Virus record (IMG/VR): IMGVR_UViG_3300031673_000144
Span: 1 to 42,534 of that record
DNA from: a virus
Length of the DNA stretch: 42,534 nucleotides
Strand: one strand, 5' to 3'
Part shown: positions 1 through 42,534 of the stretch, one piece after another
Numbering within the stretch: position 1 is the first letter of the stretch
Layout of the letters: each line of letters begins with the position of its first letter
Translations under genes and position numbers: made by a program
The notes under the pieces: model-generated
Told to the model about the DNA's origin: nothing
Seen by the model: the letters and a program-made list of their open reading frames with translations, nothing else
Databases searched by the model: none

Positions 1-134
1 GGAATCTTTGGCCCGATGCGGCACGCGTTATTCGGGAGTGCGGAGCACCCTTCGTCTTTCTCGAAAACGTCGGCGGAGCGGTCGCTTTTTTCGGAGAGCA
101 TGTCGTCGCTGGACTGGAAGCAATGGGCTACCGA
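1..134. repeat. Terminal direct repeat (copy at 42401-42534), circular closure
   Basis: Bases 1-134 match 42401-42534 except at two sites: 23 (A) against 42423 (C), and 47 (A) against 42441 (G). Both sites are third positions of alanine codons in the methyltransferase frame. The overlap joins one reading frame without a break, so the contig most likely closes into a circle of about 42,400 bp. That is expected for an assembled circular or circularly permuted phage genome. The two silent differences suggest population variants at the join, or sequencing error. A true 134-bp physical terminal repeat cannot be excluded. Confidence 0.9.
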
Positions 135-788
135 ACTGAGGCGGGACTTTTCAGCGCGGAGGAAATCGGCGCGACGCACGGCCGGGAACGGCTCTTCGTC
201 CTGGCTTACGCCCCACGGCTTTGCGAAGCGGGACAAGGACGGGAAGATCGGGGGGGCGGCGGGGGAATTGAACGAGCAGGCGCGGCTGTGGCAGACGCCG
301 CAAGAACCGAAGGGCGAAGGAACGGGCCGGAGCGGGGACCGCAAGGGCGAACCGCTCCTGGACGGGCAGGCGCGGAACTGGCCGACGCCAAGCACGTGCC
401 AACGGGGACCGGAGGAGCGGGCGTCGAAAGCGACGAGGCCGGGGACGGGCGGCGTGGACCTGCAGACGGAAGTGCGGAATTGGCCGACGCCGAAGGGGCG
501 CGACCACATAGGGCTGAGTCAACGTGGCAAGTTTGTCGAGGGGTTGAAGAATGCACTGCCGAACATGGCCTGCCACTTTTCCCTCCCGGCCCCGGCGACC
601 TCGAGGCCTGGCGGGCGGTCCTCGCCCGGGACCCATCGCTTGAACCCGCGATTTGTGGAGTGGCTGATGGGCTGGCCTCGAGGGTGGACAGCCTTTCGAT
701 GCTCGGCAACGGAGTTGTCCCGCTGGCGGCGGCGTATGCGTTCGCGATTCTGCTGGCTCGTCTGGAACACACGATGAAGGATAGGTGA
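3..788 (+). CDS. DNA cytosine-C5 methyltransferase, C-terminal part (starts at 42097)
   Basis: This is the downstream part of a C5-methyltransferase gene that begins at 42097 and crosses the circular join; the joined gene is 1,092 nt, 363 residues. It would transfer a methyl group from S-adenosylmethionine to cytosine C5 in phage DNA. Visible motifs: the ENV of motif IV-VI (FLENVGGAV, bases 60-83), a motif VIII-like GRERLF after base 170, and the C-terminal motif IX/X region MLGNGVVPLAAAYAF (about bases 699-743). The middle (about 200-560), where the target-recognition domain should sit, is Gly/Ala/Arg-rich with 'LADA' repeats. Its third-position GC is lower than in another open frame (100-777). 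The stop TGA overlaps the next ATG at 788. Confidence 0.85.
   Translation, partial: NLWPDAARVIRECGAPFVFLENVGGAVAFFGEHVVAGLEAMGYRTEAGLFSAEEIGATHGRERLFVLAYAPRLCEAGQGREDRGGGGGIERAGAAVADAARTEGRRNGPERGPQGRTAPGRAGAELADAKHVPTGTGGAGVESDEAGDGRRGPADGSAELADAEGARPHRAESTWQVCRGVEECTAEHGLPLFPPGPGDLEAWRAVLARDPSLEPAICGVADGLASRVDSLSMLGNGVVPLAAAYAFAILLARLEHTMKDR
100..777 (+). CDS. Overlapping 'WPTP' reading frame inside the methyltransferase gene
   Basis: A 225-codon frame, overlapping the methyltransferase gene in a different frame and open over nearly the same span. From ATG 100 it reads MSSLDWKQWATELRRDFSAR, then repeats of a (L/N)W(P/Q)TP motif (RLWQTP, RNWPTP twice) and ends with NPRFVEWLMGWPRGWT, a phrase usual near the C terminus of phage C5-methyltransferases. 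Between about 205 and 560 its third codon positions are nearly all G or C, more so than in the methyltransferase frame. That is what real coding looks like here. It could be a true overlapping gene, the product of a frameshift within the methyltransferase, or a relic of past frameshifts. No strong Shine-Dalgarno precedes ATG 100. Function unknown. Confidence 0.45.
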   Translation: MSSLDWKQWATELRRDFSARRKSARRTAGNGSSSWLTPHGFAKRDKDGKIGGAAGELNEQARLWQTPQEPKGEGTGRSGDRKGEPLLDGQARNWPTPSTCQRGPEERASKATRPGTGGVDLQTEVRNWPTPKGRDHIGLSQRGKFVEGLKNALPNMACHFSLPAPATSRPGGRSSPGTHRLNPRFVEWLMGWPRGWTAFRCSATELSRWRRRMRSRFCWLVWNTR

Positions 789-973
789 TGAGCACGGGCG
801 ACTTCCGGATGCCGTTCGGCGTGCACAAGGATAAGCCGCTCTCGGAGATTCCGACGGAGTACCTGGACTTCGTGCTCGGTTTCGAGAACCTCTGGCCCTC
901 GACGCGGGACGCGATCCTCGCGCACCTGCGGACGCGGGCGGACTGGAACAGGCAGAATGAGGAGGATGGCTGA
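788..973 (+). CDS. Small DUF3820-like protein
   Basis: A 61-residue protein whose core FRMPFGVHKDKPLSEIP then EYLDFVL resembles the short DUF3820 family (MPFGKHKGKPLSDIP-type), found in phages and bacteria and of unknown function. The ATG at 788 overlaps the methyltransferase stop (TGATG), so the two are probably translationally coupled; a GTG at 785 in the same frame is an alternative start. No cysteines or membrane segment. It ends in TGATGG, where the next gene starts at 973. Family assignment rests on the motif only; its role in this replication/modification cluster is not known. Confidence 0.7.
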   Translation: MSTGDFRMPFGVHKDKPLSEIPTEYLDFVLGFENLWPSTRDAILAHLRTRADWNRQNEEDG

Positions 974-1344
974 TGGAAAAACGCGGACTGGTCAATGCCT
1001 ACCAATGCCGAGTGTGCGCCGAGGTCGTTATGACGATCACCATGAACACCGGAACCACCCCGGCGTCGATGCGCTGCTCCTGCCGCGAGGGGGCGATGAA
1101 GTGGTCGTGCTGGTACAGAATTTCCGGTCATTTCGACCTGCTACCCGTGACCCACGCCTGGTATCGCCCCCGGTCGGGCGACGGCCTCGACCCCCCGACG
1201 CTGGACCACCTGCAACACGGCGGCCTGATCCTGGCCCCGCTGGCGGAAGCGGCACGAGAGGCGTTGACGGGGATCGAGCCGACGGGTGACGAGTGGGTGG
1301 ATTGGCGGCCGTGGCTCGAGGCGCGGTACGGGAAGGCGGATTGA
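973..1344 (+). CDS. Hypothetical Cys-rich protein
   Basis: A 123-residue protein not recognised as a named family. The N-terminal third carries CRVC followed about 20 residues later by CSC and another Cys (MKWSCWY), which could bind zinc. The C-terminal half is rich in Trp and Leu, ending WVDWRPWLEARYGKAD. Its ATG overlaps the stop of the preceding gene by one base, so it belongs to the same transcription and translation unit. Third positions are G/C-rich, supporting real coding. A nucleic-acid-binding role would fit the position but is only inference. Confidence 0.65.
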   Translation: MEKRGLVNAYQCRVCAEVVMTITMNTGTTPASMRCSCREGAMKWSCWYRISGHFDLLPVTHAWYRPRSGDGLDPPTLDHLQHGGLILAPLAEAAREALTGIEPTGDEWVDWRPWLEARYGKAD

Positions 1345-1357
1345 AAGGACAACGGCG

Positions 1358-1546
1358 ATGGCCTCGCTCTTGAACCGTGCCCAGGTGCGGCGATTCATCC
1401 TGACGAGGGCGGCGGAACTGCGGCCCGATTGGGGGTGCACGCGGGTGTCGGCGGAGGCCCTGGCGGACATCGAGGCGGTCCTCAGGCTCCGGCTGATCGC
1501 GACGATCAAGGCGCATCCGACGATGGGGAAGACGTTTAGGCCGTGA
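1358..1546 (+). CDS. Small helical protein, histone-fold-like
   Basis: A 62-residue basic protein beginning MASLLNRAQVRRFILTRAAE. The arrangement of a short helix, the phrase TRVSAEALADIEAVLRL, and a final helix with HPTMGKTFRP resembles small phage and archaeal proteins with a histone-like fold. A GAAAGGAC ribosome-binding site precedes ATG 1358. The frame is open further upstream, but that part overlaps the previous gene. It could be a DNA-binding architectural protein. The fold suggestion is from pattern only and would need a profile or structure search. Confidence 0.6.
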   Translation: MASLLNRAQVRRFILTRAAELRPDWGCTRVSAEALADIEAVLRLRLIATIKAHPTMGKTFRP

Positions 1547-1559
1547 ATGAGACAAAAGG

Positions 1560-1583
1560 CAAACGGCAAAAAGCAATGACCAA
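1560..1583 (+). repeat. Intergenic repeat 'CAAACGGCAAA-N-CAATGACC' (first of three)
   Basis: The stretch CAAACGGCAAAAAGCAATGA recurs with small changes at 2132-2153 (CAAACGGCAAACGACAATGACC-like) and near 38640-38660 (CGAACGGCAAAAGGCAATGA). All three lie in short gaps between genes. In the second copy the embedded ATG is the start codon of the methyltransferase at 2148. It may be a mobile or recombinogenic intergenic element carrying a start codon; no function can be assigned. Confidence 0.5.
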
Positions 1584-1604
1584 GGGACAGGAAAGGAGCC
1601 GGAC

Positions 1605-2129
1605 ATGAAAAAGTCGCAGGCGTACCCCAGCAGTTACCTCGCGCAGGACGATGTGCGGGAGGGGCCCATTCGCGCGACCATCGCCGACGTGCGGATCGAG
1701 ACCATCGGCCAGGGCGAGAGGGCCGCGGAAAAGCCGGTGGTGCATTTTCAGGAGAAGAACTTCAAAACCTTCCCCCTCAATCAGACCAACTGGGCGACCA
1801 TCGAGGCGATTTACGGCGAAGAATCGGACGCCTGGAAAGGACGGCCCATCGAGTTGTACCTCGACCCGGGCGTGAAGTTCGGGCTCGAGACGGTTGGCGG
1901 CGTCCGGGTCCGCATCCCGACCGGCGCCGACGGGGCGATCCTCAGCATGGAAGCCGCCCTGGCCGAAGCCCTGAAGGTGGGGATGACGCGGGACGAGTTC
2001 GTCGCGGCCCTGAAGGCCAAGGGCCTGAAGGGCTACACGCCCGCGAAAGACTCGGCCGTGGCCCGCGAGGTCCTGGCGGCGGCCCAGGCCGCCGAGGCGG
2101 ACAAGATGGACGACACGATACCGTTTTAG
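1605..2129 (+). CDS. SSB-like phage DNA-binding protein with acidic IPF tail
   Basis: A 174-residue protein ending MDDTIPF. An acidic tail ending in Ile-Pro-Phe is the hallmark by which bacterial single-stranded-DNA-binding proteins recruit partners. The middle part (WKGRPIELYLDPGVKFG and GGVRVRIP, about residues 78-110) matches a phage protein type with 'W-G-K-I-ELYP...VRVR' beta strands, probably an OB-like fold. The N terminus has YLAQDDVREGPIRATI. A good GAAAGGAG site precedes ATG 1605. It sits just upstream of a methyltransferase and the initiator gene, consistent with a role at the replication fork. Alternative: an annealing or recombination accessory protein. Confidence 0.6.
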   Translation: MKKSQAYPSSYLAQDDVREGPIRATIADVRIETIGQGERAAEKPVVHFQEKNFKTFPLNQTNWATIEAIYGEESDAWKGRPIELYLDPGVKFGLETVGGVRVRIPTGADGAILSMEAALAEALKVGMTRDEFVAALKAKGLKGYTPAKDSAVAREVLAAAQAAEADKMDDTIPF

Positions 2130-2147
2130 AGCAAACGGCAAACGACA

Positions 2148-3884
2148 ATGACCAAAGACGGCGTGACGCTGGTGACGGGGGACGTGCGGGAGGTGCTGCG
2201 CGGCCTGCCCGCCGAGTCGGTCCACTGCTGCATCACCTCGCCGCCGTACTGGGGCCTGCGGGCCTACGGGACGGAGCCGCAGGTGTGGGGCGGACGGGCG
2301 GATTGTGGACACGAGTGGGGCGAGGGCGGTCCCGGTCGGTCCCGCGATCGGCAACACGTCTCCGAGGCCCCGGGCGCTCGAGGCGGTGGCCTGAAGGCGT
2401 CCGCGAAGAATCATTCGACGCCGGGCGGCGACTCTTTCTGCCGGAAGTGCGGCGCGTGGCGCGGGGAGTTGGGCCAGGAGCCGATGCCCGCCCTTTTCGT
2501 CGAGCACCTGGTTGAGGTGTTCCGCGAGGTCCGGCGCGTGATGAGGCCGGACGCGACGCTGTGGCTGAACATGGGCGATTCGTATGGTTCCGGTGGAACC
2601 TCGACGAATCGGGCCCCGCGGATATTGGGCGAGGGTGGTTGCCACTCATGGACGAAGCGAGAACAGAGTACTGCGCGGTCGGCCGTTGGGGAGATCAAGC
2701 CCAAAGACCTCTGCGAAATCCCGTCCGATGTGGTCCGCGCGCTCCGCGCCGACGGCTGGTGGCTCCGGTCGCGCATCCCGTGGCTGAAGCGGAACGCCAT
2801 GCCGGAATCGACGAATGACCGGCCGACGCAGGCGGTAGAGTATGTGTTCCTGCTGTCGAAATCGGCCCGGTACTTCTATGACGGCGAGGCGGTGAAGGTG
2901 CGCTCCGCATATCCAGACGACCTTCGGCGTCCGCTTGGAAGCGAGGGTGCTTGGCAACTCGATGGAAGAAAAAGGGGGTCTCAAGGTGGGGGCAAGCCGT
3001 ATGACCACGATGCTTCTCGCCGCGCCCGCCGCAACTCCGACTGGTTCTTCGAGTCCTGGCAGGGACTCTATGCGGACGACGACCCCAACCCCGACGGAGA
3101 AGGCGGGGCAAGCGGGAGCCCCCTGGCCTTTGTCGTCAACCCTGCCGCGTTCAAGCAAGCCCACTTCGCCACGTTCCCGCCGAAACTCGTCGAGCCGATG
3201 GTGAAGGTCGGGACGAGCGTGAAGGGATGCTGCCCGCGGTGCGGAAAGCCGTGGGAACGAGTGGTGGAGAGGACCGCTAATCCTTCCAAGGCGGCCAACG
3301 CGGGCGGGGAGGACCTGACCTGCGGCGCGCCGAACATGGGCGGAAACCGGCAAACGAGCAAGGGGCTACACCGAAACGACGGGAACGCCAACACGGGAGA
3401 ACCCGTCCGCACCCTCGGCTGGCGACCGGGGTGCGCGTGCTATTCGATCCAGTGGGCTGCCGCGATCGAAGAAGAATGGCCCCGGCTCCCGCGGACTCGC
3501 AACGGCCGCAAACGCAAGGGACAGGATGCATGGACGCGACGGGAGAAGCGGGCGCGGGCTTACGCTGATCGCTGCGTCGTCCCGCGTCGGCACGCGGAGT
3601 TCGAGGCCGAACCCTGCACCGTCCTCGACCCGTTCAGCGGCGCGGGCACGACGGCGATGGTGGCCGCGCAACTCGGACGCCGGGCCATCGGCATCGACCT
3701 CTCGGAGAAATACAACCGGATGGCGGCGGCGCGGATTGGCAAGGCCCTCAGGCCCGCGACGTTCGTGGATCAGGACGCCGGGACGGAGATGTCGCTGCTC
3801 GCCTCGACGGCGAAGCCTGGCGGGCCGGCTGAGAAGGAACCAACCCTGCCACTGGGCGCCCTGAGAGGATTCACCGATGGATGA
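2148..3884 (+). CDS. Site-specific DNA methyltransferase, beta class (N4-cytosine or N6-adenine)
   Basis: A 578-residue exocyclic-amino DNA methyltransferase. Motif IV is SPPYWGL at residues 31-37 and motif I is DPFSGAGTTAMVAAQLGRRA near residue 495. This order (catalytic motif first, AdoMet motif last) defines the beta class. SPPY is commonest in N4-cytosine enzymes, but some N6-adenine enzymes use it too. The long middle includes Cys clusters (DCGHEW, FCRKCGAW, CCPRCGKPW) that are typical of phage members and likely bind zinc in the target-recognition part. ATG 2148 lies within a repeat copy with no strong Shine-Dalgarno. The 3' end overlaps the initiator gene by 8 bases. It probably protects phage DNA from host restriction; no partner nuclease is nearby. 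Confidence 0.92.
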   Translation: MTKDGVTLVTGDVREVLRGLPAESVHCCITSPPYWGLRAYGTEPQVWGGRADCGHEWGEGGPGRSRDRQHVSEAPGARGGGLKASAKNHSTPGGDSFCRKCGAWRGELGQEPMPALFVEHLVEVFREVRRVMRPDATLWLNMGDSYGSGGTSTNRAPRILGEGGCHSWTKREQSTARSAVGEIKPKDLCEIPSDVVRALRADGWWLRSRIPWLKRNAMPESTNDRPTQAVEYVFLLSKSARYFYDGEAVKVRSAYPDDLRRPLGSEGAWQLDGRKRGSQGGGKPYDHDASRRARRNSDWFFESWQGLYADDDPNPDGEGGASGSPLAFVVNPAAFKQAHFATFPPKLVEPMVKVGTSVKGCCPRCGKPWERVVERTANPSKAANAGGEDLTCGAPNMGGNRQTSKGLHRNDGNANTGEPVRTLGWRPGCACYSIQWAAAIEEEWPRLPRTRNGRKRKGQDAWTRREKRARAYADRCVVPRRHAEFEAEPCTVLDPFSGAGTTAMVAAQLGRRAIGIDLSEKYNRMAAARIGKALRPATFVDQDAGTEMSLLASTAKPGGPAEKEPTLPLGALRGFTDG

Positions 3885-4851
3885 ACCGTTCTACAAAGCC
3901 TCGCGGGCGATGCTGGCCCGGACGGACCTGACGCTGGCCGAGAAACTGGTGCGGATCGTCCGGGCACACTGGCTGGCGTTCGAGGGGCGGGAGCCCACGG
4001 CGGCGGAGACGGCCCGGGCGACGGGGCTGAGCGAGCGCCAGATCTACCGGATTCTGGCCCGGAAAAAGGGTGCTTTCAACGCAGAGGACGCAGAGGCCGC
4101 AGAGAAGGCCAAGGCCGGACTCGGGGAAAAACGGCGGGGCCGACTGACAGGATGTCAGGCCAAACCACTGACAGGATGTCATGACAAAATGTCAGTAAAA
4201 ACTGACAAGATGTCAGTCCCCGGCCCGGACGCTTGTAGTAAGTCTTATGGTGTTATGAGAGATGTAGACAAAGAGAGAGGCATGATAACGGCCCCCTCCC
4301 CTTCCGCTGCGCGGGGGCAAAAAAAGGAAGAAACGGACGGCCTCGCCGAGGCGGCGGCCAAGGCGGGCGAACAGGGCGGGATGTTTGCCATGCTGGCCCT
4401 GAAGGGCCGGGCCGGCGGTGGCAAGTGGCCCCTGGCCCGGTGGATCGGCCAGGCGGAGGAGGACGAGGCGGCGAGGCGGTTTTCTCGCGCCGACCTGGAG
4501 GCGTTCGTGGCCTCGAGGACGGCGATCACCGAGGCGCCGTGGAAACTGGCGGAAGCGGTGCGGCGACATGCAGAAGCGGCGAAGGCGGCGGCGTTCCGGG
4601 AGCGGCTTAGGACGATCCGGGGCCTGACGCGGGTCGAACCGGTCCTCGGACCGAACGATCGCCGGCAGGCGCCGGGATTGGACCTTCGGTATAGGGTTCG
4701 CTGGGCGGACGACGGGCTCTTGGTGATAGAGACGGAGTGGCGGGTCGGCGAAAAATGGATCGGCGGCGGATTGGCGGAACGCTACGAGATCCGGTCCTTG
4801 GCGAATGCGGCGCGGTGGCGGTTCCGGGCCGCCCAACCGACCTTGTTTTGA
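3877..4851 (+). CDS. Replication initiator-like protein with internal iterons
   Basis: A 324-residue protein with an N-terminal helix-turn-helix (about residues 30-65: EPTAAETARATGLSERQIYR), as in phage O-type replication initiators. A linker (about 65-150) follows, then a helical and beta-containing C-terminal half ending AAQPTLF. The linker is coded by repeats: first an 'NAEDAEAAEKA' stretch that belongs to a dispersed intergenic repeat, then four copies of TGACA-RRA-TGTCA at 4145-4215. Next comes a locally AT-richer segment (about 4232-4290). Iterons within an initiator gene followed by AT-rich DNA is the lambda-O type origin layout. No helicase or loader gene is seen, so host helicase recruitment is inferred. 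Assignment of this exact protein as initiator is inference from HTH plus iterons. Confidence 0.7.
   Translation: MDEPFYKASRAMLARTDLTLAEKLVRIVRAHWLAFEGREPTAAETARATGLSERQIYRILARKKGAFNAEDAEAAEKAKAGLGEKRRGRLTGCQAKPLTGCHDKMSVKTDKMSVPGPDACSKSYGVMRDVDKERGMITAPSPSAARGQKKEETDGLAEAAAKAGEQGGMFAMLALKGRAGGGKWPLARWIGQAEEDEAARRFSRADLEAFVASRTAITEAPWKLAEAVRRHAEAAKAAAFRERLRTIRGLTRVEPVLGPNDRRQAPGLDLRYRVRWADDGLLVIETEWRVGEKWIGGGLAERYEIRSLANAARWRFRAAQPTLF
4074..4108 (+). repeat. Dispersed 'ACGCAGAGG' repeat inside the initiator gene
   Basis: The run TTTCAACGCAGAGGACGCAG, continuing AGGCCGCAGAGAAGG, belongs to a type of short repeat with 'CGCAGAG' units that I have seen described only as intergenic sequence in environmental bacterial genomes. 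A second copy lies at 41881-41912 between genes. Here it is translated as FNAEDAEAAEKA in the linker of the initiator protein. Its presence in a coding sequence in an open frame suggests insertion of a mobile palindromic element followed by retention. Confidence 0.6.
4145..4215. other. Candidate replication origin: four 13-bp iterons
   Basis: Four copies of the inverted repeat TGACA-N3-TGTCA begin at 4145 (GGA), 4169 (GGA), 4182 (AAA) and 4203 (AGA). Their starts are 24, 13 and 21 bases apart and all match TGACARRATGTCA. They lie in the coding sequence of the initiator. An AT-richer stretch (about 4232-4290), which could be the unwinding element, follows them. By analogy with lambda-type origins each palindrome would bind an initiator dimer. 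Alternative: an autoregulatory operator array. Confidence 0.65.
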
Positions 4852-4861
4852 CCGACAGGGC

Positions 4862-4914
4862 GGCCGCTTGCGGTCCGCCTGCGGCGAGATCTCGCAGCGC
4901 GGACTTAGCGGCCT
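4862..4914. repeat. Compound palindromic (REP-like) element
   Basis: A nested hairpin lies between the initiator stop and the next gene. The outer arms are GGCCGC/GCGGCC, the middle arms GTCCGC/GCGGAC, the inner arms CTGCG/CGCAG, and the centre is the palindrome GCGAGATCTCGC (4884-4895). Parts recur elsewhere: the centre at 6571, 8372, 8581 and 9178, and the 'GCCGCTTGCGG...TTAGCGGCC' frame near 41339-41361. It has no T-run, so it is not a classic terminator. It may stabilise mRNA or be a dispersed repeat acquired from a host genome. Confidence 0.6.
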
Positions 4915-4941
4915 TGGGTGTTTCAACGAAAGGAGCGGGCG

Positions 4942-5229
4942 ATGAACGAAAAATGCGAGTCGTGCGGGTCGGCGGTGGTGACGGCCCCGGAGCCCAGCGG
5001 GTTCGTGGAACACCACCGGGAAGGCGGCCTGGATTGTGTGCGGACGCAACTCGCCAAGGTCCGCGAGGAGGCCAAGCGGCTGCGGGAGGCCATTCGTGAA
5101 GCCCTGCGACACGACCTTGCTCCCGGCGGATGGGGTGGCCCCGCCGCCGAGAACATTCTCATAAAGGCCCTGGCTGTGAAGGACCCGCCGTCGCCGGAGG
5201 CTATGGCCGCGAAGGGGGGCGAGGGATGA
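4942..5229 (+). CDS. Hypothetical zinc-ribbon/coiled-coil protein
   Basis: A 95-residue protein beginning MNEKCESCGSAVV, with one CxxC near the N terminus, a histidine pair (EHHREGG) and a third Cys (LDCVRTQ), which together could bind one zinc ion. A helical, charged stretch follows (VREEAKRLREAIREALRHDL) that could form a coiled coil. The start at 4942 is favoured over an upstream in-frame ATG at 4918 because AAAGGAG sits 7-13 bases before it. The end overlaps the next gene (ATGA at 5226). No family recognised; position suggests a small early protein. Confidence 0.65.
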   Translation: MNEKCESCGSAVVTAPEPSGFVEHHREGGLDCVRTQLAKVREEAKRLREAIREALRHDLAPGGWGGPAAENILIKALAVKDPPSPEAMAAKGGEG

Positions 5230-5540
5230 AACGGATTCAGCGGCGGCGGACGAGGGGCTGGCGGATGCCGAAGGGCGCCGTCAACGTGGCGCGGCCGGGA
5301 TTTTGGGGCAACCCGTTCCGGGGGCCGAAGGCGCTGCACCTCTACCGGTTGCTCTGGCGGCGGCGGTGGAAGGACTTGCGCCGTGCGGGATACAATGATT
5401 GGCACATTACTTTCCTACGCGGGCACTTGCGTGCCTGGAAAACATGTCTTCATGAACTCTGCGGCCTGGACCTGGCGTGCTGGTGCCCCCTGGACCGGCC
5501 GTGCCACGGGGATGTGCTCCTCAGAAAGGCGAACGCATGA
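5226..5540 (+). CDS. DUF4326 family protein
   Basis: A 104-residue basic protein with the DUF4326 signature. An N-terminal RTRGWRMPKGAVNVARPGFW then GNPF segment is followed by C-terminal LDLACWCPLDRPCHGDVLL. The family is common in phages and bacteria; its function is not established. The two conserved Cys (CWC) and the HxD near the C terminus are visible and could form a metal or catalytic site. ATG 5226 overlaps the previous stop by four bases and the stop overlaps the next ATG at 5537, so it is part of a tightly coupled operon. Confidence 0.8.
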   Translation: MKRIQRRRTRGWRMPKGAVNVARPGFWGNPFRGPKALHLYRLLWRRRWKDLRRAGYNDWHITFLRGHLRAWKTCLHELCGLDLACWCPLDRPCHGDVLLRKANA

Positions 5541-5782
5541 ACGCAAAAGAGCGGAAGGCCGTTCTCCTGGCCGAGGAGGTTCTGAAACGCTTAGAGTTTT
5601 CCTACGAGGATGACGAAGTAGACGGCCTATGCCCGGAGTGCGGCGGCGTTGACCCAAAGGATTCTGGGGGAATCGCCGTCGCCGGCGAGGACATCGGCCA
5701 CACCGAGGCCTGCCATTTGGGCCAAGCGATGACCGCAATCAAGGAAATCCTTTTTGAGGATGGGGCACGACATGAACCGTGA
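5537..5782 (+). CDS. Small Cys-rich phage protein
   Basis: An 81-residue acidic protein with CPECGG near residue 32 and a later H-x(3)-C (HTEACHLGQA), a possible zinc knuckle. The last third is helical. Similar short proteins with CPxCGG...H..C..A are frequent in phage accessory regions, without known function. ATG 5537 overlaps the DUF4326 stop. Its 3' end overlaps the small leader frame at 5772, so the two are likely coupled. Confidence 0.65.
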   Translation: MNAKERKAVLLAEEVLKRLEFSYEDDEVDGLCPECGGVDPKDSGGIAVAGEDIGHTEACHLGQAMTAIKEILFEDGARHEP

Positions 5783-5846
5783 AGGGCCGGACCCCGCAGT
5801 AGAGCAGGCGGTCGCACACTGCGGGGCTGAAAGGAGCAAGGCATGA
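5772..5846 (+). CDS. Candidate 24-codon leader peptide upstream of the Gp37/Gp68-like gene
   Basis: This short frame starts MNREGPD, the same seven residues that open the large gene at 5843, and its TGA overlaps that gene's ATG (ATGA). The 22-bp start segment at 5771-5792 is repeated at 5842-5863 with a single silent change. Inside the leader lies a hairpin (5792-5826). It may be a duplicated gene start that now serves as a leader peptide, or a non-functional by-product of duplication. Expression is not shown by sequence alone. Confidence 0.35.
   Translation: MNREGPDPAVEQAVAHCGAERSKA
5792..5826 (+). promoter_or_regulatory. Hairpin before the Gp37/Gp68-like start
   Basis: Perfect 9-bp inverted repeat CCCCGCAGT / ACTGCGGGG with a 17-base loop that begins AGAG. 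It lies 5 bases before the AAAGGAG ribosome-binding site of the gene at 5843. A second hairpin at 38248-38279 has the same plan with two compensating base-pair changes, which argues for a conserved structure. It might be a translational regulator or a dispersed palindrome. Confidence 0.55.
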
Positions 5847-6868
5847 ACCGCGAAGGGCCGGACAAGATCGGATATCTCGATTGGACTTGGAGTCCCGTAG
5901 TCGGATGCACGAACGGTTGCCCCTGGTGTTGGGCGCGGCGGCAGGCGAAACGGCAGAAGCACAACTGCCGGAAGTGCTACGACTTTATCCCCCACCTGCA
6001 CCCCGAACGCTTGGACGAACCGCTGCGGAAGCGGAAGCCGTCGGTGATCGGCGTCGCGTTCATGGGCGACCTGTTCGACCCGACGCTGCCGGATGAGGAC
6101 AGAGATAGGGTGTTTGCCGTAATGGCTTTGGCGAACCGGCACACCTTCTGCATCCTGACGAAGCAGCCGGAGCGGATGCAGGTATACCTCAACAACAAAG
6201 ACCGGTTGCTGGATGGCATTTGGGGTGCTTTCGCGGACAACCACGTGGGGCCGACCATTTCCACCGCCGATGATGTGCGGAAATGGTGCAAGAAAAAGGG
6301 CATGCCGGAGCGGGAGCGCGATCGACGCATGGGCATCATCCAGGATGCCGGAGGGTTTTGGTTCGGCCGGCCGGACTTGACCTCGGCGGCTTTCTGGCCG
6401 TTGCCGAACGTCGTCCTCGGCGTGTCGGTCGAGGACCAGGAGAGCGCGGACCGGCTGATTCCCGAACTCATGGCGTGCCCGGTCGCCAAGCGGATCGTCT
6501 CGATCGAGCCGATGCGAGGAGTCGTGGATGTTTCGCCCTGGCTCAAGCCTCAAGCCTCGGGCCCGCGGGAGCGAGGTCTCGCCAAGGCGGACCTCAAGCC
6601 CGCCCTCTCCGGCGTGATCCTCGGCGGACAGACGGGGCCCGTAAAAGAGGGTTCCCTTCGTTGCGGAGAGTACGCCGTGCAAATGGATCCCGACTGGGTC
6701 CGCCAGGTCCGCGACCAGTGTCAGGCGGCGGGCGTCCCGTTCTACTTCAAATCCTGGGGCGCGTTGGTCCCGGCCGACCAGGCCCGCTGGGATGGGAAGG
6801 GCCGGATGCTGGACGGCCGGACGCATGATGAGGTGCCATGGACGGCGGGCTTGAGGCCTGAGGCTTGA
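5843..6868 (+). CDS. Phage Gp37/Gp68 family protein (DUF5131)
   Basis: A 341-residue protein typical of the phage Gp37/Gp68 (DUF5131) family. The N-terminal VVGCTNGCPWCWARRQAK (about residues 18-35) is a CxxxCxxC-type cluster reminiscent of radical-SAM iron-sulfur sites. Other family phrases are VAFMGDLFDP, FCILTKQPERM, PNVVLGVSVEDQESADRLIP, IVSIEPM and GVILGGQTGP. The C-terminal VPFYFKSWG is also usual. Biochemical function is unproven; a radical-SAM-like activity is an inference from the Cys cluster. AAAGGAG precedes ATG 5843. One copy of the GCGAGGTCTCGC palindrome lies within the gene (6571-6582). Confidence 0.88.
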   Translation: MNREGPDKIGYLDWTWSPVVGCTNGCPWCWARRQAKRQKHNCRKCYDFIPHLHPERLDEPLRKRKPSVIGVAFMGDLFDPTLPDEDRDRVFAVMALANRHTFCILTKQPERMQVYLNNKDRLLDGIWGAFADNHVGPTISTADDVRKWCKKKGMPERERDRRMGIIQDAGGFWFGRPDLTSAAFWPLPNVVLGVSVEDQESADRLIPELMACPVAKRIVSIEPMRGVVDVSPWLKPQASGPRERGLAKADLKPALSGVILGGQTGPVKEGSLRCGEYAVQMDPDWVRQVRDQCQAAGVPFYFKSWGALVPADQARWDGKGRMLDGRTHDEVPWTAGLRPEA

Positions 6869-6875
6869 GGAAAAG

Positions 6876-7649
6876 ATGACTGACCCGAACCCGATTACAT
6901 CAGCCGACCTCTTGCGAATGCTGCATACGAGATACTCGGATACGGGTTGGGCGTTCTTCGCCGAGGTGCCGGACCGCACGGCAGGCCATTTTCGGCGCGC
7001 GGACGCAGTTGCCATCAGCCTGTGGCCGAGCCGCGGCCTGCACCTGCACGGATTCGAGGTCAAGGTGTCTCGTCGGGACTGGCTGGACGAACTCAAGAGG
7101 CCGGAGAAGGCGGAGTCCATCGGCAAGTATTGTGATTTCTGGTGGCTGGTGGTGAGCGACTCGTCCATCGTCGAGGACGGCGAGTTGCCGTCCGCCTGGG
7201 GGCTGCTCGCCCCGTCCGGGAATGGGCTGAGGACGCTCGTGAAGCCGACGGCGCTCGAGCCGTTGCCGATCGGCCGGCCGTTCCTGTGCTCGTTGCTGCG
7301 CAAGTTCGCCGAGGGGCAGGTCCCCAGGGTGAGCATCCAGAACAAACTAGCGGCGGAATATAAGCGGGGGGAGGAGGCGGCGGCCCGCATGGCCTCCTAT
7401 GACGCGGAGGACGCGCTAAAATTGCGTGACGCGGTGAAAGTGTTCGAGGGCGCCACTGGCCTGAAGATCCGGTGGTCCGACCTGAACGAACTCGCCCAGG
7501 TCAAGCGATTCGTGGGTCTTACACAAGAATTGCGGGAGGGAGCCGCCAACGAGGCGTTGGCCCTTGCCGCCAGGACGGTAAAAAGGCTTCGAGACGTAGC
7601 GACGGCGCTTGAGGGCGCCCTGCAAGCGAAGGGGAGTGGCGATGTCTGA
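6876..7649 (+). CDS. PD-(D/E)XK nuclease-like protein
   Basis: A 257-residue protein. The first half reads RRADAVAISLWPSRGLHLHG then FEVKVSRRDWLDEL and later CDFWWLVV. The Asp (DAVA) followed by ExK (FEVK) on adjacent strands is the PD-(D/E)XK nuclease core, as in MmcB/VRR-like phage proteins. The C-terminal part (from about residue 155) is helical and may be a coiled coil. Start ATG 6876, eight bases after the previous stop, with GAGGAAAAG before it. It could process DNA ends or recombination intermediates. The 3' end overlaps the next small frame at 7642. Confidence 0.7.
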   Translation: MTDPNPITSADLLRMLHTRYSDTGWAFFAEVPDRTAGHFRRADAVAISLWPSRGLHLHGFEVKVSRRDWLDELKRPEKAESIGKYCDFWWLVVSDSSIVEDGELPSAWGLLAPSGNGLRTLVKPTALEPLPIGRPFLCSLLRKFAEGQVPRVSIQNKLAAEYKRGEEAAARMASYDAEDALKLRDAVKVFEGATGLKIRWSDLNELAQVKRFVGLTQELREGAANEALALAARTVKRLRDVATALEGALQAKGSGDV

Positions 7650-7713
7650 CCCGGTCTTGATCCGCTCGGGTGAGCGCGTCTGCCCGGACTGCAAAGGCCG
7701 CGGGCGGCGGTGA
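7642..7713 (+). CDS. First half of a split zinc-knuckle microprotein
   Basis: A 23-residue frame, MSDPVLIRSGERVCPDCKGR then GRR, with one DnaJ-type CPxCxGxG knuckle. A GGGGAG ribosome-binding site precedes ATG 7642. The matching second knuckle lies in a different frame just downstream (7716-7787). Read through a -1 shift at about 7704-7711, the two would give one 48-residue two-knuckle protein, the usual form in phages. It may be a programmed frameshift, a sequencing indel, or two coupled microproteins. Confidence 0.45.
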   Translation: MSDPVLIRSGERVCPDCKGRGRR

Positions 7714-7715
7714 CG

Positions 7716-7787
7716 ATGCCCGGGGGACGAAAGACAGAGATGTCTTGCGGGACGTGCCACGGAAGCGGAAAGAGAAAAAAATCGTGA
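7716..7787 (+). CDS. Second half of a split zinc-knuckle microprotein
   Basis: A 23-residue frame, MPGGRKTEMSCGTCHGSGKR then KKS, with one CxxCxGxG knuckle. Its frame is open upstream across the stop of the preceding microprotein, so translation could reach it by a -1 slip as well as from its own ATG. The TGA overlaps the GTG start of the next gene (GTGA at 7784). By family logic the pair of knuckles would chelate zinc. Confidence 0.45.
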   Translation: MPGGRKTEMSCGTCHGSGKRKKS

Positions 7788-8203
7788 GCAGCCTGACGCT
7801 GGACGAACTCCGGGCGGCGCTGCCGGCGCCGCTGATGAAGAAGATCGAGGCGCAACTGGATCTCGGCCAGGCCGCGAAGTTCAGGTCCAAGCGGCGGAAG
7901 TACGGGAACCAGCCGGTCTATGTGGACGGGCGGCGGTTCGACTCGAAGGCGGAGGCTAGGCGGTACGAGGAACTCATGCGCCTGCACGCGGCGGGGGAGA
8001 TTCTGTGGTTCTGTCTCCAGCCGGTCTTCCGCCTGCCGGGCGGAATTGAGTATAGGCCGGACTTCATCGTCGTGTCGGCCAGCGGCAAGGTCTTCGTCGA
8101 GGATGTCAAGGGCGGCAAGGCGACCAAGACGAAAGAGTACCGCCTGAAAAAACGGTTGATGCTGGACCGGTACGGGATCGAGATCGTGGAGGTGCACAGT
8201 TGA
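7784..8203 (+). CDS. DUF1064 family nuclease-like protein
   Basis: A 139-residue protein starting at GTG 7784 (VSSLTLDELRAALPAP). The core KYGNQPVYVDGRRFDSKAEA with RRYEEL, then EYRPDFIVV and VFVEDVKGG, then YRLKKRLMLDRYGIEIVEV, is the DUF1064 pattern, a PD-(D/E)XK-type fold with D (PDF) and ExK-like (EDVKG) residues. Members are found in phage replication regions and are thought to be nuclease-like. The start is chosen because the upstream in-frame codons overlap the zinc-knuckle frames and give an unlikely sequence. Confidence 0.85.
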   Translation: MSSLTLDELRAALPAPLMKKIEAQLDLGQAAKFRSKRRKYGNQPVYVDGRRFDSKAEARRYEELMRLHAAGEILWFCLQPVFRLPGGIEYRPDFIVVSASGKVFVEDVKGGKATKTKEYRLKKRLMLDRYGIEIVEVHS

Positions 8204-8217
8204 ACGGCTTTTTTCTC

Positions 8218-8246
8218 TTGACACGGCCGGCGTCCGGAGCGAGGAT
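8218..8246 (+). promoter_or_regulatory. Promoter-like site (TTGACA, 17 bp, GAGGAT)
   Basis: A perfect -35 hexamer TTGACA at 8218-8223 is followed after 17 bases by GAGGAT (8241-8246), a weak -10 with three matches. It opens a roughly 340-bp gap that contains a folded element and ends in a terminator, and it precedes the packaging genes. The -35 alone is strong; the -10 is doubtful. Confidence 0.4.
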
Positions 8247-8278
8247 GGCATCGTCGAAGTCAGGAAGCGTGGCGAACG

Positions 8279-8346
8279 GTCGTCCGTACAGAGTCTCCCC
8301 TGGAACGGGAGATGAAAGGGACCGAGCCATGCGAAACACGGACGAC
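8279..8346 (+). ncRNA. Candidate structured RNA element
   Basis: Outer 9-bp perfect stem GTCGTCCGT (8279-8287) with ACGGACGAC (8338-8346). Inside is a perfect 6-bp hairpin TCTCCC/GGGAGA (8294-8299, 8307-8312) and an unpaired 25-base segment TGAAAGGGACCGAGCC...GAAAC. A promoter-like site lies upstream and a strong terminator 64 bases downstream. The plan (closed stem, side hairpin, conserved-looking single strand, terminator) is that of a riboswitch, attenuator or small RNA. It does not match a class I know. Confidence 0.45.
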
Positions 8347-8409
8347 TCCGCCTTCGGCGAGCCCGCCTTCAGCGAGGTCTCGCTCTGCGGAATCTCGCTT
8401 CGCGGACGC

Positions 8410-8460
8410 AAAGACGACGGCCCGGACGCCAGGACCTTACCGCCCGGGCCGTTGTCTTTT
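8410..8460 (+). terminator. Rho-independent terminator
   Basis: A 16-bp stem, AAAGACGACGGCCCGG (8410-8425) with CCGGGCCGTTGTCTTT (8444-8459), has one G-T pair and an 18-base loop. The A-run before and T-run after allow bidirectional use. It separates the early accessory genes and the candidate RNA from the packaging genes beginning at 8546. Confidence 0.85.
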
Positions 8461-8545
8461 GGGAGTAGGGCGAGGCCGCGGCCAGCCCCATAGGGGAGAG
8501 GTCGTGGCAGGGACACCACGGCGACAAGGGCGCCGGGAGGCGGAG

Positions 8546-9178
8546 ATGACAGACAGAAAAAGCCGGAAGCCGTCCGCGAAGCGAGATCTCGCCCAGGGCG
8601 GAGAAACCGGAAACCGGAAAAAGACAACTGGGAAAAAGGGCCAAAAGGGGCCACTAAAAAAAGGGCCGGAGAAGCGAAAAGGGAAATGGGTGTGGGTCTG
8701 CGGCGTCCGGCCGGAGGGAGCGGATGAGTGGGCGGGCCTCGGTCTCAAACCGAAACAGCGGGCGCTCCTGGTGGCCTACGCCGCGTGCGGCAGTATACGG
8801 AAGGCGGCCAAGGCCGCGGATGTGGCGCGGAACAATCACGGCCGGTGGCTCAAAGACGAAAAGTACGCCGAGGCGTTCGAGGCGGCCAAGGAGATCGCCG
8901 GCGAGGTATTGGAGGAAGAGGCTAGGCATCGGGCCATCGAGGGCATCCAGGTTCCCGTTTACTACAAAGGCAAGATTCGTGGTTACCGGCGGTGCCGCTC
9001 GGACACGCTGTTGATCTTTCTCCTGAAGGGGAACAACCCGGAGAAGTTCGGCGACCGGCTGGAGGCCACGCACCACGTCCCGGAACCGATCCCGGTGAAC
9101 GTGAACCTCGGGGCGGAGTTGATGCGAAAGGTGCTGGAGGCGGGCGGAAAACCGGGAGTGCCAGGAGTGCCCGCGTAG
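8546..9178 (+). CDS. terS: Terminase small subunit
   Basis: A 210-residue protein. A Lys/Arg-rich N terminus (residues 1-55) precedes the helix-turn-helix LGLKPKQRALLVAYAACGSI then RKAAKAADVARNNHGRWLKD (about 65-105), a typical small-terminase DNA-recognition domain. It continues with YAEAFEAAKEIAGEVLEEEA and IFLLKGNNPEKFGDR, which are common in this family. The protein would bind the packaging site and load the large terminase. ATG 8546 is preceded by GGGAGGCGGAG. A longer frame upstream runs through the terminator and is not used. A GCGAGATCTCGC palindrome lies inside (8581-8592). Confidence 0.85.
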   Translation: MTDRKSRKPSAKRDLAQGGETGNRKKTTGKKGQKGPLKKGPEKRKGKWVWVCGVRPEGADEWAGLGLKPKQRALLVAYAACGSIRKAAKAADVARNNHGRWLKDEKYAEAFEAAKEIAGEVLEEEARHRAIEGIQVPVYYKGKIRGYRRCRSDTLLIFLLKGNNPEKFGDRLEATHHVPEPIPVNVNLGAELMRKVLEAGGKPGVPGVPA

Positions 9179-9210
9179 CGAGGTCTCGACGAAGGCGGAG
9201 GAGGAAAGGG

Positions 9211-9621
9211 ATGAGCGAGGCGAGCGATGTGCCGGCCGGAGCGGGGACGCCGGAACCAGGGGCGGAAGAGGACAAGCCACCAGCGGTGCGGTACTGGCAG
9301 CGGGAATGTGGCGACACGGAGGGCCGTGGCATTGTGGAGTTAACGCCCTTCGGGGGTACAGCGAAGCGGTACAAGGTGGATGTGACTTTTCAGAAAGGGC
9401 AGAAAGCGCAGAGGGTCGTTTTCGAGATCGAGGCCGACTCGGCCGACGAGGCCTTTGACCGTTACGATGCACGGCTCGAAGAGGAAAAGAAAAAGTTCGA
9501 GGCGAAGGCCAGTCAGACGAGTCTGATCGTGGGTCCCAACCCGAAGATCGACGAGTTCCGGCGGCAGAAGCGGGGCAGGCAGGGCGGGAACGGCGGCATG
9601 AGGAGAATACGGTTGCCATGA
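9211..9621 (+). CDS. Hypothetical protein
   Basis: A 136-residue protein, not recognised. The N-terminal 30 residues are acidic and Pro-rich. A beta-strand-like middle (AKRYKVDVTFQKGQKAQRVV and FEIEADSADEAFDRYDARLE) follows, then a basic Gly/Arg-rich C terminus. GGAGGAAAGGG precedes ATG 9211. Being between the two terminase subunits it may assist packaging, but that is inference. It follows a GCGAGGTCTCGA repeat copy (9178-9189) and overlaps the next ATG (9618). Confidence 0.6.
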   Translation: MSEASDVPAGAGTPEPGAEEDKPPAVRYWQRECGDTEGRGIVELTPFGGTAKRYKVDVTFQKGQKAQRVVFEIEADSADEAFDRYDARLEEEKKKFEAKASQTSLIVGPNPKIDEFRRQKRGRQGGNGGMRRIRLP

Positions 9622-9818
9622 TCACGCTGGCCATCAACCCGCCTTTTCCGAAGTTTGCACGCGGCCAATCGGTAGCGGGGCTAGACGGGGCGGTTGCTAA
9701 AATCCTTTCGGCCTCCTGGTTGGATGGCGTGTGGTGGTATTCTCTGACCTGGTCTAAAAAACCGGGGCTTCATCAAAACGGCGTCGCGCCAGAGAACGCT
9801 CTTAGGGAGGCTTCGTAG
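9618..9818 (+). CDS. Small hypothetical protein
   Basis: A 66-residue protein, MITLAINPPFPKFARGQSVA..., with Trp-rich strands (SWLDGVWWYSLTW) suggestive of a small SH3-like barrel. The ATG overlaps the previous stop (ATGA). The in-frame stop is followed two bases later by an ATG (9821) that reads into the large terminase. No family recognised. Confidence 0.6.
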   Translation: MITLAINPPFPKFARGQSVAGLDGAVAKILSASWLDGVWWYSLTWSKKPGLHQNGVAPENALREAS

Positions 9819-9869
9819 CCATGGTGGCGGTCGCCAGAAAACCAGGGCGGTCGAAGCGGAAGCCAAAGT

Positions 9870-9944
9870 CGCGGGGTGGCGCAGCGGAAGCGCGTCCGGC
9901 TCATGCCCGGAAGGTCGCCGGTTCGAGCCCGGCCCCCGCTACCA
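9870..9944 (+). tRNA. tRNA-Met (anticodon CAT)
   Basis: A full 75-nt cloverleaf with encoded CCA. The acceptor CGCGGGG pairs with CCCCGCT except C1 x T72, the D arm is GCGC/GCGC, the anticodon stem TCCGG/CCGGA holds loop CTCATGC, the variable loop is AGGTC, and the T arm is GCCGG TTCGAGC CCGGC, followed by ACCA. The unpaired 1-72 position is a feature of bacterial initiator tRNAs, but the D stem has C11-G24 and the anticodon stem lacks a full GGG:CCC, so initiator identity is unsettled. Its last base is the A of the large terminase ATG at 9944. Confidence 0.9.
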
Positions 9945-11662
9945 TGCCGAACGTCTACGGCTGGATCGCCTCGCGCCTGAAAATCATCACCAAGGCGGGC
10001 AAACAGGAGCCCCTGGTACCGAACGACGTGCAACTGCGGATCTACGGCCACATGGCCGCGCAGCGGGCGGCGGGGCATCCGGTCCGCCTGATCGTCCTGA
10101 AGGCCCGGCGGGAAGGCGTCTCGACCGGCGTCGAGGGCCTGATGTTCGCGAACGCCTACCACCAGCCGTTCAAGAAGGCGTTCGTCTGTGCCCACGACGA
10201 CATCGGGAGCAACACCCTGTTCGCGATCAACCGGCTTTTCGAGCAGGAGTTGCCGGACAAGGAGCGGCGGCCGACGGAATACTCGAGCCGGCAGGAGATC
10301 ATCTGGTCGGCGCCGCACCGATCGCAGTTCAAGGTCGCGACGGCGGGAAACACGGAGATCGGAAGGACGGCGGAGATCCACTACCTGCACTGCTCGGAGG
10401 TCGCTTTCTGGAAAAGCGCCAAGAAGAGTCTCCTCAGCGTCCTCCAGGCGGTTAGCGACGACCCGGAGACGATGATCGTCCTGGAGTCGACGGCGAACGG
10501 GGCGAGCGGCGAGTTCTACGAGCGGTGGAACGCGGCGGTCCGGCAGCAACGCGAACGGCCCGGCAGCCGCGACGGGTTCTATCCGGTGTTCATCTCCTGG
10601 CTCGACTGTCCCGAGTACGCGACGGCCCTGGATGTGGGAGAAAAGGTCAAGCCCCTGGATGACGAGGAACGGCGCCTCAAGGCCCTTGGGGCGACGGCGG
10701 AACAGTTGAAGTGGCGGAGGAATACGCTGAGGGAGAAGTGCAACGGCGACGAGGACCTCTACAAGCAGGAGTATCCAGCCACTCCAGAGGACGCTTTTAT
10801 CACGAGCGGGCGGCCGGCCATTCCGCCCAAGATCGTCGCGCGGCACCAAGCGACCGCACGGCCGCCGGCACGCCGCGTGCGGCTCGTGCGGGATGCGAAG
10901 GGCAAGGTGACGGCCCATGGCGTGGGGCCCGAGGCGCAATTCGCGTGGGAGGTATGGAACGAGCCCGAGGAACACCACGACTACGCGGTGTTCGGCGACG
11001 TGGCCGAGGGGGCCCTGTCGGACCCGGCGGACATGCGGAGCGCCCCGGACTTCTCGGCCGCGGCGGTGCTGAACCGGCGCGAACGGCGCATCGACGCCGT
11101 CTGGCACGGGCAGACGGAGGCGGACTACTTCGGCGAGGAACTCCTGAAGGCCGCCCAGTGGTACAACGAGGCGTGGGTGTCGCCGGAAGTGAACGGCGTC
11201 GGCATGGCGGCGCTCGTGCCGATCCGGCGGGCGAACTACGCGAAATTGTACCAGCGGGTGAAGGGGGCGGACCGGCTGGATGCGGGCGATGAGACGCCGC
11301 TCTGGGGCTGGAAGACCGCGCCGGCGAACCGCGACCTGATGATCGACGACTGGATCGCCGCCTGCCGGGAAGACCCGACGACCGGATGGACGGAAAAGGT
11401 AGGGGTGTTCTCGGCCCTGTTGGCGGATGAGGAGCGGACGTTCGTCCGGAAGGCGAACGGCAAGCGCGAACACCAGGTGGGGTGCCACGACGACGTCCTC
11501 TTCGCGGCGATGGGGGTCTTGCAACTGCACCAGAACTGCCCGCGCGGGATCCGCACGGCCTGGGCCGGTGAGGATGAAGGCCGGCGCCCGCGGAGCCTCT
11601 TGAGGACGGGCGGCGTGGACGACTTCGACGAAGAAACCGAAGGGGCGCTGACGACGGGATAA
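9944..11662 (+). CDS. terL: Terminase large subunit
   Basis: A 572-residue packaging ATPase/nuclease from ATG 9944 (MPNVYGWIASRLKI). The ATPase motifs are a Walker A-like LKARREGVS (about residue 47), Walker B-type LHCSEVAFW and coupling motif ESTANG. The C-terminal nuclease domain includes YAVFGDVAEG, a usual first acidic strand, and later VSPEVNGVG and WKTAPANRDLMIDD. It would dock on the portal and drive DNA into the head. The frame is open from ATG 9821, which has a good AGGGAGG site, but then residues 17-41 would be encoded by the tRNA. Start 9944 has no Shine-Dalgarno, since the tRNA fills that space. Confidence 0.92.
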   Translation: MPNVYGWIASRLKIITKAGKQEPLVPNDVQLRIYGHMAAQRAAGHPVRLIVLKARREGVSTGVEGLMFANAYHQPFKKAFVCAHDDIGSNTLFAINRLFEQELPDKERRPTEYSSRQEIIWSAPHRSQFKVATAGNTEIGRTAEIHYLHCSEVAFWKSAKKSLLSVLQAVSDDPETMIVLESTANGASGEFYERWNAAVRQQRERPGSRDGFYPVFISWLDCPEYATALDVGEKVKPLDDEERRLKALGATAEQLKWRRNTLREKCNGDEDLYKQEYPATPEDAFITSGRPAIPPKIVARHQATARPPARRVRLVRDAKGKVTAHGVGPEAQFAWEVWNEPEEHHDYAVFGDVAEGALSDPADMRSAPDFSAAAVLNRRERRIDAVWHGQTEADYFGEELLKAAQWYNEAWVSPEVNGVGMAALVPIRRANYAKLYQRVKGADRLDAGDETPLWGWKTAPANRDLMIDDWIAACREDPTTGWTEKVGVFSALLADEERTFVRKANGKREHQVGCHDDVLFAAMGVLQLHQNCPRGIRTAWAGEDEGRRPRSLLRTGGVDDFDEETEGALTTG

Positions 11663-11677
11663 GGAGGGTGCCGAATC

Positions 11678-11962
11678 ATGGAAAGGCGTTTTCAGGTCAG
11701 CGGGAAGATAACACCTGCTCGCGAGCGGGTCGCCGCCTTCCTGCGGGAGAGAGGCTATGCAACGACTCCTCACACAACCGTTGTTGCTCTCCAATTAAGA
11801 AGCGGTCGTGTTGGTTGGGCGCATCATGTGAGTTGGAATAGACTTACGCACATAAAACATCTGGGCGCTTGGCTTGATTCTTTAGAGAAGAAGGCCATGC
11901 GCGAAATGAGGGAGAAAGCCGATGGCGGGACCAGACGTAGCGGCGAAGCCGGGGAAGTCTGA
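11678..11962 (+). CDS. Hypothetical protein
   Basis: A 94-residue basic protein, MERRFQVSGKITPARERVAA..., not recognised. The middle VALQLRSGRVGWAHHVSWNR may form strands; the C terminus is charged and helical. AAGGAGG precedes ATG 11678. The 3' end overlaps the next gene by 41 bases, suggesting coupled translation. It lies between terminase and portal, where small packaging accessory genes are common. Confidence 0.55.
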   Translation: MERRFQVSGKITPARERVAAFLRERGYATTPHTTVVALQLRSGRVGWAHHVSWNRLTHIKHLGAWLDSLEKKAMREMREKADGGTRRSGEAGEV

Positions 11963-12164
11963 GGCGGCCGAGGAGCGGCGGTGGAAGGTGGAGCGGGCGG
12001 CCGATGCCTTGATGGAATCGGAGAAGGTCCGGGCCGATCCGGCGCTCTTGAAGGATGCCCTGAAGGAGTTGAAGCGGCGGAAGAAGGAATTGTCGGCGGC
12101 GCTCTCGACGGCCCGGGGGCCCGGGTCGGCGGTCATGAAGGGGCGGTCGGAAAGCGAGGAGTAG
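11922..12164 (+). CDS. Small helical phage protein upstream of portal
   Basis: An 80-residue charged, helical protein. The phrase ERRWKVERAADALMESEKVR followed by ADPALLKDALKELKRRKKEL matches a short protein type ('RWEVE-A--TL--AE-I--D--L') often found near the portal gene in phages. Function is not established; a role in head assembly is possible. ATG 11922 lies in the previous gene. The frame is followed by a short gap with GAGGAG ahead of the next gene. Confidence 0.6.
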   Translation: MAGPDVAAKPGKSEAAEERRWKVERAADALMESEKVRADPALLKDALKELKRRKKELSAALSTARGPGSAVMKGRSESEE

Positions 12165-12170
12165 CGGGCG

Positions 12171-12365
12171 ATGGTTATGATCTGCGGGATTCCGTTTGTT
12201 CCCTGCCCCGCCCTTGGGAAGGATATGCTTCTGTTCATAAGTCCGCAGTTGGTACACCACATACGCAGCATTTTTTGCCGGTGTGCTGTTTGTAAGGCCT
12301 TCGAGCGCGAGTGGGACGAGGGGCACGCCGTTCTGGTCAAGAACGCAGGACCGGTTGAGGAGTAG
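12171..12365 (+). CDS. Small Cys-rich hypothetical protein
   Basis: A 64-residue protein with five cysteines (ICGIPFVPC and IFCRCAVCKAFE), the last group close to a zinc-binding arrangement. The middle is hydrophobic (MLLFISPQLVHHIRSIF). GAGGAG lies 9-14 bases before ATG 12171. It ends six bases before the portal start. Third positions are less GC-rich than in neighbours, so it may be a recent acquisition. No family recognised. Confidence 0.5.
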   Translation: MVMICGIPFVPCPALGKDMLLFISPQLVHHIRSIFCRCAVCKAFEREWDEGHAVLVKNAGPVEE

Positions 12366-12371
12366 GGGATT

Positions 12372-14411
12372 ATGGCGGACACCAAAGCGAACGATGAACT
12401 GAACGAGCGGCTGGATGCGTTTCTCGCCCTCGGGCAGGAGGACAACAAGGCGTGGTCGGCGCTCGCGCGGGACGCCGAGGACTACATCTTCGGCAACCAA
12501 CTCAGGGGCGTCGACAAACGCGACGGGTGGGACCGGATCGTCGCCAACTACCTCTTCCCCGCCGTGACGCAGCAGATGGCCCTGATGGCACAGCGGCGGC
12601 CGGCGGTGGTGGTCGAGCCGTGGGAACCGGATGATGCCCCGTTCGCCGATTTCTGGCGCGGGCTGGAACAGTACCGGTTCGACCGGACGCTCAGGATGAA
12701 CATCCTCGGGCTAGGGGCGACCCTGGACGCGGCGATCCACGGGTTCTACGTCGCGAAGGCGTACTGGGAACCGAAGGCGGAATGGGTGGCCGACGAGCAC
12801 CGGTGGCGGGGCGAACCGAGGGTGAGGTTAATGCGGCCGGACTACTTCGGCATGGATCCCGACAACGAGACGACGACGGCGTCGGATGCTTCTTTCGTCT
12901 ATTGTCACCGGAGGGCACTACTGGACAAGGTCCTGGCGCGGTGGGCGGACAAGGCAGAGGAAATCAAGCGGGAAGCCCGGGAGGGCCCCGAGGACTTGGC
13001 GATGCCGGGCATGGCAACGTTCGGGGGCGAATTTGAGCACCGGGCGGAAGGCCAGACCGATCCGGGCCCGGCCGGCAAGACGGAGGGGCGGCTGGTGAGT
13101 CTGCTGCGCGCTGCGCGCGGCTACGGAGAGGGAGGCCAGGCGCAGGGAGCGGGCGGCCGAGGCGAAGACGGTCTGCCCCGGTGGGTGACGGTGACGGAGG
13201 TGTTCTTCAGGGACGGGAAGGAACGGAGCGGCCGGGAGACGCGGCCCGTGCCGTTCGAGGAACTCTTGCAGCAAGGCTTGGTCACATACGATGAGGAGTT
13301 GATGGTCTACCGTGTGGGCACCGAGGGCGTCTTTGAGGGGAAGATGGTCGGCGAACCCTTGACGATGCAGGATAGTTTGCCGGAACAGGTCGTCCGCGAG
13401 TGGAAGGACGAGCCGGTGTGGCCGAACGGCCGGGTGGTGCTGCGGATCGGCAAACTGATCCTCAACCCCGACGCTGAGAAACCGTGGGATGAGGGGGGTC
13501 AGGTCTGGCCGTTCCGGTCGTGGCCGTACCTGGTGGGAGTGAACCAGATACTCCCGCACGTCTGGCGCGGCCTGAACGCAGCCGAGATGCCGCGCACTTT
13601 GCAGGACTGGAAAAACGTCGCTTTCGCCCACATGGCGAACTACATCAAGTTTTTCGGCGACCCGATCGCCATCGTCGAGGAAGGGGCGGTCGCGGGCGCG
13701 GGCAAGGACGAGAAGAAACTCGCCAAAAAACTCCGGGCGCGGGCGGGGGCGATCTGGCTCGCGGCGAAGGGCGGCCTGGACAAGATACGCCGGGACCCGC
13801 CGCCGCCGATGTCGCGCGGGATCCTGGATATCGACGCCCTCATTTCGCGGGAACTCCAGGACCAGACGGGGATGCAGGAGGTGGCGCGGGGCCGGCAGGG
13901 GACGGGCCAGGTGACGGCGACGGAGGTGCAGGAACTTTCGCGGTCGAGCCGGGTGCGGACGAGCCTGGCGGCGATCCTTCAGGACGATTGGATGGAAGGG
14001 GTGATGCGGTTCGTCGCGGAGATGGACCAGCGGTACCTCGAGCCGAACGACATGGTGCGGATCGTCGGCAAACGGGCCGCCATGCAGATGGCGCAGGCCG
14101 GCCAGGGGATGCGCGCGGATGGGAACGATGTAAAATTCGACCTCAGCCTTAAGATCGGGACCGCCCTGCCATTCGACCAGGAGCGCCGCAAGGAAGAGAT
14201 GGCGGAACTCTTCAAGGCGGTGGGCCCGGCGATCCTGCCGGAACTCCTAGCGGCGTTCGGCGTGGAGAACGCCGAGGAGGTCCTGGCCCGGTCGGAGATG
14301 TGGCAGGCGTTCCAGCAGTTCCAAGAGATGCAGGCCGCGGCGGCACAGCGGGCGGAGGTGTCAGCGGGCCACGGCCGGAGCCGTACCCCGGCCAGGGAGA
14401 AAGGTTCCTGA
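12372..14411 (+). CDS. Portal protein
   Basis: A 679-residue portal, which would form the dodecameric ring at one capsid vertex for DNA entry and exit. Typical segments: an N-terminal helical region with WSALARDAEDYIFGNQL; PAVTQQMALMAQRRP, the usual 'N-I-x-x-x-V--R--PK' region; DYFGMDPDNETTTASDASFV; and a C-terminal part with ARGRQGTGQVTATEVQELSR, seen in large portals. The gene is between terminase and scaffold as expected. A Gly-rich insertion (about residues 220-270) is unusual. The stop overlaps the next ATG (TGATG at 14409). Size and motifs give high confidence in the role. Confidence 0.85.
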   Translation: MADTKANDELNERLDAFLALGQEDNKAWSALARDAEDYIFGNQLRGVDKRDGWDRIVANYLFPAVTQQMALMAQRRPAVVVEPWEPDDAPFADFWRGLEQYRFDRTLRMNILGLGATLDAAIHGFYVAKAYWEPKAEWVADEHRWRGEPRVRLMRPDYFGMDPDNETTTASDASFVYCHRRALLDKVLARWADKAEEIKREAREGPEDLAMPGMATFGGEFEHRAEGQTDPGPAGKTEGRLVSLLRAARGYGEGGQAQGAGGRGEDGLPRWVTVTEVFFRDGKERSGRETRPVPFEELLQQGLVTYDEELMVYRVGTEGVFEGKMVGEPLTMQDSLPEQVVREWKDEPVWPNGRVVLRIGKLILNPDAEKPWDEGGQVWPFRSWPYLVGVNQILPHVWRGLNAAEMPRTLQDWKNVAFAHMANYIKFFGDPIAIVEEGAVAGAGKDEKKLAKKLRARAGAIWLAAKGGLDKIRRDPPPPMSRGILDIDALISRELQDQTGMQEVARGRQGTGQVTATEVQELSRSSRVRTSLAAILQDDWMEGVMRFVAEMDQRYLEPNDMVRIVGKRAAMQMAQAGQGMRADGNDVKFDLSLKIGTALPFDQERRKEEMAELFKAVGPAILPELLAAFGVENAEEVLARSEMWQAFQQFQEMQAAAAQRAEVSAGHGRSRTPAREKGS

Positions 14412-14737
14412 TGAAAGACATAAGCTGGGCCGAAGCAATCAGGATATCGAGGAAGGTTATGGAGGATGCGGAACGCGGCAGAATTGACGCCGCAGAGCAG
14501 GAAGCAAAAGGTTTGTTCGTTGAGGAACCAACCATCGAGGTTTGTCTTTTCGGGTGCGGAGCGATGATTGTTTTTCGGGGGGATGAGTACGGGGGCGAAC
14601 GATACGAGTGCGGAACCCGCTACCAATGGCGGCCGAAGATGGGCTGGCTCTATAGGGGGGCGGAGTGCAATGGCACGATGATTCCCCCCGGCACAACCAT
14701 GTTTCTCAAAGGAGGCACGCCATGCCCTACAAAATAA
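14411..14737 (+). CDS. Hypothetical Cys-containing protein
   Basis: A 108-residue protein starting at ATG 14411 (MKDISWAEAIRISRKVMEDA). The N-terminal 40 residues are helical. The second half contains VCLFGCGAMIVF, YECGTRYQWRP and AECNGTMIPPGTT, five cysteines that could bind metal. GAGAAAGG precedes the start, which overlaps the portal stop. Third positions are more A/T-rich than in the portal. No family recognised. Confidence 0.6.
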   Translation: MKDISWAEAIRISRKVMEDAERGRIDAAEQEAKGLFVEEPTIEVCLFGCGAMIVFRGDEYGGERYECGTRYQWRPKMGWLYRGAECNGTMIPPGTTMFLKGGTPCPTK

Positions 14738-14922
14738 CGAAAGTCGATGGTTACAGGGTGTCTACTCCGCACGGCGTTCACGCGAAGAACACCACGAAGA
14801 AAAAGGCCCAGGCCCAGGTGCGGTTGATGCAGGGCGTCGAGCACGGATGGAAGCCGACGGGCCGGAAGGCTCGCCGGGGAGCGGGGACGGCCCTGATGCA
14901 GGGGCGGAGCGCAAAGCGATAA
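14722..14922 (+). CDS. Small conserved 'MPYKITK' protein
   Basis: A 66-residue basic protein, MPYKITKVDGYRVSTPHGVH then AKNTTKKKAQAQVRLMQGVEHG. Short proteins of this plan (MPYK...H-K--TKKKA-AQ-RLL--VEHG) occur in many phages, and a similar one occurs in large eukaryotic DNA viruses; the function is unknown. An excellent AAAGGAGG site precedes ATG 14722. It overlaps the end of the preceding gene by 16 bases and is the last gene before the promoter/terminator block. Confidence 0.75.
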   Translation: MPYKITKVDGYRVSTPHGVHAKNTTKKKAQAQVRLMQGVEHGWKPTGRKARRGAGTALMQGRSAKR

Positions 14923-14930
14923 GATTTCAC

Positions 14931-14960
14931 TTGACAGGTCTTACAAAGACCTGGTACAAC
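14931..14960 (+). promoter_or_regulatory. Promoter with palindromic operator in the spacer
   Basis: -35 TTGACA (14931-14936), an 18-bp spacer, and -10 TACAAC (14955-14960). The spacer holds the perfect 7-bp inverted repeat AGGTCTT-ACA-AAGACCT (14936-14952). A repressor dimer bound there would block RNA polymerase. It is placed to drive the scaffold and capsid genes, making it the best candidate for a regulated late promoter in the window. Confidence 0.7.
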
Positions 14961-14966
14961 CCAAGG

Positions 14967-15043
14967 TAGCGGTGGCGATCGGCCGATCACCACCGCAACG
15001 AAAAAACAAAAGGCCCCGGCCCGCGGGCGGCTGGGGCCTTTTT
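14967..15043 (+). ncRNA. Short terminated leader or small RNA
   Basis: Starting about 7 bases after the -10, a transcript would contain a 28-base near-perfect palindrome, GCGGTGGCGATCGG paired with CCGATCACCACCGC (14969-14996, one mismatch). It would then have an A-rich linker and the terminator stem, giving about 77 nt. This could be a phage small RNA, or an attenuated leader needing anti-termination to reach the capsid genes. Confidence 0.5.
15008..15043 (+). terminator. Rho-independent terminator
   Basis: Perfect stem AAAAGGCCCC (15008-15017) and GGGGCCTTTT (15033-15042), a 15-base GC-rich loop and a T-run. It stops transcription from the promoter at 14931 or from the upstream packaging genes. 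The remaining 115 bases to the scaffold gene show only an AAGGAG ribosome-binding site before 15158. Confidence 0.88.
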
Positions 15044-15157
15044 CCTTGGGTCGAAAGGTGAATACGAGCCGCGACCGGCCGGCGGACCATGCGCCGCCGG
15101 AAAGGTCACGGACGTAGGGCGTAGACGACAAGGGCGTCGAAACCAAAGGAGCGGGCG

Positions 15158-16138
15158 ATGGCGAAGGAACTCAAGGGCGGGCTGGGAGTCGAGGAAGTTG
15201 ACGGGCGGGCAGCGGGCGAGGCCAGCGCCGCGCCGGCGCAGGAAGATGGGTTGACCGAGGACATTCTGTACGCGACCCCGGCGGCGGCAGGGAACGGCGC
15301 ACCGGCCGCGAAGCCGGGCGAGGAAGCAGGCGCGCCGGGAAAGGCGAAGCCCAAGGCCGAGGACGCGGACGACGACGAGGACGATGAGGGCGACGAGGAC
15401 GACGAGGGAGAGGGGCCCGAAAGTAAAGACAAGCCGAAGTGGGACAAGGAGCGTCAGCAGCGGGATGAGGCGCACGCGCGGGAACGCCAGGAACTCCAGG
15501 GACAGATCCAGGCGGCGGCGGGCGCGAACACGGCCCTCGCCGAAGAAATCCGGGCGATGCGGGAAGAGCGGGGATCGGCGGCCACGGCGAAAGAGGATGC
15601 AGCGGTCGAAGAGGCCCTGGCTCTGGTGGACCAACTCAGCGAACTTTCGGAACCCGCCCAGATCGTCGCGGCCGTCAAGGCGGTCAAGCAGATTTCCCTG
15701 CGGGTGCCGAAGGGCGGCGCGGACACCGAACGGGTGGAGAAGCTCGAGAAGGCATTGCAGTCGTTGGCCGAAAGCGTCCGAGCCCTGGGCGAGGCGACGG
15801 CCGCGCGGCAGGGGCGGGACGACCTCGAGGGGGCGATGGGCGCGTTGGACGAGGAGTTCGGCGCGGAGTTCCACAACGACGCCCTGGAAAAGGCCGGACA
15901 GTATCTCTTGAAACAGGGGCGGACGATGGAGAACCCGCCGTCGCTGGCGGAAAAACAGATCGCCCTTCGCCTGGCCTATGTGGAACTGGCGGGGGGAAAG
16001 AAGACGGTCAAGCCGAAGCCCAGGCCGGCGGTGGCGGCCGATGCGGGCGCCGGAGGGGGCCTTCAGGCGGGGGGCGTGACGCGCGGATCGCTGAGCGACG
16101 TGACGGAGGACATGAAGAAGGAAGGGAAGTTAACGTAG
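15158..16138 (+). CDS. Putative capsid scaffolding protein
   Basis: A 326-residue, strongly charged, mostly helical protein between portal and major capsid genes, the normal place of a scaffold. An Ala/Gly/Pro-rich N terminus leads to an acidic run (about residues 68-90, mostly Asp/Glu). A long coiled-coil-like part follows (about 95-235; EARERQELQGQI-type heptads). The basic, Gly-rich C terminus ends SLSDVTEDMKKEGKLT, which could bind the inner coat surface. No protease domain seen. AAAGGAG precedes ATG 15158. Confidence 0.75.
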   Translation: MAKELKGGLGVEEVDGRAAGEASAAPAQEDGLTEDILYATPAAAGNGAPAAKPGEEAGAPGKAKPKAEDADDDEDDEGDEDDEGEGPESKDKPKWDKERQQRDEAHARERQELQGQIQAAAGANTALAEEIRAMREERGSAATAKEDAAVEEALALVDQLSELSEPAQIVAAVKAVKQISLRVPKGGADTERVEKLEKALQSLAESVRALGEATAARQGRDDLEGAMGALDEEFGAEFHNDALEKAGQYLLKQGRTMENPPSLAEKQIALRLAYVELAGGKKTVKPKPRPAVAADAGAGGGLQAGGVTRGSLSDVTEDMKKEGKLT

Positions 16139-16206
16139 CAGCGTTTCCGGCCCGAGTCGGACAAGCGCCGATGCGTTGGGCCGGTGGAGTGCACGAAGGC
16201 CAGCCG

Positions 16207-16225
16207 CCGGGGACAAGCGCCCCGG
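16207..16225 (+). other. Hairpin in the scaffold-capsid gap
   Basis: Perfect CCGGGG-ACAAGCG-CCCCGG stem-loop in the 171-base gap 16139-16309. The word GGACAAGCGCC occurs twice in the gap (about 16159 and 16211). A weaker GGCCC/GGGCC pairing lies at 16149-16181. There is no T-run, so an RNA-stability or processing role is more likely than termination. GTAGGAGGAAACG near 16275 is too far from the capsid start to be its ribosome-binding site. Confidence 0.5.
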
Positions 16226-16309
16226 GCCAGGCCGCGTGAGACCAGGGACGACGACAGGCGCGTCGCTCCGAAGTAGGAGGAAACGAGAGACCACGAACGG
16301 AGAATAGCC

Positions 16310-17317
16310 ATGGCCGAGACCAACCTCTCCGCATCCACGAGGGAACTCTGGACGCGCACGACAGTGAACGAGGTGTTCATGGCCCTGCCGTTGACGGCGA
16401 TGCTGATGGAGCATCGCCGCGTCAATTTCAAGGGCGGGACCAAGATCAAGAAGACCGTCACCAAGGCGACGATGACGGACCTGGCGCAGGACTACTCCAG
16501 CAACGAGCCTCTGGAGGGCGGGAACAAGACCGTCCTCGGCGCCCCGGAGTTCGGCTGGAAGAAGTTTCAGATTCCGGTCGAGTACGGGATCGACGAGGAG
16601 TTGCAGAATCATCAGGTGGCCGAAGAGACCGCACCGGCGGATCTTGTGGCTGCCCTTGTCGCGGGCGCCCAGTACGCCGCGCGGGAACACCTTGCCGCGA
16701 TGGCCTACGCGACCACGACGGGCGAGACGGGCAAGGTCTTCCAGGGCCTCGCGTGCGCCCTCACCCACGACACGGCGTATGGGGGCTATACCCGCACCAT
16801 CGCCTCAACCCTCAACACGTTTTTCCAGGGCGCCTCGGCGGATCTGACCTACACGGACTGGGACACGGCGATTGCGGCTTCTCTCGCCAACTTCCGCATC
16901 CTGGTGACGGCCTGCCGGCGGTACGCCCCGAAGAACCGAAAACTCTACGCCTTCATGGGAGAGTCGCTCTTCCAGGCGTTCCAGAGCCAAGCCGAAGCCC
17001 GCATGATGAACACCAAGCCGGTGTCGGGCGCGCCGGGGATCTACAAGTACGGGTTTAACACCCTCTGGATCGACGGCGTGGAACTCGTGCAGGACTCGTA
17101 CCTGACGACGGCCGAACGGACGGCCGCCTTCTACATCCTGGACCCCGAGACCTGGGAACTCAGGATCAGTCCGAAACGCAACTTCAAACTCACCCCGTTC
17201 GTGTGGCAGGGCGACATGAACGACGGCATGGACGCCTGGCTGGGCCGCGTGATGGCCGCGGGCAACTTGGTCTGCTGGCAGCCGAACGCGAACATCTACC
17301 GGTCGGCGATGACGTGA
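16310..17317 (+). CDS. Major capsid protein (HK97-fold type)
   Basis: A 335-residue capsid protein following the scaffold. Characteristic parts: an N-terminal STRELWTRTTVNEVFMALPL, the strand-rich GGTKIKKTVTKATMTDLAQD, a spine-helix-like PADLVAALVAGAQYAAREHL, and C-terminal NKPVSGAPG-type and GVELVQDSYLTTAERTAAFY with YILDPETWELRI. These match major capsid proteins of tailed phages that self-assemble on a scaffold. The most highly expressed structural gene is expected here, and hairpins flank it on both sides. The strong Shine-Dalgarno is less clear (GGAGAATAGCC before ATG). Confidence 0.85.
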   Translation: MAETNLSASTRELWTRTTVNEVFMALPLTAMLMEHRRVNFKGGTKIKKTVTKATMTDLAQDYSSNEPLEGGNKTVLGAPEFGWKKFQIPVEYGIDEELQNHQVAEETAPADLVAALVAGAQYAAREHLAAMAYATTTGETGKVFQGLACALTHDTAYGGYTRTIASTLNTFFQGASADLTYTDWDTAIAASLANFRILVTACRRYAPKNRKLYAFMGESLFQAFQSQAEARMMNTKPVSGAPGIYKYGFNTLWIDGVELVQDSYLTTAERTAAFYILDPETWELRISPKRNFKLTPFVWQGDMNDGMDAWLGRVMAAGNLVCWQPNANIYRSAMT

Positions 17318-17329
17318 GAGTAACCCCGG

Positions 17330-17382
17330 CCGGCGACGGTCGCCGGACGGAGTGAGGGCCCCGGCCGCCTCGGCGGCCGGGG
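17330..17382 (+). other. Two strong hairpins after the capsid gene
   Basis: CCGGCGAC-G-GTCGCCGG (17330-17346) and an 11-bp perfect stem CCCCGGCCGCC-TC-GGCGGCCGGGG (17359-17382) occupy the gap 17318-17454. Neither is followed by a T-run. They probably protect the upstream capsid mRNA from 3' decay or lower read-through. Confidence 0.6.
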
Positions 17383-17454
17383 AGGGCAACGCGGCCTGAT
17401 TCGTCTTCCCCTCCAGAACGAGGGGCGTGAGGCGGTCGGGCGAGGAGAAGGGCA

Positions 17455-18039
17455 ATGGCTAACGTGACGGTGGACAGTGAAAAGATCATCCTGTTGGACC
17501 GGCTGCCGGGGCTTCCGAATCCGCACATGCGGCCCCCCACGGACGGATTCACCGGGGCCGGCCACCACAACGTCGTTGCGGCGGCCTACGACGTGGGGAC
17601 AAAGGTCCAGGTCTTCAACCACTCGGCCTCGGCGGGCGTGGATGGGTATTCGACGCTGGTGTACGGAAAATTGGAGGCGCAGGACACGACGAACGTCCTG
17701 GCGGCCCGGCACTTCTGCGCCTGGCACAGCGACGCCGTGCCGTTCGACTTCACGAACGAGGTTGCGACGTACATCGGGGAAAGCGTGTCGCCGATCGTCG
17801 TGGCCCTCGGGGCGATGACGATCGACTACTTCGGCTGGTTCTGGTGCGGCGGGGTGTGCCCTGAGGAGCACGTCGCCGCCTTGGGCGGCGTGTACTACTG
17901 CGCGGCGGCGGCGGCCATCGGGCCGAACACATGGGGCGACCTGGAGACGCCGGGAACCACGGCCGGCGAACTCGGCCTGGAAACTGCCGATGCGGACACG
18001 GACATGATCGTCGCCATCCTTCTGGCGGCGGCGGCGTAG
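17455..18039 (+). CDS. Paralog 1 of a four-member virion-type family
   Basis: A 194-residue protein, first of four related genes downstream of the capsid gene (others at 18507, 19140, 19793). Shared landmarks are the opening VDSEKI-like segment, HHNV, a GTKVQVFN strand, YFGWFWCGGVCPEE and LGG(V/T/N)Y. The Cys-Trp-rich GWFWCGGV is the most conserved part. Placement right after the major capsid gene suggests head decoration or another abundant virion protein, but this is not proven. GAGGAGAAGGGCA precedes the ATG. Its C terminus differs from the other three and is Ala-rich. Confidence 0.65.
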   Translation: MANVTVDSEKIILLDRLPGLPNPHMRPPTDGFTGAGHHNVVAAAYDVGTKVQVFNHSASAGVDGYSTLVYGKLEAQDTTNVLAARHFCAWHSDAVPFDFTNEVATYIGESVSPIVVALGAMTIDYFGWFWCGGVCPEEHVAALGGVYYCAAAAAIGPNTWGDLETPGTTAGELGLETADADTDMIVAILLAAAA

Positions 18040-18094
18040 GATCCGGCGACTAGCCGGACAACGGAAAGGACCCGCCTTCGCCCCGCGGGCTCGA

Positions 18095-18110
18095 CAGGCC
18101 GCGAGGCCTG
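18095..18110 (+). other. Hairpin CAGGCC-GCGA-GGCCTG
   Basis: A perfect 6-bp stem with a GNRA-type GCGA tetraloop lies in the gap 18040-18149 between paralog 1 and the small gene at 18150. It is one of a series of stem-loops that separate genes in the capsid cassette. Confidence 0.5.
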
Positions 18111-18149
18111 ACGGCCTACGGGCTACGGCGAGGCTGAAAGGAGACACTC

Positions 18150-18413
18150 ATGGCCTGGGATCCTGCAGTCAACCATACGGCGACCCTGATGGGCGCCACC
18201 ATCGAGTTCGGGGAAGCGACGCTTGCGAGCGGCACGATCGAGGTGCCGACGCGGCTCTCGAAGGTCTTGGCCGGCTTCGCCACCTACAAAGCGGTCCCGG
18301 CTGCGGCTACCAAAATAGTCGTGGACTGCACCATTACTTCCGGTGCGGTGACGGTCGCCTCTGCGGCGGGCGGCGACAAGAAGGTGAACTACCTGTTCAT
18401 CGGCTTGACGTAG
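18150..18413 (+). CDS. Small beta-rich virion-type protein
   Basis: An 87-residue protein, MAWDPAVNHTATLMGATIEF..., predicted all beta with alternating hydrophobic residues (KIVVDCTITSGAVTVASAAG, VNYLFIGLT). It is not related to the four paralogs that surround it. Phage decoration proteins often have such a size and start MAWDP-like. GAAAGGAGACACTC precedes ATG 18150. Probably a minor capsid decoration or stabilising protein. No membrane segment or signal peptide. Confidence 0.6.
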   Translation: MAWDPAVNHTATLMGATIEFGEATLASGTIEVPTRLSKVLAGFATYKAVPAAATKIVVDCTITSGAVTVASAAGGDKKVNYLFIGLT

Positions 18414-18433
18414 GCGGTACGGGGAAAAGAGAA

Positions 18434-18470
18434 CGGGGCCGGGGTCGCCGCTGGCGACCCCAACGCCCCG
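18434..18470 (+). other. Long GC hairpin between genes
   Basis: An outer CGGGGC/GCCCCG and an inner perfect GGGGTCGCC-GCT-GGCGACCCC stem (18441-18461) lie in the gap 18414-18506. There is no T-run. It is one of the capsid-cassette stem-loops. Confidence 0.6.
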
Positions 18471-18506
18471 CGCCCAAGGTCGGGCGGCAAGGAAAGGGAG
18501 AAACCC

Positions 18507-19073
18507 ATGATCGACGGAACGCTGGACTCTGAAGTCTTCACGCTCGTGGACAACTGGCCGAGCGAGCGGAACATCCACGTGCGGGAACCCACGGACGGGT
18601 TCCTGGGCGCAGCGCACCACAACGTCGCCACGGAGGAGTACCAGGCGGGGACGAAGGTGCAGGCCCGCAACAAGGGAACCACTGGCAAGCCGGGATTCTC
18701 CACGTTCATCTACCTTCAGGTGGGGGTGCAGAATGCGTTCACCGCCATCGCGGCCAAGTCGATCGTCGTCCCCGACTCGGTGGCCTCCTGGTTCAAGGTG
18801 ACGAACGATCCGGACGACTGCATCGTCCTGCCGACCAGCTTGGTCGCCGTGGCCCTGTCGGCCATGACCAACCTCTACTTCGGCTGGTTCTGGTGCGCCG
18901 GGGTGGCTCCCGAGGAGTTCGTGCCTGGCCTCGGCGGGACCTACGCAACGGACGGGACGGTCGAGACGGGCCGCATCCGGGCGGTTCACCTGTCGGTCGA
19001 TGCCATCGGCCTCGGGCCCTGCCCGGAGGGCGAGCCGGGGTGCGGCATCGCTTACGAGCCCGACCGCGTGTAG
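18507..19073 (+). CDS. Paralog 2 of the four-member virion-type family
   Basis: A 188-residue protein. It shares with paralog 1 the segment EPTDGFLGAAHHNV and with all members FGWFWCAGVAPEEFV and LGGTYATDG. It shares with paralogs 3 and 4 the 'AAK..VVP' and VTNDPDDC regions and the C-terminal IGLGP. So it links the two pairs and suggests an old duplication before the 3/4 split. AAAGGGAGAAACCC precedes ATG 18507. Likely an abundant virion surface protein; function unproven. Confidence 0.65.
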   Translation: MIDGTLDSEVFTLVDNWPSERNIHVREPTDGFLGAAHHNVATEEYQAGTKVQARNKGTTGKPGFSTFIYLQVGVQNAFTAIAAKSIVVPDSVASWFKVTNDPDDCIVLPTSLVAVALSAMTNLYFGWFWCAGVAPEEFVPGLGGTYATDGTVETGRIRAVHLSVDAIGLGPCPEGEPGCGIAYEPDRV

Positions 19074-19097
19074 CGCCGGGCGGACCAGCGCTTCAGA

Positions 19098-19113
19098 GTC
19101 CGCCTCGGCGGAC
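19098..19113 (+). other. Hairpin GTCCGCC-TC-GGCGGAC
   Basis: A perfect 7-bp stem with a two-base TC loop lies in the gap 19074-19139 between paralogs 2 and 3, with the same TC loop as the 17359-17382 hairpin. It is followed by the AAAGGAGTT ribosome-binding site of the next gene. Confidence 0.5.
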
Positions 19114-19139
19114 GGAGCGCAAACCAAAGGAGTTGAACC

Positions 19140-19739
19140 ATGGCCGACTCAACGATTGACAGTGAACTTTTCGTGCTGAAGGACAACTGGCCGGGCGTGG
19201 CCCGGCGCGTCAGCCCGGACAACCTTCCGAACGGCGACATCATCAGCGCCATCCACCACAACGTCGAGACGGCGGTGTTCCCCATCGGGGATAAGATCGT
19301 CGTCCGGAACCGTAGCGCCGTCGCCGGCGACGACGGGGACGCGACGTTCATCTACCTCAAGGGCCTGGCGATCACGGAGGCCAACCCGACGTGCGCGGCC
19401 AAGCAACTCGTCGTGCCGAGCCTGGCGGGGACGCCGTACCAGGTCACCAACGACCCGGACCAGTGCCTCGACGTGACGGGCTGCCCCTTGGCGGCCGTGC
19501 TGCTGTCGATCATGACGTTCACCCACCTCGTCACGAAGTATGGCTGGTTCTGGTGCGGGGGTGTGGCCCCCGAGGCGATGGTGGCTGCCATGGGCGGCAA
19601 CTATCATACGGACGGCCTCGTGGTGGCCGGCCCGATCGTGGCGCACGATCCGGCGACGGCCGACTCCATCGGCCTCGGCCCGGTCGGCGGTGTCACCGAG
19701 GCGATCATCGGGTTCGCATACGCGGCCGACGCGGTGTAG
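19140..19739 (+). CDS. Paralog 3 of the four-member virion-type family
   Basis: A 199-residue protein, closely related to paralog 4. It begins STIDSELFVLKDNWPGVARR, then SAIHHNV, GDKIVVRN, YGWFWCGGVAPEAMVAAMGG and ends AIIGFAYAADAV. A 121-bp block (19321-19441) is identical in DNA to 19974-20094 in paralog 4, while flanking parts have diverged. That indicates recent gene conversion or recombination between the copies. AAAGGAG precedes ATG 19140. Confidence 0.65.
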   Translation: MADSTIDSELFVLKDNWPGVARRVSPDNLPNGDIISAIHHNVETAVFPIGDKIVVRNRSAVAGDDGDATFIYLKGLAITEANPTCAAKQLVVPSLAGTPYQVTNDPDQCLDVTGCPLAAVLLSIMTFTHLVTKYGWFWCGGVAPEAMVAAMGGNYHTDGLVVAGPIVAHDPATADSIGLGPVGGVTEAIIGFAYAADAV

Positions 19740-19792
19740 AGCAAGCGGGTGTTCTAGCGGCGGACGGATAACCAGGAAAAAGGAGACGGACC

Positions 19793-20389
19793 ATGGCCGA
19801 ATCAACGCTGGACAGTGAACTGTTCGTATTGATCGACCTCTGGCCGGGCGTGGCCCGGCGGGTTCACCCGGATCACCTGCCGAACGACGACATCCTGAGC
19901 ACGCTTCACCACAACGTGACGACCCCGGTGTTCGACGTGGGCGAGAAGATCGTGGTGCGGAACCGGGCCGCGATCGCCGGCGACGACGGGGACGCGACGT
20001 TCATCTACCTCAAGGGCCTGGCGATCACGGAGGCCAACCCGACGTGCGCGGCCAAGCAACTCGTCGTGCCGAGCCTGGCGGGGACGCCGTACCAAGTGAC
20101 GAACGACAAGGCCCAGTGTCTCGCCGCCACAGGCTCGCCGTTCGCGGCGGTGATGCTCTCGATCATGACGTTCACCCACGCCATCACGAAGTATGGATGG
20201 TTCTGGTGCGGCGGAGTCTGCCCCGAGGCGATGGTGTCGGACCTGGGCGGCAACTTCGCCTCGGCGGACGGCACGATCATCGGCCCCATCGTCGCCCACA
20301 CCTTGGCGGCCGACGCCATCGGACTCGGCCCCTGCGGTGCCGGCACCGAGGCGATCATCGGGTTTGCGTACTCCGACGACGCGGGTTGA
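19793..20389 (+). CDS. Paralog 4 of the four-member virion-type family
   Basis: A 198-residue protein, the nearest relative of paralog 3. It begins STLDSELFVLIDLWPGVARR, then TLHHNV, GEKIVVRN, KYGWFWCGGVCPEAMVSDLG, and ends AIIGFAYSDDAG. It contains the second copy of the 121-bp identical block (19974-20094). AAAAGGAGACGG precedes the ATG. Keeping four such genes in a row suggests either hetero-oligomeric decoration or receptor-facing diversity. Confidence 0.65.
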   Translation: MAESTLDSELFVLIDLWPGVARRVHPDHLPNDDILSTLHHNVTTPVFDVGEKIVVRNRAAIAGDDGDATFIYLKGLAITEANPTCAAKQLVVPSLAGTPYQVTNDKAQCLAATGSPFAAVMLSIMTFTHAITKYGWFWCGGVCPEAMVSDLGGNFASADGTIIGPIVAHTLAADAIGLGPCGAGTEAIIGFAYSDDAG

Positions 20390-20419
20390 GACCGGAGGCG
20401 GTCTAAACGGTCCGGCTTC

Positions 20420-20446
20420 GTCTCCGCCTTCCGGCCTGGCGGAGAC
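20420..20446 (+). other. Hairpin GTCTCCGCC / GGCGGAGAC
   Basis: A perfect 9-bp stem with a 9-base loop lies in the gap 20390-20474, closing the capsid/paralog cassette before the connector gene. No T-run. Confidence 0.55.
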
Positions 20447-20474
20447 TACGCCGGGATAGGAAGGCGGTGGCGGA

Positions 20475-21380
20475 ATGGCCCGATTATCCACGGGAGTCAT
20501 CTGCGACGCCGTCGAGGTCTTCAGCGGCAACGTCACGGCCAACGCGGCACTCCTGCATTTTCACGCGGGATACAACCGGGTCCTGGCCGGCGGGGATCCG
20601 CGCGACTCCGGCGGAGCGCCGCACCTGTGGAGTTTTCTGCAACTCCGGGCGGAACTCAGCCTGGCGATGTCGATCACGGGGACCGCGACGGGCGTCTACG
20701 CGGCGGGGACCGAGACGACGACCATCACGGCGACGACCGCCATCTTCGACCCGATCCAGGTGGGCGACTCGATTACCATCGACACCGTAACCGATCCCCT
20801 GGTGATCGCATCCTACACGTCCTCGACAGTCATCGTGGCGGCGCTCGGGGAGGATTTCGCGGGGAAGGCCGTCAGCCTGCCCCACCACGGCATTTACGCC
20901 CTGCCGGCGGGGTTCGATGGGTTCCTGGAACCGCCCGTCTACGCCCTGGCCGCGGGGTTGGCGACGCCGGACTTGGAGGAGGTATCGCCCGAGAGACTGT
21001 TCGAGATGAGGCGGGAGTCGAACGCCCTGGGAACGCCGCGGTACTACGCCCTGGTGGCTGATGCTGCGGCGGCGGCGGGAACGGCTCAGACGTACAGCCT
21101 GGCCGTCGCGCCCCGGCCGGAGGCGACGCGCCTCCTGCTTTACCGGTACCGCCTGGCGGCGCCGGACCTGACGGACCTGACTACGATGTATCCGCTCGGT
21201 CCGCCCTCGATGTCGCCTCTCTACCGGGCGGCGGCCCTGGCGGATGCGGAACTTTTGCTCGGACACGTGCCGGGACCGCACGAAGCGGCTTACCAGAAAC
21301 TCATGATCACGGCCCTGGACGCGGACGGGGCGATGTTTGCGACGAGCGAACCTTTGCGAATGGCTTCGAGCGAGGGATAA
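20475..21380 (+). CDS. Putative head-tail adaptor protein
   Basis: A 301-residue protein following the capsid cassette. The segment from about residue 160 (EEVSPERLFEMRRESNALGT, PRYYALVADA, then YSLAVAPRPEATRLLLYRYR) is typical of phage adaptor or connector proteins that sit below the portal. An insertion in the middle (about 70-130), Thr/Ala-rich and beta-like, is larger than in simple adaptors. The GTG/ATG-rich start region has GGAAGGCGGTGGCGG before ATG 20475. It would connect the portal to the tail. Confidence 0.6.
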   Translation: MARLSTGVICDAVEVFSGNVTANAALLHFHAGYNRVLAGGDPRDSGGAPHLWSFLQLRAELSLAMSITGTATGVYAAGTETTTITATTAIFDPIQVGDSITIDTVTDPLVIASYTSSTVIVAALGEDFAGKAVSLPHHGIYALPAGFDGFLEPPVYALAAGLATPDLEEVSPERLFEMRRESNALGTPRYYALVADAAAAAGTAQTYSLAVAPRPEATRLLLYRYRLAAPDLTDLTTMYPLGPPSMSPLYRAAALADAELLLGHVPGPHEAAYQKLMITALDADGAMFATSEPLRMASSEG

Positions 21381-21383
21381 GGC

Positions 21384-21653
21384 ATGGCGGCCGTCTTGAC
21401 CGAGGACAAGCGCCTACGGCGCGATGTGAAGATGGGGGCGGGCCGCGAATACTCGCGGACCTACTATGGCCCCTTGAACGCGGCGGCGCTGGCGGCGCTT
21501 CTGCCGGAGATCGGGGCGGCGATGCCGGCGGGGAGCGATTGTGAGGCGGGGACGCTGGTGACGCACATCAGCGATCCCCGGCAGGCGTCGGGTAGGGCGG
21601 TGGCGATGGTGACAATCACAGGGTTCCATCATGGGACGGGAGCGGTGGCATGA
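21384..21653 (+). CDS. Hypothetical neck or connector protein
   Basis: An 89-residue protein, MAAVLTEDKRLRRDVKMGAG..., unrecognised. The latter half is strand-rich (TLVTHISDPRQASGRAVAMV then TITGFHHGTGAVA). It starts three bases after the adaptor stop, and its own stop overlaps the next ATG (ATGA at 21650), so it is translated within a structural operon. Position suggests a small neck or head-closure protein. Confidence 0.5.
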   Translation: MAAVLTEDKRLRRDVKMGAGREYSRTYYGPLNAAALAALLPEIGAAMPAGSDCEAGTLVTHISDPRQASGRAVAMVTITGFHHGTGAVA

Positions 21654-22504
21654 GCATCCCGGCGAACTGGACAGTCGCGTGGGCGCGATCGCGCGGCCAG
21701 GGATGGAATCAGCGCGGCAAGGTTTACGACGTGGGCTACCACGCACCGGCCGGGACGACGCTCGCCCTCGCGGAAGCCGCCCTGCCCTACGAAACCCTGT
21801 ACCCGACAGAAAACCCGGATGATGTGTTCGCCTCGCGGCTCCAGTCGGTTGCGGCCGACCCGGACAGGAAAACCAGGGAAGTCCTGGTGGGCTACCACTA
21901 CGAGCCGCCGACGCTCGAGGACGTTCTGATCCGCAACACGAAATACGTGCTTGTCGAGGCGCGGAGCGTGGGCAGCGCATACCGGCCCATCGTGGACTTG
22001 AACGGGGATTACATCTGGCACGAGGAGCGCGACCCCTCGGGCGGGCCGAGTTACAAATGGGCGCCCGTCGCGGGATCCGGCATCCGGTATGACGGGCGGA
22101 CGCAGTTCCGGACGCGGTTCGCCAAAGAGTACGGAATGGGCGGGATTCTTTCGGAGACATACCAGGACTCGGCCAACAGCGCCATCATGCAACAGTACTG
22201 GAACTTCCCGACGGGAAGGCTCCGGTTCGCCGCCTGGACGAGGGTCCGCGCCCCGACGACCCTGAAGTTGTGGCTGTACGACTGCCTGATCGAGAGCCAT
22301 CCGAAGGGATGGAACGCGGAGACGGAGGTCCAGAAGTACGAGTACCGGGCCTTCAAGATTCCGCTGCGCGACGCGGAGGGCGCGTTGCTGAACCCGGCGG
22401 AGCACCGCATCGTGTCCGACTGGTTCCCGACGGGCGAGACCTACTTCGCCGAGAATTACGCAAAGATCCAGTGGCCTCTGATTTTAGGGACATACGATTG
22501 GTGA
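21650..22504 (+). CDS. Hypothetical structural protein
   Basis: A 284-residue protein, MSIPANWTVAWARSRGQGWN..., rich in Trp and Tyr and with no membrane segment, in the neck/tail part of the structural operon. It shows beta-strand-like stretches (REVLVGYHYEPPTLEDVLIR; GRLRFAAWTRVRAPTTLKLW). The first 70 residues contain YDVGYHAPAGTTLALAEAAL, and the C terminus has WFPTGETYFAENYAKIQW. I do not recognise a family; a short-tail or baseplate-like component is plausible. Confidence 0.55.
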   Translation: MSIPANWTVAWARSRGQGWNQRGKVYDVGYHAPAGTTLALAEAALPYETLYPTENPDDVFASRLQSVAADPDRKTREVLVGYHYEPPTLEDVLIRNTKYVLVEARSVGSAYRPIVDLNGDYIWHEERDPSGGPSYKWAPVAGSGIRYDGRTQFRTRFAKEYGMGGILSETYQDSANSAIMQQYWNFPTGRLRFAAWTRVRAPTTLKLWLYDCLIESHPKGWNAETEVQKYEYRAFKIPLRDAEGALLNPAEHRIVSDWFPTGETYFAENYAKIQWPLILGTYDW

Positions 22505-22508
22505 TAAG

Positions 22509-23159
22509 ATGATGGACCGTGAAATCCAACAACGCTTCGAGGCCGTCGATGTGGAACTGCGCAGGCTGAGGGAAGTCGCCGACGATCCGTGGCGGAATCA
22601 GCCGCCGATTTCCCTGGACCCGCCCGGGCCACGGCCCGCGCTGAAGGGGCCGACGCTGCTGCCGGATGTGGCGGAGACCTTCCCGGGCGAGGTCGCCACC
22701 GAGGTCGGCAGCGGAAAATACACCTTCAAGGAGAAGGTGCTGACGGACGGGACGACCTGGATCGACAAGACCGGCGGCCGGACGGGAGATTGCTACGAGG
22801 CGAACGACGTCGCCGGGATTGCGGTCGAGACGATCATCGAAATTCGCGTGGAGCACGACACGGGCGGGACGCTGCGGTATGTGTTCGACTACGAACCTGG
22901 GATTCTGCCCGGAACTGCCGACAAGCAAATGGTCGCGTGGGACCAGACCACGGACAAGGCATGGGAACTGATTCTGCCGGATGACACTTGGCTCGACGTG
23001 GACCTGGCGACAGGGAAACTCATACACAAGGGGCCGGGGCCGGAGGTTTATAAACAAGACCCTGGTTTTTGCCTCATTTTCTACGGGTGGTCTCTGGATG
23101 CCGTAGGACAGGTACGATGGATAAAAACCGACCAAGGAACGGCGGGACCATGCGCATGA
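22509..23159 (+). CDS. Hypothetical structural protein with N-terminal coiled coil
   Basis: A 216-residue protein. Residues 1-28 (REIQQRFEAVDVELRRLREV) look like a short coiled coil, often a trimerisation segment in tail-associated proteins. After a Pro-rich linker, the rest is beta-like with WIDKTGGRTGDCYEANDVAG and YGWSLDAVGQVRWI. The ATGATG start has no clear Shine-Dalgarno, but the gene follows the previous stop by four bases. The end overlaps the glycosyltransferase start. A fibre or appendage role is a guess. Confidence 0.5.
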   Translation: MMDREIQQRFEAVDVELRRLREVADDPWRNQPPISLDPPGPRPALKGPTLLPDVAETFPGEVATEVGSGKYTFKEKVLTDGTTWIDKTGGRTGDCYEANDVAGIAVETIIEIRVEHDTGGTLRYVFDYEPGILPGTADKQMVAWDQTTDKAWELILPDDTWLDVDLATGKLIHKGPGPEVYKQDPGFCLIFYGWSLDAVGQVRWIKTDQGTAGPCA

Positions 23160-23998
23160 CACCGGGACGCGAGACGATTCAAGTCGTGGTCTTCGACGGG
23201 TCGCGGGAACACCCCCTACTTTCTTCGTGGCTCTTAGGGTTTCCGCACGTTCTTCGCTTCCGCGACGTGCAACCCGGTAAGCGCGGGTCTATTTATCTCC
23301 AGACCTGCCGGAACCGCGCCGTCAAATGGTTCCAGCAAGAAACGACTCTTCCGTGGCTCTTGTTGCTGGACGACGACGAGATTCCGGTTTCCGAGACAGA
23401 GGGTCTTATCGTTTGTGAGGCCGACGTTGCCTCTGCGGCCTATGTCTCTCAAAAAGCGGAGATGCTGCACCCCCACCCCGGCGGATTATGTGGTGGCGCG
23501 CTGAAGGTGTCGCGCTACGCGCTGGAGAAGATTGAACCGCCCTGGTTCGGCGTGCGGTTTTCGGCGGACGGATGCGATGCGGTCGAGTGCGAGTGTCAAT
23601 GGTTCGAGCGCCGCGCGAAGGCGGCAGGTTTTCATCCGGTGAAGGCAGGCAGCATCGGGCACATTGTCTCGTATCTGACCCTGCCGACAGAGGACGGCGG
23701 GATGAAGGTTGTGCCGTTGGCCGGAATCCCCGAAGCCCTACGCCGTGGGGCGGGTCAGGAAAAACCGACGCGCAAGGGTGGCGAGAGCGACCGCCAGGGC
23801 AATCGCGGCCACGAAGGCAAGGCCGTAAATGACGGCCCCCAGGATGATGTTGGCGTGAACCGACAAGGGGAAGGGCTGCGCGAGGTAGGGCATCAGCCCG
23901 CTTGCGGACAGAGCGGCACCTGCTCCGACGCCGAACAGGATGCAGGCAGCGAGAACGACGGGCAACTTGCGGGAACGCATGGCAACCTCCTTACCTGA
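23150..23998 (+). CDS. Glycosyltransferase-like protein (GT-A type)
   Basis: About 282 residues from ATG 23150; in-frame ATG 23117 is an alternative. YLQTCRNRAVKWF followed by LPWLLLLDDDEIPVSETEGL is the pattern of GT-A glycosyltransferases, where the Asp cluster (LDDDE) binds metal and nucleotide sugar. EMLHPHPGGLCGGALKVSRY resembles the acceptor-side region. It could modify virion proteins, host surface sugars or DNA bases. From about base 23737 the frame runs opposite a minus-strand gene and its protein becomes low-complexity, so the last 87 residues are probably read-out of that insertion. Confidence 0.6.
   Translation: MRMTPGRETIQVVVFDGSREHPLLSSWLLGFPHVLRFRDVQPGKRGSIYLQTCRNRAVKWFQQETTLPWLLLLDDDEIPVSETEGLIVCEADVASAAYVSQKAEMLHPHPGGLCGGALKVSRYALEKIEPPWFGVRFSADGCDAVECECQWFERRAKAAGFHPVKAGSIGHIVSYLTLPTEDGGMKVVPLAGIPEALRRGAGQEKPTRKGGESDRQGNRGHEGKAVNDGPQDDVGVNRQGEGLREVGHQPACGQSGTCSDAEQDAGSENDGQLAGTHGNLLT
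23738..23980 (-). CDS. Two-helix membrane protein with own promoter (moron-like)
   Basis: An 80-residue minus-strand protein. MRSRKLPVVLAACILFGVGA is a signal anchor; a second hydrophobic helix follows (HANIILGAVIYGLAFVAAIA), then a basic tail. A perfect AAGGAGG lies five bases before the ATG, and a sigma70-type promoter at 24006-24035 points to it. It opposes the surrounding plus-strand operon and overlaps the tail of the glycosyltransferase frame. An independently promoted membrane protein among virion genes is typical of 'moron' genes that alter the host, such as superinfection exclusion. A holin or antiholin is the alternative. Confidence 0.65.
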   Translation of the reverse strand: MRSRKLPVVLAACILFGVGAGAALSASGLMPYLAQPFPLSVHANIILGAVIYGLAFVAAIALAVALATLARRFFLTRPTA

Positions 23999-24005
23999 CC
24001 AAGGA

Positions 24006-24035
24006 AGTATAGCGCATGAACGGCGCGGAAGTCAA
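24006..24035 (-). promoter_or_regulatory. Minus-strand promoter for the membrane gene
   Basis: Read on the minus strand: TTGACT (24035-24030), an 18-bp spacer, TATACT (24011-24006), then the AAGGAGG site and ATG at 23980. The two hexamers match the sigma70 consensus at five of six bases each. The same CCTTGACTTCC core occurs before the other minus-strand gene near 26554. Confidence 0.7.
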
Positions 24036-24273
24036 GGAAAAAAATGTGACCGACGGCACCAGCAAAAAGAAGGCGATCGAGGAACTCATTGATGCCGTCT
24101 GTCGCACATCGAACCCGGGCGCTGCGTTGCACAACGCAGCGCACGCGGCGATCGAGACGTTCCGGTGCCTGGAGCACGCGGATCAATGCCGGGCGGCAGA
24201 CGCCCTGGCGGGACACCTGGAAGTCGCGCTCGGCCTTTGGGGCAGGGAAATGGAAGCGATTGTGAGGCACTGA
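24016..24273 (+). CDS. Small hypothetical helical protein
   Basis: An 85-residue protein, MNGAEVKEKNVTDGTSKKKA then helical IEELIDAVCRTSNPGAALHN and HAAIETFRCLEHADQCRAAD. Three Cys and several His are present, without a clear zinc pattern. AAGGAAG precedes ATG 24016; GTG 24046 is an alternative start. The 5' end overlaps the minus-strand promoter, so expression of the two is probably mutually exclusive in part. No family recognised. Confidence 0.5.
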   Translation: MNGAEVKEKNVTDGTSKKKAIEELIDAVCRTSNPGAALHNAAHAAIETFRCLEHADQCRAADALAGHLEVALGLWGREMEAIVRH

Positions 24274-24286
24274 CAGGGAGAAACCC

Positions 24287-24886
24287 ATGGCGATTGAGCG
24301 GTTTACCTATGCGAGCCGGTTCGACGTTTTCGGGACCTATACCGAGTACGCCGACCTCGGCGCGGACCTCAAGAGCGACCTGAAATCCGCCCAGGCGTTC
24401 ATCCCCCTGGACATTACCGCGATGCGGGAGGTCAAGGGGAGCCTGGTGAGCGATTCGACGCGGATACTCGGCCGCGTCAACGGCGCGACGGACCGGGCCC
24501 TGCGCCTGACCTGGGCGGCGGGCGACGTCGCCGAGTTCCAGTTTCCGCCGGTCCCCTGGCCGCCGGACCTGTACGCGGCCGCGGACGTCATAGTCCACCT
24601 GATGATGGCGCGAAGCGGGACCACGGACGACTGCGACATCGACGTCCTGGCCTACGTGAACGGCGCCGGCGCCTACGCCGCCGATGTCGAGTGTGGCGGC
24701 AAGACGACGGCTCTGGCCGTGGCCGCGAACTTCGTCGTCGAGAAAACCGTGACGCTGAGCGCGAGCGACATCGGGGGACATCCGGGGATGCTGAACCTGG
24801 CGCTCCTGCCGGACGCCCACACGACGGATGCGCTTTACCTCTATATCGCGTGGCTCGAGTACACCCGCGCTCTCAGAACTTCGTAA
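24287..24886 (+). CDS. Putative virion protein, beta-sandwich-like
   Basis: A 199-residue protein. WAAGDVAEFQFPPVPWPPDL then YAAADVIVHLMMARSGTTDD is a plan shared by many phage virion proteins in which a hydrophobic 'lP-DLd-aa-v-vh' strand precedes a variable loop. DALYLYIAWLEYTRAL closes the barrel. Predicted all beta and without a signal, suggesting a decoration, spike or neck component. AGGGAGAAACCC precedes ATG 24287. Confidence 0.6.
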   Translation: MAIERFTYASRFDVFGTYTEYADLGADLKSDLKSAQAFIPLDITAMREVKGSLVSDSTRILGRVNGATDRALRLTWAAGDVAEFQFPPVPWPPDLYAAADVIVHLMMARSGTTDDCDIDVLAYVNGAGAYAADVECGGKTTALAVAANFVVEKTVTLSASDIGGHPGMLNLALLPDAHTTDALYLYIAWLEYTRALRTS

Positions 24887-24900
24887 CGAGGAGCAAAATC

Positions 24901-26301
24901 ATGGCAATCGGACAACTGCTGATGGCCGGGCCGGCACGGCGGAAGCGGAAAAAGGACACCAGTTGGGAGGGGCTGACGCCGAAGGAAACGGCGGTCCACG
25001 AGCGCCGCGCCATCGGACGGAGCCAGGGGGTTTCGCCGGGAAAGTTGGATGCGATGTTCCCTGTCCCGACCCGCGCGCCTTCGGATCAGGCGGCCATGGC
25101 CCGCGAGGGAGAGGCGGCGACCGCGAGGGCCAGGCCGGCGTCGTACTATGTGGAAGATCCTACGGCCCGCGCCCAACTGGAGGCGAAAGAACGGGTTGCG
25201 GGGCGCAAAACCATCACGGAAGGGTACGATCCGTACCGTCTCGACCCATACGGCCAGCCCGCGGCGGGTAGGGGCCTGATGATGAGCACGCCCGCACCGG
25301 GCACGGAGTCGGCGTGGGAGCCGGAGCGGATGAAGCGGATTGCGGGTGAAACCGAGCGAGGCCGGTTGCTTGCGGCCGGAGTGGACCCCTATGGTCCGAC
25401 CGGCGCACCACCTCAGCGACTTGACCCGCGAACAGGACGACCGCCGACGGAAGCAGAGATGGCGGGGCAGGCCGGGGGTCCGGCCTTGGTCAAGGCGGGG
25501 ACGGTAATGCCGACCGGCGAGGGAGCCGATCCCTATCTGCGCGGGCGGTATGTGGGGCGTCCGCTGACGGTCGCGGAACAAGGGACCGCGTCCGAAACAC
25601 AGAGACGGCTGCAGGTGATGAACGCGCCTGCCTACGACCCGAGGGCCGTGGCGGCGCTTCGCGCCCAGCGCGGACCCTGGGAGGGCCGAAGGACCATCGA
25701 GGACATAGCGACCGAGCAGGCGGGGGGCCAGTTGATGCGGACCCAGGCGCGTGGGGCGGGTGCGATGGCTACCATGCTAGAGGCCCAGGCCCTTCCGGCG
25801 CAGCAGATGCTGGAACTCTGGCAGACGCCGGAAGGAAAGCAGCAAGTGATGGCGATGTGGGCGACCGGTTCGCAACAGGAAAAACAGGCTTACGCCGCGC
25901 AGGTGCTGGCGGAGGTGGGCGCGAACTTGCCGCCGGAAATCCAGCAGGCCCTGGCGGAAGCGGCCTCGGGCTATAGGGTTGAAGAATACGACGGCAGTTG
26001 GTGGCAGACTGGGGGAGTTCTCGGGTCGGTTTGGGACTTCCTGGCGGGCCTTGTTCGTGGCGCTCCGACTATGAGGCGGGCGGTGCCGGCGACCGGGGCG
26101 GGGCTGATCACCGGCCCGACGGCGGCGCCGGGTTTGCCGGCGACAGGTCCGAACGCACCAGGCGCGCCGCTTACGGGCCAATTTGGATTTCGTGGCGGTA
26201 TAGGCCAGCCGGCGGTGCAGGCCGGGGCGGGACAGCTGGCGGCAGCGGACCAGGAGGAGCGGGAACTGTACGAGAGGCTGAAACTGAAGTACGGGGGCTA
26301 A
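24901..26301 (+). CDS. Hypothetical virion protein, possibly internal
   Basis: A 466-residue protein, MAIGQLLMAGPARRKRKKDT.... The N-terminal half is Pro/Gly/Arg-rich and probably disordered, with repeats of a 'G-DPY--RG/LDP' phrase (GYDPYRLDPYGQP, GVDPYGPTG, GADPYLRGRY). The C-terminal half is helical and Gln-rich (QQMLELWQTPEGKQQVMAMW). A hydrophobic WWQTGGVLGSVWDFLAGLV lies near residue 370. AACGAGGAGCAAAATC precedes the ATG; a longer upstream frame overlaps the preceding gene. Its place before the 2,088-residue protein suggests an ejected internal protein. Confidence 0.55.
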   Translation: MAIGQLLMAGPARRKRKKDTSWEGLTPKETAVHERRAIGRSQGVSPGKLDAMFPVPTRAPSDQAAMAREGEAATARARPASYYVEDPTARAQLEAKERVAGRKTITEGYDPYRLDPYGQPAAGRGLMMSTPAPGTESAWEPERMKRIAGETERGRLLAAGVDPYGPTGAPPQRLDPRTGRPPTEAEMAGQAGGPALVKAGTVMPTGEGADPYLRGRYVGRPLTVAEQGTASETQRRLQVMNAPAYDPRAVAALRAQRGPWEGRRTIEDIATEQAGGQLMRTQARGAGAMATMLEAQALPAQQMLELWQTPEGKQQVMAMWATGSQQEKQAYAAQVLAEVGANLPPEIQQALAEAASGYRVEEYDGSWWQTGGVLGSVWDFLAGLVRGAPTMRRAVPATGAGLITGPTAAPGLPATGPNAPGAPLTGQFGFRGGIGQPAVQAGAGQLAAADQEERELYERLKLKYGG

Positions 26302-26348
26302 GGGTGCTGGCGTTTTGTGAAGACGAAGTGGAGGAGGTGCGCGGCTAT

Positions 26349-26504
26349 CTAGAGGATCGCGGGCACCAAGCCAACGAGGCAGGCCAACAACAAACTGTCG
26401 GACAGGAAGACTGTTATGACGCATAAGATCGAACAGACCGAAAAAATAAACCAGGCTTCCAACGCTCCGGCAAGCCACCACCAAAGTTTCTCTTCTATCT
26501 TCAC
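26349..26504 (-). CDS. 51-residue membrane microprotein
   Basis: Minus-strand frame from GTG 26504: VKIEEKLWWWLAGALEAWFI then FSVCSILCVITVFL, SDSLLLACLVGLVPAIL. It is almost entirely hydrophobic and should make two membrane helices. AAAGGTG lies before the GTG. A TTGACT...CATACT promoter-like site (26559-26532) sits upstream, sharing its CCTTGACTTCC core with the site before the other minus-strand gene. It occupies a 265-bp gap with no good plus-strand gene. It could be a small holin, antiholin or exclusion protein. Coding is supported by hydrophobic pattern and promoter only. Confidence 0.45.
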   Translation of the reverse strand: MKIEEKLWWWLAGALEAWFIFSVCSILCVITVFLSDSLLLACLVGLVPAIL

Positions 26505-26531
26505 GAGGGCACCTTTCACGGAACGCGTAAA

Positions 26532-26559
26532 AGTATGAACCGGATTCTGAGGAAGTCAA
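26532..26559 (-). promoter_or_regulatory. Minus-strand promoter-like site
   Basis: On the minus strand TTGACT (26559-26554), 16 bp, then CATACT (26537-26532). The -10 is weaker than that of the 24006-24035 site, but the shared CCTTGACTTCC suggests a common origin. It lies only eight bases before the plus-strand ATG at 26567, so transcription diverges here. Confidence 0.45.
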
Positions 26560-26566
26560 GGCAAAA

Positions 26567-29500
26567 ATGATCGACACGCGGGCCATCCTGGCGAGGCTGA
26601 GGGCGGAACAAGGGCCGTTGCCGGCCCCTGCCGCGCCATCTTCGGGAATGGCCGCGAACGTCGGCGTTCGGGCAGGGGGAGACGAAGGCCGGTTCCGACA
26701 ATGGTATTCCGAGCGAGTGCGATTCTTGGCGTCCAAAGGGCAGCGGCTCAATCCCGATCCGGACGCGCCCGAGCATTTCTACGATTACCGTAAGGCTATG
26801 AGGGCAGGAGCAGAACCGACCCTCACAGAACACGGCGACTATCGCTGGCCGGACTTGGGTAAGTTGCCGGGGCATCCTGTTCCGCCAGAGATTCCCCCTG
26901 CCCCGAACCCCCGGGCCGTGCTGGACCGCCTGCGCGTGGAACAGGGAGCGGCCGCACCGACGGGGCGGGACCTGATGGCGGCGCCGGCGCTGAACCCGCC
27001 GCGATTCTTCTGGGAGAGCGAGCGCCCGGAGAGCAAGTTGCCGCCGGCCGAGCCGCGCAAGGTGACGGTGGGCGAGGCCGTGGAAGAAATGCGGAGTGGG
27101 CGGGCGGCGAGTTACTACAAGGACGCTTCGGGCCAGTATGTGCCCGCTGGTGAGGAACCGTGGTACGTCCGCGCGCCGATGGCCCTAGCCTCGGGCATGG
27201 CCTCGATTCCGGCCATCGTGCCGGGCCTTTACGCGAAAACCGGACTGCCCGGGGCGGAAGCGGTCGGAGAATACGTTGCGAAGCCCCTGGCGGCGATTGG
27301 AGGGGCCGAGCCATCGGTGTTCCGTGAGGGCGCCGGAGCGTTGGCAACGCCGGAGTGGTGGTCCGGTGTCGCCGGCGGACTGGCCGGATATGGCGTCTTC
27401 GCGGCGCCCGCTGTCGGCAAACTCATTCCGAAGGGGGCGGGGCTGCTGAGGCAAATGGCGGCGACGGTCCCGGCGTTCGGTGCCCTGGGCGGTCTGGAGG
27501 CCGCGGCACGGCCCGAGACGACGGGCAGGGACATCATGCTCGGTGCGGCGACGGGCGCGGCGGCCGGAGCGGTGTTGCCGCCGGTGGGGAAAGCCGTGGG
27601 TTATGTATTCCGTAGGGGGGCCGCGAGGCTTGCAAAGATCGGCGCTCCGAAGGCCGCGCTGAAGGCCCGCGAGGGCTACGTTCGCGCGTGGGTGGCGGAG
27701 CAGGCAGGCAAGGGACCGGCGGCGGCGACAAAAAACGCGGAACATAGATACATTTCAGCGCTGAGGCGGTTGCCCGCGGAGCAGCACGGAACCCATCTTC
27801 AACAGGCTAAGTCTATGGCGATGGCCCGGATCCTCGAGGCGGCTCCGGCGGGCGCGGTACGCGGTCCCACGGAAATCAAGTTCGGCCGCGCCCTGGAAGC
27901 AGGCGGGATGTGGGGGTTCGAGTCAAAGCAGATCGCCGATCTCAAGACACAACTGGATGCCGCGCTCCAGCAGGCAAGGGCTCAGGGCAAAGAGCCGGTC
28001 CTGCGCAGAATGAGTGCCGAAACCTGGGCAACCCTCAAGCGACAGTGGCAAAAGAGCGCCGAGGCGTTCCGCGAGTTTTGGTCCGGAAAACTCCCGGCCG
28101 ATCCGGCCAAGCGCGCCGTGACATTGAACTTCCGGCTTCAGGCGGCGACGGCAGGCGCGCAGTACCGGACCGCGCCGGCGGGAGGCACCGAAGCCGAGTA
28201 CCTTTCGTTTCTCGCTCCGGAAACGGTCGCCAAGGCACCCGCCGGGGCGGGGATGAAACTGTACGGGGGTGTTCCTGCCGACCCTGCGGAGTTCATTCGT
28301 CTCGCTCAGACGGTGGGCGACATTTCGCAACCCGTGGCGGTGCGTATCCTGGAGTCCCTTGGCAAGCACGGCGGCTCCGTGGTCCGCGCTACAGTTGCGG
28401 CGTTGGTGGCGCAGGGGATGCCGCGTGAAGCGGCGGAAGGCGTGGCGAGGAACCTGGCGGAGGCGTTCGCCAAGCCTGCCCCGCCCGCCGCTGCCGAGGC
28501 TATGGTGGGCAAGCCGGCCGAGGCCGCGCCGGCTCCCACGAAGGCGGCCGAGATACAGGCCCGGAAACTTGGCATCGACCTCGCGGCGGTCCGGGGGACG
28601 GGACGCAAGGGACAGATCCTTCGCAAGGACGTGGCGGACGCCGCGAAGATCCGGACCATCAGGGAAAAGAGCGAACGGGTCGGCGCGCCCCTCCGGCCGG
28701 GGACCGTCCTTGAACAGACGCGCCAGGCCCTCGAGGACGAGGGCTTGCCGACAAGGGCTGAAACGCCTGGCGTGCCCCAGGAGCGACGAACGCCGGCGGG
28801 CGAGGCCGACAAGGAGGGGGAGATCGCCCCGGCACGGGGCAGGCAGGCCGCCCCACGGCCTCAGAAACCGCCTATCACAGCCGCGGGTAGGGTTCCGTTA
28901 GCGCCAACTCGCCTCGCGTCGAAGCGGGCAGGAGCCGAACAGCCGCCCGCCGGCGAGGAGGTGCCGTTCGAGATCCTGGCGAAGGGCGCCCCGCGCGCCG
29001 CCCCGACGGTCCAGGCGTTCGACCGGATGGAGGCCCCGGAACTAGTGCGGATGCTCGGCAAGGTTTCCGGACCTTACGGAGGCTCGGTCGCCGAGACGAA
29101 AGAGGTCGGCCAGGCGGTCAAGGCGCTCCGGCAGGAGATCAAAAACGACAAGGTCGGCGAGGCGGCGGACCGGAAATACCTGGAGCAGATGCAAGCGGCT
29201 TATCCCGACATCTCCGCCGGCGGAGAGGGTGTCGGGGAGGAAGGCGGCGGGCTGCTCGGGTTGCTGGGCGACGCGCGGATCATTTACGGCAAAGGCGTGG
29301 AACTCGGCGTGGAGATCGAGGAAGCCGTCGTGGGGCTGCCGAAGGCGCTCCGGCGGCACTTCATTCACGTCAAGTATGCGAATGTCAAGGGCGGCGCCGG
29401 GGCCATGACCATCGAGGCCCTGAACCATTATTGGATGACACGAACGGACACGCCGGCCGCAGATGCGCCTTCCCTCAGTGAAACTTTCGACAACCTGATG

Positions 29501-32500
29501 CGAGAGATCAAGGCTTACGAGGCGGCGAAGGCGGAGGGGGCGATTTCAACCGAGGACGCCCTGCGGAAACTTGCGCGGGCCGTGCCGGAAGAGGTGGGCG
29601 AGGAACTGGTTGAGCGAGCGGACAAGTCGGCGGCGAGAAAGGCGGCGATCGACGCGGCACGCGAGAAGGTGCTCGCGGCGGCGGAACCGTACCTGGCGGT
29701 GGAGCGGGAAGCGTTGGAAATCGAAGGAACCGCATCCGAGAGGGAGGCGGCGGAGAAACTTGCGGTTGCCGAGCGCGAAATCGCGGCGGCGCGGCAGACG
29801 ATCAACCAACTGAAGATTCTCCAGGGCAAGGCACAAGAGCGACCGGTCGAGATCGAGGCGCTCCGAAAGGTGTTCGTGTCCATCGCCGAGCGGATGCTGC
29901 CTTTGGAGGAGCGCGGAAAACTCCTCGCCCGCGTGCGAACGCTCAAGACCGTCGTCGAGTTCACCCACGCGCTCGAACAGGCGGAGAAGTACCTCGAGCA
30001 GACCATCAAGTTGCGGATCCTCGCGCGGTACCAGCACTACGCCGGGCTCCTGGAACGGCACAAGCGGAAAATCGAGCCGGAGATTCTGGCCTTTGCGAAG
30101 AAGGCTTTAGCCGCCCGGCCGAGCGGCGGAAGGTACACCGAACTCGAACTCGACACGCTCGACGAACTTGCCGACACGGTGGAACAGACGTGGCACTGGC
30201 ATCAGACGAGCGAAAACCTGCTCGGCCTCGGCCAGTACATCCAACGGACCGAAACGGCCGAGAAGATTCTGGCCGAAGCGACCGCGGGGCGCGAACCGAT
30301 GGCACGACAGGTCGGCGTCGGAGGTCAACCGGTCGCCCCGGACATCGGGAAGGTCCACTGGTTCGGCCGCGAGGGGATTCAGTCGCTCGACACGATGATC
30401 GAGGGGCCGGCCCTGGGCGCGGTCCCCGACGGCCCGCTCTATCGGCATTTCGTCAGCCTGGTGGGGATTGAGGCGAGCGAACCGTATTACCGGCACGTCA
30501 ACGCGGGGCTCGACCACTTGGACGAGGCAATCGAACGCGAACTGGGAATGAAGCGGGACAGCCTGGAGTTTCAAGACTGGGTGCTGGAACCGCTGACGTT
30601 CGATCTGCCGACGCTCGGAAAACTGACCGGCCCGCGCGGGTACTGGGGCGCGCTTCGCAACACGCTGACCGACCCGGACTCGCTGGCCGAGATGGTGACG
30701 GAGGCCTGGTCGGGGCTCGTGTGGGAGAGCGACCTACGGATGCCGAAGTTGCGGCCGACGACCCGCGATGCCGATGCCTTTCTGGCTCAGTGGGCGGAGC
30801 GCGAGCCGCAAGCCGACGAGGTGGCGAAGGCCGCCAAACAATACATCAACCGGAAGGAGCACTTCAAGGCCCTCAGCGAAAAGAACCATGAGATTTTCGG
30901 GCTCTATTTTCCCCCAAGCACCGGCCAGTACTGGGGACGAAGGCGAAACGTCAAGACGGAGGGGCGACTGGACCTTCCCGGCTGGCTCGGCGGCGAGGGC
31001 GACCTACTGATCTCGCAACCGGGCCGGTACAAGGCGCGGACGGGGAGCAAGGCCTCGCTCATCATCGGGAGTTTCATAGACCAGTACATGTCCTCGCTCT
31101 ACGAGGACGCGGCGTTTCTCGCCTACGGGACGCCGGTCCAAAACGCGCTGAAACTGCTGAAGGCCCCGCTGGAACACGGAGACCGGCGGATGACGCTCGA
31201 GGCCTGGCTCCAGGAGTATCACGGGACCAGTTTCGGCAACGCCCTTCGGGGCCAACTGCGGCACATCATGGAATCGCGCCGTCTCTCGCCCGTCCGTTAC
31301 GGCGAGGGCCCGCCGACCGGCGCAGCGCGCAAGGTTTTGGGAGCGACCCGGCGGGCCGTTCTCATGAGTCCGTGGCCGTGGGTCAGCCAGTTGCCGTCGG
31401 GCCTGGCCGCCGCATCCGACACGTTGCGGCCGGTCACGCTCGGCAGCACCCTTTCGGGGATGCGCCGGTCGCTTCTGTCCGGCGAGTTCTCCGGCCTGAG
31501 GGACCTCCTGGAAAGCCGCTCGGCGACGCTTCGCTGGCGCTGGCACGAAGCGAGGGCCGAGTCCATCATCGGAACGCAGACCGAGGCGGGGAGCATTTCA
31601 CACAAGAAGGGGTGGAGGCGCGTCCAGAGGACCGTCCGGTCGATACTGAAACCGCTCATGCACTTCGACTGCAAGGCGATTGTGGGAGACTTCGCCGGGG
31701 CGATCGAGGACCAACTCGCGGCGCGTTCCATCCCGATCCGCGGGCGGCTTCTGGATGTCCTGAACGGCCTGCCCGAGGCGCAGAAGGAGGAGATCATCAA
31801 GGCGGCGGTGGACCACGTTCACTGGCTGGTGCCGCGCACGCAACCCAACCTGGACCCGGCCTACGATTCGGGCATCAAGCGCGAAGCGAAGAAAAGCCTG
31901 TTCTGGACCGTGCTGACGTATTTCACCAACTTCCGCAACCGGATGGTCAACATGGCCATCCGCCTCGCCCACGAGTATCGGCGGACGGGAAACCTGAAGA
32001 AGTTGCTGGCGGGGCTTGTGCCGCTTTTCATGATCACCCTGGCCTATACCCTCAAGGGCAAGACACAGCGGGCCATCAGCGGAGGGAAGACCCCGTTGGG
32101 TGGGATCGGCGGCGACCTCGCCGAGAACGCACTGGGAAACCTGTACGGCGCCGGCGAGGTCGCCCACGCCCTACGGGCGCGGAGCGGATACGCGGCCCGG
32201 TTGCGGGGGATCCCGGCGGCGTCAGCCATCACCGATGTCCTCGGGGGCTTGGTCGAAATGCGACGGATGATCACCGACGGGCCCAAGGTGCGCGGCCCCG
32301 CCGCATGGCGGGCGACGAAGGGCCTGGTGCGCGGGACGGGCATGATGCTGGGACTGCCGACGCCGATCCTTTTCAGCCTGATCCGATCCATGGGCCGGAT
32401 CGGCGAGGGAGAACCGGCCGAGGAGAAAAAGGCGGACCTGGAGTCGCTGGCCTGGAAGGCGAGCGGCGAGGGCGCCGGGGCGGCGGCGGCGGTTGAGAAA

Positions 32501-32833
32501 CTTAAAGTCGCTGGCATGACATTTACTCAAGCCCGGCTCGCTCTGCGTGCGGCGATGCAGGCGCGGGGCGACCGGAGCGCCAAGGCGTGGTTCGAGCGGT
32601 CGCGTGCGCTCAGGAAGGCATGGTACGGGACGGACGGGGCGGTGCCGGCAGGCGAACGGCAGGCCGGCCTATCCAGGAGTCGGGCAAGAGGGGGATTGCC
32701 CGTCCTGGGGCAATCTGGCGCGTCGTTCGGAGCGGCCGGCGTAGAAAATAGGCGTTTGGGCGGATTTCGAGGGGAAACGGCACCGGCGTTCCCCGGACGA
32801 ACGGGGCGAGGCGGGGCCCTGACGCGGGCCTGA
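26567..32833 (+). CDS. 2,088-residue internal virion / ejection-type protein with E3-binding-like motif
   Basis: The largest gene. Residues 5-17 (RAILARLRAEQG) recur near 116-126 (RAVLDRLRVEQG). About 44-100 carry WYSERVRFLASKG and DPDAPEHFYDYRKAMRAGAE, a phrase repeatedly found in phage internal virion proteins. Gly/Ala-rich hydrophobic segments lie around 203-350 and LLAGLVPLFMITLAYTLKG near 1,812, suitable for entering membranes. About 659-695 contain LGIDLAAVRGTGRKGQIL then RKDV, close to the peripheral-subunit-binding (E3-binding) domain of 2-oxoacid dehydrogenases. Long charged helical regions fill the middle. No lysozyme motif was spotted. It probably is ejected to form a DNA conduit. 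Confidence 0.7.
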   Translation: MIDTRAILARLRAEQGPLPAPAAPSSGMAANVGVRAGGDEGRFRQWYSERVRFLASKGQRLNPDPDAPEHFYDYRKAMRAGAEPTLTEHGDYRWPDLGKLPGHPVPPEIPPAPNPRAVLDRLRVEQGAAAPTGRDLMAAPALNPPRFFWESERPESKLPPAEPRKVTVGEAVEEMRSGRAASYYKDASGQYVPAGEEPWYVRAPMALASGMASIPAIVPGLYAKTGLPGAEAVGEYVAKPLAAIGGAEPSVFREGAGALATPEWWSGVAGGLAGYGVFAAPAVGKLIPKGAGLLRQMAATVPAFGALGGLEAAARPETTGRDIMLGAATGAAAGAVLPPVGKAVGYVFRRGAARLAKIGAPKAALKAREGYVRAWVAEQAGKGPAAATKNAEHRYISALRRLPAEQHGTHLQQAKSMAMARILEAAPAGAVRGPTEIKFGRALEAGGMWGFESKQIADLKTQLDAALQQARAQGKEPVLRRMSAETWATLKRQWQKSAEAFREFWSGKLPADPAKRAVTLNFRLQAATAGAQYRTAPAGGTEAEYLSFLAPETVAKAPAGAGMKLYGGVPADPAEFIRLAQTVGDISQPVAVRILESLGKHGGSVVRATVAALVAQGMPREAAEGVARNLAEAFAKPAPPAAAEAMVGKPAEAAPAPTKAAEIQARKLGIDLAAVRGTGRKGQILRKDVADAAKIRTIREKSERVGAPLRPGTVLEQTRQALEDEGLPTRAETPGVPQERRTPAGEADKEGEIAPARGRQAAPRPQKPPITAAGRVPLAPTRLASKRAGAEQPPAGEEVPFEILAKGAPRAAPTVQAFDRMEAPELVRMLGKVSGPYGGSVAETKEVGQAVKALRQEIKNDKVGEAADRKYLEQMQAAYPDISAGGEGVGEEGGGLLGLLGDARIIYGKGVELGVEIEEAVVGLPKALRRHFIHVKYANVKGGAGAMTIEALNHYWMTRTDTPAADAPSLSETFDNLMREIKAYEAAKAEGAISTEDALRKLARAVPEEVGEELVERADKSAARKAAIDAAREKVLAAAEPYLAVEREALEIEGTASEREAAEKLAVAEREIAAARQTINQLKILQGKAQERPVEIEALRKVFVSIAERMLPLEERGKLLARVRTLKTVVEFTHALEQAEKYLEQTIKLRILARYQHYAGLLERHKRKIEPEILAFAKKALAARPSGGRYTELELDTLDELADTVEQTWHWHQTSENLLGLGQYIQRTETAEKILAEATAGREPMARQVGVGGQPVAPDIGKVHWFGREGIQSLDTMIEGPALGAVPDGPLYRHFVSLVGIEASEPYYRHVNAGLDHLDEAIERELGMKRDSLEFQDWVLEPLTFDLPTLGKLTGPRGYWGALRNTLTDPDSLAEMVTEAWSGLVWESDLRMPKLRPTTRDADAFLAQWAEREPQADEVAKAAKQYINRKEHFKALSEKNHEIFGLYFPPSTGQYWGRRRNVKTEGRLDLPGWLGGEGDLLISQPGRYKARTGSKASLIIGSFIDQYMSSLYEDAAFLAYGTPVQNALKLLKAPLEHGDRRMTLEAWLQEYHGTSFGNALRGQLRHIMESRRLSPVRYGEGPPTGAARKVLGATRRAVLMSPWPWVSQLPSGLAAASDTLRPVTLGSTLSGMRRSLLSGEFSGLRDLLESRSATLRWRWHEARAESIIGTQTEAGSISHKKGWRRVQRTVRSILKPLMHFDCKAIVGDFAGAIEDQLAARSIPIRGRLLDVLNGLPEAQKEEIIKAAVDHVHWLVPRTQPNLDPAYDSGIKREAKKSLFWTVLTYFTNFRNRMVNMAIRLAHEYRRTGNLKKLLAGLVPLFMITLAYTLKGKTQRAISGGKTPLGGIGGDLAENALGNLYGAGEVAHALRARSGYAARLRGIPAASAITDVLGGLVEMRRMITDGPKVRGPAAWRATKGLVRGTGMMLGLPTPILFSLIRSMGRIGEGEPAEEKKADLESLAWKASGEGAGAAAAVEKLKVAGMTFTQARLALRAAMQARGDRSAKAWFERSRALRKAWYGTDGAVPAGERQAGLSRSRARGGLPVLGQSGASFGAAGVENRRLGGFRGETAPAFPGRTGRGGALTRA

Positions 32834-32853
32834 AGGCCCGGAGGAGAGATGCG

Positions 32854-33138
32854 ATGGCGAAGACACTGGTTCCACTCACGACTTCGGGCAAGGTGACGAC
32901 GGCGGCCGACGCGGCGGTGACGCTGATCACGGTGCCGGCGGGGGCGCGGTACACCAGCGTCCTCTTCCGGAACTACTCGGTGAACGACGCCCTCGTGTCG
33001 ATCGACGGCGGGACCGTGTGGATCCCGCTGGGCGCCGGAGAGTCGGCGGGGTTCCAGGACGTCCAGATCTGGAAGACGGTGCAGGTGAAGAACGCGGGCG
33101 CGGGCCTCAACGTAACGGTGTCGGCGGAGATCTGGTAA
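32854..33138 (+). CDS. Small beta-rich virion-type protein
   Basis: A 94-residue all-beta protein, MAKTLVPLTTSGKVTTAADA..., with strands VTLITVPAGARYTSVLFRNY, TVWIPLGAGESAGFQ and VQVKNAGAGLNVTVSAEIW. It resembles short phage decoration or fibre-associated proteins and is like the 87-residue protein at 18150 in size and style but not in clear sequence. CCGGAGGAGAG precedes ATG 32854. It follows the giant gene by 20 bases. Probably structural; no firm family. Confidence 0.55.
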   Translation: MAKTLVPLTTSGKVTTAADAAVTLITVPAGARYTSVLFRNYSVNDALVSIDGGTVWIPLGAGESAGFQDVQIWKTVQVKNAGAGLNVTVSAEIW

Positions 33139-33154
33139 TACAACGGAAACGGCT

Positions 33155-33253
33155 ATCCGCAGATGACGCAGATGACGCAGATGAACGCAGATAAATATAT
33201 GGGAACAAAAACAGCACTGCTGTCATCTGCGTAAATCTGCGTAATCTGCGGAT
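33155..33253. repeat. Palindromic 'ATCCGCAGAT' element (REP/MITE-like)
   Basis: Left arm 33155-33183 (ATCCGCAGATGACGCAGATG then ACGCAGATG) and right arm 33224-33253 (CATCTGCGTAAATCTGCGTA then ATCTGCGGAT) are inverted repeats with few mismatches around a 40-base A/T-rich centre. 'CGCAGAT' units of this kind are dispersed in many environmental bacterial genomes. It fills most of the 156-bp gap 33139-33294 and separates structural genes from the signal-peptide genes. No transposase is present. Confidence 0.75.
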
Positions 33254-33294
33254 TGGGGTTGAAGGCCAAGGGAAACACGGGAAGGAGAGCGAAG

Positions 33295-33750
33295 ATGAAA
33301 AAGCGAATCGTTTTGGCCGTGGCAGGCGCGGTGTTGCTGGGGCTGGGTGTCCTGGCCTCGATGGGGCAGGTCGGCGGCCTGACCAACGTTTTCTTGAAGG
33401 CCATGGCGGCGGACCTGAATGAGTTGACGGACGCGCCGGTCGCCAAGACGCTTACGCCCCTGGTGAAAGAGGTCGGGACCAGCGGGATAGGCGTGCCGCT
33501 CGTGGCGTCCGAAACCTTCGCGCGAAAAGCGTACCTGACGGCAAAGAAAACGGCTGGCGCGAACACGGGGCTGGTCTATATCGGCGATAGCACCGTGGAC
33601 GTTGCCGGACCTCAGCAGAACCAACTTGCGCCGGGAGATTTTATTGTTATCGACTTCGGCCCCGGAACCAAGTTCGACCTCGCCCTAGTCTACATCGACT
33701 GCGCTGCGGGCAACACAGATGGCGTAACGGGCTGGTACGTCGCGCCGTGA
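33295..33750 (+). CDS. Secreted-type protein with Sec signal peptide
   Basis: A 151-residue protein. MKKRIVLAVAGAVLLGLGVL is a clear signal peptide or anchor; the rest is beta-rich (KTAGANTGLVYIGDSTVDVA, APGDFIVIDFGPGTKFDLAL). A signal peptide is unusual for a virion protein and suggests export from the infected cell, or a leader removed during assembly. GGAAGGAGAGCGAAG precedes ATG 33295; upstream in-frame codons lie in the repeat element. The next gene also has a signal peptide, so the two may act together outside the membrane. Family not recognised. Confidence 0.6.
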   Translation: MKKRIVLAVAGAVLLGLGVLASMGQVGGLTNVFLKAMAADLNELTDAPVAKTLTPLVKEVGTSGIGVPLVASETFARKAYLTAKKTAGANTGLVYIGDSTVDVAGPQQNQLAPGDFIVIDFGPGTKFDLALVYIDCAAGNTDGVTGWYVAP

Positions 33751-33778
33751 CCTGGGCCTGAACTGAGGAGGTTTCGTC

Positions 33779-35764
33779 ATGAAGCGCATTTTGCTTGCGG
33801 TTTTCCTGCTGCTCGCCTTCGCGGTTCCGGCGTGGGGGGGCGCAACCAATGATGTTGATGTCTATTGGACCGGCGAGGATTACGCCGCCGATGGGAACAC
33901 CTACGATTTTCAGAATCCCACCGGCAACAACTGGCGACTCGTGTCCGACGATTCGCCCTTGGGAGCGGGGAACTTCCCCGGCGCGACCGGCTGCACGCTG
34001 AACTTCCTCGACAGCGCCCTCCTGGTCGTCGGTGGTCTTCCCGGCACGAACCTGCCCAACGCAGGCGAATCCTTCATCCTCGTGATTCGGGACGATGGGG
34101 AACCGGGATGGGATACTAATTTGCTCGATTTCTGCGGGGTGGGCAACTGGTCGTATTCGGCTTTGACTATTGGGGGTCCGCTAGAGCATAACTCTATTGT
34201 TTCCATCACCAAAGATTCTGCCGTTGGCGGGACCATAACGGTGTGGGCTGGCCCCATCATCAAAGTTGACCTAGCCAATGCCAGTATAACAGCAGAATCG
34301 GGTTCCTTTTTGTTCGCGGTTTATGGAATAGATGTAGCGCTAACGCAGAAACTGACGACCAAAATTGGAAGTTGCTTGCTTGTTGACCTGGGAACACTTA
34401 CTCTCAACGGCGGATGTGATTTAGCAGGAACATTGAGACTTCTTGATGGGGCCATCATTGATGCCGTTTCACCCATCGTCGTCACGGCGGACGGGGTGGA
34501 AGTGGATTGGGACTATGACCACTGGGCGGGAGGACCAGGAACGCTTTATGGTGGATTCAATGCTGCGGGGTTTTCGGTCACGCACACCAACACCACCGGC
34601 GCGACGCTCACTTGCGACCAGGCGGGCGACCTCGAACTCGGCGGCGACGCGACCGGCCTCGCGGTCACAATCTCGGCGGCGGTTGACCTCGACGGCGATA
34701 TGGACATCTATTCCCTCGCGATGGGGGCGAACGTCACCTGCGCTGCAGCGCGGGCGACTACTGTCGGGGCGGGCGGGTTCGAGATGACCGCCGGAATCTT
34801 GACCGGCGAACTCGACGTGGACCTCTCCGCTGCGGCGGGGGCGGGTGCCTACACGCAGACCGATGGAACCATCGCGGCGGATGCGGTGCTGAATGTGACG
34901 ACCGGCACGGGCGGGTTCACCTACGCTGCGGGGACGTTGACGGGGAATATAGACATAACGACGGGCGCGGCGACGACGACCGCTGTTTGGGATACAACCA
35001 CTAACAAGTTTCGGACCTTGACCATCAACGCCTCAATCACCCCCTCGGGAAAGATTCGATGCAAGGCTCTGGCGGGTGCGGCCGCCATCGTGACGGATAC
35101 CAACAAAGATATCAGGTTGTATCCCATCGCCAACGATTTTTGGACGTACACCGGAACACTCAGCGGGGCCGGAGGAGCCACCATTGGCCTACCCGCTTCG
35201 CGCTCGAACTCAGACGCGATTGAACTCTCCAATTCGCCGCTTATTGTTTTCACCGAAATAACTTCAGGCACGACAACGCTGACGGCGGGAACGGTAAGTA
35301 CCGGGACAGGCGCGCTGTCTGTGTATGCGGCGGCGGGCGCCAACCCGGTGACAGTGGCGGGACTTTCGACGAGCGCCTTGACCTGCTCGACGGTTGCGCT
35401 TGGTAATCCATCGCTCACAAATCAAGGCGGTTCGCTGACGCTGCGGCCTGGCGTCCATGTCGTCACCAGCACGATTGCGCGAGGCGCGGTGGCAACGACC
35501 AACAACGTCTTCAACCCGCAAGGGCGGGTCATTCTCGGCGGGACCATGACGGGGACGGGCATCGTCGTGACGCCGACCTACGAGGGCGAGATCGACTGTG
35601 GCGGCACGGCTCGGGTGACGGCGGTGACGAGCACGGGCAGGCGGCTTGTCGTGCGGCGGGCCGTGGATGCTGCGGGCGCGCCCGTGCGGTCGTGGAATGG
35701 TGACTCTTGTACCAACGTGCGATTCTTGGGTCGCAAGAAAATCGGCGCACCGGGCGTCAACTAG
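33779..35764 (+). CDS. Large secreted beta-repeat (adhesin/fibre-like) protein
   Basis: A 661-residue protein. Signal peptide MKRILLAVFLLLAFAVPAWG is followed by a Thr/Gly/Ala-rich, repetitive beta structure (about residues 130-580, with phrases such as LTLNGGCDLAGTLRLLDGAI and TGAGGFTYAAGTLTGNIDIT-like units), as in beta-helical adhesins and tail fibres. The C terminus is basic (RRLVVRRAVDAAGAPVRSWN). About 34130-34460 is clearly more A/T-rich than the rest, hinting at separate origin. Candidates are a host-derived surface protein, or a receptor-binding fibre with a leader. AACTGAGGAGGTTTCGTC precedes the ATG. Confidence 0.6.
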   Translation: MKRILLAVFLLLAFAVPAWGGATNDVDVYWTGEDYAADGNTYDFQNPTGNNWRLVSDDSPLGAGNFPGATGCTLNFLDSALLVVGGLPGTNLPNAGESFILVIRDDGEPGWDTNLLDFCGVGNWSYSALTIGGPLEHNSIVSITKDSAVGGTITVWAGPIIKVDLANASITAESGSFLFAVYGIDVALTQKLTTKIGSCLLVDLGTLTLNGGCDLAGTLRLLDGAIIDAVSPIVVTADGVEVDWDYDHWAGGPGTLYGGFNAAGFSVTHTNTTGATLTCDQAGDLELGGDATGLAVTISAAVDLDGDMDIYSLAMGANVTCAAARATTVGAGGFEMTAGILTGELDVDLSAAAGAGAYTQTDGTIAADAVLNVTTGTGGFTYAAGTLTGNIDITTGAATTTAVWDTTTNKFRTLTINASITPSGKIRCKALAGAAAIVTDTNKDIRLYPIANDFWTYTGTLSGAGGATIGLPASRSNSDAIELSNSPLIVFTEITSGTTTLTAGTVSTGTGALSVYAAAGANPVTVAGLSTSALTCSTVALGNPSLTNQGGSLTLRPGVHVVTSTIARGAVATTNNVFNPQGRVILGGTMTGTGIVVTPTYEGEIDCGGTARVTAVTSTGRRLVVRRAVDAAGAPVRSWNGDSCTNVRFLGRKKIGAPGVN

Positions 35765-35775
35765 GGAGCGGGTCA

Positions 35776-36000
35776 ATGGCGACGGCGGAAGAACGGTTGG
35801 CGACGCTGGAAGCCGAGGTTGGGTCGGCGAACACCAAACTGGACCGCATCGAAACAGCACTCCTGGGAAACGGTGCGCCCGGCCTGGTGGTGCGCGTGGA
35901 CCGGCTGGAGCACGGGCGCAAGGCATGGCTGGTGATTGCCGCGCCGACGGCGCTTGCCATCATCGGCGTGTGCCTGCGGGCAATAATTTGGGGGTTCTGA
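35776..36000 (+). CDS. Coiled-coil membrane protein (XhlA/holin-accessory-like)
   Basis: A 74-residue protein. Residues 5-48 form a coiled coil (EERLATLEAEVGSANTKLDR, VRVDRLEHGRK) and 50-72 a single C-terminal membrane helix (AWLVIAAPTALAIIGVCLRA). This layout matches small phage lysis-accessory proteins of the XhlA/hemolysin type. It starts 12 bases after the beta-repeat gene and precedes the holin-like gene, placing it at the head of the lysis region. GGGAGCGGGTCA precedes the ATG. Confidence 0.65.
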   Translation: MATAEERLATLEAEVGSANTKLDRIETALLGNGAPGLVVRVDRLEHGRKAWLVIAAPTALAIIGVCLRAIIWGF

Positions 36001-36033
36001 GTCAAAGAGCGGGGGGATGAAAGGAGAGCAGGG

Positions 36034-36744
36034 ATGACCGAAGAACTGAAGTTGCTGGTAGTGCCGCTCGTGGCGGCGCTGATGATGGCGGTGAAGATGT
36101 TGCCGCCCTTGCAGCCTGAGGCGCGGCGGTGGGCCCTGCCGTGGATCGCCATGATCCTCGGCGTGGGGGCCTGCGTGCTCCTCTCGGAGCCGCTGACCCG
36201 GATGGTGGTTTTTCAGGGGATCGTGTACGGCCTCGCGGCAGCTGGTCTGTACGATGCGGCGGGCAAGCCGGCCGTGGCGGCGATCATCGCCAACAAGAAC
36301 GGGGCGATGCTCCTCTTGTGCGGGGGCCTGGTCCTCGTGGCCGGGTGCTCGGTGCATCCGGCGACGATAAGGGTCCTCGAGTTCGAGCGCGAGTGCCTGG
36401 ACAGCGAGGAGATCGAGGTCTATGCCCGGTACCAGGCCGACCGGGCGGTCATCGAGGCGTCAATCGAGAACATCTGGAACGCCTGCTATGCCGACATCGA
36501 GGCGCACCAGCCGCCGGATCCCGCCTGGACACTCACGACCATCAAGGGCACCCGGGCCGCGACCGACCTCCTGGACGACCGGCTCGCCGCGCTGGTGGAA
36601 GCCCGGCTCATCGCCCTCGACAACCTCGCGGCACGCAAGGAGGTTCTCTCCCGCGCCGCGGCTCTGGTCGAAAAGAGCCAACAATGGCCGGCGGATGCGA
36701 AAGAGTGGGCGGCGGAACTCCGCGAACTGCTCGAAAAGAAATAG
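36034..36744 (+). CDS. Holin-like protein fused to a lipoprotein-like domain
   Basis: A 236-residue protein with four hydrophobic segments: about 5-23, 33-50, 57-75 and 91-105. The first three match a small three-helix holin that would permeabilise the inner membrane. The fourth ends LVLVAGCSV, a lipobox with Cys105, followed by about 130 helical residues (LEFERECLDSEEIEVYARYQ and onwards), like an outer-membrane spanin subunit. ATG 36307 (Met92) could start the lipoprotein alone. A fused holin-lipoprotein, or a two-start gene, is unusual. AAAGGAGAGCAGGG precedes ATG 36034. Confidence 0.65.
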   Translation: MTEELKLLVVPLVAALMMAVKMLPPLQPEARRWALPWIAMILGVGACVLLSEPLTRMVVFQGIVYGLAAAGLYDAAGKPAVAAIIANKNGAMLLLCGGLVLVAGCSVHPATIRVLEFERECLDSEEIEVYARYQADRAVIEASIENIWNACYADIEAHQPPDPAWTLTTIKGTRAATDLLDDRLAALVEARLIALDNLAARKEVLSRAAALVEKSQQWPADAKEWAAELRELLEKK

Positions 36745-36813
36745 CCGCACGGCGTAGCGGAACCGGCGGCCGACTGGCAACCTGAACCCCTGAAAATCAG
36801 AAGGGAAAAGACC

Positions 36814-37077
36814 ATGAGTTTCGACCCGAAGGAAGTCATCGAAAAAGCGACCGGCGAGGCGATTGATGCGTTTTACGCCTCGCGCCCCAACCTGAAGCGC
36901 GCCATCGAGGCCGTGCCGAAACTCCGCGACGAGCAGGTGGAGTCGCTTCGCAAGACGCCCGCCTATCAGGCGCTGCTGGCGGGGGTTACGAAAGCCGAGC
37001 AGGCGGCCGACACTTTCACGGCGGTCCAGGCGATCGTGGCCGCGGTGATACCGGCTCTCCTCGGCCGGGGTGCGTAG
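36814..37077 (+). CDS. Small hypothetical helical protein
   Basis: An 87-residue protein, MSFDPKEVIEKATGEAIDAF..., helical with a weakly hydrophobic C terminus (AVQAIVAAVIPALLGRGA) that could associate with a membrane. AGAAGGGAAAAGACC precedes ATG 36814. It follows the holin-like gene by 69 bases and ends exactly where the 45-bp tandem repeat begins, so its 3' end may have been shaped by that expansion. A lysis-accessory role is possible, not shown. Confidence 0.5.
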   Translation: MSFDPKEVIEKATGEAIDAFYASRPNLKRAIEAVPKLRDEQVESLRKTPAYQALLAGVTKAEQAADTFTAVQAIVAAVIPALLGRGA

Positions 37078-37175
37078 GCGGACGCCCGTCTCGCCCTGGC
37101 TCGAGGCCTGTCGGCCGCCGAGGCGGACGCCCGTCTCGCCCTGGCTCGAGGCCTGTCGGTCGCCGAGGCGGACGC
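37076..37175 (+). repeat. 45-bp tandem repeat, two full copies and a partial third
   Basis: The unit AGGCGGACGCCCGTCTCGCC continuing CTGGCTCGAGGCCTGTCGG(C/T)CGCCG is at 37076-37120 and 37121-37165, with a partial third copy from 37166. The first two copies differ by one base. It starts within the last codons of the preceding gene. There is no spacer structure. It may be a recombination product, a binding array or a decoy; copy number could vary between isolates. Confidence 0.8.
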
Positions 37176-37308
37176 CGCTGGCGCCAGCAACCGCCGCGGG
37201 GTCGGGGGGAAGTGGTGTAGAATCGGCGCGCGCCTTTTCGGCGGGAGAGGCGCGAAAAAAAACTCCGCGCGAAGCGTCCGCATAAGTCCCTGCCATTTCA
37301 GCACTTAG

Positions 37309-37326
37309 GCGATTTCCGGAAATCGC
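37309..37326. promoter_or_regulatory. Perfect 18-bp palindrome GCGATTTCCGGAAATCGC
   Basis: This perfect inverted repeat lies 13 bases before the -35 of the promoter-like site at 37340. Its size and position suit a dimeric activator or repressor binding site for the structured region downstream. Confidence 0.5.
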
Positions 37327-37339
37327 TCCCGGAATTGTC

Positions 37340-37368
37340 TTGACTTGTCCCCGCCAAATGCCGATGAT
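37340..37368 (+). promoter_or_regulatory. Promoter-like site (TTGACT, 17 bp, GATGAT)
   Basis: TTGACT (37340-37345), 17 bases, GATGAT (37363-37368), with matches at five and four of six positions to the sigma70 consensus. It precedes a 330-base gene-free, strongly folded stretch. Confidence 0.5.
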
Positions 37369-37374
37369 GCCGGT

Positions 37375-37696
37375 GGCGTTGCAGGGAGCCATTACAATGC
37401 CAAGCGAAGGCGCTCCAAGGGAAAAAGGAAGTCGGGTCGCGGCACCTGCGCGCCTACCGTTGGGCCTTCGCGGCCTTGCGACGCCAACGCGCAGGACCGC
37501 GGCCTTTGCCATTCCACACATACACCGAAGGGCATAGGTCCGATAACCGGCATCACCCGCCGTTGATTATCGGACCCTGCCCGGAAAGGGTCGGGCGTTA
37601 TGTTGCGTGGCACAACAAACAGAACCGGTTTTAGACGACTAACCGCTGTCACCCCATCGCCGTTTTCCCCGAAGTTCCCGTGCAACTCCAGAGGGG
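37375..37696 (+). ncRNA. Candidate long structured RNA or leader
   Basis: No convincing gene is seen from 37078 to 37708. This part contains clustered perfect stems: CCTGCGCG/CGCGCAGG (37445-37452, 37488-37495), GGTCCGATAA/TTATCGGACC (37537-37546, 37567-37576), GCCCG/CGGGC (37579-37596), TGTTG/CAACA (37601-37617) and CGGTT...AACCG (37626-37645). Preceded by a promoter-like site and followed by an AAAGGAG ribosome-binding site, it may be a structured RNA or a long leader of the downstream gene. It fits no RNA family I can name. Confidence 0.4.
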
Positions 37697-37708
37697 AAAG
37701 GAGTTACA

Positions 37709-38209
37709 ATGGACAGGTTTCGCGCGCGCCTGGGGGGGCCGTCGCAATGCGGACGTGGGTGTATCTCCAACACATATGCGAGTGTTGGGAATGGTGGGAA
37801 ATCCCCGCCGCCCCGCGCGTTGCGGGAATCTACATCGAGGTCATCCGCTCCACCCCCTGCCCCAAGTGCCACGCCAAGGCCACCAAGCTCGTCCAGGCCC
37901 GCGAAACCCTCGGACCGGCCTACCGAGAGTACGCCCGAGCCTTCTTGCGGCGCCCGGCTTCTTGAGCGGGGGTCCGGAGCCGAGGCGGTCGAGCGGATCG
38001 TCGGCCTCGTAGCCGCCCGCGCATTCCTCAAGGATCTCCAAGCCCACGCCCATCGTTGCGAGGAAGATGTTCGGACGTCCGGCGCGGGGACGGTGCTCTA
38101 TCCTACCGCCGCCGCTATCGCCAACTTCATCGACTGCCGCCTCAGCCGCATGGACCCCCCTGCCCCGCCTGCCCCGCTGGGGTTGGACCCGGGCGGGGAG
38201 CCTGCATAA
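37709..38209 (+). pseudogene. Frame-interrupted gene (possible two compensating frameshifts)
   Basis: ATG 37709 has an excellent AAAGGAG, but its frame gives an implausible Ser/Pro-rich protein from about residue 10 to 83. In that same interval another frame (37747-37965) reads a credible protein with CEC and CPKC. After about 37960 the first frame becomes credible again (GSGAEAVERIVGLVAARAFL, KDLQAHAHRCEEDV). A shift at the seven-G run 37732-37738 and a second near TCT-TGA (37960-37965) would restore one protein of about 166 residues. This may be sequencing error, real inactivation or recoding. Confidence 0.5.
37747..37965 (+). CDS. Middle segment read in an alternative frame: Cys-containing protein
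   Basis: A 72-codon frame, MRTWVYLQHICECWEWWEIP then AAPRVAGIYIEVIRSTPCPK, CHAKATKLVQARETLGPAYR. CEC and CPKC suggest a zinc ribbon. Third positions are strongly G/C-rich, unlike the overlapping frame, so this is the coding frame here. Only a poor ribosome-binding site (a G-run) precedes its ATG, which is why it may be the middle of the interrupted gene at 37709-38209 and not a separate gene. Confidence 0.5.
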   Translation: MRTWVYLQHICECWEWWEIPAAPRVAGIYIEVIRSTPCPKCHAKATKLVQARETLGPAYREYARAFLRRPAS

Positions 38210-38247
38210 GGATGATGCCATGGCCTTTGAGAGACCGACAGTCGCCC

Positions 38248-38279
38248 GCCCTGTAGTAGAGGAACTCTCACTACAGGGC
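38248..38279 (+). other. Strong hairpin with GAA loop
   Basis: GCCCTGTAGTAGAG (38248-38261), loop GAA, CTCT, one bulged C, then ACTACAGGGC (38270-38279): a 14-bp stem. Its first 13 paired bases align with CCCCGCAGTAGAG of the 5792-5826 hairpin; both differing positions change as pairs (T-A to C-G). It lies in the gene-poor gap 38210-38451, where nothing else is evident except GC-rich filler. Confidence 0.65.
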
Positions 38280-38451
38280 CCGTCCCCTTCCAAGTCGCCC
38301 TCCCCACGACGGTCGCCATACCTCGCGGTCTGTCGAACCCGCGGGCGGTCGGGGACGGGATGGTCCGGATCGGTTCCGGGCTTCGCGTCAACCGTTCGCT
38401 ACGCAACGCGCGAGGCCCGGGCCGTCCGGCTGAATGAAAGGCGGTTCTGAG

Positions 38452-38637
38452 ATGCCGGAAACCGAGGCGGGGCGGAAGACGGCGCGGGACATGGAGGAGC
38501 GGGTGACGGACGCCATTTGCCGGTTCAACCTGGCGAGACTCCGCGGCCTGTGGACGGAGGCGCGGCAGGCGCTGGCCGCGGCGGATCGGGCGCTGGAACT
38601 GCTGGAGGAACTGGAACGGAAGAAGCGGCCCCAATGA
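38452..38637 (+). CDS. Small coiled-coil protein
   Basis: A 61-residue helical protein, MPETEAGRKTARDMEERVTD..., with a Leu/Ala heptad-like C terminus (ALAAADRALELLEELERKKR). ATG 38452 is favoured by GAAAGGCGG upstream; ATG 38434 is in frame too. It ends just before a copy of the CGGCAAA repeat. Not recognised; lies ahead of the amidase in the lysis region. Confidence 0.5.
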   Translation: MPETEAGRKTARDMEERVTDAICRFNLARLRGLWTEARQALAAADRALELLEELERKKRPQ

Positions 38638-38675
38638 AGCGAACGGCAAAAGGCAATGACTGATGGAGGCCGGTG

Positions 38676-39092
38676 ATGGACATCATCATCACGACGCCGA
38701 AGCGTGAAATGGCGAACGCCGCCCGGGAGGCGGAGGACTGCAAGCGCGACGGGGACGGAGAATACTTCCGCCAATTTCCGATCAACCGCGCGCCGTGGAT
38801 CCTGCCGGGTCAGCGAGTCTTTTACGTCGAGGACGGTTTCATCCGCGGCTTTGCCCGGGTCGTTCGGGTCCATACGACGAACGGCCGGGTACCCTGCGCG
38901 ACGACCGGACGTCTCTGGCCCGCCGGGTTTTACGTGTTCATGGACGCGACGACCTGGACGTGGATCCGCCCGATCCCGAAGAAGGGCTTCCGAGGATTCC
39001 GCTATGCCGGGCGAAAGTGGCAGGGGCGGTGCGTCGTCGAAGTCGGCGGCTGGCTGGATCCGAAACCGGAGGTGGAGGGAGGCGGGGCATGA
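38676..39092 (+). CDS. Hypothetical protein, PUA/ASCH-like beta barrel
   Basis: A 138-residue protein: MDIIITTPKREMANAAREAE then FRQFPINRAPWILPGQRVFY, VEDGFIRGFARVVRV, and Trp-rich FMDATTWTWIRPIPKKGFRG then FRYAGRKW. A 'PG-RVFYVEDG-I-GFA-V' core is known in small barrel proteins like ASCH/PUA domains, which bind nucleic acids or small molecules. GGAGGCCGG precedes ATG 38676 (GTG 38673 alternative). The stop overlaps the amidase ATG at 39089, suggesting coupled expression with lysis. Confidence 0.6.
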   Translation: MDIIITTPKREMANAAREAEDCKRDGDGEYFRQFPINRAPWILPGQRVFYVEDGFIRGFARVVRVHTTNGRVPCATTGRLWPAGFYVFMDATTWTWIRPIPKKGFRGFRYAGRKWQGRCVVEVGGWLDPKPEVEGGGA

Positions 39093-39982
39093 ACCGTGAG
39101 CGGGATTTTCGGCACACGCCGGAGGCGGGACTTGGCTGGTTGCCGAAAAATCGGACGCGAGAAAAGCAGGCGCCGCAACCACCGCCGACGGTCGGGCGCG
39201 ATTGGGGCGTCGTGGCGATCTTCCTGGCGACGGCGATCGTGGTCGGGGCGGTGATGTTCGGATCGTGCATGGCGAAGATCGAAGCAGTGACCGGCAGGGC
39301 GGCGGCTGCGCGTCCCCCCTCGCAGACCGCCGTTCCTGTCGGGACCGAAATGGAACCAGAGGAGGTGGGCGGCTGCGTGTGGCAGGGAGGAGACATCCCT
39401 GTGGTGGAACTGTCCCCCGACGCGATCCTGGCAGGTTGTACGGTGAACGCGTCCAAGGTCGGTGCGACGCCGACCACGCATGCCGCCCAACCGCCCATCG
39501 TTTTACAAGCAGACGCGTCCGCCGGTAGAGACGGAAGTTTCCATGCAGGAAACACGCCGCCAGCGAACCTTCGCATCAAGGCAGTCGCTGGTCCCGGTGG
39601 GCGTCGTTTTTGGCGCGCGACGATCCATCACACGGCGACGCCGCCGGACAATCCGGCCGAACGGGTCCGCTCGATCAGCGCCGATCACCGCGCCCGCGGA
39701 TGGGACGGCATCGGCTACCATTTCCTGATCGCCGAGGATGGGACGGTCTTTCCGGGCCGGCTACTCGACCGCCAGGGGGCCCACGTCAAGGGGGAGAATG
39801 AGGGGAACCTCGGGATCGCCTTCATCGGCACCTACACGGACCGGGCTCCGCCCGAGGCGGCGCTGGCCGCCGTCCGGCGGCTTCTGGCGACGTGGGGGTT
39901 CGGGCCCGACGCGGTCTACTTCCACAAGGACCTCGCGGCGACGGAATGCCCAGGGACGTGGGACAAGGGCGTGCTTTTCTGA
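39089..39982 (+). CDS. N-acetylmuramoyl-L-alanine amidase endolysin, membrane-anchored
   Basis: A 297-residue endolysin. A basic N terminus and membrane helix GVVAIFLATAIVVGAVMF (about 48-66) precede a Cys-containing linker and a C-terminal amidase_2/PGRP domain. The zinc ligands are visible: IHHTATPP (about residue 180), HKDLAATECPG (His near 279, Cys near 287). Usual phrases HRARGWDGIGYHFLI, DGTVFPGR and NEGNLGIAFIGTY are present. It cuts the amide between muramic acid and peptide in the host wall. The single N-terminal helix suggests a signal-anchor-release type regulated by the holin. GGAGGGAGGCGGGGC precedes the ATG. Confidence 0.88.
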   Translation: MNRERDFRHTPEAGLGWLPKNRTREKQAPQPPPTVGRDWGVVAIFLATAIVVGAVMFGSCMAKIEAVTGRAAAARPPSQTAVPVGTEMEPEEVGGCVWQGGDIPVVELSPDAILAGCTVNASKVGATPTTHAAQPPIVLQADASAGRDGSFHAGNTPPANLRIKAVAGPGGRRFWRATIHHTATPPDNPAERVRSISADHRARGWDGIGYHFLIAEDGTVFPGRLLDRQGAHVKGENEGNLGIAFIGTYTDRAPPEAALAAVRRLLATWGFGPDAVYFHKDLAATECPGTWDKGVLF

Positions 39983-39995
39983 AAGGAGGCGGACG

Positions 39996-40277
39996 ATGGC
40001 GAAGGAAGAGACGACGCTGGAGAAGATGAGGAAGTTCCGGGATGCCGTCACGACGGGGCAGATGCAGGTGAAGGCGGCGACAAACGAGATCGAGGCTCTG
40101 GCCTCTGGCACGAACGCCAACATCGACAATCTTTTCGTCAGGATCATGCCCGATGGCAGAATCACTCTTACGCTTCTACCTCAAGATGCAACGATCACCC
40201 TTTCCGAGCGCCAGTTCCTCGGCCTGATGGGTTGGGGGCGGAAACATGTGGGCGAGGGGCCGAACGGGAAGGATTGA
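39996..40277 (+). CDS. Small hypothetical protein
   Basis: A 93-residue protein: MAKEETTLEKMRKFRDAVTT, then NIDNLFVRIMPDGRITLTLL and ITLSERQFLGLMGWGRKHVG. A mixed helix/strand protein without Cys or membrane segments. GAAAGGAGGCGGACG precedes the ATG. Its opening resembles that of the next gene (MAEETTLAKIKD), hinting at a related N-terminal module. First gene of the early/accessory block that continues across the circular join. Confidence 0.55.
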   Translation: MAKEETTLEKMRKFRDAVTTGQMQVKAATNEIEALASGTNANIDNLFVRIMPDGRITLTLLPQDATITLSERQFLGLMGWGRKHVGEGPNGKD

Positions 40278-40327
40278 GGCGAACCGAAGAACGGCGAACG
40301 GCGTAGGAAAGACAGAAAGGACACGCG

Positions 40328-40540
40328 ATGGCGGAAGAGACGACGTTGGCGAAGATAAAAGATGAAGCCGGTTGGACGGTTCTGTTTGGCGTAACGAAAC
40401 GCCGTTGTACACAACAACTGCGGGAAGAAGATGGAAAGCCGGTTTTTTTCAATACCGAAGAAGAGGCGAAGGCGTGTGCCAAGAAGGTCGCGAGCGCTTG
40501 CGGACATGCCAGGTGGGTGCGGCGAGAACGAAAAGGATAG
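40328..40540 (+). CDS. Small basic hypothetical protein
   Basis: A 70-residue protein, MAEETTLAKIKDEAGWTVLF then GVTKRRCTQQLREEDGKPVF, FNTEEEAKACAKKVASACGH. Alternating strands and a helix suggest a small nucleic-acid-binding or DUF-type fold. Its third positions are more A/T-rich than neighbours. AGAAAGGACACGCG precedes ATG 40328. Unrecognised. Confidence 0.55.
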   Translation: MAEETTLAKIKDEAGWTVLFGVTKRRCTQQLREEDGKPVFFNTEEEAKACAKKVASACGHARWVRRERKG

Positions 40541-40545
40541 GCGCG

Positions 40546-41040
40546 ATGGCGGGCGAAAGTCAACCGTGGGAAGCCCCGAACGAATACGTTCATCCTGTCG
40601 CCAGGGAGCCGGGCGCGGCGCCCTGCCGAAAAACCCAGACCGTCCGCGATCTCCTCGGCCCGTCGTTCCCGCGGATCGTCTGCCTCTGCGGATCGACGCG
40701 ATTCAAGGCCGATTTCGCGGCGGCGAACCTGCGGGAGACGCTGGCCGGGCGGATCGTCCTGACGGTCGGCTGTACCATCCACAGCGACGAAGAATTGAGG
40801 TTGGGCCCGGACGCGAAGCAGCGGCTGGACGAGTTGCACTTCCGGAAGATCGACCTGGCGGACGAGGTGCTCGTGTTGAACGTCTGCGGATACATCGGCC
40901 CTTCGACGGGCAACGAACTGGCCTACGCCTTGGGGTCGAAGAAGCCGGTGCGGACGCTCGAGCCGATGGACTTGGAGAAGTGGCGGGCGGAGCGGGACCG
41001 GCAGATGAACACAACGGCCATGAAGAACCTGGATCGGTAG
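40546..41040 (+). CDS. Nucleoside 2-deoxyribosyltransferase-like protein
   Basis: A 164-residue protein. FPRIVCLCGSTRFKADFAAA then GRIVLTVGCTIHSD, KIDLADEVLVLNVCGYIGPS, TGNELAYALGSKKPV is the pattern of the phage-encoded nucleoside 2-deoxyribosyltransferase superfamily, which shares a Rossmann-like fold. 'GSTR', the Asp of KIDLAD and the Glu in 'GNELAYA' match usual conserved positions. It may act in nucleotide salvage or base exchange, consistent with a phage that modifies its DNA. Start ATG 40546 with AAAAGGATAGGCGCG before it; upstream codons overlap the previous gene. Substrate unknown. Confidence 0.8.
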   Translation: MAGESQPWEAPNEYVHPVAREPGAAPCRKTQTVRDLLGPSFPRIVCLCGSTRFKADFAAANLRETLAGRIVLTVGCTIHSDEELRLGPDAKQRLDELHFRKIDLADEVLVLNVCGYIGPSTGNELAYALGSKKPVRTLEPMDLEKWRAERDRQMNTTAMKNLDR

Positions 41041-41060
41041 TCCGGAGTCCGGATTTCGGA

Positions 41061-41336
41061 ATGCGGATTGGACGGCGAAAAAAACGTCCCACGTGCGTGC
41101 GATGCGGGTGCAAGAAGCCGGTGGATGAGTTCCGCTGGTGCAGCCGGTGCCGGGGCAGCCATCGCCAGAACGCCGAGGCCCGGAAACCGAAGGCCGCGGC
41201 GGACCGGAAACGGCGGACGTGCCTGGCGTGCGGCAAGTCGTTCTGGAGCGAGGGGCCGGAGAACCGGCGATGCCCGCGATGCACGACGGCCCTGTCGGGC
41301 GTGGTGGAGGTGCCGAAACGGAAGGTGTTCATATAG
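41061..41336 (+). CDS. Double zinc-ribbon protein
   Basis: A 91-residue basic protein with four CxxC pairs: TCVRCGCKK, WCSRCRG, TCLACGKSFW and RCPRCTT. They form two zinc ribbons joined by a basic linker. Such proteins bind DNA or RNA or act as transcription adaptors in phages. ATG 41061 has no strong ribosome-binding site; the frame is open upstream but overlaps the preceding gene. It is followed by a GCCGCTTGCGGC-type palindrome (about 41341-41352). Confidence 0.65.
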   Translation: MRIGRRKKRPTCVRCGCKKPVDEFRWCSRCRGSHRQNAEARKPKAAADRKRRTCLACGKSFWSEGPENRRCPRCTTALSGVVEVPKRKVFI

Positions 41337-41377
41337 CGCAGCCGCTTGCGGCTTAGCGGCCGTTGGGGAATGACGGA

Positions 41378-41836
41378 ATGACGGCGGACCAGACAGAACT
41401 GCTCAGGATCATCCGGCATCACTGCCAGGGGCTGGCGGGGGCGAGGACGATCGAGGCCCTGGGCGCGATGATGGGCGGCCGGGGCTTCAAGGTCGCCAGG
41501 CGGTGGGTCGAGGCGGCGATCCACGACCTGGTCTTGCACGGCTATCCGGTCGGCACGACCTGCGTCGGGCCGGAGAAGGGCGTCTTCTGGATCCGGACGG
41601 TCGCGGACTGGCAGGTGGCCTATGACAATATCGAGATGCGCTTTCGTCCCCTCGCCCAGCGCCGCCGGGCGTTGCTGGATCTCCGGCGCCGGAAGTTGCG
41701 GCCCCTGCGGATAACCGATGGGACGGGCGCGGCGGAGGTCGAGGTCGGCGAGGACGGGCGACTCTCGCGGACACCGACGGATCCCGGAGGCCAGGGCAGG
41801 TTGTTCGAGGCGGCGGGACAACGTTGCCCGCCATAG
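41378..41836 (+). CDS. Winged-helix-like DNA-binding protein
   Basis: A 152-residue protein from ATG 41378: MTADQTELLRIIRHHCQGLA then GARTIEALGAMMGGRGFKVA, RRWVEAAIHDLVLHGYPVGT, TCVGPEKGVFWIRTVADWQV. The helices and the 'GYPVGT...GVFW' hairpin fit a winged-helix fold seen in phage replication/regulatory proteins. The C terminus is Arg-rich and ends PTDPGGQGRLFEAAGQRCPP. GGGGAATGACGGA precedes the ATG. A partner of the methyltransferases or initiator is possible. The stop codon overlaps the start of an 18-bp palindrome. Confidence 0.6.
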   Translation: MTADQTELLRIIRHHCQGLAGARTIEALGAMMGGRGFKVARRWVEAAIHDLVLHGYPVGTTCVGPEKGVFWIRTVADWQVAYDNIEMRFRPLAQRRRALLDLRRRKLRPLRITDGTGAAEVEVGEDGRLSRTPTDPGGQGRLFEAAGQRCPP

Positions 41837-41912
41837 CCGCCGACGTCGGCGGCTCGGCGCCGCTCGCGGCGAAGCGGCCATTTTCAACGCAGAGAACGCA
41901 GAGGCAAGAGAG
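41836..41912. repeat. Palindromes and 'ACGCAGAG' repeat between genes
   Basis: Perfect 18-bp palindrome GCCGCCGACGTCGGCGGC (41836-41853), a GCCGC-TC-GCGGC hairpin (about 41860-41871), then TTTTCAACGCAGAGAACGCA ending GAGGCAAGAGAGG (41881-41912), a copy of the repeat found in the initiator gene at 4074. The block occupies the whole gap before 41921. Confidence 0.65.
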
Positions 41913-41920
41913 GATGGGCG

Positions 41921-42100
41921 ATGAAATGTAAAAAGTGCGGCAAAGAGGTTGAAACGGTCGTGAGTTTCAGCACGCCCGGAGAGTCGGAGACGCCGGCGAT
42001 TTGCCTCCGTTGTTTCAGGCGGGCGGGCATAAATATCGTAGCGAGTGCGAAAAAGATGGCCGCGAATGCCAAGGCCCGGGCGGCGAAAGGGGGCGGATGA
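41921..42100 (+). CDS. Small zinc-ribbon protein
   Basis: A 59-residue protein, MKCKKCGKEVETVVSFSTPG then ESETPAICLRCFRRAGINIV. Two CxxC pairs 24 residues apart form a single zinc ribbon; the C terminus is a basic Ala/Lys-rich helix. AGAGGATGGGCG precedes ATG 41921. Its stop overlaps the methyltransferase ATG at 42097 (ATGA), so the two are translationally coupled. Likely nucleic-acid binding. Confidence 0.65.
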   Translation: MKCKKCGKEVETVVSFSTPGESETPAICLRCFRRAGINIVASAKKMAANAKARAAKGGG

Positions 42101-42534
42101 GTGTGGTTCCTGACGGCTTCAATATCCTCGCGTTGTGCGCCGGGGGCGGCGGACTCGAACTCGGAATCGAACTCGCCCTGCCGGCGGCTCGAACGGTCTG
42201 TGCAGTGGAGATCGAAGCCTTCGCTTGCGAGGTACTGGCGTCGGCGCATGAAAACCTGGGCCTGGGTGCGCCGCTTGGCTGGACGGATATTCGCTCCTTC
42301 GACGGCCGCCCCTGGCGCGGAGTGGTGGATTGCGTCGCTGCGGGCATCCCGTGCCAGCCCCACAGCGTCGCTGGCAAGCGCCTGGGAGCGGGCGACGAGC
42401 GGAATCTTTGGCCCGATGCGGCCCGCGTTATTCGGGAGTGCGGAGCGCCCTTCGTCTTTCTCGAAAACGTCGGCGGAGCGGTCGCTTTTTTCGGAGAGCA
42501 TGTCGTCGCTGGACTGGAAGCAATGGGCTACCGA
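42097..42534 (+). CDS. DNA cytosine-C5 methyltransferase, N-terminal part (continues at 3)
   Basis: The first 146 codons of a C5-methyltransferase, continuing in frame at base 3 once the 134-bp overlap is joined. Motif I is LALCAGGGGLELG (residues 11-23), followed by VCAVEIEAFACEVL. The catalytic motif IV is AAGIPCQPHSVAGKR with Cys86 as nucleophile. FVFLENVGG and AGLEAMGYR lie within the repeated part. It would methylate cytosine in a specific sequence, protecting phage DNA. No partner endonuclease is visible, so it is a solitary phage methyltransferase. Confidence 0.92.
   Translation, partial: MSVVPDGFNILALCAGGGGLELGIELALPAARTVCAVEIEAFACEVLASAHENLGLGAPLGWTDIRSFDGRPWRGVVDCVAAGIPCQPHSVAGKRLGAGDERNLWPDAARVIRECGAPFVFLENVGGAVAFFGEHVVAGLEAMGYR

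Follow-up and report, generated by a model that had tools for sequence, protein, structure and literature searches.

Four diverged paralogs, here called P1 to P4 and together family A, lie in tandem directly downstream of the major capsid protein (MCP) gene of an uncultured virus, and we consider it probable that they are capsid cement (decoration) proteins of the beta-tulip type. On this reading the four paralogs would form a mixed capsid layer, and S, a small unrelated protein encoded among them, would be a lectin-like knob displayed alongside. The DNA analysed is the whole record IMGVR_UViG_3300031673_000144 (42,534 bases), which we refer to as the window.

Four tandem paralogs follow the major capsid gene

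The features of the locus are as follows.

12372-14411: portal gene (phrog_156)
16310..17317, + strand: MCP, 335 aa (phrog_9953 major head protein, E 3e-21)
17455..18039, + strand: P1, family A type I, 194 aa, predicted decoration protein (alignment, tree)
18150..18413, + strand: S, 87 aa, predicted lectin-like knob, conserved partner of family A (HMM family, AF2, Foldseek)
18507..19073, + strand: P2, family A type II, 188 aa (tree)
19140..19739, + strand: P3, family A type II, 199 aa, structure modelled (AF2, Foldseek)
19321..19441, + strand: P3 copy of a 121-bp identical tract, the putative gene-conversion tract (codon shuffles)
19793..20389, + strand: P4, family A type II, 198 aa, sister of P3 (identity, tree)
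19974..20094, + strand: P4 copy of the 121-bp identical tract (codon shuffles)

The original prediction of four tandem paralogs after the major capsid gene, with common HHNV and GWFWC(G/A)GV-PE motifs, was borne out. All four open reading frames are intact and on the + strand, and the cluster begins 137 bp downstream of the MCP gene. HHNV and GWFWC(G/A)GV(C/A)PE are found in each copy, and the four-way alignment contains 43 invariant columns. Pairwise tblastn E-values range from 1e-24 to 1e-98, showing a homology far beyond chance. By inspection of the sequence, every gene of the cluster is preceded by its own AGGAG-like (Shine-Dalgarno-like) site. The same four-copy block is present in another IMG/VR contig (L001), possibly from the same sample, with 1 mismatch in 9,854 bp, which argues against misassembly of the window record alone.

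Perfect GC-rich hairpins with stems of 7-11 bp and no T-run are located at 17359-17382, 18441-18461, 19098-19113 and 20420-20446. Of the six gaps around the cluster four contain such a hairpin, and few hairpins anywhere in the window are stronger; the gaps between A genes in the multi-copy relatives L007, L009, L013 and L032 also hold strong hairpins. These elements could tune transcript ratios. A promoter and terminator scan of the A cluster gave no excess over shuffles. Elsewhere in the window, an open reading frame within the structural gene block (23069-23998) has a DDD motif, looks glycosyltransferase-like by eye and has no PHROG match; its product might modify virion proteins. A 2,088-aa open reading frame at 26567-32833 possibly encodes an internal or ejection protein.

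Copy number varies among relatives

Viral contigs were scanned with A-family and MCP alignments (the latter in subsets), and prokaryote genomes were covered by one further scan. This yielded about 40 distinct loci on contigs of uncultured phages, whose open reading frames were then searched with HMMs. The usual gene order is MCP, one or more A genes and one or more S genes. In every MCP locus whose contig extends past the MCP gene, A lies directly downstream of it; S stands between A copies in the window and in L004. Apart from one weak match, neither A nor the MCP was found in cultured phages among 50,697 phage records. That single match (25% identity, E 0.02) overlaps a primase annotation and was rejected as a relative.

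After removal of near-duplicate contigs and of contigs ending inside the block, 37 loci were available for counting. The search for single-copy homologs, which had been proposed with the original prediction, gave 27 loci with one A copy (L002, L008, L011, L014, L017, L018, L019, L021, L023, L024, L026-L031, L066, L068, L069, L071, L073, L074, L076, L079, L082, L085 and L087). The other 10 have two to five: two in L003, L004, L013, L022 and L032, at least two in L083, three in L007, at least three in L044, four in the window and five in L009. Repeated duplication at this position had been regarded as unusual; with 10 of 37 fully seen loci being multi-copy, it is instead recurrent in the lineage and not a property of this genome alone.

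Two further observations concern the relatives. The A protein of L030 (5974-6552) is missing the usual N-terminal strand and has a similar stretch at its end (DLALSNIVLYDHFG); by eye this looks like a circular permutation, the short tail being unscored by the HMM. Moreover, A is more alike between genomes than the MCP is in nearly all relatives (in L015, for example, 72% for A and 51% for the MCP). Exchange of A genes could give this pattern, in a comparison where best-of-four and local-alignment bias favour A.

An old split, repeated duplication and a probable gene conversion

P1 shares 37-38% amino-acid identity with the other copies, P2 shares 44-45% with P3 and P4, and P3 and P4 are 75.8% identical. 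In the maximum-likelihood tree P3 and P4 are recent sisters (support 100/99), and P2 groups with them in type II (97/90), placed with L009_4736 and L008 within the clade that holds P3 and P4. P1 is a deep outlier that falls in a different subfamily (100/97). The P1-type group (97/89) is made up of the window P1, the first copies of L009 (L009_4127) and L003 (L003_7315), the L015 protein and both copies in L013 and in L022. The copies had been predicted to fall into two pairs. The pairing of P3 with P4 stands, and that of P1 with P2 was rejected, the tree putting these two in different subfamilies.

Both types occur together in the window, L009 and L003, with the P1-type gene first each time, and this coexistence in a fixed order shows that the split between the types is old. 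Lineage-specific sister pairs (P3/P4, copies 2/3 of L007, copies 3/4 of L009, and copies 1/2 of L022 and of L032) indicate in addition that duplication happened repeatedly.

Positions 19321-19441 in P3 and 19974-20094 in P4 are identical base for base over 121 bp, synonymous sites included; outside this tract the two proteins are 70% identical. A run of this length was reached in none of 2000 codon shuffles (mean 28, maximum 67). An identity that includes synonymous sites and exceeds every shuffle fits a recent gene conversion. For all pairs tested dN/dS was 0.19-0.86, values that are rough where dS is near 1 (several pairs being near saturation), and since all are below 1 the copies look maintained.

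The paralogs could instead be interchangeable copies amplified for high expression, with a divergence that is mostly drift and no division of labour. The conversion tract, which keeps parts of P3 and P4 alike, agrees with such a dosage effect, as does the fact that single-copy relatives manage with one A. We nevertheless find it rather unlikely, as the window copies differ from each other at 24-63% of their residues, and several genomes have retained P1-type and type II genes together, with their order unchanged. The second cysteine of a C-x3-C motif also speaks against it: 15 of 17 single-copy proteins have it, against 12 of 24 from multi-copy genomes (Fisher p 0.018), a difference that is only suggestive, as the sequences are related and relatedness is uncorrected.

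Family A is predicted to resemble phage decoration proteins

The AlphaFold2 (AF2) model of P3, built from an alignment of 38 homologs, is beta-rich and confident (pLDDT 91.2, pTM 0.89). It was compared by Foldseek with 350,542 PDB chains and with the BFVD viral library. Phage head proteins take PDB ranks 1, 2, 3, 6, 7, 8, 18 and 46. The top three chains are 8xqb_J0 from lambda, which from its length of 108 residues we infer to be gpD, 8hdt_G, which we take to be a Pam3 capsid chain, and 1td0, the SHP protein of phage 21. Further phage head chains matched are 9kzj_I and 9kzj_H of T1 and 7eel_H of Pam1. The comparison with decoration folds that had been proposed thus brought up phage decoration proteins as the closest solved structures, though no match reaches significance by itself (best E 0.66, TMq 0.24-0.32). 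A beta-tulip is a barrel of five antiparallel strands that has a helix placed between the third and the fourth. MoeA, which appears five times in the top 26 PDB matches of the model, is the only known non-viral beta-tulip (PMC7602432). In BFVD the best matches were mostly uncharacterised phage proteins (best E 1.3e-4), followed by a DUF2190 protein and a “head decoration protein”; large fibre-like structural proteins were also among the matches.

Among PHROG profiles, phrog_29386, a “virion structural protein” in the head and packaging category, matched 9 of the 38 A members in their central part, at sub-threshold to moderate strength (best E 4.3e-6); the window copies match it poorly (P2 at E 0.044; P1, P3 and P4 none). 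The earlier statement that no named family is known for these proteins holds: at usual thresholds the window copies had no match in Pfam, PHROGs or a PDB sequence search, where only a chance match was seen. A profile comparison of A with the T1 and lambda decoration proteins by hhalign likewise found nothing (probability 0.6%). Known beta-tulip proteins are often without mutual sequence similarity (PMC12724387). As membership was not found at the level of sequence, assigning A to the beta-tulips is a claim about fold and function and not about descent.

A role in the neck or tail, with A as an adaptor, whisker or tail-tube protein away from the head shell, seems very improbable to us. One A member has a marginal Pfam tail-tube match (PF25595, E 0.017), and a candidate connector-like gene with no PHROG match possibly follows the cluster at 20475. 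Against these stand the invariable position of A beside the MCP gene and not beside tail genes, the head decoration proteins among the closest solved structures, and the PHROG category. A beta-tulip-type cement protein is our best reading of the predicted fold, based on the Foldseek ranking, the MoeA matches, the PHROG match and the invariant place after the MCP gene. The capsid decoration role originally proposed is supported by this synteny, by the confident fold near phage decoration proteins and by the weak PHROG matches to head and virion structural proteins.

S is a conserved partner with a lectin-like predicted fold

The 87-residue gene had been described as an unrelated interruption of the cluster. 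It is indeed unrelated to A, but it is no interloper, as HMM members of the S family lie beside A in nearly all relatives. The AF2 model of S (pLDDT 91.4) has a lectin-like beta-sandwich fold, and its best Foldseek match is the AP22 gp53 tail fibre (probability 1.00, TMq 0.74). The first six PDB matches each have a probability of 1.00 and come from AP22 gp53, the receptor-binding domain of the Pam1 tailspike and R2 pyocin fibres. With E-values of 0.007-0.045 this relation is one of fold similarity only. S gave no match when tested in Pfam for H-type lectin membership, and none by sequence to the solved fibres. 4MTM has been grouped with the C-terminal domain of R pyocin fibres, a lectin-like trimer whose binding to surface saccharides is known or presumed (PMC6116203).

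In most cases S is encoded on its own, with a length of about 82-105 aa. Two homologs (L024:6573-7457 and L028:6628-8047) carry long insertions before the last strand, one of them with a Ser/Thr-rich linker, and the length of S in L082 and L085 implies a similar insertion or Ser/Thr-rich stretch. Such additions in one loop are as expected of an exposed protein and suggest that this loop is exposed and used for domain insertion. In L018 a 442-aa gene, possibly surface-polysaccharide-related, lies between A and S (6607-7932); L019 and L020 have S homologs at the same distance from A as in L018.

A diversified host-contact layer made of the paralogs was the other role originally put forward. In its strict form, A would be a set of head-fibre or adhesin-type proteins selected for different hosts and without a cement role. 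Large fibre-like structural proteins among the BFVD matches would agree with this, and proteins displayed on the heads of other phages bind glycans (PMC7602432). We consider it unlikely, given that A is compact in all relatives (about 180-260 aa, without a long fused tip), that dN/dS is below 1 throughout and that the domain insertions and Ser/Thr-rich linkers are found in S instead. Host contact better suits S, which folds like phage receptor-binding lectin domains; judging from the predicted folds, S is likelier than the A paralogs to contact glycans or the host.

A proposed mixed capsid layer with a separate knob

The reading of A as cement and S as knob can be put as a sequence of events. 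The ancestral state would be a single A copy directly after the major capsid gene. This gene would have been tandemly duplicated many times in the lineage, leading in the window to four copies that have diverged, are translated separately and stay under purifying selection, and recombination between copies would re-homogenise part of the fold. By analogy, A would be present in the virion as a trimer capping the three-fold sites of the capsid. The paralogs would most likely share one capsid, joined in heterotrimers or forming homotrimers with a preference for different quasi-equivalent sites. S, with a lectin-like knob of the type that serves receptor binding in tail fibres, would be shown on the head together with A, as gene order suggests, and would provide outward contact, including glycan binding, as a separate protein.

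Hetero-oligomeric assembly of the paralogs is plausible by analogy and a reasonable idea, and T1 gp48/gp49 are a direct precedent. A single T1 capsid carries 80 homotrimers and 60 heterotrimers of these beta-tulip cement proteins, and the tip that protrudes from gp48 is considered an aid to adsorption (PMC11945409). The two proteins are 45% identical. T1 (Tunavirus) and the window both have paralogous genes beside the MCP gene, with a putative cement role in the window, and both T1 chains (9kzj_I and 9kzj_H) are in the Foldseek list for A, with no detectable sequence similarity. T1 has two copies upstream of the MCP gene, whereas A has up to five downstream, and the Ig-like tip is fused to gp48, whereas the lectin-like S has a gene of its own.

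Lambda gpD, phage 21 SHP, TW1 gp56 and P74-26 gp87 probably have in common with A both the core fold and an HK97-type MCP as capsid partner. The gpD-type proteins are single-copy and shorter; gpD has 110 aa, and the additional length of A, about 80-90 residues, counts against the beta-tulip reading. As with gpD, the A gene lies beside the MCP gene, in all relatives that continue past it. The gpD gene is upstream and A downstream, and no sequence similarity was found. For S, the likeness to AP22 gp53 and the C-terminal domains of R-type pyocin fibres is in predicted fold; those domains form the tip of a tail fibre, whereas S is mostly a free-standing gene of the head module. A beta-tulip lattice combined with a second, adhesin-like decoration has been described in Sf14 (PMC11821841). 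A two-paralog cement system is already known from T1; what is found here is a family downstream of the MCP gene with up to five copies and a separate lectin-like partner.

A still bolder and rather improbable possibility is that the window encodes a decoration lattice of four components, with a separate class of quasi-equivalent site or a fixed heterotrimer position for each paralog and with the knob docked on the lattice. If true, phages would have a counterpart of the multi-protein triplexes seen in herpesvirus capsids, one that duplication and gene conversion had enlarged and reshaped. Decoration proteins are usually encoded by a single gene. The loci described here, with one to five copies and old subfamilies side by side, offer a natural series in which to study the step from a homotrimeric to a heteromeric shell; T1 is the two-component version, and the A loci suggest a route to versions with more components. 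S, the constant partner with a predicted receptor-binding lectin fold, points to glycan contact from the head and not from the tail.
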